Part shown: positions 1 to 42,241 of the stretch, piece by piece | Layout: each line of letters opens with the position of its first letter | Position numbering within the stretch: the first letter of the stretch is position 1 | NCBI GenBank assembly: GCA_002167345.2 | Contig: NHCZ02000012.1 | Coordinates: 34,532-76,772, forward strand | DNA length: 42,241 nucleotides | Direction: 5' to 3' | From: a bacterium TMED46 | Lineage (GTDB): Bacteria; Fidelibacterota; Marinisomatia; Marinisomatales; UBA1611 | Notes under the pieces: generated by a model | What the model was told of the DNA's origin: nothing | Databases searched by the model: none | What the model saw: the letters and a program-made list of their open reading frames with translations, nothing else | Program-made: the position numbers and the translations under genes

Positions 1-1509
1 CATATTAACAATATCTTGAGAAAAGGTCCTAATGGTCTTGATAATACTGAACAGGCAAGGTTAAATGAAATTGGGTTTGAGGTTGAAGGAAATACTATTA
101 GTGTATCTAACTATGACCTAGATCAATCCTATGACACTGATCATTTTAGATTTCAATATACTCTTGATGGCAATAATGCTGTTGAAAATATTGATTATGT
201 AATAAAAATGGGTGATATTTTTGAACAGGTTTGGTCATTTCATATTGATACAATGGGTTTTGATCAGCCACCGATGGGGCCTGATGGCTTTTATGAGGTG
301 ATCATAGAGAACTTACCATCTTTTTACTTTGGCTATACGGTAGCTCAAGGTTCTGGTTCATCTTGTCTCAGCTATATCAAAATGCGTAATTCCTATTCCT
401 CCTCCCAGTTCAATTCTCTCAGTGAGGTTGAAAATATTAAAGTAACTGCAGTACATGAGTTTTTTCATTCTATTCAATTTGATTATAATTGTTATGCATT
501 AGATCATGGTTTATGGTTTATGGAGGCTACAGCAGTATGGAGCGAAGATGAACTTTATAATGGAATTAATGACCTATATCGCTATATGCCAGCATGGTTC
601 TCCAATCCCGATAGGCCTATAGATGACCAAAGTAGTCATATGTATGGAACATTTATCTTATTTCAATATATTGATGAACACCTGGGCGGTCCTGGTACGA
701 TCAAAGCATGCTGGGAGAATTCTAGAGACCTCTCTAATCCAAACCGAGATGTGACCTACGAAGCAGTTGATAATGCCTTAAGTCTATATAATTCATCATT
801 TGAAGATGCATATTTAAAAATGCGAATAGCAAATAGAATACTTAGTACAAATGCAGGTATCTATTCTTACAGCGAATCAGAAGCATATAGAGAGGTTGTT
901 GAATCACCTCCAGAAGAATTACTTATTTTTAATTCAGGTCAAATAGAAACAGAGGAGGGACAGAACCTAAACTTATATGAAAGCCTATACTATAATGTAG
1001 TTACTGAAGCTCCTCTAAGAATACAACTAACAGAATTAAGCGGTGACCTTTCACTTTCATCGATCATCAAATATCAGGACAAAGAAGAATGGTCAGTCAG
1101 GACCGGGTCCGATCTGAATATTGACCCTGAAATGGGTATAGACTATATATCACTTGTCCTATCTGCCATAGATACCGATCAATTTAATTGGGATTATCGA
1201 ATACAGTTATCAGATGGATTTTCAGAAGATTATACTTTTATCCCTCCTTTTCCAAACCCATCATTCGGCCATTCAGTTTCTATCAATGTTCAGGTTATTA
1301 CAGAGCAATTGATCTATGCTACTATTTACGATCTTATGGGTCACCAAATTTGGAGAAGATCAAAACACTTTTATGAACCAGAAACAGAAACTTTTATCTG
1401 GAACGGCAAAAATGACAAAGGACAAAGAGTCTCGAATGGAATATATTTTATTCAAGTAGATGGTGCTAAACATCAATCCACTCAAAAGATCATTTATCTC
1501 AAAAAATAA
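1..1509 (+). CDS. secreted HEXXH metalloprotease (MXAN_6640-like), T9SS cargo, 5' truncated
   Basis: The frame is open to base 1, so the true start lies outside the window; the first usable codon, TTG at 16, is not a convincing start. Numbering from that TTG, residues 147-151 read HEFFH and Glu170 follows in WFMEATAVW, giving a gluzincin-like HEXXH...E zinc site as in MXAN_6640-type putative metalloproteases. The last ~85 residues form a T9SS type A sorting domain: PFPNPSFG, a beta-rich FlgD-like fold with WNGKNDKGQRVSNGIYF, and a terminal IIYLKK. The product is therefore expected to be exported through the outer membrane and anchored or released. This is the only plus-strand gene in the window, and it converges on the next gene with about 10 bases between stop codons. 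Substrate unknown. Confidence 0.8.
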   Translation, partial: HINNILRKGPNGLDNTEQARLNEIGFEVEGNTISVSNYDLDQSYDTDHFRFQYTLDGNNAVENIDYVIKMGDIFEQVWSFHIDTMGFDQPPMGPDGFYEVIIENLPSFYFGYTVAQGSGSSCLSYIKMRNSYSSSQFNSLSEVENIKVTAVHEFFHSIQFDYNCYALDHGLWFMEATAVWSEDELYNGINDLYRYMPAWFSNPDRPIDDQSSHMYGTFILFQYIDEHLGGPGTIKACWENSRDLSNPNRDVTYEAVDNALSLYNSSFEDAYLKMRIANRILSTNAGIYSYSESEAYREVVESPPEELLIFNSGQIETEEGQNLNLYESLYYNVVTEAPLRIQLTELSGDLSLSSIIKYQDKEEWSVRTGSDLNIDPEMGIDYISLVLSAIDTDQFNWDYRIQLSDGFSEDYTFIPPFPNPSFGHSVSINVQVITEQLIYATIYDLMGHQIWRRSKHFYEPETETFIWNGKNDKGQRVSNGIYFIQVDGAKHQSTQKIIYLKK

Positions 1510-1519
1510 TTAAATAGTG

Positions 1520-2389
1520 CTAAATAGATTCGCAGGTCTTACGTATATCACTTATTATCTCTAGATACTCCTTGAGACCACTCTCATAGCGTACCATATA
1601 TTTCATAGGTTTTTTCTTTGATGAAGTGAGTATGACGAATGCCCCGCTCTCTTTATAAGCCACTTTATCGATATTCATTAAGAAATCTTCATACTGGTTC
1701 ATTTTTACTCTATATGATTCCAACTTTTTTGAAGCTTTTATGATATCTCTGGAGTATGAAGACCGATCATCATTAAAAAGAGCTTGATTTAACTTTTTAT
1801 TAAAGTTTTTAATATCAGGCTGGAGGGCATCTCGCTTATATTTTATATCAAAGAGGATCTGTTTTAGTGGGAGGTATTCATCTTCGATAAACAATAGTCT
1901 TTTTTGATCTTTTTTAAAACCTTTTTTTAGTTTTTTAAGACCTTTTAGATATTCATTTTGTGCTTTTTGTATCTTCCTACTTTTAGATTCAATAATTTTT
2001 CTAAAAGATACTGTTGTATCTGCGGGAACTGAATCTAGACTATCTTTACTAGAGCTTTTCAATTCATTGTATAGAATGAATACTTCATTACTGATACTGT
2101 CAATTTTTGAAACGGATATTTTCATTTTTGCATAGCTAGGTTCCAGTCTATCGTATATTCTAAGATCTTTATCTATATAATATTTAAGTTCGCGCTTCAT
2201 GAGTTTATCAAGATCACTCATTTCTCTTTTTATTTTTGAAGACCACTCTCTTGTATCAAAGATCCTTACATCTAGAGAGTAAATATCTGGAAATTTCCAT
2301 GGCTTGATTCTTCCCGCACAGTCCAGAAATAAAAAAAGGGTTCCCGCCAAAGCAAAAACCCTTATTGATTGAATAACTTTTTTTAACAA
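1520..2389 (-). CDS. envelope-associated coiled-coil protein of unknown function
   Basis: I do not recognise the family. The 289-residue product starts with a basic segment and a hydrophobic stretch (residues ~8-25) ending FLDCAG. This could be a lipoprotein signal, but Asp just before the Cys is atypical of a lipobox, so a cleaved signal or a membrane anchor is equally possible. The rest is highly charged and Lys/Glu/Asp-rich, with long heptad-like helical stretches (about residues 45-220) suggesting a coiled coil. The C-terminal ~60 residues look more globular. It begins 2 bases after the glutaredoxin stop and is the last gene of the long minus-strand run, converging on the plus-strand protease gene. 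A periplasmic or inner-leaflet structural role is possible but unproven. Confidence 0.6.
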   Translation of the reverse strand: MLKKVIQSIRVFALAGTLFLFLDCAGRIKPWKFPDIYSLDVRIFDTREWSSKIKREMSDLDKLMKRELKYYIDKDLRIYDRLEPSYAKMKISVSKIDSISNEVFILYNELKSSSKDSLDSVPADTTVSFRKIIESKSRKIQKAQNEYLKGLKKLKKGFKKDQKRLLFIEDEYLPLKQILFDIKYKRDALQPDIKNFNKKLNQALFNDDRSSYSRDIIKASKKLESYRVKMNQYEDFLMNIDKVAYKESGAFVILTSSKKKPMKYMVRYESGLKEYLEIISDIRKTCESI

Positions 2390-2391
2390 AT

Positions 2392-2631
2392 CTACAATTT
2401 CCCTTGCTGGTCAAATCTTACTAGATCATCGTAGCCACCTATTGTATCATCATTGATCACAACCTGTGGGACAGTTCTTCCTCCTGTAATATCAAATAGA
2501 TCTTCTCTACTCCAACCTTTCTCTTCTATGTCAATTTCTTGGAAGTCCAGTCCCCTTTCTTGAAGAAGCTTTTTTGCCAACTTGCAAGGCTGGCACCATG
2601 AGGTTGAGTAAATGAAAATCTTTCTTTTCAT
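2392..2631 (-). CDS. glutaredoxin-family thiol oxidoreductase
   Basis: This 79-residue protein has the compact glutaredoxin fold layout: an N-terminal beta strand (KIFIYST), a CxxC redox site at Cys13-Gln-Pro-Cys16, the cis-proline motif TVPQ at 53-56, and the glutathione-binding loop GGYDDL at 65-70. Length matches bacterial Grx3/NrdH-size proteins. The CQPC site and GGYDD loop favour glutaredoxin over NrdH. There is no signal peptide, so it should act in the cytoplasm, reducing disulfides or glutathione adducts. Its ATG overlaps the stop of the upstream C25 gene by one base (TAATG), implying translational coupling. A small cytoplasmic redox protein at the end of a run of secreted-protein genes is odd and may simply reflect operon packing. 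Confidence 0.88.
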   Translation of the reverse strand: MKRKIFIYSTSWCQPCKLAKKLLQERGLDFQEIDIEEKGWSREDLFDITGGRTVPQVVINDDTIGGYDDLVRFDQQGKL

Positions 2632-5600
2632 TACTTGAGCAAAAGCAGTTTCCGAATTTCAATCTTATCTCTGTAACTCACCATGACAAAATAAGTACCC
2701 GATGCCAGTAAATGTCCAAAACTATTATTTCCATTCCATGTAAATTGATAATGACCGCTTACCAATGTCCCATTATGAAGTATTGAGACCTCCTTACCAA
2801 GAATATCAAAAATTGATATTGATACTTTATCTGTAAATGGAACTGTTAGATCAATATTTGTTACTGGATTAAATGGGTTTGGATATGCTGGACCAAGATA
2901 AAATGTTTCTGGAGAAAAATTATTATCCATTTCTAATGCTGCAACATAGTTTGAAGGGGCTTCTGTCGTAAAGCGAATAGCACGCTCATTTTCTAATGGT
3001 GCTGCTCCAGGCGAGTACACATTATTGAAAACATATTGTAGTCCATAATTCTTTTCTGGTGCTTCGATACCAACGGTTGAATAATTCTTTGTAACATCAA
3101 CATCTTCAACCTCTAGATACTGAAAGTCAATTACGCCGTTACCGCTCTCTGTAGGCATTGCACTCTGATCATAAAGAATAATCTCAAATGTCTCTTCCGT
3201 CACTTCATCATAGCCATTTAATGCTCTCGACCATTCAATTATAAATCGGCCGTTCGAATCATCATAAGATGTATATACATCTACCCATTTATCAATTTGT
3301 CCATCGTTATTAGTATCGATTGTCTCAAGGTCATCAGAGAATGGAGCGAGCATCGCCTTAGGCCCCATATACATTGGAATAGACATATTCCAAAAATAAT
3401 CAATATCACAACCTTCAAATGATGTCCACCCATTAGAACTTATAGTTATCTGATCATAATCTTGGCCATGATATTTAAAAAGAAATGGTAATTCCACATC
3501 CACATGGTCATCATCATCTAACTGATAATGTGTCCCATCACCCCCACCATAGTTTGGATCTAATTCTATCCAATCAAATACTGGTTTTTGTTCGTATCCT
3601 TCGTCTGTGTCATCATAAGCCCAGTATCCAAAATTATTGGGTGCAACTGGATAATTATTTGAAGGAGGCACAATGCTTAATTCAATCTCTTGAGAATGAA
3701 ATGAATTTCCATTTTTTAGAAATTCTACAATAAAAGTAATATCACTTCCGTATGAAACATACTCAAGCAATACACTATAATTTATTTCATGTATTGAGGT
3801 CACAAATGGTGATAAAGTAAAAAGCTGATTTGAACCATTAGCTGATATTGTAGCGCCATCAGAAAGGGTTAATAATTCGATGGAAACATCAGAATAAGAA
3901 CCTTCAGTGAAATTGGTAATGAGTAGACTTGGTTGGAATTCATTTCCAGGGATGGGTTGGTTATCGAATTCTAACCCAAAAACAGGCATCTCAAAATCAA
4001 TTGCGAAATCGCAGAGTGTGCTTCCATCCTCTTTTGTTATGACACCAATGATTGAATTACTTATATCTGTTCCATAAGCAGTAAACTCAACATTGTCTAG
4101 TGTAACCATATCTCCTGGTTCCAAAGCAGGTAATTCTATGTCTATGACATCAGGTATCACATGTTCTGAAAATGCGATATTACAATTGAAAGCGCCAACT
4201 GAGTTACTTGATTCGTTTGAGAAGGTCATTGATAGACTGGTCAATGATCCAAGCACTGGTTTATCAATATTGTTTTCTGTTACTACATTTACATCTGTCA
4301 ACACTATATCTGCTTGAGAACTTTGAACACTTAAAGCTTCATGCCCTTGAATAAAGCCAGCTTTGTTTGCATAAATATCAAGAACTGGTGTACCTGCTAT
4401 ATCTAATGAGGCTGCATATTTACCATTATCATCGCTTATACCTTTACCAATGAGCTGACCTTCTACCATTACACTGATCACTGCATTTTTTACGGGGGAA
4501 CTATCTGGATCCAAAACAGTAACGCTCATAAAATTATCAGTGGAGGTTATGGAATTTGATGTAAGTGTAAACTCTTTTGGAGTATCCAAATAAACCTGCA
4601 GGGATGGATCACCAAGAATATTGTATACATTTGAATAGAATTCTTGTGCTTCACCTGGACCACTTTGTGCCGGAAATTCCTTTGTAAGTCCCCACTGCCC
4701 TGCCTGCATCGCTGGACCGAGTTCCACGACATCATAGTTTAACATAGCATCATACATGTAGGCATTTATGACATTATTATATTTAGTACTGGTATGAAGG
4801 TCTGACGGCCCGATGAATGCAACCCCACCTTTTGGTACAGTAGGGGTACCACCTCTTAAAACAGCTTCAGCTAGACAGGGATCAACGTTGTTTGCAAAAT
4901 CATTGGAGTTGCAAACATAGCTCATAAATACAGGTGTAAGCCATCCATTATTAAGGTCGTTTACATCATCAACGTGAAACTCAGGATAATGCCAACCATT
5001 CGCATCACCCCACCCTCTATAATTAACAATACCTACACCATTATTGATCAATGGAATGATATAAGGTGCACCCTGTTGTATTGGTGGGTAAAATACAGTA
5101 TCTACTTCACTATAACCATAATCTAGCAGTTCCTCCATTAACCAGTATGATGTCCATTTGGGAGTAATCGGTATAGGATAAGTATTTGCGTAATTACCGG
5201 CAACAACAAGTCCACGATCAAGCCAATTATCGTCAAAGGCTAGTGGTTCTCTTACATATTGTATTGTTTTTGATAATATTACAGCTAAGTCTGACAATGA
5301 ATCGATCGATAGTCGTCCGATAAAAACATCCGGGGTATTATCCTCTCCAAGAATATGAGTATATTGTTGGTCTGATACGTCATTTTCTGGACCATAGTAG
5401 AATGATGGGAACTCAGCAAAGCCATCCACATCACCTATCAATAGAACATATTCCAGCATAGGATCATCCAAAAGTGTATTGCTTATTGTATTTTTTATTT
5501 CTACGGCTGAACCACCTGCTTCTGATAAGGGAATTAGATAGACGTCGTATCCCTGTGAATTCTTGAATGAGACAAAATCACCAAGGTAACCTACAACACC

Positions 5601-5807
5601 ATCCGGAGCGATTATCATATAGCTGCCCCTCTGCGGATTGATCTGTGATGGCAATATGTTATAATTATTTGAGATCATATTCACAAAGGATAGAGGAATC
5701 TTTTGTCCTATTAGCTCATCCTTTGCGTGCCCTCTAAAGGATATATTCTCACTAAGGAGAAGTGAAAATGATAAAATAAGTAATATTAATTTTTTAGTAT
5801 AATGCAT
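2631..5807 (-). CDS. C25 (gingipain)-family secreted peptidase homologue, T9SS cargo, catalytic His absent
   Basis: The 1058-residue product has a signal peptide (residues 1-20), a C25 caspase-like peptidase core (~60-420), carboxypeptidase-regulatory-like and Ig-like beta domains (~420-710), a NIDO-like domain (~717-950) and a T9SS type A sorting domain (YPNPFNPVTNI onward, last ~85 residues, ending LLLLK). The core shows LIGDVDGF, VFIGRLSI and the nucleophile region SYVCNSNDF with Cys299, followed by LAEAVLRGG as in gingipains. The usual catalytic His in GHG is replaced: the sequence reads NYRGWGDANGW with Trp266. It may therefore be inactive, or use another His such as His273. It overlaps the M14 gene upstream by 22 bases and the glutaredoxin gene by one, so it is probably co-expressed with both. 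Confidence 0.87.
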   Translation of the reverse strand: MHYTKKLILLILSFSLLLSENISFRGHAKDELIGQKIPLSFVNMISNNYNILPSQINPQRGSYMIIAPDGVVGYLGDFVSFKNSQGYDVYLIPLSEAGGSAVEIKNTISNTLLDDPMLEYVLLIGDVDGFAEFPSFYYGPENDVSDQQYTHILGEDNTPDVFIGRLSIDSLSDLAVILSKTIQYVREPLAFDDNWLDRGLVVAGNYANTYPIPITPKWTSYWLMEELLDYGYSEVDTVFYPPIQQGAPYIIPLINNGVGIVNYRGWGDANGWHYPEFHVDDVNDLNNGWLTPVFMSYVCNSNDFANNVDPCLAEAVLRGGTPTVPKGGVAFIGPSDLHTSTKYNNVINAYMYDAMLNYDVVELGPAMQAGQWGLTKEFPAQSGPGEAQEFYSNVYNILGDPSLQVYLDTPKEFTLTSNSITSTDNFMSVTVLDPDSSPVKNAVISVMVEGQLIGKGISDDNGKYAASLDIAGTPVLDIYANKAGFIQGHEALSVQSSQADIVLTDVNVVTENNIDKPVLGSLTSLSMTFSNESSNSVGAFNCNIAFSEHVIPDVIDIELPALEPGDMVTLDNVEFTAYGTDISNSIIGVITKEDGSTLCDFAIDFEMPVFGLEFDNQPIPGNEFQPSLLITNFTEGSYSDVSIELLTLSDGATISANGSNQLFTLSPFVTSIHEINYSVLLEYVSYGSDITFIVEFLKNGNSFHSQEIELSIVPPSNNYPVAPNNFGYWAYDDTDEGYEQKPVFDWIELDPNYGGGDGTHYQLDDDDHVDVELPFLFKYHGQDYDQITISSNGWTSFEGCDIDYFWNMSIPMYMGPKAMLAPFSDDLETIDTNNDGQIDKWVDVYTSYDDSNGRFIIEWSRALNGYDEVTEETFEIILYDQSAMPTESGNGVIDFQYLEVEDVDVTKNYSTVGIEAPEKNYGLQYVFNNVYSPGAAPLENERAIRFTTEAPSNYVAALEMDNNFSPETFYLGPAYPNPFNPVTNIDLTVPFTDKVSISIFDILGKEVSILHNGTLVSGHYQFTWNGNNSFGHLLASGTYFVMVSYRDKIEIRKLLLLK

Positions 5808-8095
5808 TTTTTTACCGCTTGTTCTTTTTGAGTTTGAATTTTTATAAAATACATACCTGTGCTCGTCATAAGTCCATCCACATGAGCAAGATCTAGATCT
5901 ATTATCTGCTTCCCATTAGGCCTGTTATTAATAATTTTTGAAAATATATTCTGCCCTAATATATTATAAACGTTTACTTTCGCAGAACCTCCAGGATAAT
6001 GACCTACATTAACCTGAATTCTTCCGAAGGATGGGTTGGGATATATACCATTTATCTTCATTGGTATCTTTGGTACATTGTTTGTAGTAGAGGTCTGAAC
6101 ATCCAAATAATTATCAAAAGTAGAAAAAAGATCTAACGTGTATAGCTCCCAGCCTCTGTAATTAACTGTCTGATCTGGTGCAAATTCCAACCGTACTTTT
6201 ACAGAAGTGAATCCATCTTCAGATGTTGCAGTAATGAGGTCAGGTCTTAATTCCATCCATTGATCGCCCGCCCAAGACATAGATCCCAAAACGATATTAT
6301 TCTCATCTAGAAGTGATATTGTGGCCCTATCAAGATCCCATTCAGTTTCATAACGGTGTAAAACTGACAAAACAACGCGGTTCATTCCTGATACATCGAT
6401 CAATTCAGATTCCATCCACAAGGTTGAAAAAAGAGAGTCACCATTGTCATACATTTGTCCTTCTTGAGATCTTAAGGTGCCTAAGTGATCCATATACCAA
6501 GAACCCTCAAAATTGGGCCACGGCCAAGAGTCGCTAAGATCATATACGCTACCAGTCTGATAAGGTACAGATACCTCTTGATCAGAACTTACATGAATAG
6601 ATCGCTCCCAGGGCATGAAGGAACCGTCCATAAAAAATCGTATATCATAATATCCTTCTGTAAGATTAATTATATTATCTCCTGTTGATATTTGTATCTC
6701 ATTTGTTTCAAACTCATTACTGATCGTACCAGCGACGGTATTATTGTCAAATGTCTCATGTACCAATCTAATATTTAATTGATGAGTTGGGGCAACCTCT
6801 AGATATACATCATGCTCGGTGATGGCACTGTTATTTGCAACCAGTGATATTTCTTGATCTAAATAGCCCTTAGCTCTAAAGGAAAAAGTATAAGTCCCTA
6901 CATCCAGTATACGTCTATAACGCCCAAATTCATTAGTTAATCGGGGTTTTAATACGGAACCTGAGTGCTCTATTACTTCAACGTTCACATCCTTTACAGG
7001 CTCACCAGTTGAGGCATCAAGAATATTACCCGTTATCTGGGCTGCATCTGTATAATAGCCTATTGCACGGTCCATGAGATATATCATAGCTGGTTTATTC
7101 CTATCGATGGTGTCCTCAATTAAAGAGCTATCAGGTTGCAGATTAGAGGTCCCACACTCTACAAGGTATTGAATGGACCCTGTCTCTCTATAGAACCAGT
7201 CGTGCAACTTACCATTACGTGAACCACTGTAAACAGAAAGATAAGTACTTGTACCATCCTCAGTACTGATCGATCCAGCAAAATAATCTGCGATGGATTT
7301 CATAATAGCTAGATCTGGAGATTCTTTTACTTCTTCCCATTTCCAAGATGTAAAGACCTTCTCCGAAAGGTTACCTGAGCGGGAACTGTGCCACACGATT
7401 GAAAAAACAAAATCATTATCTAATGCAAGGTCTCTAATTGCAATTGCCTCACCCTCTGAAAAAGGTTCCTCACCTTTATAATAATCATAGTGAGAAGCAT
7501 AGTCAGAATTATCAGGTTCAAGGAACGTATCGCCAAATGTCCAGTTAAAACTAAAATTACGGTTTAGATCGACTCCATCAATGTCGTTACCTATTGAAGG
7601 GTCATAATCAAATAGTCCATTTGGGAAAGGACCATCCGGGGAAAGATCTCTTTTGTTTTTACGATAACTAAGATCTAGTTCTTCATGAACTACATTTAGA
7701 CCTTCTGGGTTTGCAGTGGGTATGATCCATATATCAAGATATTGTTTCAGGATACTCATATGAGTATAGATACTTGCATCAGGAAAAAGAAGATCATTAA
7801 TAAGATCTAAAACAATTTCGACTCCTAAAATCTCCTCTGCATGTACCTGCCCCACGAATAATACTCTAGGCTCATCCTCTTTTACATGTGCATTATCTGA
7901 TATACGCACTGCCAAAATAGGAATATTCTCTTGAGTTGAGAACCCGATGGTATCTAAATGAAACCAACCTTCAAGCTCTTCTAATTGATCCAATGAATCA
8001 AGATAACTATAGATCTCTTCCGTAGTATGGTACCGACCATCTAATGACTGAGCATACAGCGGCAGAAAAAGCATTATTGGCAGAATATACTTCAT
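5786..8095 (-). CDS. M14 zinc carboxypeptidase, secreted T9SS cargo
   Basis: The 769-residue product starts with a signal peptide (residues 1-15, LPLYAQ cleavage region) and an M14 domain (~20-345). All key residues are visible: zinc ligands His85 and Glu88 (QVHAEE) and His236 (IVWHSS), the substrate-binding DLNRN at 176-180, and general base Glu313 (LVECGT). A carboxypeptidase-regulatory-like beta domain follows (~352-430, TGNILDASTGEPVKDV), then a jelly-roll-like region (~500-660). A T9SS type A sorting domain ends the protein (YPNPSFGRIQV onward, ending CIILKN). It should trim C-terminal residues from extracellular peptides, complementing the endopeptidases nearby. The start lies 3 bases after the stop of the upstream propeller gene. 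Specificity cannot be read from the sequence. Confidence 0.92.
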   Translation of the reverse strand: MKYILPIMLFLPLYAQSLDGRYHTTEEIYSYLDSLDQLEELEGWFHLDTIGFSTQENIPILAVRISDNAHVKEDEPRVLFVGQVHAEEILGVEIVLDLINDLLFPDASIYTHMSILKQYLDIWIIPTANPEGLNVVHEELDLSYRKNKRDLSPDGPFPNGLFDYDPSIGNDIDGVDLNRNFSFNWTFGDTFLEPDNSDYASHYDYYKGEEPFSEGEAIAIRDLALDNDFVFSIVWHSSRSGNLSEKVFTSWKWEEVKESPDLAIMKSIADYFAGSISTEDGTSTYLSVYSGSRNGKLHDWFYRETGSIQYLVECGTSNLQPDSSLIEDTIDRNKPAMIYLMDRAIGYYTDAAQITGNILDASTGEPVKDVNVEVIEHSGSVLKPRLTNEFGRYRRILDVGTYTFSFRAKGYLDQEISLVANNSAITEHDVYLEVAPTHQLNIRLVHETFDNNTVAGTISNEFETNEIQISTGDNIINLTEGYYDIRFFMDGSFMPWERSIHVSSDQEVSVPYQTGSVYDLSDSWPWPNFEGSWYMDHLGTLRSQEGQMYDNGDSLFSTLWMESELIDVSGMNRVVLSVLHRYETEWDLDRATISLLDENNIVLGSMSWAGDQWMELRPDLITATSEDGFTSVKVRLEFAPDQTVNYRGWELYTLDLFSTFDNYLDVQTSTTNNVPKIPMKINGIYPNPSFGRIQVNVGHYPGGSAKVNVYNILGQNIFSKIINNRPNGKQIIDLDLAHVDGLMTSTGMYFIKIQTQKEQAVKKCIILKN

Positions 8096-8098
8096 TTT

Positions 8099-11000
8099 CT
8101 ACTTTAGGTATGTCACCTTACCTTTAACTATTGTGCCACTTGACTTAAACTTATATAAATATATACCGCTAGATACATTTTGGCCATTGAGATCTCTTGC
8201 ATCCCAACTGACACGATATGCACCCGCATTTCCAGGAAGTATCAACCTATCATATATAACATTGCCCCTCAGATCGTAAATTTGAAACTGAACTGCTTGC
8301 TCACTGGGCATTTCAAAATCAAAATTCAATTTCCCGTTAAAAGGATTCGGGTAAGCACTTTTCAATAGAAACTCATTTGGTGTCTGGCAGTTATCACAAG
8401 AATTTCCTGTAGAAAGGATATTCGCTTTTACAAGTGTCCTACCATAATAATTTGCAAGGTCCTCTTTACCCGAGCTTCTAAAATCGATCCAATCCAGAAA
8501 ATATTCTTCCCCAGAAAGATGTGTTATATTCACATTTTGTTGTTTATGATATGCTATACATATTGGAATACCGTTCATTGCGGTTGTCATTCCTTGTCCA
8601 ATAACATATCCACTCGCATAGAGATCTACTCCATTGATCAGCAAAGGATCATCATTATAATAGCCTCTTTCATCCTCCCAAATTACTAGAAACTCATTAT
8701 CCTGTAATGAGGCCAGGCGAGGGTTATATTGATCTGTGGTATCAACAGAAAATTGTATCTCATCCTGCTGCAATGTTCCGTTTGCAAGATTAAGAACTTC
8801 GCCATATATCTCAAAATCCGATCCATTTCGATAATCTTGCCATACTAAGAAAGCGTGGGTTCCAGATTCATTAAACTCAAATGAAACATTGACCTGGTCA
8901 TTATCTGCCTCAATAACAGGTATTCCACCTGGTTGCCATGCTTCATTACCATCCCAATCAATAGATTGAGCATATATATCTGAAAAATTACCATTTTGGA
9001 TCCAAACAGCAACCATACCACTCTGATCATCTACTACCTTGACCTGTAAGTGCCTGGAATCAGAAGAAGCATTACTCAAACTATTACCATTTGGATTCCA
9101 TCCGATCTCTATATTTCCTTCTTCATCCATCTTTGAATACTTAAGAGATGCTGCTGGCCAAGCATCTTCCATCCAGAATATCATAAATTTATCATCTGGA
9201 GTAGGAATCACGGACAATATGTAATCGTCTCCATTTGAATCCACCAGCTCTACACCTTCACTGGGTAGTGTTATATTACCTTCAGTATCTAGTTTCTGAT
9301 AGTATACATCATAATTAAATCCTCTACTCTCTGACCAGAAGCACCCTACACCATCTGAGGTCTCAACTAAAAGCGCATTACGCATATCAAACACTGCATC
9401 TAGGGCTACTCCACTTTCATCCCAGACATTGTTTAACCCTTCGTCTAGTTTATTGACCCTTATGAATTTTGGCGAGGAAGTTCCATCAAATGTTGCAGTA
9501 TATATTCCACTTGATGCATTTAACAGGTTAGGTATTGAGAAATCTGTTTCTGAAGAAGAATTATCCCCAAAGGTTAATTGCCTACCATTTTCATCTTGAA
9601 TTTCAAGAGATGTGAGACGAGAACCATATATTTTTTTTGAAGATCTGTTATCCTCCCAAACCAGATAAAGGTCGTCTTCAGATATTGGAAATGAATGTGT
9701 ATAATTAACATCACCATCTAGACCCAGCATAGCAGTAAGGCCATTATTTTCCCATTCTGCTGAGAAGTTTGAAGATACCTTCTGCACCTTAAGATCGATA
9801 CTTCCAGAACCTTGATCTCCATAGATAGCGAAAAGACCATTTTCAATTTTCCCTACAAGAATAGGTGCAAATTGATAGCCTGATGCATCAGATATTGCTA
9901 AAGGTTGCTCAATGCTATAGTTCCCATCAGAAGTAATATTTTGATAAAATATATCCACATCAGGAAATGTTCCCCTCTCCCAGAGAATGTTCAGGTCTCC
10001 ATTGGAATCTGCTGAAAATCGTGCGCTGAAATCCACATCATCAACAGGGTCCAGACGTATTCCATCACCCCACTGCTTATCACCATTTGTATTGATTTTT
10101 TGAAAATATTGATCTCCATCTATTGGATCATCTCTTAGATCTTTCCAGTTAACAAAGACTTCACCTGTTGCACTTCTTTTTACTCTTGGAGCAGTTTGAA
10201 GAGCTTGGTTGTCTGATATAGTTCTATCGTCACTGAATACCGTTCCGTTTTCATCAATGAATTGGTAAAAAACCCGTGAATCCTCATCACCTTTCTTCCA
10301 GGCAATAAAAGAAGTTGTATTTTCCACAAAAGTAGCACGTGGTTTAAGCTCTTGCTCTTCAGTAGAAGCGATAGGTATTCCATTCTCTTGAAATATAGCT
10401 TCCATTGAAGCATTCAGACGCTGACCATAAATATCAGCATTGGCTCCTTCTCTAAAGTCCGCCCAAGCAATAAATGCCTCCGAATTGCCCGCATACTCAA
10501 TGGTTTTTGCGTTTTGGTTTCCCCCTTCCGTGACAATAGCCACTCCAGTCCCTGGTGAAACGATATCGTGTTCAGATGATATGTGCGTGCCATAGATATC
10601 GTCGTCTACACCTCCTCGCTTATCTTGCCAAGTAACAAAAACACCACCCAGGCTGTCGGTACACATATTAATGGTTATTTGCTTACCTTCTACTTGAGCT
10701 AGAGCAACACCGTTTGAATCAAGTAAGATGTCACCATTATTGTCAAGATGCTGAAAAAATATATCCCCTTGCTCATCGAAACGATAATCAACCCAAGCTA
10801 CAAAGACACCTCCATTTCCGTCAGTAATAGATACAGGATCCTCTTGCCTGCCTGGAAGGTCTGTAACGATGGCTCCTAATTCACCCCAAAGAAGTTCACC
10901 GTCTTGATTGATCTTATGGGCAAATATGTTTCTCATACCATACCTGGTATCAGACCATACAAAAATAGCTTCTCCACTATTACCAGGAGAAACTGTTCGA

Positions 11001-11107
11001 TACCATTCGATATGTACACCCTGTCTAATTGCAGCGCCATCTTCTGTATCAAAACCAGTCGCTAATATAAATGATATTATGCTGGCACCAATCACCACCT
11101 TTTTCAT
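8099..11107 (-). CDS. large secreted beta-propeller-like repeat protein, T9SS cargo
   Basis: The 1002-residue product has a signal peptide (residues 1-17) followed by about a dozen degenerate repeats of ~45-60 residues. Each is centred on an AWxDxR-x-DIYxQ core ending in a G-x-x-W or G-x-x-L turn; examples are VAWVDYRFDEQGDIFFQ, VTWQDKRGGVDDDIYG, IAWADFREGANADIYG, LVWEDNRSSKKIYG and LVWQDYRNGSDFEIYG. Such WxD repeats typically build beta-propeller blades. A short CDNCQ linker precedes the T9SS type A sorting domain (YPNPFNGKLNF onward, ending VTYLK). No catalytic motif is visible, so a binding or scaffolding role on the cell surface is more likely than an enzyme. A strong Shine-Dalgarno sequence supports this start. 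The gene begins 32 bases after the lipoprotein gene stop. Confidence 0.83.
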   Translation of the reverse strand: MKKVVIGASIISFILATGFDTEDGAAIRQGVHIEWYRTVSPGNSGEAIFVWSDTRYGMRNIFAHKINQDGELLWGELGAIVTDLPGRQEDPVSITDGNGGVFVAWVDYRFDEQGDIFFQHLDNNGDILLDSNGVALAQVEGKQITINMCTDSLGGVFVTWQDKRGGVDDDIYGTHISSEHDIVSPGTGVAIVTEGGNQNAKTIEYAGNSEAFIAWADFREGANADIYGQRLNASMEAIFQENGIPIASTEEQELKPRATFVENTTSFIAWKKGDEDSRVFYQFIDENGTVFSDDRTISDNQALQTAPRVKRSATGEVFVNWKDLRDDPIDGDQYFQKINTNGDKQWGDGIRLDPVDDVDFSARFSADSNGDLNILWERGTFPDVDIFYQNITSDGNYSIEQPLAISDASGYQFAPILVGKIENGLFAIYGDQGSGSIDLKVQKVSSNFSAEWENNGLTAMLGLDGDVNYTHSFPISEDDLYLVWEDNRSSKKIYGSRLTSLEIQDENGRQLTFGDNSSSETDFSIPNLLNASSGIYTATFDGTSSPKFIRVNKLDEGLNNVWDESGVALDAVFDMRNALLVETSDGVGCFWSESRGFNYDVYYQKLDTEGNITLPSEGVELVDSNGDDYILSVIPTPDDKFMIFWMEDAWPAASLKYSKMDEEGNIEIGWNPNGNSLSNASSDSRHLQVKVVDDQSGMVAVWIQNGNFSDIYAQSIDWDGNEAWQPGGIPVIEADNDQVNVSFEFNESGTHAFLVWQDYRNGSDFEIYGEVLNLANGTLQQDEIQFSVDTTDQYNPRLASLQDNEFLVIWEDERGYYNDDPLLINGVDLYASGYVIGQGMTTAMNGIPICIAYHKQQNVNITHLSGEEYFLDWIDFRSSGKEDLANYYGRTLVKANILSTGNSCDNCQTPNEFLLKSAYPNPFNGKLNFDFEMPSEQAVQFQIYDLRGNVIYDRLILPGNAGAYRVSWDARDLNGQNVSSGIYLYKFKSSGTIVKGKVTYLK

Positions 11108-11113
11108 TTTATA

Positions 11114-11121
11114 CCTTCCTC
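11114..11121 (-). promoter_or_regulatory. strong ribosome binding site for the propeller protein gene
   Basis: On the minus strand GAGGAAGG lies 6 bases before the ATG at 11107. It is one of the clearest Shine-Dalgarno matches in the window and supports this start for the 1002-residue repeat protein. Confidence 0.75.
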
Positions 11122-11139
11122 AATATTTAATTTAATTTA

Positions 11140-12174
11140 TTACTGCTCAATGGTAATGACCCGTAATCCTTCACGAGTACAGACCAATATCTTATCTTCC
11201 CAGAATACCGATCTATAACTGTATCCAACTGGAAATATCCCTTTCTCTAATGGACTCGTCGGATCCGACACATCATAGAGAGCAATGCCTTTCGAGCCTA
11301 ATGTAAGAGAGGCAATATTTCCATTAATTGCTATATGGTCTACTGTAAGATCTTCGGCGAAACGGTAAGTCATATTATCTGATGAAAAACTTTCAATTGG
11401 AATGAATGCAGCACCTGCATCATCACAGGCAACATACACCCCTTCTGTCACCATAGTCACCTTTTCAGCATTACCTTCGGTGTCTATCCTACCAACTAAT
11501 TCTGGAACGGACCCGACTGAATCAATGGAAAAAAGTTCAACTCCAAGCTGGTCTACAGCCATTGCAATATAGCTAGAGCCATCTGAGTCAATTCCCATAG
11601 GTTTCCCAGGTGTATAGATCTCAGAACCCCCGAACGGTGTCCATTCAATGAATTCAATACCAAATGAGCTTGTAGTATCAAGGTTATAATAATGCCATTT
11701 CATACCATCATCATTATCTGCCGTATACATAACAAACTGTCCTGGCATTGTATAAAAGGATACAAAATCCTTTGTTCTTGCACTCATTATTGTATTTCTA
11801 TATGCGAGTTCATTATTGGTATCATGGTGAAATATCTTCACATCATCATTTGCTTCAGAGGCAAATATGAGATTGTTTTCAGTATCTACACCAACAAGAG
11901 ATACATCACTGAATTCAAGAAATGTACCACCTTCCTCATACCCAGTAAATCCGCTAGACATTGATAGGGTTGGTAGATCCCATATCTGAATTCCAGACTG
12001 ACCAGCTGCAATAATTGCAGAATTACCATCAATGTCAACATCTCTTGCAAATCCAATTGTTTGCAATGTTGCATCAATCGATATAGACCAAAGGTCCTCA
12101 CTACTGGGGTCCATGCAACCAAATAATGAAATTATAATGAAAAGAGAGACAATATTTTTTTTAATAATTATCAT
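11140..12174 (-). CDS. lipoprotein with LVIVD-like beta-propeller repeats
   Basis: The 344-residue product has a lipoprotein signal: Lys-Lys, a hydrophobic stretch, and LFGC with Cys20 as the probable lipidated residue. The mature part shows about six repeats of the LVIVD type, in which strands such as SAIIAAGQSGIQIWDL, IASLTLGSKGIALYDV and ILVCTREGLRVITI alternate with DPTSP-type turns. This is the pattern of LVIVD-repeat propellers found in envelope lipoproteins. The start overlaps the end of the predicted outer-membrane barrel gene by 14 bases, suggesting coupled translation. Its place directly after the pgs-associated barrel hints at an outer-membrane partner of that module, but no specific function can be assigned. 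Confidence 0.78.
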   Translation of the reverse strand: MIIIKKNIVSLFIIISLFGCMDPSSEDLWSISIDATLQTIGFARDVDIDGNSAIIAAGQSGIQIWDLPTLSMSSGFTGYEEGGTFLEFSDVSLVGVDTENNLIFASEANDDVKIFHHDTNNELAYRNTIMSARTKDFVSFYTMPGQFVMYTADNDDGMKWHYYNLDTTSSFGIEFIEWTPFGGSEIYTPGKPMGIDSDGSSYIAMAVDQLGVELFSIDSVGSVPELVGRIDTEGNAEKVTMVTEGVYVACDDAGAAFIPIESFSSDNMTYRFAEDLTVDHIAINGNIASLTLGSKGIALYDVSDPTSPLEKGIFPVGYSYRSVFWEDKILVCTREGLRVITIEQ

Positions 12175-13192
12175 AGATCATATCCCATTTAAGCGTTAAC
12201 CAAAATTGAATTTGTTCAAAACTCTTAAGATCTTTTACCCAGTCATATTCAGAGTCAGTTTGACGTGTTCTATATCTTGCTGATAAGGTGAGATCAACGA
12301 TTTCAGTTATATTCTTTTTAAACCAAATATCGTATTTAGAGTCTAAATGACTTCTGCCTGCATGTAAAGGATCGTTAGGGTCTTCGGCATCATATACTCT
12401 TTTCTCGAAACGAGTTGATAATCCTATCTCTCTAAAGAAAGGAACCTGTTTATTTACCTTAATTGGAGCATACCACTCTACAGTCTCATATGAACGATTA
12501 AAACTACTGGGTCTTTCAGGTAGAAAATGTGATTCGTTGACCGCACGTCCGTAATTTAATTGAAGTGAAATAGTACCGGTCTTTTTGATCTTATAATTCA
12601 GTTTGGCTTTGTAATAGAATATATCCAAGTCAAACTCAATAAATGGTTTTGCATAATATCTTTGTAAATATCCAGCACCAACATTCATCCATGAATGCTT
12701 AGATATGCGTTGAGACAGCAAGAGACTTTGATTTCTATCTGTAAAAAGACAAGGTTCCAGCTGTTCATTACTTATATCTTTGTTGACGTAGTGTCTAAGG
12801 TAAAACTGGTCTAAATGCCGGAGTGAATATTTGATATTTTTATACGAACCCCATTTGTATAAGACATCAAACCCACCAGACCAATATTTCTTTTCAGGTG
12901 TGTTCCTATAATTAGAAGATGAATAAAGCACTTTAATATCAATACTATGAGATCTTGAGTATATGAATGATTTTGTCCCATATAGGCTAAATCTTGTTAT
13001 AAAGCTATCAAAGGTAGATGAGCCACCCATAATACCGATATCTTGCACAGCCTCATTGATCTCATTTTGTGAAAACCGTAAAACATTATCATCATAGCCA
13101 CCAGTGACCGCTAAGGTGTATTCAATAGGTGTACTGCCCCATATTTTTGAAAGAATGAGGATAGTAAATGATATTTTAATATATGTATTCAT
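12161..13192 (-). CDS. predicted outer-membrane beta-barrel protein
   Basis: The 343-residue product has a cleavable signal peptide (residues ~1-19, ending IWGS). It continues as alternating polar and aromatic/hydrophobic strands separated by short turns, opening with YTLAVTGGYDDNVLRFS and ending LTLKWDMIYDNY. Many strands have amphipathic spacing (for example FIYSRSHSIDIKVLYSSS and GTISLQLNYGRAV), which is typical of a 12-16-strand barrel. No named family is recognised. Its ATG overlaps the stop of the upstream secreted-protein gene by one base (TAATG), and it lies three genes downstream of pgsC. That position makes it a candidate outer-membrane component for polymer export or anchoring, which is inference from context only. 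Confidence 0.68.
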   Translation of the reverse strand: MNTYIKISFTILILSKIWGSTPIEYTLAVTGGYDDNVLRFSQNEINEAVQDIGIMGGSSTFDSFITRFSLYGTKSFIYSRSHSIDIKVLYSSSNYRNTPEKKYWSGGFDVLYKWGSYKNIKYSLRHLDQFYLRHYVNKDISNEQLEPCLFTDRNQSLLLSQRISKHSWMNVGAGYLQRYYAKPFIEFDLDIFYYKAKLNYKIKKTGTISLQLNYGRAVNESHFLPERPSSFNRSYETVEWYAPIKVNKQVPFFREIGLSTRFEKRVYDAEDPNDPLHAGRSHLDSKYDIWFKKNITEIVDLTLSARYRTRQTDSEYDWVKDLKSFEQIQFWLTLKWDMIYDNY

Positions 13193-14067
13193 TAGTAAAG
13201 TATAAAACGGGTGAGGACTACTTTATCCCTATCTAAAACTTCTAGGTCGTACCGGTGTTTTCCCCTGGGAACATTGAACTCACAAGACCTCCACTTTCCG
13301 GGGACTTTATCCATTCTTCCTTTGATCTGTGATGCGGAGGACCTTTCTGTACTAAAATAATAAGTTCCAATGATCTTATTCCCTTCACTTACTCTTAAAC
13401 GATATGCTTCTTCCTGTCCCATTTGCTCAGAAAACTGAAGACGGGTCATAATGCGCATTGTCTTTTTACCTTTTGCTTCAATTTGCAAGGGAAGTTCAGG
13501 ACTGCATTCAAAATAGTTAATTATTTTTCCATCGGTCTCCAATTGGACTGCACTCTTATGAACCATGGGCATTAAGACCTTTTTACTCTTTCCAAGGGAT
13601 TCAAATTCTTTGGTAATAAGACGAATTAGAACAGGATATTTTTGATCTTCATCTGGTAAAAGCTCAATAGTATGTGACCCTTTGTCTAGATTTATAAAAT
13701 AATTACCTGAATATGTATAATTATGCTTAGGATGTTGCACGGACCTGATCGATCTTTGCACTTTGTAGCGATGTTTAACATTGACAGTATCTTTGCCATC
13801 TAAAACAATAGAGTATTGAAATGAATGACTTTTTTTCTTCTTTTTTATAACTGGATATCTTGAAATAAACTCTATTCTACTAGGACCTTCGATAGCATAA
13901 TGAATACTTTCTCTTTTGAGCGGATAATAGAGCCTCCTTTTGTCATTGATTATCAAAATCTCTTTCTCATCGCCACTTTTTGATGGTTTAATTAATTTGG
14001 CCTCTAAAGGCAAAAAAGAAAAGATTAGAAAAAGTACTAGTGTTCTATAATAAGCTATCTGGTTCAT
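13192..14067 (-). CDS. secreted protein of unknown function linked to the pgs genes
   Basis: I do not recognise this 291-residue protein. It has a signal peptide (residues ~1-23, LIFSFLPLEAK) and then an all-beta-looking mature region with a Lys-rich patch near residues 75-80. A repeated theme of strand pairs, such as NYFINLDKGSHTIELLPD and FNVPRGKHRYDLEVLDRD, resembles carbohydrate-binding or Ig-like sandwich modules. No cysteine pattern or catalytic motif stands out. It overlaps the end of pgsW by 23 bases and the start of the barrel gene by one base, so it is almost certainly co-translated with both. A periplasmic role between the polyglutamate synthase and the outer-membrane barrel is plausible but not shown. 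Confidence 0.62.
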   Translation of the reverse strand: MNQIAYYRTLVLFLIFSFLPLEAKLIKPSKSGDEKEILIINDKRRLYYPLKRESIHYAIEGPSRIEFISRYPVIKKKKKSHSFQYSIVLDGKDTVNVKHRYKVQRSIRSVQHPKHNYTYSGNYFINLDKGSHTIELLPDEDQKYPVLIRLITKEFESLGKSKKVLMPMVHKSAVQLETDGKIINYFECSPELPLQIEAKGKKTMRIMTRLQFSEQMGQEEAYRLRVSEGNKIIGTYYFSTERSSASQIKGRMDKVPGKWRSCEFNVPRGKHRYDLEVLDRDKVVLTRFILY

Positions 14068-15211
14068 GCTGTAATAAATGTTCTTTTATTTTTCGTTTAC
14101 TATGTAATCCAACAGAAAAAACGCTGCCGCTAACCACCAAGAGGCACAGAGCGGCAACCAATATATTATAACGCTCATCTGCATATAAACTACCATTGCC
14201 TATTTCAGGTATCGGAATCGGCGCAAATGGCATCTTAAACTGCTCTGTGAGCGGTCGAATATTAAGGATATGTAGACCCGGAACATTAGAATTTAAAAAT
14301 TTAGATAATACCCCTTCAATTCCACCAGGTCGCCCAATATTTGAGATATCTGATCGGATAACCACACCAGGCGGTAATAGCCTTAAATTAAAACTAGTAC
14401 CTAGGCTGGCCACACCTCCACCAACATTAATGACCGCTTTATAATTACTTATTTTTTTAATACCTGAAAAAATATCCATCCTGTGTTCAATATTTTCTGC
14501 TAATCTATCCTTGCGTATAATTGGTATATCATGATATTGGATGTTATCTGTTATGATATTTCTCCCTGCAGGAGATAATAACCTACCCATGTCATTGCGA
14601 CCACCGATTGATGCGGCTATACTCTTTGTAGGTATAAGATCATTTTCAAAGAGAATTTTCTCCATATCAAGCCAAGTAAAATCAACTTGATTTGCTCCCC
14701 ATTGAGACGCGCCAACACTTGTAATAGATATGGGATGAATACCTAAGGCCTTACAAGCAGTTAAAACCGCTATATTCGCTCCCGGCATTGACCCAGTCAT
14801 CAGGAGGGCGACCGTATCTTTTGAGCTCAAATTTAGCTGGACCATAAGATCAACAATCCCAGCTGAAAGATTAGGGTCCAATGTGGTTAATTTAGAGTCG
14901 AGATCACCTTCATCTGTTGTGATCAAACTAAAAGGACTTCCAACCAATCCTGTTTCATTTGGATCGTTCTCAATATCAATGAATACACCTGACTCCATCC
15001 TACTGCCTTTAAGTACATCCATTCCTTTTTTCATAAGCTCTGCTGCTTGAACCTTTTGTTCATAAGAGCCAGAAACATTGATGGTCCGAGTATTGATCGC
15101 TATAAGAAAGCATACCAGAGATAGTAATGATAAAAATACCAAAGTAGAGGTTTTCTGGATAGCAGGTATGAAGGGTTGCTTTTTATAATTATTCAAAAAG
15201 TACTCCACCAA
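14045..15211 (-). CDS. pgsW: poly-gamma-glutamate system protein PgsW
   Basis: The 388-residue product matches the poly-gamma-glutamate system protein family that accompanies PgsB and PgsC in some bacteria. An N-terminal membrane segment (~24-40) precedes a large Gly-rich domain with LLMTGSMPGANIAVLTA, SITSVGASQWGANQ, SIGGRNDMG, INVGGGVASLG and IGRPGGIEGVLS. A second membrane segment follows near residues 350-370, with a short basic tail. The layout suggests a periplasmic domain held between two membrane spans, though topology is inferred. The start overlaps pgsC by 23 bases. The biochemical role of this family is not established. In this locus it takes the place where pgsA/capA is usually expected, but it is not a PgsA homologue. 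Confidence 0.82.
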   Translation of the reverse strand: MVEYFLNNYKKQPFIPAIQKTSTLVFLSLLSLVCFLIAINTRTINVSGSYEQKVQAAELMKKGMDVLKGSRMESGVFIDIENDPNETGLVGSPFSLITTDEGDLDSKLTTLDPNLSAGIVDLMVQLNLSSKDTVALLMTGSMPGANIAVLTACKALGIHPISITSVGASQWGANQVDFTWLDMEKILFENDLIPTKSIAASIGGRNDMGRLLSPAGRNIITDNIQYHDIPIIRKDRLAENIEHRMDIFSGIKKISNYKAVINVGGGVASLGTSFNLRLLPPGVVIRSDISNIGRPGGIEGVLSKFLNSNVPGLHILNIRPLTEQFKMPFAPIPIPEIGNGSLYADERYNILVAALCLLVVSGSVFSVGLHSKRKIKEHLLQHEPDSLL

Positions 15212-15632
15212 AAAGCAATATAACAGATAGTTTCACCATGACAGCAGTTAGCAAAACAACAGAAAGTGTTCGAATGATTCCTTGGCGGTCCATCCAATTT
15301 GCTATCAAACCTGGGATAATATTACCAATAACAGCTGCAGAACCAATATCTTGTGGAAGATAAATAAAATTTCTTGATATATACCCAAAAAAGAATCCAA
15401 GTATAAGGGCTAAAACAATACGGCGTTTGCCATAGAGAAACATCACTTTCCCCATACCCTGAATAATTGCCCAAACCAATATGGCTACAAAGAAGGTTAC
15501 CAATACTTGCAGGGGTTCATGCAAATATAAAGCAATATACCCAGGAACAATAATTCCACCAGCAGTAACACCTAGTGTTTCTGATAGTACTAAACTAAGA
15601 AATATCCCTAAACCGATGCTTATTTCAACCAT
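15189..15632 (-). CDS. pgsC: poly-gamma-glutamate synthase subunit PgsC (CapC)
   Basis: This 147-residue integral membrane protein has about four hydrophobic spans. Its N-terminal region reads SETLGVTAGGIIVPGYIALY, a hallmark of PgsC/CapC, and the length (~150 residues) is normal for the family. PgsC pairs with the PgsB ligase in the inner membrane to form the polyglutamate synthase and probably helps pass the growing chain across the membrane. The gene overlaps pgsB by 8 bases and pgsW by 23, so the three are tightly coupled. Confidence 0.9.
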   Translation of the reverse strand: MVEISIGLGIFLSLVLSETLGVTAGGIIVPGYIALYLHEPLQVLVTFFVAILVWAIIQGMGKVMFLYGKRRIVLALILGFFFGYISRNFIYLPQDIGSAAVIGNIIPGLIANWMDRQGIIRTLSVVLLTAVMVKLSVILLFGGVLFE

Positions 15633-16806
15633 GGTGTTTGTACTCTGATATCAATTGTAATATATCTTGTCCAGCGCCAACCTGATTACCAATAGCATAT
15701 ATCAATGTATCATTTGGCAGTTTTTCTAGAAGATCCACCACCTCATTCAAGGGCTCATCTAGTCCGACAACTTTTACATCTGTTTTCGGCGAATGATGGC
15801 TTAATCCTTTTATAGCAGAGGTAACTTTATCTCCTCTTATAATGAAGTGATCAGGTTTTATTTCTTCTAGAGTTAGTTCTACCATTTGGCGTGTTCTTAA
15901 TGGTCTGTCCTCTCTTGAATTAAAAAACACACAAGTGCCGCCAACAGCTGGATAACGATCGATCACAAATTTCCATATCTGCAGAGTCGATACTGGGTCA
16001 TTTGCTGCCATACCATTTATAAACTGCAGCCTTTTCTCCTTCATATCTAGGTTCCATGCCACAAGTGCGCCAAGATCAGGCTGTACTTTATGCATCCCAG
16101 CTAGAGCGATGTCTCGACTTATACCTGCCTCTTTACATACATCAAGCGCAACTGCAACATTCGAAGGATGCTCCATGTAGGTGAATTGGTCTAACTCATC
16201 ATTAGTAACTGACTGATCATCAGAAAAAATAAGATCTGAACGATTTGAGCTTGCAACTTCCTTTAAGATATCTTTTTTCTGGTCTTCTCCAGTGATAAGG
16301 ATAGCATCAACGGGAATGGTATTGCATAAGGAATAAGCCACGTCATCTTCTGTTGGCCCCATTTCATCTAGATGATCTGGACGTACATTAGTAATGACAC
16401 CAATATGCGATCTAACCATTTGATGCTCAGCTATCCATTGATATTGAGGTTGTACTGCCATGCATTCCATGACCACTGCCTGTGGTCTTTCTGAGGCAAA
16501 ATAACTAAGTAATCTTACCTGTTCGCCTATAGATGGCAAACGCAAACGATGTATGATACGGTCTTTGCCTTCTGAATCGATCACCCTTGGAGCGGTTCCC
16601 GTAGTTTTCGCAAAGGTTCTAAGTCCTCCTTCTCGCAGTCCAGCTGCGACAAGCCGAGTTACGCTAGACTTTCCCCGAGTGCCATTGACATGTATCCTTA
16701 ACGGTATAGCATCCAGAGAGCGAAGATGGTATTGAAATTCAAGAATGCCAGCAATACATAGTGCAAAAGCAAGTGCGCCAAGCACAATAAGAGGAATAGT
16801 TGCCAT
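15625..16806 (-). CDS. pgsB: poly-gamma-glutamate synthase PgsB (CapB), Mur-ligase family
   Basis: The 393-residue product is an ATP-dependent amide ligase of the Mur-ligase superfamily. After an N-terminal membrane segment (~3-23) it carries the P-loop NGTRGKSS (41-48), TTGTAPR (68-74), VVMECMAVQP with Glu114, VITNVRPDHLDEMG (137-150), INGMAANDP and FFNSREDRPLRTRQM. All of these are typical of PgsB/CapB, and the length matches the ~395 residues of known members. It is expected to polymerise glutamate through gamma-carboxyl linkages on the cytoplasmic face, working with PgsC. There is no clear Shine-Dalgarno before this ATG. The start is 20 bases after the upstream C25 gene. The actual monomer (L- or D-Glu, or a related amino acid) cannot be told from the sequence. 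Confidence 0.93.
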   Translation of the reverse strand: MATIPLIVLGALAFALCIAGILEFQYHLRSLDAIPLRIHVNGTRGKSSVTRLVAAGLREGGLRTFAKTTGTAPRVIDSEGKDRIIHRLRLPSIGEQVRLLSYFASERPQAVVMECMAVQPQYQWIAEHQMVRSHIGVITNVRPDHLDEMGPTEDDVAYSLCNTIPVDAILITGEDQKKDILKEVASSNRSDLIFSDDQSVTNDELDQFTYMEHPSNVAVALDVCKEAGISRDIALAGMHKVQPDLGALVAWNLDMKEKRLQFINGMAANDPVSTLQIWKFVIDRYPAVGGTCVFFNSREDRPLRTRQMVELTLEEIKPDHFIIRGDKVTSAIKGLSHHSPKTDVKVVGLDEPLNEVVDLLEKLPNDTLIYAIGNQVGAGQDILQLISEYKHHG

Positions 16807-16826
16807 TACATCTTAAATGGATCTTT

Positions 16827-19800
16827 TTATTCTTGGTTGTACCCCATGATCATCTGGATCAGAGATATAAGATCCATTACATTGACCATGCCGTCTCCAT
16901 TAATATCTCCAAAGAAAGGATTTACCTGTCCCTCATAACCAAGGTTAAAATCTACCAATAACATCAGATCATAGATGTCTATTACCTCATCATAGTTTAG
17001 ATCACCCTCTAATCTCATGTCACTTCCACGAGTAGTGATCAATACAGCTGTTTCATCTGATAATTCCATTGCAGCGGGGTGATAGGTATCATTGAATGTA
17101 TACTGAAGACCTCTTGACATAGTATGATCTTCTATTCCGACTGAACAATAAAGTCCGTGGGTCTGATCCCAACTATAGGAACCGTAAGATGTATTATTGA
17201 ATTCTTTATACTGTAGAAGAATCTCACCATCTCCAGTAGGGGTGATATAATAGCTAGGGTCATATAAAACCGCTTGGAATGTTTCAAGTGAGTTATTCTG
17301 ATATGTTCTAGCCTCTGACCATTCTACGTAGAACTTCTTTTCTATCTGGTCATGCCAAGTGTAGACCCTTCCACCATTTGATAATTTAAGGTCATCCCAG
17401 AAAACAGCTATCATTTTAGCTGGACCACCCACCCCAGGAATTTGATAGTTTCGAAATGATTCAAGGTCTGTATCACCCATAGCGATCCAGCCATTTGAAC
17501 AGATACTGATCTCATCATATTCCTGACCATAAAATTTAAATGTAAAAGGCAAACTGATCGTCTGAACATCATCCTGATTATTACCATTATCTGTAAGCGA
17601 ATTTAGATGAGTTCCTGGACCTCCTTCTCTGGCATCGATCTCAACCCAATCGTACGTTGGTGCTAAAACATAGTTAATATCTTCATTATCGTATATGTAG
17701 TAGCCATAGGAGTCTGGCCCGACAGGGTCATTAACAGTAGGCTGTCCTATTTGCACCTCAATAATAGAATTAGTTGAATAGCCATCTTCAGTTTCAAGAC
17801 TAACGATCAAATGTGCGATAGCTCCAGGAATTGTCACATCAAGAGCGCTTACTTCAAAATAGTCATTACCATTAAATGACGACCCACCAGAATTAACTGA
17901 GGTCCATGTCCCACTATCATCTATTATTTCTATAAAAGGTGATGCACACGTTATGGTGCCGGATATCGACACTGCATGGGTTGAACCAGTATTATTCAAT
18001 TCGATCTTGATATATGAAGATTCTCCAGGCGTTAGAACATCACTAGCTGAACCAAGTACATCAACATCACTTGCACTTATTGAATTGCCATGTGCAACTA
18101 TATCGAGTACTCCATTGAAATTTCCACCCTCATTATCTACAAAGTTGACAATGAGATCAAGATTACTACCTTGCGCTAAACCATCATTCAGTACTACTAG
18201 ATACGGTAAACTGCCATTAATAGTTTCACCAGATGCAATATCACCAAATTCTACCATATTTGCTGTAGAATCAATGAGAACATTGCCACTGGTTGATACT
18301 AAATAGCCAATTACATTAGTTGCATCCACAGAGCCATAATTCTTAGCACTTACATAGATTTCTATTGCTTCACCACCATTTGCCACAAAGTCACCATTAC
18401 CACTTGACTGACCTGAACCATCATCATAAAGTGTGTAGGGTGAAGAACCAACTCCGATGGCTACGCCTGGGTCATGTATCTGGAATGAGTTTTGATATGG
18501 ATAATGATTTTTCTTAGTAACAGTGACGAGCACCTCTCCAGTCTCAAATGATGTGACTGGTAACCTAACAAATCCTTGGGCATCGGTATATCCAGACTCA
18601 AATATCTCGTCTTCCATAAGAATTGTCACCCATGCACCTTCGACAGGACCATTATCTTTATCTACTGTAATGTCTATAAAGTTTGAACCGGTAGTAACCA
18701 TGTATGGGTGCGTGACCGTTGTCATTTCGGGATAATCGGTCCACATCTGAAGTGAGGACTCTCCCATAAGATTATTCCAATGCGTAAAGATATGACAGTA
18801 ATTATTCGGATTTGATGGATAGTTCGTATAGAGCATCATTTTACCATACATCAGTGCCGCACCGGGTGTATCAAGGCCTTTTAACAATGCACCATAATAA
18901 AAACCCATATCAACAATATTATTGAACATTGTGTGCGTGCCAAGTGTTGCAGTTCCAATACAGACAACAGAACCTTTTGGATTTGAGGATGTTCCTGCTC
19001 TAAGGAAAGATTCACTGAGGGCCTCATTGTTAGAAGCAAATGAACCAGTTCCACATGTGATCACAGTAGCAACTGGTAACATAAAACCATTGGACGTACT
19101 ATTCACGTCACTAGATCCAAAACCGCTCACACCGTAATATCCCCTATAATTGAAAAGAGAGACACCTTCATTGAGTCCTGATGTCATCTGGCTTGGGAAA
19201 GATCCACTGTAAACTGTATTGACTTCTTCGTAACCAGCAAGGTCTAACATCTCATGTATATTCTCATTTGTAATAACACAAGAAATACCTGAAGTATTTG
19301 GATCGCCTACTAGACAGGCACGTTGAAACCAATTTTCATTCATGTAGGGGTTTGATTCATAATTCAGCGTCTTACTGATGATCGTATTTAAATGTGAGCT
19401 TGAAGAAAAACTCAGCCTTCCAATGAAAACCTCAGGATATACATCCCCACCTTCTAGGGTAGTATATGGCTGATCACCCTCGCCATTGTAGCCACTATAT
19501 GACTCCGTCCATGTGGGTATATCATAGCTACCAGTAGCATCGCCAACAATATTTACATGCACAGGTGGGTTGTCCCATGTCTCGTACGCTTCTTCGATAT
19601 AATCTTTTAGATTGTTCCTATTATTTACAACGTTTGAAGAAGAGACATATTGCACGTCATACCCTACTCTTTTTTTCCAATCCATGAGTTGTTCTACTGT
19701 ACCTAGGAGATTACCAATATTGTTCGGTAAAACGTAGAGTATGCAAGGACGTTGATAGTCCACTTCATCCCTGGACATAGAACTATAGTTGATTATTAAG

Positions 19801-20414
19801 GATTCATATAAAGCTTCAAATTCGCGCGATCTTTTCTGCGGTATAAATGGCATATCGACAGTACCTGACTCTAACAACTCTACGTCAGCACTGTGAATGA
19901 TCATCAATTCTTTTGTCACAGGATTATACTGAAAGGGTGTCAATGAAACTTGAACCATTACAATATCTCTAAATACCATAGGTTCGGAAACTGTAGCGAT
20001 CTGATCTGGGAAGGTCATATCATGATTATAAACAGTGCCCTTGGTAAAATTCCCAGTTAGCTCAGGTTCCCAGCTTTCAAACGGCAGGACCTCCACATTA
20101 GGGATGGTTTCAGACTCTTGGATAGAAACCTCGACCGTATAAGATTTACCAGGCTCTGTGGCATAAAAGGTAGAGACTGTTGGAATATCAGGCTGACCAG
20201 ACTCTACTTTTGAACCTGCGCCAGATATTTCTGGTTTAATGTAGAAAGTACCATTTTTATCCACCTCAGTTAATTCAAACCCTGGAATAGAAAAACTGAG
20301 TTGTTTTTCCATATTGGTAATATCAAAACCGCTGAAGCTTACGTCAGAGCTTTCTGATGCAACTAAAATGTTGAAAACTGCAATAATCCATAACCGACCG
20401 CATATTTTTGTCAT
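16827..20414 (-). CDS. C25 (gingipain)-family secreted protein with C-terminal dockerin, catalytic His absent
   Basis: The 1195-residue product has a signal peptide (1-20), a gingipain-type propeptide-like region (~25-220), a C25 core (~225-570), Ig-like and CARDB-like beta domains (~600-890), a NIDO-like domain (~895-1130), and a dockerin pair in the last ~59 residues (GDLNYDEVIDIYDLMLLVD and GDINGDGMVNVMDLISLI). The core shows VNIVGDATGSYDIPT, VFIGRLSF and the nucleophile region VITCGTGSFA with Cys454. The His of the usual GHG is missing, as NYRGYYGVSGF places Tyr at 426 and 427. Unlike the other big secreted proteins here, it ends in dockerin-like calcium-binding repeats instead of a T9SS sorting domain. 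GAGG 5 bases before the ATG is its ribosome site. It lies between pilD and pgsB, 11 bases after pilD. Confidence 0.87.
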   Translation of the reverse strand: MTKICGRLWIIAVFNILVASESSDVSFSGFDITNMEKQLSFSIPGFELTEVDKNGTFYIKPEISGAGSKVESGQPDIPTVSTFYATEPGKSYTVEVSIQESETIPNVEVLPFESWEPELTGNFTKGTVYNHDMTFPDQIATVSEPMVFRDIVMVQVSLTPFQYNPVTKELMIIHSADVELLESGTVDMPFIPQKRSREFEALYESLIINYSSMSRDEVDYQRPCILYVLPNNIGNLLGTVEQLMDWKKRVGYDVQYVSSSNVVNNRNNLKDYIEEAYETWDNPPVHVNIVGDATGSYDIPTWTESYSGYNGEGDQPYTTLEGGDVYPEVFIGRLSFSSSSHLNTIISKTLNYESNPYMNENWFQRACLVGDPNTSGISCVITNENIHEMLDLAGYEEVNTVYSGSFPSQMTSGLNEGVSLFNYRGYYGVSGFGSSDVNSTSNGFMLPVATVITCGTGSFASNNEALSESFLRAGTSSNPKGSVVCIGTATLGTHTMFNNIVDMGFYYGALLKGLDTPGAALMYGKMMLYTNYPSNPNNYCHIFTHWNNLMGESSLQMWTDYPEMTTVTHPYMVTTGSNFIDITVDKDNGPVEGAWVTILMEDEIFESGYTDAQGFVRLPVTSFETGEVLVTVTKKNHYPYQNSFQIHDPGVAIGVGSSPYTLYDDGSGQSSGNGDFVANGGEAIEIYVSAKNYGSVDATNVIGYLVSTSGNVLIDSTANMVEFGDIASGETINGSLPYLVVLNDGLAQGSNLDLIVNFVDNEGGNFNGVLDIVAHGNSISASDVDVLGSASDVLTPGESSYIKIELNNTGSTHAVSISGTITCASPFIEIIDDSGTWTSVNSGGSSFNGNDYFEVSALDVTIPGAIAHLIVSLETEDGYSTNSIIEVQIGQPTVNDPVGPDSYGYYIYDNEDINYVLAPTYDWVEIDAREGGPGTHLNSLTDNGNNQDDVQTISLPFTFKFYGQEYDEISICSNGWIAMGDTDLESFRNYQIPGVGGPAKMIAVFWDDLKLSNGGRVYTWHDQIEKKFYVEWSEARTYQNNSLETFQAVLYDPSYYITPTGDGEILLQYKEFNNTSYGSYSWDQTHGLYCSVGIEDHTMSRGLQYTFNDTYHPAAMELSDETAVLITTRGSDMRLEGDLNYDEVIDIYDLMLLVDFNLGYEGQVNPFFGDINGDGMVNVMDLISLIQMIMGYNQE

Positions 20415-20425
20415 GTCTGCCTCTA

Positions 20426-21067
20426 TTATAATATCAATAAATGAAAGAATTCCGGATAGTAGAAACTACCAACATAAGTACCCGTTCCTGCAATAGATAA
20501 AAACGGGGCCATTGGCATCGCCCTGTCTTTATCAAAATCTGTTACTAAAGAAACGCCTAACCAGGTTAATAAACTCAAAACCGATGCACTAAATAAGGTT
20601 ATGGCCATTCTGGTAGGCCCTAACCATGCCCCTAAAACTATACCCATTTGTATGTCACCAAACCCCATCCCCTGACGTTTTGTGACCGACCATAATGCTC
20701 CCATAATGATTAGTGGTATGACTGCTCCAACAAATATACCCCAAAGTGCAGAACTTAGAAATATCACATCCAGTATTATGGCAATGAATGCAATGGCTAG
20801 GCCCATAAGAATGAAAACGACAGGAATCTGGAATGTTCTTAGGTCAACAAATGCAATTCCAGCCAATACAGTCACAATGAATGAAAATATAAAAGCCTCA
20901 TTCATGGGAAGGCTATAGAATGCCCATGTGAATGAAACCATGCCAATGAATTCCATACTCGGATCTTTTATGTTCATTTCATATCCATCTATAGAAAGCC
21001 AGTTGACGATATGCTTTATTCCATGTCCGGACATCAAACCACCAATGATTGGTAAGACCTGACCCAT
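20426..21067 (-). CDS. pilD: prepilin peptidase (A24 aspartic protease), lacking the methyltransferase loop
   Basis: This polytopic membrane protein carries both A24 active-site aspartates: Asp in FVDLRTFQIP and the GxGD motif in GMGFGDIQMG. It therefore cleaves prepilin leader peptides at the inner membrane. The ATG at 21067 (start of MGQVLPIIGG) lies 1 base after the pilC stop and gives 213 residues. A longer reading from 21127 would overlap pilC by 59 bases with a non-family N-terminus. The usual ~100-residue N-terminal part with GSFLNVV and two CxxC pairs, which methylates the processed pilin, is largely absent: after MSGHGIKHIVNWL the sequence jumps to a DPSMEFIG segment. Pilin methylation may be missing or done by another enzyme. 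It serves the pilins encoded upstream. Confidence 0.85.
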   Translation of the reverse strand: MGQVLPIIGGLMSGHGIKHIVNWLSIDGYEMNIKDPSMEFIGMVSFTWAFYSLPMNEAFIFSFIVTVLAGIAFVDLRTFQIPVVFILMGLAIAFIAIILDVIFLSSALWGIFVGAVIPLIIMGALWSVTKRQGMGFGDIQMGIVLGAWLGPTRMAITLFSASVLSLLTWLGVSLVTDFDKDRAMPMAPFLSIAGTGTYVGSFYYPEFFHLLIL

Positions 21068-21068
21068 A

Positions 21069-22316
21069 TTATAATCCAGATTGCAGAGCCGACCCCAAAT
21101 GGAATACAGGCAGATATGTGAGTACAACCATTAAAGCTATGACTGCCCCTACCATTAGTATAAGTAAAGGCTCGATAAGGGTTGTCATTCTATCAACGAG
21201 TGCATCTACCTGTTTCTGGTAGTAGTCTGCAGCTCTATCCAGAAGGTCATCCAATTCTCCTGTATCTTCACCCGTGGATGCTAATTGTAGCAGTATAGAT
21301 GGGAATACCTCTGTCCTTCTAAGTGCCGTTGATATATTATATCCGTCCCTTATAAGATCGGATGCATCATCTATAGCTCTTTCATAGACTTTATTATCAA
21401 CTACTTTTCTTAGTAAAGCAGTGGTCTCAAGAACTGGAACGCCTGCACCAATGAGAATACCAAATGTCTTACAAAATTTATTCAATATAGATTGCTCAAT
21501 TAATGCACCAAAAACTGGGATCTTTAGTTTAATAGTATCTAGAGTGTAACCACCTCGCTGCGTCTTGGATATGAGCCAAATTATAGAAAAGACTGTAAAA
21601 ATTGAAAAAGCAAGAAAACCAATATTGTTACCAAACCAGGTACTAAAATCGATCATTTGCCGCGTAGCGGCAGGAAGCCCTGCTCCTAGTTGAGAATACA
21701 CCTGAGAAAATTTAGGTATGATCACCAAGAGCATTACCATCAGCATAGCAATGAGGAATAGGATCATGAAAATCGGGTAATTCATCGCTGACTTTACCTT
21801 TCTACGTGTATCATCCAAATTCTCAAGGTAAGAAGATAATTGCTCAAGGATCTCATTCAGGTTACCGCTCACTTCACCAGCCTTTACCATCGCAACAAAT
21901 AAAGTATTAAAAACACCTGGATGCCTTGATAAGGATTCTGAAAGGTTAAGACCCTTACGAATATTTTCACTGACAGTGTTCAATATCTTCTGAAATTTTC
22001 TATGTTTCTCTTCGACTCCTAGGCTTTGTATAGCACGCTCAAGTGTAAGGCCTGCAGAAAACATTGTAGCAAGCTGCCGGGTAAAAAATACAATATTAGA
22101 AAGTGGGATTCTATTCTTGGCTTTTTCTATTGATAATTGTATTTCATCAATAAATGGACCAAGAAAATCAAAGGTGTCATCTACTTCTTTAAGAGTAATG
22201 ACCATTTGACCATTAGCGGATAATTTCTGCACCGCAGTATCAAGGGAGTCTGCACGGATCTCTCCTTCTTTTCTCTTTCCCTCAGGATCCTTGGTCAAAT
22301 AATTAAATACTGCCAC
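21069..22316 (-). CDS. pilC: type IV pilus inner-membrane platform protein PilC (GspF family)
   Basis: The 415-residue product has the standard layout of the family. A cytoplasmic N-terminus starts with FNYLTKDPEGKRKEGEI, followed by two repeated T2SSF domains, each with FxRQLATMFSAGL-type or FGILIGAGVP-type cores. There are three membrane spans near residues 170-195, 220-245 and 380-405. GEVSGNLNEILEQLSSYLE and GEDTGELDDLLDRAADYY are the paired GE-x-G motifs of GspF/PilC. It forms the platform linking the PilB and PilT motors to the growing pilus. Its start overlaps the last base of pilB, and pilD follows 1 base after its stop. Confidence 0.95.
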   Translation of the reverse strand: MAVFNYLTKDPEGKRKEGEIRADSLDTAVQKLSANGQMVITLKEVDDTFDFLGPFIDEIQLSIEKAKNRIPLSNIVFFTRQLATMFSAGLTLERAIQSLGVEEKHRKFQKILNTVSENIRKGLNLSESLSRHPGVFNTLFVAMVKAGEVSGNLNEILEQLSSYLENLDDTRRKVKSAMNYPIFMILFLIAMLMVMLLVIIPKFSQVYSQLGAGLPAATRQMIDFSTWFGNNIGFLAFSIFTVFSIIWLISKTQRGGYTLDTIKLKIPVFGALIEQSILNKFCKTFGILIGAGVPVLETTALLRKVVDNKVYERAIDDASDLIRDGYNISTALRRTEVFPSILLQLASTGEDTGELDDLLDRAADYYQKQVDALVDRMTTLIEPLLILMVGAVIALMVVLTYLPVFHLGSALQSGL

Positions 22317-24037
22317 TAGAGATCCTCAACAGTCGATCTTAACACTTCTTCGATAGAGGTTGTACCATCGAGAACTCTTTCAAGACCAGCCTCTCTCAAT
22401 GTGACCATCTCATTATCTAGCGCAGCCTGACGTATTTCATCCTCATTAGCATTGTCAAATACAAGCTTACGCAATTCACGTGCCATAGGTATCATCTCAA
22501 AAATGGCTAGCCTTCCCTTATATCCTGTATTACGACACTCAGCACACCCCTTAGCTTTGTAAAGAGCTTTAGGGACACTGCTCGGATCTAATCCAACTAG
22601 ACCTAATTCTTGTTTACTTGGGACATATTCCTCCTTACAGTTATTGCAAAGTCTTCGAACTAGACGTTGTGCCATAACAAGGTTGAGACATGAACCCACT
22701 AAAAACGGAGCTATACCTATATCTAATAACCTAGTAATAGTTCCCGGAGCATCGTTTGCATGCACAGTAGAAAATACCAAGTGCCCAGTCAATGCAAATT
22801 TCACAGCAATGTCTGCAGTCTCACCATCCCTTATCTCACCAATGAGCAAGACATCTGGATCTTGACGCAGTATAGAACGCAGGGTCGAACCAAAGGTGAG
22901 ACCTATATCCTCAAACACCTGTACCTGATTCACACCATCTAATTGATACTCGACAGGATCTTCTACTGTTGTAATATTGGTTTTTTCACTCTTGATCTCT
23001 TTTAAAGCTGCGTAGAGAGATGTTGATTTACCTGATCCGGTAGGTCCAGACACCACGACCATACCATATGGTTGATTGATGACTTTTTTAAAAGTGTTAA
23101 GATTTCGTTTAGGAAAACCAAGAGATGTTAGATTAAAATCGAATCCTGTTTTATCCAACAGCCTCATTACAACTTTTTCACCATAGACTGTAGGTAAAAT
23201 TGATACACGAATATCTATATCTTTACCAGGCGCTTTAACAGAAAATCTTCCATCCTGTGGTAATCTTTTTTCAGCAATATTCAAGTTTGATAATATCTTT
23301 ATTCTTGTTACCAGGCCACTTAAGGATGCAATAGGCGGTGTCATGATTGTTTGTAATACACCATCAATTCTAATTCTTATGTAGACCTGATTTTCCATTG
23401 GCTCAATGTGAATATCTGTAGCACGCTCTTTGATCGATTCCTGAAAAATAAGATTGACCAGCTTAACAATGGGTGCATCTTCCTCAGATGCCTTGTCTGG
23501 TGATAGGTCAACCTCTTCCTGTGAGCCCTCATCACCTGATACAACGGTGATGCTATCAATGGTCTGTTCAACCTCAGCGGTTTTTTGTATCTCACCGTAA
23601 ACTTTATCTAATGCTTTTTCAAGTAAGCTGGGACCTGCAACTAAAATATCAGGGTTTAAACTCGTTAGTCTCTTGATTGAGTCAATAGCGACAACATCCT
23701 CTGGGTCTTCCATTGCAACCACGATGGTAGTATCATTACTGCTAACACCTAGAACTCTATTCTCGCGGGCAAAATCCTCAGGTATAAGCGCAGCCACTTC
23801 AGAGTCTGCTTCAAGAAGAATAAAATTATCTGCTTTTTTATATCCTAGTTGCTGACCATAGGCCGTTGCAAAATCATCTTCTTCCAACAAACCCATTTCG
23901 ATCAATGTTGTACCGATCTTTTCATTGGTAGTTTTTTGTTGTACGAGAGCTTCATTAATCCCGCTCTCTGTTGCTTTACCATTATTTACAAGGATCTCAC
24001 CAAGTTTTGAAAATTGTGGATTAAAATCTGCGCTCAT
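22316..24037 (-). CDS. pilB: type IV pilus extension ATPase PilB (GspE family)
   Basis: The 573-residue product has an N-terminal MshEN/GspE-N domain (~8-150), an acidic linker and a GspE AAA-type ATPase. Walker A GPTGSGKS is at 331-338, the Asp box VEDPVEY near 358-364, Walker B VLLIGEIRD near 396-403, the His box GHLVFSTVHAND at 418-429, and a zinc site with CNNC (464-467) and CAEC (498-501). These features separate it from PilT, which lacks the zinc site and MshEN domain. It powers pilus assembly from the cytoplasmic face of PilC. AGGG lies 7 bases before the ATG, and the stop overlaps the pilC start. The preceding gene is an Ig-like lipoprotein, an unusual neighbour for pilB. Confidence 0.96.
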   Translation of the reverse strand: MSADFNPQFSKLGEILVNNGKATESGINEALVQQKTTNEKIGTTLIEMGLLEEDDFATAYGQQLGYKKADNFILLEADSEVAALIPEDFARENRVLGVSSNDTTIVVAMEDPEDVVAIDSIKRLTSLNPDILVAGPSLLEKALDKVYGEIQKTAEVEQTIDSITVVSGDEGSQEEVDLSPDKASEEDAPIVKLVNLIFQESIKERATDIHIEPMENQVYIRIRIDGVLQTIMTPPIASLSGLVTRIKILSNLNIAEKRLPQDGRFSVKAPGKDIDIRVSILPTVYGEKVVMRLLDKTGFDFNLTSLGFPKRNLNTFKKVINQPYGMVVVSGPTGSGKSTSLYAALKEIKSEKTNITTVEDPVEYQLDGVNQVQVFEDIGLTFGSTLRSILRQDPDVLLIGEIRDGETADIAVKFALTGHLVFSTVHANDAPGTITRLLDIGIAPFLVGSCLNLVMAQRLVRRLCNNCKEEYVPSKQELGLVGLDPSSVPKALYKAKGCAECRNTGYKGRLAIFEMIPMARELRKLVFDNANEDEIRQAALDNEMVTLREAGLERVLDGTTSIEEVLRSTVEDL

Positions 24038-24071
24038 TTTCTATTCCCTTGATCTGTATAATTGTAGTTTA

Positions 24072-26327
24072 TTAAGGACACTCATCAGATGATGGAGATC
24101 TGACCAGAAGAATATCTATTGGATCGCTTGTGGTGATCTCTGGAATCATAAGGGTTGCAGTAAGACTTGAGGTAAAATCATCCCATGTACAAACTTGTGG
24201 GTTTTGGGTATCATCTATATTTGCCAATGTGCATAATGCACGATCATATTGAACTAGGATCCTTGCATAACCGTCCTCATCTGTTCGAACTACAGGCTCA
24301 CAATTGATCATTGAATATCCATCCCAGAATCCGTTCGCCTCTCCTTCATCAAAAGTGTTTTCTATGCCATCCTGTCCAAAATCATCAAATGGCTCTGAAA
24401 CCTCTGAGGTATCGTAGATACCATTCCCTGTTGTATCAAAAGAATCATGTCTTTGATTAAATGTACCCATGTCCAAGGTCTCAGGATCATCATCAGCTCC
24501 ATAATCACGCCAGCTGAAGCACCCATCTCCTACTCCTGCACCAAGAACGCCCTCATCTGTATAGGCCTCATACCCTAATTCGTTCCAGCCGAGCACTCCA
24601 GTCCCACCAAAAGCAACGGGTGCATCGACTACAGGGTTACCATAAAAATCAATGACCAGTGCACTGACCTGCAGTTCAGCAAGGTCAGTACCTTCAAGAG
24701 TAAAGTCAAAGTATGTGGCTTCTGCTAATAAGGTGACCTGACCAGGTAAAAAGAATAAAGTAGCATCACCCTGGTCTTCATTAATATAGGATGCCACAGA
24801 ATCACCATCAGTACCAAATGTAAGTGCCCGCACCTGACCTATGTCTCCGATAGCGTCTGTGGAGTAAACAATATTTGATCTCGCAACCCCAGAGGTAGCT
24901 TGGCCACTCAATATGCCTTCATTATTCGTATAACTAACCCCTTCTACAAATGCATCAATTAGCGTATCAGGCGGTAAGGGAGTAATGGACCAATATACAT
25001 AGGTAGAGTCTTCAACTGGGTTGTACCATCTATCATAAACAATAGCAGCACACTCTGTCTGATAAAATCCACCACCGATAGCTTCTGTACTGTTTGGATC
25101 ATACTCTGCTTCAATATGGTATGGCGCTCCTGATGAAATGATAACAGGAACTGTTATACTTTCTAAGGCATCATTTAGAGTATCGCATATGGATGTTTCT
25201 ACAGTATTTGCTGTCGCAATGATCCTTACAGGACCTGGCTCCGTACCACTATTCAGCGAAACAGTCGCCACACCATTGACCGTCTCTACATTGACTGAGG
25301 TCTGATCTGGACTATTCAAATATGTTCCTTGTAGAATGGGTTCTAGCCTGAAATTAACTGTTACACCTGATGTCAAAAGATTTCCATTACTATCATATAC
25401 CTCTGCCTTGATATCTGTGGATTCAATTCCACCTCCATCCTTTACAACTATTTCACTTGGGTTGGAAGCTGGTATTTCAATATAGGCGCAAGATCCAACT
25501 GCGCTTTCTGTACCGATAACGATCTGTTTTGAAACCGTAACTGTGTCTCCTATAGCCGGGTGATAGAAAGAGGTATTTACCAGCCCTGGTCCTACATTTT
25601 CACTGAAACTATAAGATTCGAAGGTTGTATTTATCATGCCTGTAGGATCGGTAAAACATGTATCTCCGCAAATAATACTACCATTAGCTGATTCTATATT
25701 AAGAAGGACCCCATCTAGGTCATCGCCGTGTGCATTTTGAAGGAGTACTTCATAGGGACTGCTTCCACCAAGATCTATCTGGGCATCTGCAGTAATGTTC
25801 ATTGTATAAGGCCAGACCTGCTCTTTTTGACTAAAAACTGAGAATTCTACATTATCAATGATATCACTTGTGTATTTTACCGTTATGATAGCACCCGAGG
25901 ATGCGGTGGACTCGATCTTTTCGGCACCATTACTCGGTGTAAAACGAGCAAATGCATACCCATTTCCACCAAGTTCAGGGAAACCAAATTCCTTAAAATT
26001 CGGCACATACTTTGTTGATGGATCACTGGTGTCGAAAGCGCCATCAATATCTGAAGAGAATTGTAGTGATTTTCCATTAGCTCCAACGCCCTCTCCATCC
26101 AATAGTCTGGCTATAACGATAACTGAAGTTTTTGCCTCAGCATCTGATAAAACCTCACCGACTATGATAGGATTAGATGTCTCGCCATGTACGAAAACAT
26201 GGGCCAAGGATAGCGAACCTGTCTCAACTGCAGTTTCTACTTCTTCAGGTAAACGATCGTCACATGATAAAGTAAATATCGATATGAAAAGGAATGATAG
26301 AAAACTAATAATTTTAGAAAAATTCAT
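24072..26327 (-). CDS. Ig-like (Big-type) repeat lipoprotein within the pilus operon
   Basis: The 751-residue product starts with a lipoprotein-like signal (IFTLSC, Cys22 as probable lipidated residue). It continues as three or four Ig-like domains of the bacterial Big/invasin kind: AKTSVIVIARLLDGEGV with FARFTPSNGAEKI, IKAEVYDSNGNLLTSGVTVNF with GVATVSLNSG, and LQVSALVIDFYGNPVVDAPV with YARILVQYD. Near residues 615-660 an Asp-rich segment (DTTGNGIYDTSE, DDFGQDGIENTFDEGE) could bind calcium. It sits between pilQ and pilB, with its own Shine-Dalgarno inside the last codons of pilQ, so it is probably made with the pilus machine. An outer-membrane lipoprotein decorating the PilQ pore or acting as an adhesin is my inference; I know no named homologue. 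Confidence 0.75.
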   Translation of the reverse strand: MNFSKIISFLSFLFISIFTLSCDDRLPEEVETAVETGSLSLAHVFVHGETSNPIIVGEVLSDAEAKTSVIVIARLLDGEGVGANGKSLQFSSDIDGAFDTSDPSTKYVPNFKEFGFPELGGNGYAFARFTPSNGAEKIESTASSGAIITVKYTSDIIDNVEFSVFSQKEQVWPYTMNITADAQIDLGGSSPYEVLLQNAHGDDLDGVLLNIESANGSIICGDTCFTDPTGMINTTFESYSFSENVGPGLVNTSFYHPAIGDTVTVSKQIVIGTESAVGSCAYIEIPASNPSEIVVKDGGGIESTDIKAEVYDSNGNLLTSGVTVNFRLEPILQGTYLNSPDQTSVNVETVNGVATVSLNSGTEPGPVRIIATANTVETSICDTLNDALESITVPVIISSGAPYHIEAEYDPNSTEAIGGGFYQTECAAIVYDRWYNPVEDSTYVYWSITPLPPDTLIDAFVEGVSYTNNEGILSGQATSGVARSNIVYSTDAIGDIGQVRALTFGTDGDSVASYINEDQGDATLFFLPGQVTLLAEATYFDFTLEGTDLAELQVSALVIDFYGNPVVDAPVAFGGTGVLGWNELGYEAYTDEGVLGAGVGDGCFSWRDYGADDDPETLDMGTFNQRHDSFDTTGNGIYDTSEVSEPFDDFGQDGIENTFDEGEANGFWDGYSMINCEPVVRTDEDGYARILVQYDRALCTLANIDDTQNPQVCTWDDFTSSLTATLMIPEITTSDPIDILLVRSPSSDECP

Positions 26328-26328
26328 A

Positions 26329-27798
26329 CTATTCTCCTTTACCTTGTTGTATTTCAGGACTGTCTATTTCTTCATCTCCACTAACATCCTGACCAACGCT
26401 AGTAGCTTCATTTTTAGGAGCTACAGATCTATTAACATAGTTCTCGTATTCAGCCACCTCTTGAGATTTGACTATTCCAGTATATGCATCTTCAATGATC
26501 TTTGGAGTAATTTGAATGACCAGATCTGTTTTGCGTTCTATAACACCTCGCGATGTAAATAATTTGCTACCAATAATTGGAATCTTATGCAGTATCGGCA
26601 CCTTGTAGGTCGTTTGTTTTTTATCATTACTTAAGAGCCCACCTATGACAATGGATTGCCCATCTTTTACCCTTATAGTAGTGGATGATGTTCTACTCTT
26701 AACTCTTGGTATATTAGCATCTGGGCCAATGAATTCAAATATAGTTGAGACCTCAGGTTCAACCTTGACAGTTATATAACCATCGGTATTTACGGTTGGT
26801 AAAATATTAAGTTTTATACCAACTTCCTCTTTCTGAACCTGCACCTGACCACCTACGCCTCCAGAACTCAGAATATATGGCACGATATCGACAAGCTTGA
26901 TATTAGCCTCTCTTCCATTAATGGTGGTTAGCCTTGAATCAGCTAGAACTTCTGCTTTGTTATTTCTAAGAAGTAGATCTAGGGTGAGGTCAAATGCTGT
27001 CAACTGTCTACTAAAATACCTGGGTATTATAGCGGTCTCATCTTTTTTGCCACTTAATCTATTGAATCCCATTGTAGCAGGTTTTTGCCCTATTGTCTGA
27101 TCATCAGGCACCACTGAGCCTCCCCCTTCCTGTAAGGGGACCCCATTTTCTGCTAGAATAGTGCTATAGCTTGAAATTTTGGACCAATCTAGACCTAACT
27201 GTTCCTCAACGTCTGCAGCAACCTCGATCAGTCTTGTTTCAAGCATGATCTGTATCGCTGGAACGTCAATACTCTCAACCACCTTGATAATCTCTGCTAT
27301 TTTCTTTGGAGAGGCGTTCACTAGAAGCTTATTACCTGGAATATCAACCTGGACCTGCTCTGAAATATCCTGCAAAAGATTCTTTACATCTGCAGCAGCA
27401 GCATACTTTAGCGTGACCACATATGAAGTAACACCAACTTCTTCTTTTAATTTTTTAGGATCTGCTATAAGGAATGAGTTTCCAACAACCTCATAGCTCA
27501 GCCCTACAGCCCTGACCACTAGATTAATTGCCTGCTCAATGGGGACCTCATCCAAATGAACAGAGACCTTGTCCTGCTTGTTCACATTAGGATCAGTGAC
27601 GATGTTATATCCACTTTCTTTAGCGAGGATAGCAAGAATACTCGGCAGGAATGCATCCTCTGCATGAATCGTGATCAAAGTATTATCCTCATTTGATTCA
27701 GTTGTACCTGGCTGACCATAAATTGGCTGTATCGAAATGACCATAATGACACAATAGATCATAAAGTTCATAAATTTCATATTACGCTTTTCCTTCAT
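26329..27798 (-). CDS. pilQ: type IV pilus secretin PilQ
   Basis: This is the outer-membrane pore for the pilus. After a signal peptide ending IQPIYGQPG it has an STN/N0-type domain (ITIHAEDAFLPSILAILA to SFLIADP), one secretin-N (N1/KH-like) domain (YVVTLKYAAAADVKNLLQDI to SIDVPA), and the C-terminal secretin domain. That domain contains IMLETRLIEV, LTTINGREANIKL, VGIKLNILPTVN and VKDGQSIVIGGLLSN. AMIN domains common in proteobacterial PilQ are absent. I chose the ATG at 27798, after the upstream PilP-like stop. The ATG at 27780 is also possible and has AAGGA upstream, and a longer reading from 27861 overlaps pilP. The C-terminal ~40 residues are acidic. It completes the pilM-N-O-P-Q order. 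Confidence 0.94.
   Translation of the reverse strand: MKEKRNMKFMNFMIYCVIMVISIQPIYGQPGTTESNEDNTLITIHAEDAFLPSILAILAKESGYNIVTDPNVNKQDKVSVHLDEVPIEQAINLVVRAVGLSYEVVGNSFLIADPKKLKEEVGVTSYVVTLKYAAAADVKNLLQDISEQVQVDIPGNKLLVNASPKKIAEIIKVVESIDVPAIQIMLETRLIEVAADVEEQLGLDWSKISSYSTILAENGVPLQEGGGSVVPDDQTIGQKPATMGFNRLSGKKDETAIIPRYFSRQLTAFDLTLDLLLRNNKAEVLADSRLTTINGREANIKLVDIVPYILSSGGVGGQVQVQKEEVGIKLNILPTVNTDGYITVKVEPEVSTIFEFIGPDANIPRVKSRTSSTTIRVKDGQSIVIGGLLSNDKKQTTYKVPILHKIPIIGSKLFTSRGVIERKTDLVIQITPKIIEDAYTGIVKSQEVAEYENYVNRSVAPKNEATSVGQDVSGDEEIDSPEIQQGKGE
26334..26340 (-). promoter_or_regulatory. ribosome binding site of the Ig-like lipoprotein gene inside pilQ
   Basis: On the minus strand AAAGGAG lies 6 bases before the ATG at 26327, formed by the last sense codons of pilQ. 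This supports the chosen start and coupled translation of pilQ and the lipoprotein gene. Confidence 0.65.
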
Positions 27799-27814
27799 AA
27801 TTTTTTCCAATATC

Positions 27815-28315
27815 CTATGTTGATGGTTCATAACCTGGCGCAGGGTATGATTTCTTTCCACTGTTTGTTTTTATAATGACCTTTGTACCATCAATCTGTT
27901 CAACAGTACCAATATTAGGTATAGTGTCTCCTACCCCAACAGTAAATGCCTTACCTCTATAATCGATCTGTGCCTGAAAATGGTCTTCTCTTTGATACAC
28001 AAAAGCAACTCTTACCGCATTTCTGTTACGCTTCACTCGCCTACCAGATCCATCTGCAAGAGAAAGAACATTCGTGAGGAGCATTGGAGTATTATTGATT
28101 TTAAACTCAAATTCACTACGGTCTTCAAGTCTTTCCTCAAGATAAGAGATAATATTCTCTAGCTCTTTATCAGTTCCGAATTGAAGGTCCTCTGCAGCTT
28201 GTTTTAAACGATCATATTTTTTATTCATTGGAAAAAGTTTAAAACTAGTAGCGACCAAACTTAAGATCGTAAACCCTACAATAAGATTCCAAATAGTAAC
28301 CGACCTATCACTCAT
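27815..28315 (-). CDS. pilP: PilP-like pilus alignment protein (GspC/HR-type domain)
   Basis: The 166-residue product has a single N-terminal membrane span (~8-28), a charged helical stretch (residues 30-70), and a C-terminal beta domain with YRGKAFTVGVGDTIPNIGTV and VIIKTNSGKKSY. That is the homology-region fold of PilP/GspC, which contacts the secretin. Classic PilP is a lipoprotein; here the anchor is a membrane span, as in GspC. The assignment rests on both this domain and its place between pilO and pilQ. It overlaps pilO by 4 bases. Confidence 0.78.
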   Translation of the reverse strand: MSDRSVTIWNLIVGFTILSLVATSFKLFPMNKKYDRLKQAAEDLQFGTDKELENIISYLEERLEDRSEFEFKINNTPMLLTNVLSLADGSGRRVKRNRNAVRVAFVYQREDHFQAQIDYRGKAFTVGVGDTIPNIGTVEQIDGTKVIIKTNSGKKSYPAPGYEPST

Positions 28316-28887
28316 GATACAACCTTGCTCTTTGATTTTACCAGTGTGATTGTCGATAGACTCACTACAAACTCCTGGTATATTAATTTTTCTTCATCGG
28401 TGTTCGCCTTGATCCTTTCAATTCCATTTTTGACCTCAAACTCATCAATGGTAATTAACCTTGGTGAGCGCTCTAACTCTGAAAGGAATTTCCCAAATTG
28501 GTCATAAGAACACTCGAGGGTGACAATATAAGGCGCCTTGAAGTAAGTAATTTTATCGATGCGAGGTTTAGGCTTGATGCCCAATAATTTTATATCTAAC
28601 TCTTCTAGCACATCTGTTAAATTATTTAAAAATGGTAAACTTGCATCATCTGCAAGAGAATCTGCTTTTGAAAGCGCTAGGTTTTCCTGAAACAATGTAA
28701 ACACCCTATCCAACTGACTAGCCAGGATCTGAGCGCTTATCAGATTTTCATTAAGCTCTTGCTGCTCCTCCTCAAGGACCCTTATCTCAAAAGGTTTATC
28801 ACCAATGAGAATTGACGCAGTCAACCAGTATGAGATTGTTAATAAGATCATTGATCCAAATAGAATAATATTTCTTTTTTCAGCCAT
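28312..28887 (-). CDS. pilO: type IV pilus inner-membrane alignment protein PilO
   Basis: The 191-residue product has one N-terminal membrane span (~9-29), a coiled-coil stretch (RVLEEEQQELNENLISAQILASQ region, ~36-75), and a ferredoxin-like C-terminal domain. The segments FLNNLTDVLEELDIKLLGIKP and YDQFGKFLSELERSPRLITIDEF are characteristic of PilO. It pairs with PilN in the periplasm to link PilM to PilP and PilQ. Position and size fit the family. It starts 9 bases after pilN and overlaps the pilP-like gene by 4 bases. Confidence 0.9.
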   Translation of the reverse strand: MAEKRNIILFGSMILLTISYWLTASILIGDKPFEIRVLEEEQQELNENLISAQILASQLDRVFTLFQENLALSKADSLADDASLPFLNNLTDVLEELDIKLLGIKPKPRIDKITYFKAPYIVTLECSYDQFGKFLSELERSPRLITIDEFEVKNGIERIKANTDEEKLIYQEFVVSLSTITLVKSKSKVVS

Positions 28888-28896
28888 AGTTAGTAA

Positions 28897-29490
28897 TTAG
28901 GAAAAATTCTTTTTCCCACCCTTTTTCGAGCTAGCTTCTATTTCAAATCTTACAATATCTTGCCCTCGAACACTTACTTTACTGTGACCTACATACTTTA
29001 TCTTACTAAAGTTGATCGAGAATTCTTTATTATTACGCAAGGTTTGTACATATTCATCGATGATCTCGAAGTCTTTTCGATCTTCAAACGTTAGTGCAAT
29101 TCCTCGTATTATAAGCTTTTGACGTTTAAATCTTAAACCAGTGATCGCGATATCATCAGGAGTCAAAGCTCCCATTTTCTCCAAGTTCTTGGCCCATAGA
29201 AAGCGATCTTGTTCTAAGTCTGCGAATGAAAGGATATCATCCTTTGATAGATTCTTGCCCTGTGATTGGAGTTTATTGATCTCATCCTTTAGGCGCGAGA
29301 TCTCTTTTTGCTTTTTATCAATTATTCCGTCGTAACCAGAACTGATCATCCATACCCTAACATTTACGCCCAGCAACAAGATAATAAGAACACCAAATAC
29401 GCCCCAACGCACTTGCTCACGTACCCTTGCCTGGCGAGTTTCTGCACTTTCTGCTTTATTTAGGTTTATAACTATATATTGTTTATCCAA
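28897..29490 (-). CDS. pilN: type IV pilus assembly protein PilN
   Basis: The 197-residue product has the cytoplasmic N-terminal motif VINLNKAE, the conserved INLN-type peptide by which PilN docks into PilM. A membrane span (~31-52), a coiled coil (IDKKQKEISRLKDEINKLQS) and a periplasmic ferredoxin-like domain (ITGLRFKRQKLIIRGIA) follow. It connects the cytoplasmic PilM ring to PilO and PilP. Its start overlaps the end of pilM by 8 bases, consistent with stoichiometric, coupled translation. Confidence 0.92.
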   Translation of the reverse strand: MDKQYIVINLNKAESAETRQARVREQVRWGVFGVLIILLLGVNVRVWMISSGYDGIIDKKQKEISRLKDEINKLQSQGKNLSKDDILSFADLEQDRFLWAKNLEKMGALTPDDIAITGLRFKRQKLIIRGIALTFEDRKDFEIIDEYVQTLRNNKEFSINFSKIKYVGHSKVSVRGQDIVRFEIEASSKKGGKKNFS

Positions 29491-30541
29491 GGTCCATTCC
29501 TCCTCGAATCCCTAGCCCCAGTGCTGTTGTATACTGGCTTGGATTAGAAATTGAAATATCACCAGCACCATCCACAGAATCGAATGGGTCAAAAACAGCG
29601 CATTCGATATTTAATTTTTCATTGACTATAGCCGTAAGCCCCGGCGTTGCTGCAGCTCCACCTGTTAAGAATATCTTTAAGAAAAAGCTTTGGCCTGTCT
29701 GTTTTGCATAGAACCTTAAAGATCGTCTCATATCCTCTACTAGGTTATCATATACTGTCCGCTCTGCAATGCCTACCTGATCTATATTTTCGCTTGAGGT
29801 ATCAGCCTTTGTAGATGTGATACCATCTCGAAAAAGCAGATCTTGAGCCTCAGTATAGCCTATCTCTTTCTTTTCAGATAATTCTTTAACAAAGTGATGA
29901 CCACCAATAGGAAGATCCCTTGTGAAAAACTGTTCACCTTTGCCATAGACAACTAGCGTTGATGAAATTGCACCGATGTCAAGCATCACCACAAGGCCAT
30001 CTTCTGGCATGTCTTTTATAAATGAGAATGCATTGCTCATTGCAATTGGATTTACATCTACTACACCTGGCTTAAGACCGCATTCTTTTAAAAGATCTAT
30101 GTGGTTGTTAAGAACCCCTTTTGTACAGGCTACAAGGCCAACATCTATCTTATCAACCTCTTTCTTGTTCGACCCCAATATCTGATAGTCGATCACTGCA
30201 TCAGTACCATCCATTGGGATATGCTTTCTAGCCTCAAACGTCATGGCAGATTTGAGCTCATCAGAGGGCATCTCCATGGTCGTGATCTGTTTAATACTTG
30301 CAGAAGACCCATTGATTCCCGAAATCATAACTTTTGCTTTTTTAGGGTTAAGCCCTTGTTGCCTAAATAGTTCTTTTACTGCTATGACATAGTGAGATTG
30401 GTCGATCTTCTCGGGGTCATACGCAGAGTTAGGGTCGGGTATGAGCCTAGAGCCTGCATCAATCAGTTTATATCCATTTTTGGTCTTATCGGCTGCCACC
30501 ATTTTGACGTACTGCCTGCCTATGTCTAATCCTAGATACAT
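29483..30541 (-). CDS. pilM: type IV pilus assembly protein PilM (actin-like ATPase)
   Basis: The 352-residue cytoplasmic protein has the actin/FtsA-like nucleotide fold. It shows LGLDIGRQYVKMVA (phosphate-1), a PilM-typical EMPSDELKSAMTFEARKHIP segment, VVMLDIGAISSTLVVY (phosphate-2) and FLTGGAAATPGL (adenosine loop). It binds the N-terminal peptide of PilN and couples the cytoplasmic motors to the envelope complex. GGGAAG lies a few bases before the ATG. It starts 9 bases after the stop of the DUF4900/PilX-like gene. Confidence 0.95.
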   Translation of the reverse strand: MYLGLDIGRQYVKMVAADKTKNGYKLIDAGSRLIPDPNSAYDPEKIDQSHYVIAVKELFRQQGLNPKKAKVMISGINGSSASIKQITTMEMPSDELKSAMTFEARKHIPMDGTDAVIDYQILGSNKKEVDKIDVGLVACTKGVLNNHIDLLKECGLKPGVVDVNPIAMSNAFSFIKDMPEDGLVVMLDIGAISSTLVVYGKGEQFFTRDLPIGGHHFVKELSEKKEIGYTEAQDLLFRDGITSTKADTSSENIDQVGIAERTVYDNLVEDMRRSLRFYAKQTGQSFFLKIFLTGGAAATPGLTAIVNEKLNIECAVFDPFDSVDGAGDISISNPSQYTTALGLGIRGGMDLG

Positions 30542-30550
30542 ATTTCTTCC

Positions 30551-32803
30551 CTAATCCTGCTGTTGGTTCCTCGCCTCGCCATAGGAGGCCATTTTTAAAA
30601 TAACTGTATTGTTTGTATTCTCTAGATCTGGGAAATAGGGTGGTGGATTGAGTCGAAGGTTATAATCATAGTTGTAATTCTTATCATAACCAATGTCACC
30701 AGTATTATAGGGACTACCCCCGCCTGTATTTCTTTTCATATATCCTCTTCTGAACTGAACTATGGATCCCCATAGCTTTACATATCCACGATAATCACCA
30801 GTATTGTCATTGGTATGGGCCCCAGACTGATCTTCATTGCGGTAATAATTTCTATGCCCTCCACGACCATCAGCTATCGGAAGATTATAGATACCTCCTA
30901 GAATAGGGTCATGGTGACCAATTGTACTATTCTGCCAATAATGTGAAATAAATCCTCCATTCATTGCTAAGACAGCTGCGTTGATCTTGATATCCTGACC
31001 AAATTGTCTATCTCTAGAACCATTGGGTCTGGTATTCGCAATGATAACACTACCTCCAGCTATAAGGCCAAGGACGTTATTTGAACCACCGTAAGCAGGC
31101 TGTACAACCGCACCAGATGTATAGGAGTCGGCGTAAACCACATCATCTATTAACCATATATTTCCCCAGACCCTGTCAACAGTATTAGTACTAGAGTGAA
31201 CTCTATATTCAGTATAATCATCTGTCACGATTGTAAACTGTCCATCAACCGTTCCGCGGACAAGCACCTGTCCTCCCTTTATATAGATGATCTGTGGGGA
31301 ATTTCCTGTAGAAAAGAAGGTTCTATTCATGAATACATGTTCACTATTGTAGATCTCATCGGGACAATTAAATATATCACATGATGTGCCACCGGCAGTC
31401 CAATAATCAAAATCAAAATGTTGCCTGCCTCCAGCTTCACAGTATCCAGTCCAACCATCAGGGTTTGTTTCTGTTAGATCATGGTCATGATAATATACTT
31501 GGTTGTTCCACTCAACATTCTCATTTAGCCCATCGCTGGCACTCGCATTGACAAAGGTGATATTCTCATCATCATTAAAACCAATTCCTTCAGGGCCATT
31601 ATATGCTAGGGTCTCACCGTAAAATGATACTCTTAGACGATCTGTACCAAGAGTAGCTATTCCGCTTGAGATAAATGATATCACTTTTGAATTATCCTCG
31701 TTAAAAATAAAAATCTGGTCTCCATCACCTATCTCAAAATCACCAGAAGAAACGAGACTATAAAGGTTGATACCATCGAGGGTATTACCGCTCATTACCA
31801 AGAAATTGGAGTTATACGTATTTGCAGTACCATCAAATTCATTTGGAAATAGGTGTAAATGAAAATCATCAGTCTCTAGACCACTTGCCAAACTATCGTA
31901 TTGAAAACTGAATTCCGCTGGTGGGTTACCGATGGGTGGAATATTGTATGTCCATTGCGCGGCCCAGTAGCCCCCCTCAACAAAGTTTATTTCTGTCATA
32001 ACCAGAGTATCTTTTTTACCTGGTCTAAATAGCTTTGTGTCAGCCACAAACGTTTTAGTGGCATTCTGTTTTGCTACCTCAGTAGAATTTTGAGGAGGAT
32101 ATATGATCTGGTGAACAGTATCTATAACAAGTTCATCATCTTCTAAATAGTCGTTTATACAATTCTGGTTTCCATTAAATAGGTTTCCTTGCTCTTCTGC
32201 TTCATAGGTTACATTGATCTCACCATTAAATGTGGCGCACGACCATTGACAGAAAGACATATTTCCATTGGTATGGACCTTCCCATCTAATTCATCCGAA
32301 CCGCAAAAATTTACACTACCTGTATTGCCAGGACCTATAGGCTCTTCCTCATGCGTAAAATACATGAATTCTTCAAAGCCTTGTGGTCGCATTGAGGTGA
32401 ATACCCTTCTCTCTATCGAAACATTTGTTCCGCTTGGTGTGATATAATCTGCAACACCAGTTGAATACGCAATGTATTCTTTCCTTGTTGAATTTGGCAA
32501 TAACTGCGTGGAACAAGCGATATCCTTATACATACCGATTGGTCTATTATTCTCGTCTGCACCATAACTAACACCATTTCTTACTAGGAGTGTATCAGAG
32601 GTGATGTATGGAAGAACAACTACTCCCACATCGTTTAGACCGGCCTCAGCAGCATAGAGAGCTTTCCACTCAGCGTACCTGTATTTCTCCATAGCAGCCT
32701 GACTAAATGAGTTTTTCAAGTAAGCAACTGTAAATGACATACTCACAAGCGTAAATAAAAGTGCTAGTGGTGCTGCACTACCTTTAGAATAAAACCTATG
32801 CAT
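30551..32803 (-). CDS. giant PilX-like minor prepilin with DUF4900-type domain
   Basis: The 750-residue product has a short prepilin-like leader (KG|SAAPLALLFTLV) and a hydrophobic helix, then YAEWKALYAAEAGLND, the AEAGL hallmark of PilX/GspK-like minor pilins. It lacks Glu at mature position 5, as PilX and GspK types do. The large C-terminal body has DUF4900-like features: KVHTNGNMSF, NGEINVTYE, IYIKGGQVLVRGTVDGQFTI and NVLGLIAGGSVII. It also has several Cys residues (FCQWSC, NCPDE) that could form disulfides. Classic PilX is ~160-200 residues, so this one is several times larger. It may sit at the pilus tip as an adhesin or initiation complex. It overlaps the upstream prepilin gene by 8 bases. 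Confidence 0.8.
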   Translation of the reverse strand: MHRFYSKGSAAPLALLFTLVSMSFTVAYLKNSFSQAAMEKYRYAEWKALYAAEAGLNDVGVVVLPYITSDTLLVRNGVSYGADENNRPIGMYKDIACSTQLLPNSTRKEYIAYSTGVADYITPSGTNVSIERRVFTSMRPQGFEEFMYFTHEEEPIGPGNTGSVNFCGSDELDGKVHTNGNMSFCQWSCATFNGEINVTYEAEEQGNLFNGNQNCINDYLEDDELVIDTVHQIIYPPQNSTEVAKQNATKTFVADTKLFRPGKKDTLVMTEINFVEGGYWAAQWTYNIPPIGNPPAEFSFQYDSLASGLETDDFHLHLFPNEFDGTANTYNSNFLVMSGNTLDGINLYSLVSSGDFEIGDGDQIFIFNEDNSKVISFISSGIATLGTDRLRVSFYGETLAYNGPEGIGFNDDENITFVNASASDGLNENVEWNNQVYYHDHDLTETNPDGWTGYCEAGGRQHFDFDYWTAGGTSCDIFNCPDEIYNSEHVFMNRTFFSTGNSPQIIYIKGGQVLVRGTVDGQFTIVTDDYTEYRVHSSTNTVDRVWGNIWLIDDVVYADSYTSGAVVQPAYGGSNNVLGLIAGGSVIIANTRPNGSRDRQFGQDIKINAAVLAMNGGFISHYWQNSTIGHHDPILGGIYNLPIADGRGGHRNYYRNEDQSGAHTNDNTGDYRGYVKLWGSIVQFRRGYMKRNTGGGSPYNTGDIGYDKNYNYDYNLRLNPPPYFPDLENTNNTVILKMASYGEARNQQQD

Positions 32804-33431
32804 CAGGGTTTACTCCCATCGCATTTGTAACTTTTGTCTGAATATATGCAGTACCCATAAAAACAGATCTGCGATAAATATGCTGCTCCTTGACGGGTTG
32901 AAACGATTCATCCATGACATCACTCTCCATGGCAAGAACAAGGGAAAGTGTCATGTAGGAATTCTTAAATGTGTCCGAGCCCAGACCAGGTTGCATATCA
33001 TATTCAACCACAAAATCATCAACATAGACCGTTCTTTTATTTGGGCCTCGAAACACTCCTTCGCTTGGAAACTTTAGCACTCCATCAACAGGAACATCGC
33101 TATTGAACTGTATTCCAGACCTGTCATCACAAGCGACAACTAGTTCAGGAGAAATATCGGTGTAGTACTTGTAAAGTCTTAATCTTGCAAAACCATTAAA
33201 ACTATCAATTTCAACCTTTTGTGCAAGATTTAGTTCACGAACGATCTCACGCATGATATTATTACCGTACTGTCTAAGGTCTTGTCTTACTGTATCCGAC
33301 TGATAATGGAGCATAACAGCTTGAGCACCACTGGTCATTCCGATCGCAATTATTGATATTACGACGATTCCTGCAGACAACTCTAAAAGTGTCATGCCGG
33401 CGTTAGTGCTCCTTAGCAATTTTACGATCAT
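32796..33431 (-). CDS. PilW-like minor prepilin
   Basis: The 211-residue product has a type IV prepilin leader cleaved after Gly12 (STNAG|MTLLEL), with Glu at mature position 5, followed by a ~20-residue hydrophobic helix. The body is a beta-rich globular domain with TVYVDDFVVEYDM, resembling PilW-type minor pilins in size and position. It should be processed by the nearby prepilin peptidase and incorporated at low level in the pilus or its initiation complex. It overlaps both neighbours by 4-8 bases. The exact minor pilin name is uncertain. Confidence 0.82.
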   Translation of the reverse strand: MIVKLLRSTNAGMTLLELSAGIVVISIIAIGMTSGAQAVMLHYQSDTVRQDLRQYGNNIMREIVRELNLAQKVEIDSFNGFARLRLYKYYTDISPELVVACDDRSGIQFNSDVPVDGVLKFPSEGVFRGPNKRTVYVDDFVVEYDMQPGLGSDTFKNSYMTLSLVLAMESDVMDESFQPVKEQHIYRRSVFMGTAYIQTKVTNAMGVNPDA

Positions 33432-33904
33432 AATTCGAACTTGGTCATGATAGTCGAAAGTCGCCTTTCATAACCCGTGTCTCCCGCATATCTTCCGGTT
33501 GGTGAGGTAAATCTATCACCCCATTTTATCCAACACTCTAGCTCATACCGGGTCATATCTGTAGTCCCATAGTCATTGAAGTTATTGAGCCTTCTAAAGT
33601 CATAGTACAATCGTGCCTCGATAGAATTCTTTTGTCCTAAACCACCAACTAAAAATATCTCATCGCCATCTGGATCTCCTGCAAGCTCATATGGCGATAG
33701 TTTCCCATCAGCGATGCGTCCTTTCCAATATTCCATATAATTAAGCAGTTCCTCTGTTGCTCTTTCTTTTATCTCAAGAGAATGTAGCTCGCCTCTTGCA
33801 TGTACAACACCCATCATAAGACCTATACAGGCAATCGATATAATAACTGTAGCTGTCATCACCTCGATAAACCCAATACCTGAACTAGATTTTTTTAAGG
33901 TCAT
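33428..33904 (-). CDS. PilV-like minor prepilin
   Basis: The 158-residue product has a short prepilin leader (KKSSSG|IGFIEV, Glu at mature position 5) and a hydrophobic helix with VIISIACIGLMMGV. A short globular part follows. The pattern and size suit PilV/PilI-type minor pilins. It lies between pilT and the PilW-like gene, overlapping each by 4 bases. The assignment to minor pilins is firm, but the specific subtype is inferred. Confidence 0.82.
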   Translation of the reverse strand: MTLKKSSSGIGFIEVMTATVIISIACIGLMMGVVHARGELHSLEIKERATEELLNYMEYWKGRIADGKLSPYELAGDPDGDEIFLVGGLGQKNSIEARLYYDFRRLNNFNDYGTTDMTRYELECWIKWGDRFTSPTGRYAGDTGYERRLSTIMTKFEL

Positions 33905-34953
33905 AGTACGTTTTGAGCAAATAATTTTGGGTTTTCTGCGATATTCTCTGCCATTTTCCTTTCAATATCGCCCTTTGATACAAGTCTCTGAAGATCTTGA
34001 TCAAGTGACTGCATTCCCTCTACGCCACCAGATTGAATGATTGATGGTATCTGGTAGATCCTATCCTCGCGAATAAGATTGCGAATTGCAGTATTTGCGA
34101 TCATGACCTCACACGCAGGAAGTCTACCTTTTCCGTCTTTTGTTTTTAACAATTTCTGAGCGATCACAGCCTCGAGACTTTCAGACAACATCGATCTAAT
34201 CTGCCCTTTTTGGCCTGTTGGGAAAATATCAATGATCCGGTCAATGGTCTTCACAGCGCTTGATGTGTGAAGAGTGGAAAGTACAAGGTGTCCAGTTTCA
34301 GCAGCAGTTAAAGCTAGGGAGATTGTCTCCAGGTCTCTCATCTCACCAACCAAGATCACATCAGGGTCTTCTCGAAGAGCAGAGCGCATCGCGTTGGCAA
34401 AGCTATGTGTATTTGCACCAAGCTCTCTTTGATTGATTAGGCTCTCTTTTGTCTCGTGATAGTATTCAACGGGATCTTCAATTGTAATTATGTGACAACT
34501 TCTCTGGGTATTTATATGATCTACCATTGCTGCGAGGGTGGTACTCTTTCCAGAGCCAGTAGGGCCCGTTAATAACACAAGACCCCTATCCATTAGGGCT
34601 AGGTTCTTTAAAACAGGTGGAATACCCAGATCATCAAAATCTTTCACGACCTCTGGAATGGTACGAAATACTCCAGCTAGCCCTTTGATCTGATTAAAAA
34701 AATTAACTCTGAACCTACCTTTTCCCTCCAGACTAGCAGAAAAATCTATCTCCTTGTTCTCTTCAAAAAGCTGGATCTGATCTTCATCCAGTACCTGTGG
34801 AATAATAGATTCCATTTCCTCCTGCTTGAGTGGGTCCATATTGAGTGGCTTCATGGTACCATTGATCCTCAACATCGGTATTGAACCAACACTCAGGTGA
34901 AGATCTGATGCTCCGCTGTCGACGGAATAACTAAGTAGCTTATTTAGATCCAT
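33901..34953 (-). CDS. pilT: type IV pilus retraction ATPase PilT
   Basis: The 350-residue product has Walker A GPTGSGKS (130-137), Asp box ITIEDPVEYYH (157-165 region), Walker B VILVGEMRD, His box GHLVLSTLHT, and the PilT signature AIRNLIRE (289-296). This distinguishes it from PilB. No zinc motif or MshEN domain is present, and the length is typical of PilT. It disassembles the pilus and drives retraction. It lies 6 bases after the pilin gene, so motor and pilin are probably transcribed together. Its presence argues for a true type IV pilus over a type II secretion system. Confidence 0.96.
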   Translation of the reverse strand: MDLNKLLSYSVDSGASDLHLSVGSIPMLRINGTMKPLNMDPLKQEEMESIIPQVLDEDQIQLFEENKEIDFSASLEGKGRFRVNFFNQIKGLAGVFRTIPEVVKDFDDLGIPPVLKNLALMDRGLVLLTGPTGSGKSTTLAAMVDHINTQRSCHIITIEDPVEYYHETKESLINQRELGANTHSFANAMRSALREDPDVILVGEMRDLETISLALTAAETGHLVLSTLHTSSAVKTIDRIIDIFPTGQKGQIRSMLSESLEAVIAQKLLKTKDGKGRLPACEVMIANTAIRNLIREDRIYQIPSIIQSGGVEGMQSLDQDLQRLVSKGDIERKMAENIAENPKLFAQNVL

Positions 34954-34959
34954 GAAGGC

Positions 34960-35373
34960 TTATTCACCTTCAGGTGAGCCATACCCTGTAAACTTTCCTA
35001 GATCAGCATCGTAAACTACCTGGTGACCTGCTCCTCCAGACATTTCTTCAGTACTCGTTGCAGTTATTCGACCACCTTGATCGCTTAGCTGTAGATCGAA
35101 TGACCACTTGAGCTTTGTTGAACGACTTACATCTAATTGACCTGCTCTTTCGAGTTCATCTATCTCTGAGGGCCAATCACCCCTGGTCTGGTAATACATT
35201 TTTGATGCATTATTAATATTCGACATCACTGTCCTTGCCTCAGATGCATATGAGCTTTTAACATAATCTAAATAGGTAGGTAATGCTATCACCGCAAGTA
35301 TTGCCACAATAACAACCACAACCATGATCTCTATCATGGTAAAACCAGATTGAGTACTCCGTTTTAGTTTCAT
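34960..35373 (-). CDS. pilA: major type IV pilin (PilA/PilE-like)
   Basis: The 137-residue product has the class IVa prepilin signal QSG|FTMIEIMVVVVIVAILA: cleavage after Gly10, N-terminal Phe, Glu at mature position 5, then a long hydrophobic helix. The globular part (~80 residues) has SEARTVMSNINNASKMYYQ and DWPSEIDEL, resembling small PilE/GspG-like pilins. No C-terminal disulfide loop is present, since no Cys is found. It is the first gene of the pilus run, preceded by a 130-base gap with a putative promoter and the upstream gene's terminator. AAGGA lies 10 bases before the ATG. It could be a GspG-like pseudopilin, but PilT next to it favours pilin. Confidence 0.88.
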   Translation of the reverse strand: MKLKRSTQSGFTMIEIMVVVVIVAILAVIALPTYLDYVKSSYASEARTVMSNINNASKMYYQTRGDWPSEIDELERAGQLDVSRSTKLKWSFDLQLSDQGGRITATSTEEMSGGAGHQVVYDADLGKFTGYGSPEGE

Positions 35374-35394
35374 ACCTGATATATCCTTATTTTA

Positions 35395-35423
35395 ATATTA
35401 TCAATTACTTACAAATCTTTGAA
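35395..35423 (-). promoter_or_regulatory. possible promoter for the pilin/pilus operon
   Basis: On the minus strand TTCAAA (35418-35423) and TAATAT (35395-35400) are separated by 17 bases. The -10-like box ends 21 bases before the pilin ATG. Each box matches 4 of 6 sigma-70 consensus bases, so this is suggestive only. No sigma-54 GG/GC box, often used for pilins, is visible in the gap. Confidence 0.3.
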
Positions 35424-35465
35424 TTGTCTGAGATATAATATACTTTTCTCCTACTCACTAGGAAA

Positions 35466-35496
35466 ACGATAAAAAGTGTGATTTTACTCACACTTT
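35466..35496 (-). terminator. intrinsic terminator of the M6 protease gene
   Basis: A perfect 9-base inverted repeat (35473-35481 and 35488-35496, AAAGTGTGA type) encloses a 6-base loop. On the minus strand it is followed by a T run (TTTTTATCGTTTT). It lies 7 bases beyond the M6 protease stop codon and separates that gene from the pilus run. A second short palindrome (GCTCAAAT/ATTTGAGC, 35497-35513) spans the stop codon itself. Confidence 0.8.
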
Positions 35497-35503
35497 GCTC
35501 AAA

Positions 35504-38500
35504 TTATTTGAGCAGCAACACCTTCTGTGTGCCCTTAAATGAACCGCTCGCAAAATGTATAAGATAAACACCGGTTGAAACCTGATTCCCTTCATTATCC
35601 TTTGCATCCCATTCGACTTCATGATTTCCTTCACCCATAGGCGCGTTTCTCAGCGTCCTAATAAGTCTCCCGCTCAGATCAAAGATACTGAGCTCAACCT
35701 TCCCGTAAGCTGCCACACTATATGTAATCCGGGTCCTTGGATTAAATGGATTTGGGTAAGGATTATGGAGGGCGAAATTATTGGGAATCTGATTAACATC
35801 CAACCCAAGAAGTTCATAGATACTAAAGACTGTACCATTTAGCTCTACTTCTTCTATATCAAATAGCTGGTCTGTTCCATCCCTGTCAGGCTCAAGGTCA
35901 ATTATTTGATAAGAAGAGTCGTCAGTCGCATAAGGAGGAATTATGACATAATCATCACGAACACCTGTGTATACTGCCCTATCAACCCCTTCTGAACCAT
36001 AAATAATATCATCACCCATTGAACCTAAAAATATATTATCCCCGATATTGCCCTGAAAATTATTATCATAATTATTGCCATAAATATTAATAGCCGCATC
36101 GCCATTAAGCGTGATATCCGTTAGGTACTGCGAACGAAATGTATAATTCAAATTATTTTGCAGGCTAAGGTGAAAATCATTACTGAATGTTACTGATAGA
36201 GAGGCTGTGTATTCCCATGTTTCTCCAAAAAACCCTTGGATAATATTATATAGCTCAGGATCACCCGATGCCATTGTCTCTCTATTAATAAAGGCATATT
36301 CATGATCGCCACAGTATCCATCTCCAGATGGATCGTGTTCCCATAGACCAAAATAACATTCCAGACCCATAGCAAGGTATTCTTCGTCATAGTCTTCAAC
36401 TGGAAGGTCAGATAGTGGTTCATAATATTGATTCTCTATTGCTTCAGACATTGCGCTTTCAATAGCATTTTGCATGCCTGGAGCTACCAACTGAATACCA
36501 TATCCATGTACATAATGCAATACTTCTTCATAGGTAGCATCCCTTTGGGAACTATTCATATAAGCTGAGCTTCCCTCTGGGTGAACCTCAGTTGCAAGAA
36601 GGTCCTGACCTTGGACACCTGAATCGATCAGCTCCAATAGATCTGGATTATCATACTCAGTTTCATCATTTAATAAGAAAAGAATAGCATTGGTAGTCGC
36701 GATCGCATTAGCTATAGGTACCTTGTTGCTGCCCCATTCACTACCTGGAATATCTACCAGATAAGATTCAAGGACACGCCTAGAATGTAGAATCTGTTCA
36801 TCTGTAAAGTCATCTTGGATCAATATCTGAATGAGGTCCTCATTCGGTGCAACAATATGAGTATACCTCGTTGCTACAGCAGAAAATAATGGATCTACAT
36901 TATCAGGCAAATCAACAATGCCATCATCATTGGTAGATATATTGATATAAGGAAGAGTAGGAGTCGTATTATCTCCTGTAACCGTTAGAGAAATCGGCAC
37001 TGCAACTGGATCAGCCGTAGGACTCACCACATTAATAGAGGCATAGTAATCTCCTTGCTCAAGACCAAGAGCGGTTGCTTGAACATAGATACTGGTTGCT
37101 TGGTCGCCATAGATAGCACCATCTAAACTACCATTATCTGACGAAAGCGAGAGCCAAGGAATTATTTCTGAAGAGTATGTTTTAGCCTCCCAAGAGAAAT
37201 TATTAGAAACAAAACCCTCACCAACGGGTGAGACCTGAGTGCCCTGTTGACCATTTTGGTTCTGCCAGCCTATAGTGGACTGGTCCGTAGTACCTGTCAT
37301 CTGATCGTAATTACACCTAAATGTTCCGTCCGAATACAACACAATTTGAAAATTATATGTACCCGAACCTGCCGTACCTTCCCATCGAACTACATCATCA
37401 AACCAAACTACAACCCTATCATTATTAGCATGATAGTATATGTCTCCGGAGGAATTCTCGTTACCATTATCATTATTTGGATTAAGGTCATCAAAGAAAC
37501 CGAAGATAGCAGGGAATGGCATTGAAGCAGAAGGAATTTCACCATTCTCCCAAACTGTCTCATTATCACTATTCCAGCCAACCCATCCATTGGCATTCAC
37601 TTGCAAATAGTTATATGTATCTGAAAAAAATTGAAAATCAAATGGAAGTGAAATTTGTTGAGATGAAAATTGATCATTCCCTGAAAAAGTGAGTTGTGTC
37701 GCTTCATCTTCTATGTCTATCCATTCAAATAACATGTCAGGCTCATCTACGGATGTGGTCCAGTAGTAGTTTCCTCCATCTGGCCCACCCTGAGGATTGA
37801 GGTATGAACCCGAGCTTGAAACAACTATCTCATAACTTAAAACAGTCTCTGGCTCACCAATATTTGAAATAGTAAGGGTTTGGGCCTCATACTCTCCTGC
37901 ATTGAGATCGAAATTCAATGATGAAGGATCTACAGAAATGATAGGCGAACCAAATGAAACAGTGAAGGATATAAAATCACCTGAATTTGAAACATTGTAT
38001 AGATTCAAGCCGCCTTGAGATCCATTTCCATTGTTGTAGAGAAAGCATGAGGGATCCGTATCATCATTTAATTCCGTATGGCCATAGTCGGCACCATAGG
38101 GCGCTTGATCAAAATTCCCAGTATTATTCAGATCGCCGCCAGGACGATACACATATAGCTCATCTGGTGGTCCCTGGGCGTTACCATTTCCAGCCTCCGT
38201 ATTGATCCTGTAGGCCACAAGACCTGATCTTGACCCTGGAGTATTTACATCATACATTCCTTCCTGTTTTCGATATTCTAGAATAAAATATTCTGTGTCA
38301 GAGTTTGGTGAAGGAATCTTATAAGCTGTATTATCCTGATTCTGGAGTGGATTTAGAGCGTATGTACCACTTTGAGTTAGTTCTTCAAGTTCGATCCAAT
38401 CAAAATATTTCCATTTTGTAAAAGCACTAGGAAACTGAGGAGGGTTACCATTCGATGCCATGACATCCCACCCTCCTACTGGAGTAGGAGCACCTCCTCC

Positions 38501-39481
38501 ACTGTAGTGATAATAGTCTGGTGCACCTAGAACATGACCAAACTCATGGCAGAGCACTCCAACGTTATAATACCATGATTCAGAAAGCATAAATAAATAG
38601 TCATATACTTGAGACCCATTTATAAATACCTCCTGACTATATAATGCCCAACGATGTGGCCATAATAGATCGGCCCAATCTCCTGGTGTACCATATATAA
38701 CAAATGAAACAGCATCAACAAAACCATCATCATCCGCATCAACATCAATCAGTGGAGAAACGCTGGATGTTATCGAATTAACTGCGTTTGCAAGAAGCGT
38801 GTGCTCCCTTTGTGCTCGTTCAGTAGCATCTTCATACCCATCAGGATTTGCATTGGAATATGGCTCATAGTAGCTTCTGTTATACTCATCTACATATGAG
38901 GTATTAGACCCATCAAATGTACCCGGATAGTGAAATGTATTGACCAGTAATGAATTATAAGAAACATCCCAAAAATAATGTCTCAGAGATGGCTCATCTT
39001 CCTCTGTTTGAAAAACTGCATCATAATATGCACGGTCAAAAGGGAAATCTGGATCGTCTGCAAAACGAATAAAGACATTGATTTGTGCTATTTCTCCCGA
39101 ACTAGGAGCATCTCTTCTGCCCTGAACCATTTGACTACGTTGATAGAATTCCTTGTTCCTATTATATATTTCTTGACTCGAACTGTACCCTGGCTCTAAT
39201 CCGATACTCTGCGGATCACCAAGTTCTGCCCTTAGGTCAGTGGGAATAAGACCTCCATCCGGTCCCTTATCTGCATAATAATAGTATCCATCTTCAATGT
39301 CTAGTACAATAGTAAAATCGTTTATATCATGCAATCTACGTGCATACTGGTCTCCAGTAACAAAGCAAAAAATGGTCTCGCCACTAGGCTGAGTGATGGT
39401 CCTTGGAATGTCATCAAACCATGTCGCTTTAAGAGTAGATATGGCTATAAATAATAGAAAATATGAACTTAGAATTTTCAT
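35504..39481 (-). CDS. M6-family secreted metalloprotease with RTX-like segment and T9SS sorting domain
   Basis: The 1325-residue product has a signal peptide (1-19), an M6 (immune inhibitor A-type) protease domain (~30-400) with INVFIRFAD, the zinc site HEFGHVLGAPD (His312, His316, Asp322) and GGWDVMA as the Met-turn region. Beta domains follow, including a NIDO-like domain (~560-760) shared with the two C25 proteins. Residues ~840-1120 hold an unrecognised region with RDATYEEVLHYVHGYGI. Residues ~1122-1229 resemble RTX/serralysin calcium-binding repeats (GNIGDNIFLGSMGDDIIYG) and their capping motif DGTDQLFDIEEVEL. The last ~96 residues are a T9SS type A sorting domain (NPYPNPFNPRTRI, ending KVLLLK). 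It should be an extracellular endopeptidase. No clear Shine-Dalgarno precedes the ATG. A strong terminator follows the stop. Confidence 0.9.
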   Translation of the reverse strand: MKILSSYFLLFIAISTLKATWFDDIPRTITQPSGETIFCFVTGDQYARRLHDINDFTIVLDIEDGYYYYADKGPDGGLIPTDLRAELGDPQSIGLEPGYSSSQEIYNRNKEFYQRSQMVQGRRDAPSSGEIAQINVFIRFADDPDFPFDRAYYDAVFQTEEDEPSLRHYFWDVSYNSLLVNTFHYPGTFDGSNTSYVDEYNRSYYEPYSNANPDGYEDATERAQREHTLLANAVNSITSSVSPLIDVDADDDGFVDAVSFVIYGTPGDWADLLWPHRWALYSQEVFINGSQVYDYLFMLSESWYYNVGVLCHEFGHVLGAPDYYHYSGGGAPTPVGGWDVMASNGNPPQFPSAFTKWKYFDWIELEELTQSGTYALNPLQNQDNTAYKIPSPNSDTEYFILEYRKQEGMYDVNTPGSRSGLVAYRINTEAGNGNAQGPPDELYVYRPGGDLNNTGNFDQAPYGADYGHTELNDDTDPSCFLYNNGNGSQGGLNLYNVSNSGDFISFTVSFGSPIISVDPSSLNFDLNAGEYEAQTLTISNIGEPETVLSYEIVVSSSGSYLNPQGGPDGGNYYWTTSVDEPDMLFEWIDIEDEATQLTFSGNDQFSSQQISLPFDFQFFSDTYNYLQVNANGWVGWNSDNETVWENGEIPSASMPFPAIFGFFDDLNPNNDNGNENSSGDIYYHANNDRVVVWFDDVVRWEGTAGSGTYNFQIVLYSDGTFRCNYDQMTGTTDQSTIGWQNQNGQQGTQVSPVGEGFVSNNFSWEAKTYSSEIIPWLSLSSDNGSLDGAIYGDQATSIYVQATALGLEQGDYYASINVVSPTADPVAVPISLTVTGDNTTPTLPYINISTNDDGIVDLPDNVDPLFSAVATRYTHIVAPNEDLIQILIQDDFTDEQILHSRRVLESYLVDIPGSEWGSNKVPIANAIATTNAILFLLNDETEYDNPDLLELIDSGVQGQDLLATEVHPEGSSAYMNSSQRDATYEEVLHYVHGYGIQLVAPGMQNAIESAMSEAIENQYYEPLSDLPVEDYDEEYLAMGLECYFGLWEHDPSGDGYCGDHEYAFINRETMASGDPELYNIIQGFFGETWEYTASLSVTFSNDFHLSLQNNLNYTFRSQYLTDITLNGDAAINIYGNNYDNNFQGNIGDNIFLGSMGDDIIYGSEGVDRAVYTGVRDDYVIIPPYATDDSSYQIIDLEPDRDGTDQLFDIEEVELNGTVFSIYELLGLDVNQIPNNFALHNPYPNPFNPRTRITYSVAAYGKVELSIFDLSGRLIRTLRNAPMGEGNHEVEWDAKDNEGNQVSTGVYLIHFASGSFKGTQKVLLLK

Positions 39482-39519
39482 CTAACTATAATAAAATATT
39501 TCTTTTTAATGATATGAGC

Positions 39520-40269
39520 TTATTTAAGCAGTATCATTTTTTGGGATTGGCTGGAAACACCATCTAACATTAAGCGATAAATATATGTTCCTCCACTTAC
39601 TGGTCTACCAGAATTGTCATTACCATCCCATATAAAGTTTGTTATACCTGTTACCAATCTCCCTTTGTGAAGTGTGCGAACAGCTTGGCCCTTAAGGTTA
39701 AATATCACCAGACTACCTCTAGACTCCTTATCAACAGACACATACATGCTTGTTGTTGGATTGAATGGGTTAGGAAAATTTTGGCTAAGCTTTACAAAAC
39801 AAGGAATCAGACTTTGGGATCTCAAAATATCAATATCCATTCTGATTTGATGATATGTCCCCCCATCATCTGATAAATATTCAGCGACAAATGATTCATT
39901 TGACCATTCCGTTAGGTCATAGACTAATTCCTCATAGCCAATCACACCAAGTGGGGTTATGAACCGTCTAAGAAAAATGACCTGAGTATATTCTTTATCA
40001 AAACCAAAGTAATGGTATGCCCAATCTAGGTCCTCATTGTATAAAAAATCACAGGACGAGGTATAAATATGAAATCCATCCCTATCGCCACCCTCACTCA
40101 CGATCAAAGATATATTTCTATTATCATAGGTCAGATTAGGCGAATCAAGCAACTCTAAGCCAGTCCAATGACCTAAAAAATTGGATAGACCTTGCCCATT
40201 TGCAGTCGCAAAAAGTGTAAGGAGGGAAAATAATGAGATTTTTAGGAGTTTTTGGCTAGCCCTATGCAT
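39520..40269 (-). CDS. small secreted lipocalin-like protein, T9SS cargo
   Basis: The 249-residue product has a signal peptide (~1-25, ending FATANGQG), a ~130-residue beta-rich domain opening FLGHWTGLELLDSP, and a T9SS type A sorting domain (NFPNPFNPTTSM onward, ending MILLK). The GHWTG opening and alternating strands resemble lipocalin-like barrels that bind small ligands, but this is only a pattern impression. No catalytic residues are visible. No Shine-Dalgarno precedes the ATG, which instead lies in the loop of a perfect 6-bp hairpin. It begins 67 bases after the beta-helix gene and ends 38 bases before the M6 protease start. Confidence 0.72.
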   Translation of the reverse strand: MHRASQKLLKISLFSLLTLFATANGQGLSNFLGHWTGLELLDSPNLTYDNRNISLIVSEGGDRDGFHIYTSSCDFLYNEDLDWAYHYFGFDKEYTQVIFLRRFITPLGVIGYEELVYDLTEWSNESFVAEYLSDDGGTYHQIRMDIDILRSQSLIPCFVKLSQNFPNPFNPTTSMYVSVDKESRGSLVIFNLKGQAVRTLHKGRLVTGITNFIWDGNDNSGRPVSGGTYIYRLMLDGVSSQSQKMILLK

Positions 40270-40275
40270 GGGCTA
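40257..40275 (-). repeat. inverted repeat (hairpin) enclosing a start codon
   Basis: TAGCCC (40257-40262) and GGGCTA (40270-40275) form a perfect 6-base stem around a 7-base loop. The ATG of the lipocalin-like gene (40267-40269) is in the loop, adjacent to the stem. It could restrain translation initiation or be chance. Confidence 0.45.
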
Positions 40276-40336
40276 AATATACATCTTTGGGTTGTAATAT
40301 GGGAACCTTGTTTGATACCCCCTGTGCGTTATATCA

Positions 40337-42241
40337 CTATTTGACTAAGATCATTTTATTCTTTAAAGTATTCGACTTAGTTGATAGATGATAAAAGTAT
40401 AGTCCCGTGGCAACTTTCTGGCCATTATCATTTGTAGAATCCCAGAGGACTGTGTACTCTCCAGGACTTCCATAACCCGATCTTAAATTCTTTACAAGAC
40501 CACCATTAACATCATAGATAGCCAGAGCATAATATCCATGATCGGTCAAGGTATATTTGATATTGGTGGTTGGATTAAATGGGTTTGGGTAATTGTATAA
40601 AAGAGCAAAACTATTTGGCTCAACTTCAGGCTGTTCAATAGCTAGGACACCGCAGACAGAAGAATACGCTCCGATCACACCAGATGAATCAGATGCAGTT
40701 TGGCATATGGAGGTTTCCTGCAAATTATAAATAAAATTTTCAGGAAAGCAGAATTCAGGGTCTTGACTAATGATACCACCTTCAGTGGTAAATATTAAGT
40801 TTGGATGATCCGCTAAGAGATCTTCACCCCCTGTTATATCAGAATACCCGAGATCAAGATAGGTGATACCGCTAGACTCGGGTACGTATAAAATTGGACC
40901 ATCATTATCCCATATTATTGAGTTTTTTACGGTAACAACAGAGCTATAGAACGCCATGGCAGAGCCTACACCTGAGGTGTTGCCAGAAAACGTAGTTTGG
41001 TCTAGATCAATAGATGCCTGATATGCAACTATTCCACCACCATAATCATAACCATTATTTTTTTCAAAAGCTGTCCATTCAACTGTACTTATACCACCAT
41101 TCTGGTATAACCCTGCTCCTTCAATAAATGCTTCATTATTCTTTACTGCACTATGCCTTATGCTCGGTTCAGCATTTTCAAAATAAAACCCTCCACCCCA
41201 ATAGGCTATGTTATTCTCGACCACGACACCTTCAAATAGTGGAGAACCTTCTGTCACATATATCCCACCACCTAAGTTACCACCGTTATTCCTAACCGTG
41301 ATATTTTTGAGCACAGGATCTGAACCAGAAATATAGATACCACCGCCTATCTCAGCCGTATTTTCTTCTACAATAATATGCTCAAGCGTAGGGGTTGAGT
41401 TTATTATCGCTATACCACCGCCATATGGGTGGGAACCGCCACGGAATGATATACCTCTAATTGTTGCATTATTATTTGATGTTTGGTCTAGGAGAAGACA
41501 ACTTCCTCCGATTTGACCAGGTGCAAAATACGTCTCCAGAATCATATTAGGATCATTTTCAGAAAATGCTCTTGACTCTAGAACGACTGTCTTCGAATCG
41601 AAATCGAGCATTTCTGTATAAACGCCTGGATTAAGTCGAATGGTATCACCATTTACTGCAGAAAGAACGGCCCTGGAAATAGTCTCAAAAGGCGCCTCAA
41701 GACTTCCATCATTTGCATTATTACCGTTTGAATCAACATACCAGACTGGTCCTACATTAACTGGACCGCACCCCGCTCCAAAACATCCGATCAGTGCACC
41801 TGCAGCTCCACCATCAATGCATGAAGAATTCTCTCTTACATAGTAATTACCTGCGGAACTGTTACAAAAATAAGGTTCTTCTTCGATGTTTCCAGCACCC
41901 CAATTCAGTTCACCATTATCGTTGGTCTCAATACCATCCTCTCCATTCTCGATAATACTGTATAACACACCTAGCTCAACTTCTGTGCCTTCCGATCTAA
42001 AATAAATTTGAGGAGTGCCATTCCCCCAGAGAACAGTATTGAGCAGGTTAACATCCGAATTATCCCTCATGTAAATTCCATTACCATAGAGCCCTGCTGA
42101 ATTATTTGCCATGGTCAGGTTTGTAAAATCTACTGTTGAATTATTTCTTATATAGGCGCCGGCACCGGAGCTTGATACATTATCAGCTATCAGAGAGAAA
42201 GAGAATTGCGGATCAGCATTGTTGACATAAAGACCTCCACC
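40337..42241 (-). CDS. right-handed beta-helix surface protein with DUF1565 segment, T9SS cargo, 5' truncated
   Basis: The frame is open to the window end (42241), so the N-terminus is missing; a Met at 42112 is internal. The 634 visible residues begin in a parallel beta-helix (AGAYIRNNSTVDFTN, GNGIYMRDNSDVNLLNTVLWG). They pass through a DUF1565-type opening (VWYVDSNGNNANDGSLEAPF, then GDTIRLNPGVYTE), then a second beta-helix of ~24-residue coils (GGGIYISGSDPVLKNITVRNN and relatives), and end in a T9SS type A sorting domain (YPNPFNPTTNI, ending MILVK). Such helices often bind or cleave polysaccharides, but no lyase active site is evident. A surface adhesin or polysaccharide-binding role is likely. 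The stop lies 67 bases before the next gene start. Confidence 0.85.
   Translation of the reverse strand, partial: GGGLYVNNADPQFSFSLIADNVSSSGAGAYIRNNSTVDFTNLTMANNSAGLYGNGIYMRDNSDVNLLNTVLWGNGTPQIYFRSEGTEVELGVLYSIIENGEDGIETNDNGELNWGAGNIEEEPYFCNSSAGNYYVRENSSCIDGGAAGALIGCFGAGCGPVNVGPVWYVDSNGNNANDGSLEAPFETISRAVLSAVNGDTIRLNPGVYTEMLDFDSKTVVLESRAFSENDPNMILETYFAPGQIGGSCLLLDQTSNNNATIRGISFRGGSHPYGGGIAIINSTPTLEHIIVEENTAEIGGGIYISGSDPVLKNITVRNNGGNLGGGIYVTEGSPLFEGVVVENNIAYWGGGFYFENAEPSIRHSAVKNNEAFIEGAGLYQNGGISTVEWTAFEKNNGYDYGGGIVAYQASIDLDQTTFSGNTSGVGSAMAFYSSVVTVKNSIIWDNDGPILYVPESSGITYLDLGYSDITGGEDLLADHPNLIFTTEGGIISQDPEFCFPENFIYNLQETSICQTASDSSGVIGAYSSVCGVLAIEQPEVEPNSFALLYNYPNPFNPTTNIKYTLTDHGYYALAIYDVNGGLVKNLRSGYGSPGEYTVLWDSTNDNGQKVATGLYFYHLSTKSNTLKNKMILVK

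What the first reader, a model, noticed from the sequence alone, without database searches (positions are those of the whole stretch)
11140..16806. pgsBCW fused end-to-end with a secreted protein, an outer-membrane barrel and a lipoprotein: candidate diderm polyglutamate synthesis and export locus
Six genes overlap one another by 1 to 23 bases: PgsB, PgsC, PgsW, an unknown secreted protein, a predicted outer-membrane barrel and an LVIVD-type lipoprotein. No PgsA/CapA homologue is in the window. In Gram-positive bacteria PgsA completes the system; a diderm needs a route across the outer membrane. The linked secreted, barrel and lipoprotein genes are natural candidates for that route. PgsB and PgsC are recognised from family motifs; the export idea is inference from gene packing and predicted location.
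Basis: partly seen in the sequence, partly recalled or inferred. Interest (0 to 1): 0.72.

Follow-up and report, generated by a model that had tools for sequence, protein, structure and literature searches.

The report
Polyglutamate synthesis with outer-membrane export module
A six-gene block that makes the sticky polymer polyglutamate is fused to genes for a periplasmic protein and an outer-membrane channel, and the same block recurs across many two-membraned bacterial phyla, which gives concrete candidates for how such bacteria push this polymer through their outer membrane.

Summary
On the minus strand, pgsB, pgsC, pgsW, a 291-aa secreted protein ("sec291"), a 14-strand outer-membrane barrel and an LVIVD-like lipoprotein overlap by 8, 23, 23, 1 and 14 bases. 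PgsB, PgsC and PgsW score above their NCBIfam cut-offs. The order recurs in Bacteroidota, Ignavibacteriota, Zixibacteria, Cloacimonadota, Calditrichota and KSB1.

AlphaFold gives confident folds. sec291 is two duplicated CBM-like domains and strongly basic (pI 9.7). The barrel is OmpG/CymA-like, and its most conserved residues all lie on the predicted extracellular side. Best reading: a dedicated outer-membrane translocon for the anionic polymer. PgsBCW makes it, sec291 binds it in the periplasm, the barrel lets it out. Export is inferred, not shown. The lipoprotein is a lineage-specific extra. A secreted PKD-CapA protein sits elsewhere in the genome and tracks the system. A second kind of PgsBCW locus carries gamma-glutamyltranspeptidase and lacks sec291 and the barrel.

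The parts
15625..16806 (-). pgsB, poly-gamma-glutamate synthase ligase (393 aa, P-loop GTRGKSS)
   Evidence: TIGR04012 E 5e-123, 410.6 bits against cut-off 222.7; Mur_ligase_M PF08245
15189..15632 (-). pgsC, integral membrane partner (147 aa)
   Evidence: TIGR04011 117.8 bits against cut-off 96.45; PF14102 E 5e-32
14045..15211 (-). pgsW, poly-gamma-glutamate system protein (388 aa; hydrophobic stretch at each end, inferred periplasmic core; TTG start assumed)
   Evidence: TIGR04332 E 9e-85, 284.6 bits against cut-off 100; conserved motifs TGSMPGAN, GASxWGAN, GGxxDxGR
13192..14067 (-). sec291: exported (signal peptide by inspection), basic, two tandem CBM-like beta-sandwich domains; proposed periplasmic polymer-binding adaptor
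   Evidence: AlphaFold pLDDT 91.7; internal duplication hhalign E 3e-26; Foldseek top hits tandem CBM51/CBM22, E 2e-6; pI 9.7; shares 53 genomes with PgsW
12161..13192 (-). 14-strand outer-membrane beta-barrel (343 aa), proposed exit channel
   Evidence: AlphaFold pLDDT 92.1, pTM 0.86, 14 strands; Foldseek OmpG/CymA/porins; conservation concentrated on predicted extracellular side
11140..12174 (-). LVIVD-like lipoprotein (344 aa, lipobox LFGC); lineage-specific extra
   Evidence: PF08309 20.0 bits, just under cut-off 20.2; in 36 of 43 complete phylum clusters and in most Bacteroidota, the Ignavibacteriota and the KSB1 clusters; not in the Zixibacteria, Cloacimonadota or Calditrichota ones
16827..20414 (-). 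C25 gingipain-like secreted protein with C-terminal dockerin, 20 nt upstream of pgsB; probable first gene of the run; gingipain-type His position replaced (NYRGY), Cys kept
   Evidence: PF01364 E 1e-43; a C25-like gene just upstream of pgsB in 66 loci, including Bacteroidota; motif alignment
8099..11107 (-). 1,002-aa secreted protein with type IX C-terminal sorting domain, 32 nt downstream of the lipoprotein; kept in most Fidelibacterota loci, membership of the system uncertain
   Evidence: TIGR04183/PF18962; gene order

Best explanation
This is a self-contained poly-gamma-glutamate (PGA) synthesis-and-export operon of diderm bacteria. SHOWN: PgsB, PgsC and PgsW are bona fide family members, and sec291 plus a 14-strand barrel form one conserved unit with them across several FCB-group phyla. 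INFERRED: PgsB (ATP-dependent ligase) with PgsC builds an anionic gamma-glutamyl chain at the inner membrane. PgsW, anchored at both ends in that membrane with a periplasmic core, takes the place that PgsA has in Bacillus and hands the chain on. sec291, a basic double beta-sandwich, binds the polyanion in the periplasm and bridges to the barrel. The barrel, with conserved Arg/His/Lys residues at its extracellular mouth, releases the chain to the surface. The LVIVD lipoprotein, the C25-like protein and the secreted PKD-CapA protein are surface accessories (anchoring, trimming or length control) in lineages with type IX secretion.
For: Family scores. Gene order kept in 43 of 46 assessable phylum loci and 60 named-genome loci. 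Genome-wide co-occurrence: PgsW 55, sec291 54, barrel 52 of 149 genomes; shared with PgsW 53 and 51; Fisher p 9e-37 and 7e-34, not corrected for relatedness. The one genome with sec291 but no PgsW (G029) is cut at a contig end. In an independent sample of 248 Bacteroidota genomes all 4 clear sec291 hits lie next to PgsW. PgsC tracks PgsW too. Confident folds: tandem CBM-like domains and a 14-strand barrel. sec291 median net charge +17.5, against -28 to -103 for the other non-barrel exported families of the same loci. The 34 most conserved barrel positions (initiator Met aside) all fall on the predicted extracellular side, including R133, R265, R280, R310, K323 and H277. Other PgsBCW loci carry gamma-glutamyltranspeptidase and, in one, an Asp/Glu racemase, which fits real gamma-glutamyl polymer metabolism.
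Against: No polymer has been measured in any of these organisms. No complex was modelled; PgsW was not folded. A 14-strand porin-like barrel could serve uptake or a general role. Conservation on the extracellular side could equally mean a surface partner. Some loci with enough flanking DNA lack the barrel (L114, L139) or both genes (L112, L133, L142, L147, L156), so sec291 and the barrel are not universally required. Fisher tests ignore shared ancestry.
Confidence: 0.62

Rival explanations
1. The polymer is made and displayed, but sec291 and the barrel are not the exit route. They anchor or organise it at the outer membrane (for example by holding the chain end) or take back its breakdown products, and export uses another channel.
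For: The OmpG/CymA-like fold is typical of uptake porins. sec291 resembles ligand-binding modules. The type B clade and some type A loci make do without either gene.
Against: Strict pairing and gene overlap with the synthase in several phyla. No other outer-membrane gene was seen to be as constant next to pgsBCW in these loci. A degradation role would predict hydrolase neighbours as constant as the barrel, and none were seen.
Confidence: 0.18
2. PgsBCW here makes a different gamma-glutamyl product, such as a short polyglutamyl tag on a lipid or surface protein, with the C25-like, LVIVD and type IX proteins as the decorated or decorating partners.
For: C25-like gene upstream in 66 loci. Type IX sorting tails on neighbours and SprA in the genome. 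PorU, the type IX sortase, is a C25 protein (established knowledge). In Francisella a capBCA locus, whose capA is listed as 'poly-gamma-glutamate system protein' (PMC5362203), has unknown function, and capB and capC were not needed for its capsule (PMC4688374).
Against: Zixibacteria, Calditrichota and Cloacimonadota loci have the core without C25 or LVIVD next to it. The C25 relatives here lack the gingipain-type His.
Confidence: 0.16
3. The gene packing is incidental: a porin and a secreted protein happen to share an operon with pgsBCW.
For: Gene-dense genomes often overlap unrelated genes.
Against: Order kept across phyla; sec291 almost never found without PgsW.
Confidence: 0.02

Closest known systems
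PgsBCA / CapBCA(DE) poly-gamma-glutamate synthase of Bacillus
   Same: PgsB and PgsC are equivalog-level members; short overlapping operon.
   Different: PgsW (TIGR04332) stands where PgsA would be; no CapA in the operon here; a periplasmic protein and an outer-membrane barrel are added. The published capsule finder's PGA model requires only CapB and CapC, with CapA and CapE accessory and CapD a loner, and names no outer-membrane component (PMC5542703).
Composite OPX/beta-barrel translocons for exopolysaccharides (EpsY/EpsX of Myxococcus, as described in PMC12004946)
   Same: Works-like comparison: a periplasmic protein plus an integral outer-membrane barrel at the end of a polymer pathway.
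   Different: sec291 shows no match to an OPX family in Pfam or NCBIfam; the polymer is a polyamide, not a sugar; no co-polymerase or kinase is seen in the locus.
EpsL (TIGR03014), exosortase-associated outer-membrane protein
   Same: Only recurrent profile match of the barrel family (5 of 43 members, best E 1e-5).
   Different: About 23 bits against a cut-off of 275; different gene context.
OmpG / CymA 14-strand monomeric porins
   Same: Strand number and fold (TM up to 0.66 on the target).
   Different: About 10% identity; here the extracellular side is the conserved side.
Type B PgsBCW loci (found here in Bacteroidota and Fidelibacterota)
   Same: PgsB, PgsC, PgsW.
   Different: Carry gamma-glutamyltranspeptidase, often DUF6305 and in one case an Asp/Glu racemase; no sec291 or barrel.

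Membership tests
PgsB (TIGR04012) | Score above curated cut-off; Mur-ligase P-loop | tested here: met
   410.6 against 222.7 bits; GTRGKSS in sequence
PgsC (TIGR04011) | Score above curated cut-off | tested here: met
   117.8 against 96.45 bits
PgsW (TIGR04332) | Score above curated cut-off | tested here: met
   284.6 against 100 bits
PgsBCA system (Bacillus type) | PgsA/CapA encoded with PgsB and PgsC | tested here: not met
   No PF09587 among the window proteins scanned. In the genome only inside a 1,585-aa ORF on another contig. 25 sec291-bearing genomes of the phylum have no PF09587 match at all.
PgsBCA system (Bacillus type) | Makes gamma-linked polyglutamate | not testable with these tools
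   Needs chemistry
Composite OPX/barrel translocon | OPX periplasmic protein (polysaccharide-export domain) | tested here: not met
   No such Pfam or NCBIfam match for sec291, nor in Pfam for its 50-member family
Composite OPX/barrel translocon | Integral outer-membrane beta-barrel paired with the periplasmic protein | tested here: met
   14-strand AlphaFold model; sec291 and barrel both present in 52 genomes. Pairing is genetic; physical contact not tested.
EpsL (TIGR03014) | Score above curated cut-off | tested here: not met
   23.1 against 275 bits
LVIVD repeat lipoprotein (PF08309) | LVIVD repeats above gathering score | tested here: inconclusive
   20.0 against 20.2 bits, one stretch
OmpG/CymA-type porin fold | 14-strand up-down barrel | tested here: met
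   14 strands; Foldseek to OmpG TMt 0.63-0.66. Fold only; sequence identity about 10%.

The most novel reading that the evidence does not exclude
Diderm bacteria with type IX secretion run a cross-envelope PGA machine in which the CapA function has moved from the inner membrane to the cell surface. PgsBCW feeds sec291 and the barrel, while a type IX-secreted PKD-CapA protein, a catalytically altered C25 protein and an LVIVD lipoprotein receive, trim or anchor the chain outside.
Probability: 0.22. Interest if true: 0.86.

Novelty: new variant of a known kind. Interest (0 to 1): 0.73.

Why it matters
[quoted passage not shown] Fusobacterium nucleatum is reported to make polyglutamate (Candela et al. 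2009, cited in PMC3815933), and I found no paper in the open library that names an exit route in any diderm. This locus names two candidate proteins with folds and conserved residues, so the question becomes directly testable. It also predicts a polyglutamate coat in abundant uncultured marine bacteria (SAR406/Fidelibacterota) and offers a marker pair (sec291 plus barrel) for finding such systems in other diderms.

Tried and rejected
Sequence search of solved structures with PgsW, sec291 and barrel alignments found nothing credible. Pfam scan of 50 sec291 members gave only scattered weak hits; MtxA Ig-like was the most frequent (8 of 50, best E 0.002) and is below its cut-off where the bits were shown. 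EpsL membership of the barrel was rejected on score. A diverse PgsW alignment had no stretch conserved enough for the DNA scan, so a tighter set was used; this biases the named loci towards type A, and the genome-wide family searches were used to balance that. CapA (PF09587) as a missing core part was rejected: overall it is only loosely associated with PgsW (30 of 61, p 0.015) and 25 sec291 genomes lack it; only the long secreted form tracks the system (26 of 27, p 5e-13). Several loci (L119, L120, L140, L148) could not be scored because my greedy ORF caller missed their pgsW. One family search was wasted on a bad reference. Literature searches for PgsW, PGA and the outer membrane found no prior description; subscription papers and preprints were not searchable.
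Full report
WHAT IS THERE. The window is part of contig C37 of a 2.35-Mb genome, 96.8% complete, which groups with Fidelibacterota (Marinimicrobia, SAR406) in a PgsW tree. Six minus-strand ORFs at 11140-16806 overlap end to end. PgsB, PgsC and PgsW exceed their curated cut-offs. The fourth gene, sec291, is in no curated family. The fifth is an outer-membrane barrel and the sixth an LVIVD-like lipoprotein with a lipobox. A C25 gingipain-like gene ends 20 nt before pgsB and is the probable first gene of the run. A type IX-tailed protein starts 32 nt after the lipoprotein.

IS IT CONSERVED? TIGR04332 was searched in 149 genomes of the phylum (55 positive) and about 15 kb was fetched around most hits. 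The order pgsB-pgsC-pgsW-sec291-barrel is kept in 43 of 46 assessable loci, 36 of them with the LVIVD gene. A PgsW-based scan of named genomes gave 80 loci. Of these, 60 have both sec291 and barrel, 2 have sec291 only, 5 have neither, and the rest are truncated or unscored. They span Bacteroidota, Ignavibacteriota, Zixibacteria, Cloacimonadota, Calditrichota, KSB1 and unplaced lineages. A few record titles (Puniceispirillum, Armatimonadota, Verrucomicrobia) are probably misnamed bins.

CO-OCCURRENCE. Genome-wide searches with sec291 and barrel profiles, not restricted to the neighbourhood, found sec291 in 54 and the barrel in 52 of the same 149 genomes; 53 and 51 of these have PgsW. The only sec291-positive genome without PgsW (G029) breaks off at a contig end. 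PgsC follows the same pattern. In 248 Bacteroidota genomes, 9 have PgsW and 4 have a clear sec291, always beside PgsW. The Fisher p-values (9e-37, 7e-34) ignore shared ancestry and should be read as descriptive.

TWO KINDS OF LOCUS. PgsW proteins without sec291 are not random. Nine of them, from Bacteroidota and Fidelibacterota, form one strongly supported branch (type B, SH-aLRT 100). The type B loci scanned carry gamma-glutamyltranspeptidase (PF01019), with DUF6305 in one, an Asp/Glu racemase in another, and type IX-tailed proteins downstream. These neighbours fit true gamma-glutamyl polymer metabolism. On the other side of the tree, a small clade of unplaced lineages (L111, L112, L133, L144, L147, L156) and one Cloacimonadota locus (L142) show no sec291 or barrel; some of these are cut short by contig ends.

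STRUCTURE. sec291: AlphaFold pLDDT 91.7, a signal helix, then two beta-sandwich domains. The halves are a duplication (hhalign E 3e-26), each keeping Tyr...Gly-Pro...Ser-Arg at equivalent places (Y47/G61/R70 and Y185/G200/R209). Foldseek's best matches are tandem carbohydrate-binding modules (E 2e-6); whole-chain TM is low because the domain arrangement differs. The mature protein has pI 9.7. Across loci the family has a median net charge of +17.5, while the LVIVD, T9SS-tailed and C25 proteins of the same loci are strongly acidic. Barrel: pLDDT 92.1, pTM 0.86, 14 strands, nearest to OmpG, CymA and other porins. With both termini periplasmic, as for even-stranded barrels, the 34 most conserved positions all lie in extracellular loops or the outer halves of strands. 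They include R133, R265, R280, R310, K323 and H277, and also several Asp. Ordinary porins vary most there (established knowledge).

HOW IT PROBABLY WORKS. PgsB and PgsC polymerise glutamate at the inner membrane and PgsW receives the chain. The basic sec291 carries or guides it across the periplasm, and the barrel opens to the outside through a positively lined mouth. The shown steps are identity, linkage, folds and charge. The inferred steps are the polymer's identity, direction of transport and protein contacts. PgsW was not folded because only two structure jobs were available.

CapA. The window proteins have none, but the genome has PF09587 inside a 1,585-aa ORF with PKD and dockerin domains. 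Long PKD-CapA proteins of about 1,000 aa, several with type IX tails, occur in Melioribacter, Bacteroidota, Cloacimonadota and other carriers. In Melioribacter the gene lies between C25 and pgsB (L093:3995-7006), and in another carrier it follows C25 (L175). In the phylum, 26 of 27 genomes with the long form have sec291 (p 5e-13), while short CapA forms are anticorrelated. So CapA is an optional, apparently surface-exposed partner here.

WHAT IS KNOWN. The nearest system in kind is Bacillus PgsBCA; the nearest in working principle is the composite periplasmic OPX plus barrel translocon of exopolysaccharides (PMC12004946). Membership of the OPX and EpsL families was tested and not met. The capsule-finder paper requires only CapB and CapC for PGA systems. 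The open literature gave no description of a PGA outer-membrane exporter. A Francisella capA is listed under the same name as PgsW, and that locus has no settled function; this is a lead only.

VERDICT. A real, broadly conserved module and a new variant of a known kind. The export role is the most likely reading (0.62) but needs genetics and biochemistry.

Noticed in passing
window 16827-20414 and 2631-5807; L083, L088, L093, L087, L175, L176, L081: C25 gingipain-like proteins of these loci all read NYRG[Y/W/E/Q] where gingipains (from memory) have NYTGH, so the catalytic His seems lost while the Cys is kept. Possibly a non-peptidase or altered subfamily tied to PGA loci.
   Followed up: partly
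L078:5321-10078 (G000 contig C15); L093:3995-7006; L175:14485-15999; L164, L165, L167-L169: Long secreted PKD-CapA proteins, several with type IX sorting tails, co-occur with sec291 in 26 of 27 phylum genomes and are within or next to the operon in some carriers.
   Followed up: partly
L057, L068, L070, L076, L170-L174: A second, distinct PgsBCW locus type with gamma-glutamyltranspeptidase, DUF6305 in some, an Asp/Glu racemase (L068) and a type IX-tailed N-formylglutamate amidohydrolase-like protein (L068); it lacks sec291 and the barrel.
   Followed up: partly
L147:9475-17689: In a UBP14-like lineage pgsC and pgsW are followed by four other secreted or membrane proteins (421, 601, 428 and 766 aa) instead of sec291 and the barrel; perhaps a different outer-membrane solution.
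   Followed up: no
window 2631-11107: Three large secreted proteins (1,002, 769 and 1,058 aa) follow the lipoprotein in the same direction in most Fidelibacterota loci; the first has a type IX sorting tail.
   Followed up: no
window 20426-21127: Type IV prepilin peptidase (A24) gene 11 nt upstream of the C25 gene; the minus-strand gene run continues far upstream, so the true operon start is not known.
   Followed up: no
L108, L124, L128, L145: Records titled Armatimonadota, Puniceispirillum and Verrucomicrobia carry clusters that, apart from L145, branch among FCB-group PgsW proteins; probably misnamed bins.
   Followed up: no

Follow-up and report, generated by a model that had tools for sequence, protein, structure and literature searches.

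A prepilin peptidase gene without the N-methyltransferase loop in a type IVa-like pilus operon of uncultured ocean bacteria

The pilus operon and its short peptidase gene

The window, as we call the whole stretch of 42,241 nucleotides analyzed here, contains a pilus operon of type IVa-like composition, with an N_methyl pilin, a PilT-like ATPase, three pilin-like proteins, PilM, PilN, PilO, a PilP-like protein, a secretin, a Big-1 domain protein, PilB, PilC, and an A24 prepilin peptidase. All genes placed by coordinates in this paragraph lie on the minus strand. The major pilin (positions 34960 to 35373; PF07963, N_methyl) carries the signature G/FTMIEIMVVVVIVAILA and is a presumed substrate of the peptidase. 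It is followed by an ATPase (33901 to 34953; PF00437) that we take to be PilT, the presumed retraction motor, and by three further presumed substrates, which are PilV-like (33428 to 33904), PilW-like (32796 to 33431), and PilX-like (30551 to 32803). These three proteins (30551 to 33904) have no Pfam matches, and their class III-like N-terminal leaders were read from the sequence. Next come pilM (29483 to 30541; PF11104), pilN (28897 to 29490; PF05137), and pilO (28312 to 28887; PF04350), the secretin gene pilQ (26329 to 27861; PF00263), the gene of the extension ATPase PilB (22316 to 24037; PF00437 and PF05157, MshEN), and, directly upstream of the A24 gene, that of the platform protein PilC (21069 to 22316; PF00482, T2SSF). 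Downstream lies a gingipain-like C25 protease gene (16827 to 20414; PF01364, PF08126, and PF00404), which is the next gene after the A24 gene in relatives too and marks the orthologous position. No Tad pilin or tad gene was recognized in the operon, which is not a tad locus with an Flp pilin.

The PilX-like protein is 750 amino acids long, and its leader (G/SAAPLALLFTL) is without Glu5, as in tip-capping subunits. The Big-1 domain protein (24072 to 26327), encoded between pilQ and pilB, is 38 to 95% identical within the window's family, a group of uncultured ocean bacteria designated f1, and its neighbors are far more conserved; a Big-1-like protein occupies the same position elsewhere in the phylum. 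Mur-ligase-like and CapC-like genes at 14045 to 16806, which we presume to be PgsB, PgsC, and PgsW, resemble a poly-gamma-glutamate capsule set, and this set follows the pilus operon and the C25 protease in most loci of f1 and of the related family f4 that are long enough.

The A24 gene (20426 to 21067, minus strand) was characterized by its open reading frame, its PF01478 match, a family alignment, and an AF2 model. It begins with an ATG at 21067, the pilC stop being at 21069, 1 base before the ATG, and encodes a prepilin peptidase of 213 amino acids without an N-methyltransferase (NMT) domain. In a Pfam profile search, the short protein matches Peptidase_A24 (PF01478) with 44 bits against a cut-off of 26.5. 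Both catalytic aspartates, which the preliminary description of this DNA had reported, are invariant in 24 of 24 aligned short forms of the family and in 18 of 18 long forms from related families: Asp 75 (codon at 20843 to 20845, minus strand) and Asp 138 (20654 to 20656, minus strand), the latter in a GMGFGD motif of the GxGD type. The protein thus belongs to the A24 peptidases both by a profile match above the cut-off and by its aspartates, the second of them in GxGD. The two CxxC pairs are missing, just as had been described. The CxxC...CxxC zinc site occurs in 0 of the 24 aligned short forms, and PF06750 (A24_N_bact) gives no match in the short protein even at E values up to 10 and is absent at every place examined that corresponds to this gene in f1. 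Of the marks of a bifunctional PilD, the protein therefore lacks PF06750 and the zinc site, although position and trees show it to descend from its own operon's PilD. An N terminus hidden upstream was considered and rejected: the reading frame could start as far out as a TTG at 21127, but the added stretch lies within pilC and contains neither a CxxC pair nor GSFLN.

A search of NCBIfam returned no family for the short form, for a long form from the same operon position, or for the second PilD of the genome. An AF2 model from 13 sequences reached a pLDDT of 87 and a pTM of 0.82, with only 2 of 5 models attaining 80. Sequence searches of solved structures returned nothing for the window protein, the second PilD, or the 13-row profile, and Foldseek found no match to the model in the PDB at E values up to 0.001. 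With VIA, the top match was archaeal FlaK (3s0x; Z of 9.7, rmsd of 3.2, 141 aligned residues), a Z that helical bundles reach by chance, followed by an unrelated chain with a Z of 6.6. The structure comparison agrees with a GxGD protease and is not decisive for a helical protein.

Extent of the loss and descent from a bifunctional PilD

A24 genes and their neighbors were collected from f1, from its order, and then from its class and phylum. We refer to the position of the window gene (PilC, A24, C25 protease, PgsB-like) as slot A and to the second PilD locus of the window genome as slot B. At slot A, all 25 rows of f1 have the short form and none has CxxC (24 genomes, one represented twice, besides the window's own), and four related families (f4, f7, f11, and f12) have a PilD of 250 to 256 amino acids with two CxxC pairs in 18 of 18 rows. 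In all, 25 of 33 f1 genomes carry the short form; 13 more loci with it are not independent of these genomes, as their contigs match in length contigs already in the collection. The order PilB-PilC-A24 recurs in f15, f16, f20, and f25, where two CxxC pairs were present in 9 of the 10 slot-A proteins read and none in that of G118.

Between the fixed alignment columns K18 and E39, 24 of 24 short forms have 22 residues and 18 of 18 long forms have 60. The cytoplasmic loop is shorter by exactly 38 residues, with one clean gap and no length scatter (junction at codons 18 to 39; 20951 to 21016, minus strand), and not by the roughly 100 residues that the preliminary description had supposed. Its remark that the segment DPSMEFIG resembles the loop's end was borne out, as E39 aligns with Glu in 18 of 18 bifunctional orthologues. 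It had also found the GSFLN region missing, and here the picture is mixed. The sequence is indeed gone, but the first hydrophobic segment (TM1) is kept, with the GSFLNVVIYR-type sequence replaced by a new conserved K-x-x-x-N-W-L-x-I motif in which the Asn of GSFLN has become Lys or Arg in 24 of 24 short forms and Tyr-Arg mainly Asn-Trp. The window genome is a draft in 56 contigs, and an assembly error or a frameshift could be suspected of having removed the loop. However, the same 38-residue junction is found in 24 of 24 aligned members and the end of pilC directly adjoins the start codon. Because the same form stands in 25 of the 33 family genomes, we exclude such an error and give it practically no weight.

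Trees were built from the columns common to both forms, by quick searches without bootstrap and with no TadV sequence among the rows. In the first tree, which omitted six rows (four because they were truncated or very short, one for its many N, and one as a near-duplicate), the 24 short forms group as a single clade (SH-aLRT 99) within a larger slot-A clade (96) that also takes in the PilDs of f4, f11, and f12, and the slot-B PilDs of f1 form a separate clade. In the second, which added 17 rows from the class and phylum and left out seven more, mostly long branches, the short forms are again one clade (SH-aLRT 100) inside slot A (95), and a single clade of all slot-A rows is not rejected (p-AU 0.29). 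The window protein is 34 to 42% identical to the slot-A PilDs of f4, f11, and f12 (31% to one divergent f11 row), 28% to those of f7, and 28% to the slot-B PilD of its own genome. We conclude that the short A24 protein is the orthologue of the bifunctional PilD that occupies the same position between pilB-pilC and the C25 protease, and that its history is most simply explained by a single deletion, in place, on the f1 stem.

Short A24 peptidases exist elsewhere. CpaA and FppA of the Tad (type IVc) pili are without a methylation domain, and archaea likewise have short A24 peptidases without NMT, among which FlaK and PibD have the GxGD protease fold. The same absence is described for TadV in passages of PMC10191384 and PMC4322843. 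This likeness, together with FlaK as the best solved match of the model, could speak for a TadV/CpaA-type or archaeal-type peptidase acquired by transfer, which we nevertheless consider very improbable. The short forms are nested inside the slot-A PilDs in both trees (in the absence of TadV rows), they keep the operon position, TM1, and residues from the end of the loop, and the operon has no recognized tad genes. In contrast to TadV, CpaA, and FppA, the window gene belongs to a pilBCMNOPQT operon whose pilin is of the N_methyl type, and it derives in place from PilD; in contrast to FlaK and PibD, its product is bacterial and is placed within PilD by the tree. The closest likeness is to PilD/GspO/XcpA (PF06750 plus PF01478), with orthology by position and tree and with the peptidase half, TM1, and the Glu of the loop end retained, the difference being that the zinc loop with its two CxxC pairs and the GSFLN motif are gone.

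Selection on the two remaining parts was compared by scaling distances to those of PilC from the same genomes (22 rows of f1 and 13 of f4) in three bins of PilC identity (0.9 to 0.985, 0.8 to 0.9, and 0.7 to 0.8). The ratios of the peptidase part to PilC were 4.5, 2.6, and 2.3 in f1 versus 3.4, 2.1, and 2.3 in f4, and those of the TM1 part were 10.9, 5.9, and 5.0 versus 4.0, 2.7, and 2.9, about twice as fast in f1. Four pairs of short forms gave dN/dS values of 0.15, 0.11, 0.08, and 0.20, and three pairs of long forms gave 0.22, 0.14, and 0.29; these values are rough because some synonymous distances are near or above 1. The peptidase half is under purifying selection, and the remnant of the NMT half has been freed and evolves fast. 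Orthology, a single origin, the exact extent of the loss, and an intact, constrained catalytic half all emerge from these computed comparisons.

A second PilD and the methylation of the pilins

Besides the short form, the window genome (96.8% complete) encodes one more A24 protein, the slot-B PilD, which has 266 amino acids, a PF06750 match of 108.7 bits, two CxxC pairs, and GSFLN. It begins a pilus or type II-like locus (L047:386-15003) that has PilB and PilC of its own, separated by a sigma-54 activator. The opposite strand nearby encodes an AAA_22 ATPase that matches PilM weakly, a PilO-DUF2914 protein, and a GspD-like secretin. The genome therefore has an NMT, and a second full-length PilD is present, which, had it been dedicated to this pilus, would have refuted the preliminary description by its own terms; as it adjoins its own PilB, PilC, and secretin, it belongs to another filament system and is not dedicated to the slot-A pilus. 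In G144, the slot-B PilD (G144:C41:2974-3522; L085) has an in-frame TGA in the alignment, which reflects either true decay or a sequencing error, and this genome was counted as having slot B.

Passages of PMC3584216 describe zinc, presumably held by the four cysteines, as needed for methylation but not for cleavage, from which it may be expected that a PilD without the loop cleaves and does not methylate. We think it probable that the product of the gene is a prepilin peptidase that only cleaves, and that it evolved in place from its operon's bifunctional PilD when a single in-frame deletion took out 38 residues. The deletion on the f1 stem would have removed the zinc-binding NMT loop and left TM1 and the GxGD aspartic protease; the short enzyme would cleave the leaders of its own operon's pilins at the cytoplasmic face of the membrane, and it would not methylate them. 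Our confidence extends to these three steps, and methylation in trans lies outside it. According to passages of PMC6668835, one PilD can serve more than one system, and the slot-B PilD would therefore be the natural methyl donor where it is present. There, the full-length enzyme would methylate the slot-A pilins in trans, and this redundancy would have allowed the loss, a further step that may prove wrong as readily as right, the redundancy argument resting on one event in f1. The short enzyme, judged from its sequence, most likely only cleaves, with methylation, if any, supplied in trans.

The earlier proposal that the pilins are either not N-methylated or methylated by another enzyme is partly supported: trans action of the slot-B PilD is the simplest account where that locus exists (17 of the 25 short-form genomes), and the other branch may hold in the remaining 8, in which no full-length PilD was found. 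Against these 8, completeness alone predicts 4.9 misses (P = 0.09); five of the 8 are at least 80% complete. Of all 33 f1 genomes, 11 yielded no PilD with an NMT, against 6.9 misses expected from completeness (P = 0.06), and among those at least 80% complete the misses number 6 of 20, against 2.6 expected (P = 0.03). A slot-B PilB of at least 60% identity is present in none of the 11. Truly NMT-free genomes in f1 are thus suggested only, and lineages without a second PilD would make unmethylated pili.

A variant that differs in the methylation step, in which the slot-A pilins of f1 are not N-methylated and the slot-B PilD serves its own system only, is possible, although we are inclined to doubt it. 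Methylation is dispensable for pilus assembly in Pseudomonas aeruginosa (passages of PMC3584216), and the genomes with the short form and no detected NMT fit such a variant. Against this stands the action of PilDs across systems elsewhere (PMC6668835, in part), and the number of genomes missing slot B is near the prediction from incompleteness (the P values of 0.09 for carriers and 0.03 for all 20 genomes at least 80% complete). In addition, F1 and the N_methyl signature persist in the major pilin, though possibly under other constraints. Its signature, G/FTMIEI, is the same in f1 as beside the bifunctional PilD in f4, and nothing in the substrate therefore signals a change.

One genome has lost the slot-A gene altogether. 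In G098 (92% complete), PilC and the C25 gene are about 60 bases apart with no A24 gene between them (L147:2349-2408; G098:C48), and the pilins and machinery are intact. No other A24 gene and no slot B were detected there, and one weak match (E of 0.02) proved on reading to contain nothing resembling PilD. The case speaks against our reading of the short enzyme: the pilins of G098 stay uncut unless the missing part of the genome contains a PilD. Unless a PilD lies in that part, G098 is predicted neither by cleavage-only action of the short enzyme nor by a reading in which this enzyme is redundant and decaying, with the slot-B PilD cleaving and methylating the pilins of both systems. Such decay would accord with the loss in G098, with the faster overall evolution of short than of long forms relative to PilC, and with the sharing of PilD between systems reported in parts of PMC6668835. 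We consider it unlikely, given that the catalytic residues are intact in 24 of 24 members, that dN/dS is 0.08 to 0.20 with nearly the same constraint on the peptidase half as in f4, and that the gene is kept in 25 of 33 genomes, 8 of which have no other PilD that we could find.

Methyltransferase domains across the phylum

Among 149 genomes sampled from the phylum, 85 have an A24 match. Where a single copy is detectable, its score against the NMT domain (PF06750) is 91 bits or higher in 49 of 53 genomes; the four that fall under 60 bits are G029, G088, G120, and G032, whose match runs into the end of a contig. A copy scoring 100 bits or more is present in 30 of the 32 multi-copy genomes, the other two being G025 and G101 (contig ends). 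In 27 of the 32, a canonical NMT copy is accompanied by another that scores under 70 bits or does not match the domain, a raw count uncorrected for kinship. Two canonical PilDs only are found in three of the 32, and redundancy therefore does not force loss. Five PF06750 matches of 20.8 to 24.4 bits were dropped, four in frames longer than 900 amino acids and one (G127) in a 101-amino-acid frame. A low NMT score is no proof of a dead methylase, because many of the low scorers in f20 and f25 keep the four cysteines; these copies (L174-L189, L191, and L192) have lost GSFLN and score 31 to 69 bits. In G015, slot B is degenerate and slot A is canonical.

Complete loss of the zinc ligands is found in three lineages, which are f1, G118 (slot A), and G090 (a third pilus locus, slot C). 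The slot-A protein of G118 (L193:3662-4420; G118:C19) has 252 amino acids, a loop of approximately normal length, and no CxxC, and a canonical slot-B copy is on another contig. The slot-C protein of G090 (L065:9633-10100; G090:C6) has 155 amino acids and lacks the whole N-terminal half; its orthologues in G048, G208, and G212, recognized by neighbors and identity, keep the NMT half with two CxxC pairs, and G090 also has a canonical slot-A PilD. Both resemble f1 as independent losses of zinc ligands beside a canonical PilD, and both differ from it in form, the loop length being kept and the cysteines lost in one and the entire half being absent in the other.

The counts across the phylum, uncorrected for kinship, fit the idea that one methylase per genome is enough. 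We suggest, tentatively, that one PilD per genome may act as the shared NMT for several type IV filament systems, while other PilDs lose the methylating half and stay private proteases. Under this reading, which we would not press, the loss may have recurred in three or more lineages, each of them having a canonical PilD at another place in the genome (for f1, 17 of the 25 carriers do). In the open-access literature searched, we found no description of a PilD in a type IVa-like operon that had lost its NMT loop in place, or of the asymmetric retention of one NMT per genome.

The short peptidase represents a natural, clean deletion of the methylating loop alone, in one operon of one family, and the bifunctional orthologues in related families serve as controls. 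Within the family, a second PilD is present in some lineages and perhaps absent from others. Two questions therefore become testable: whether a PilD methylates in trans the pilins of another system, and what an unmethylated type IVa-like pilus is able or unable to do.
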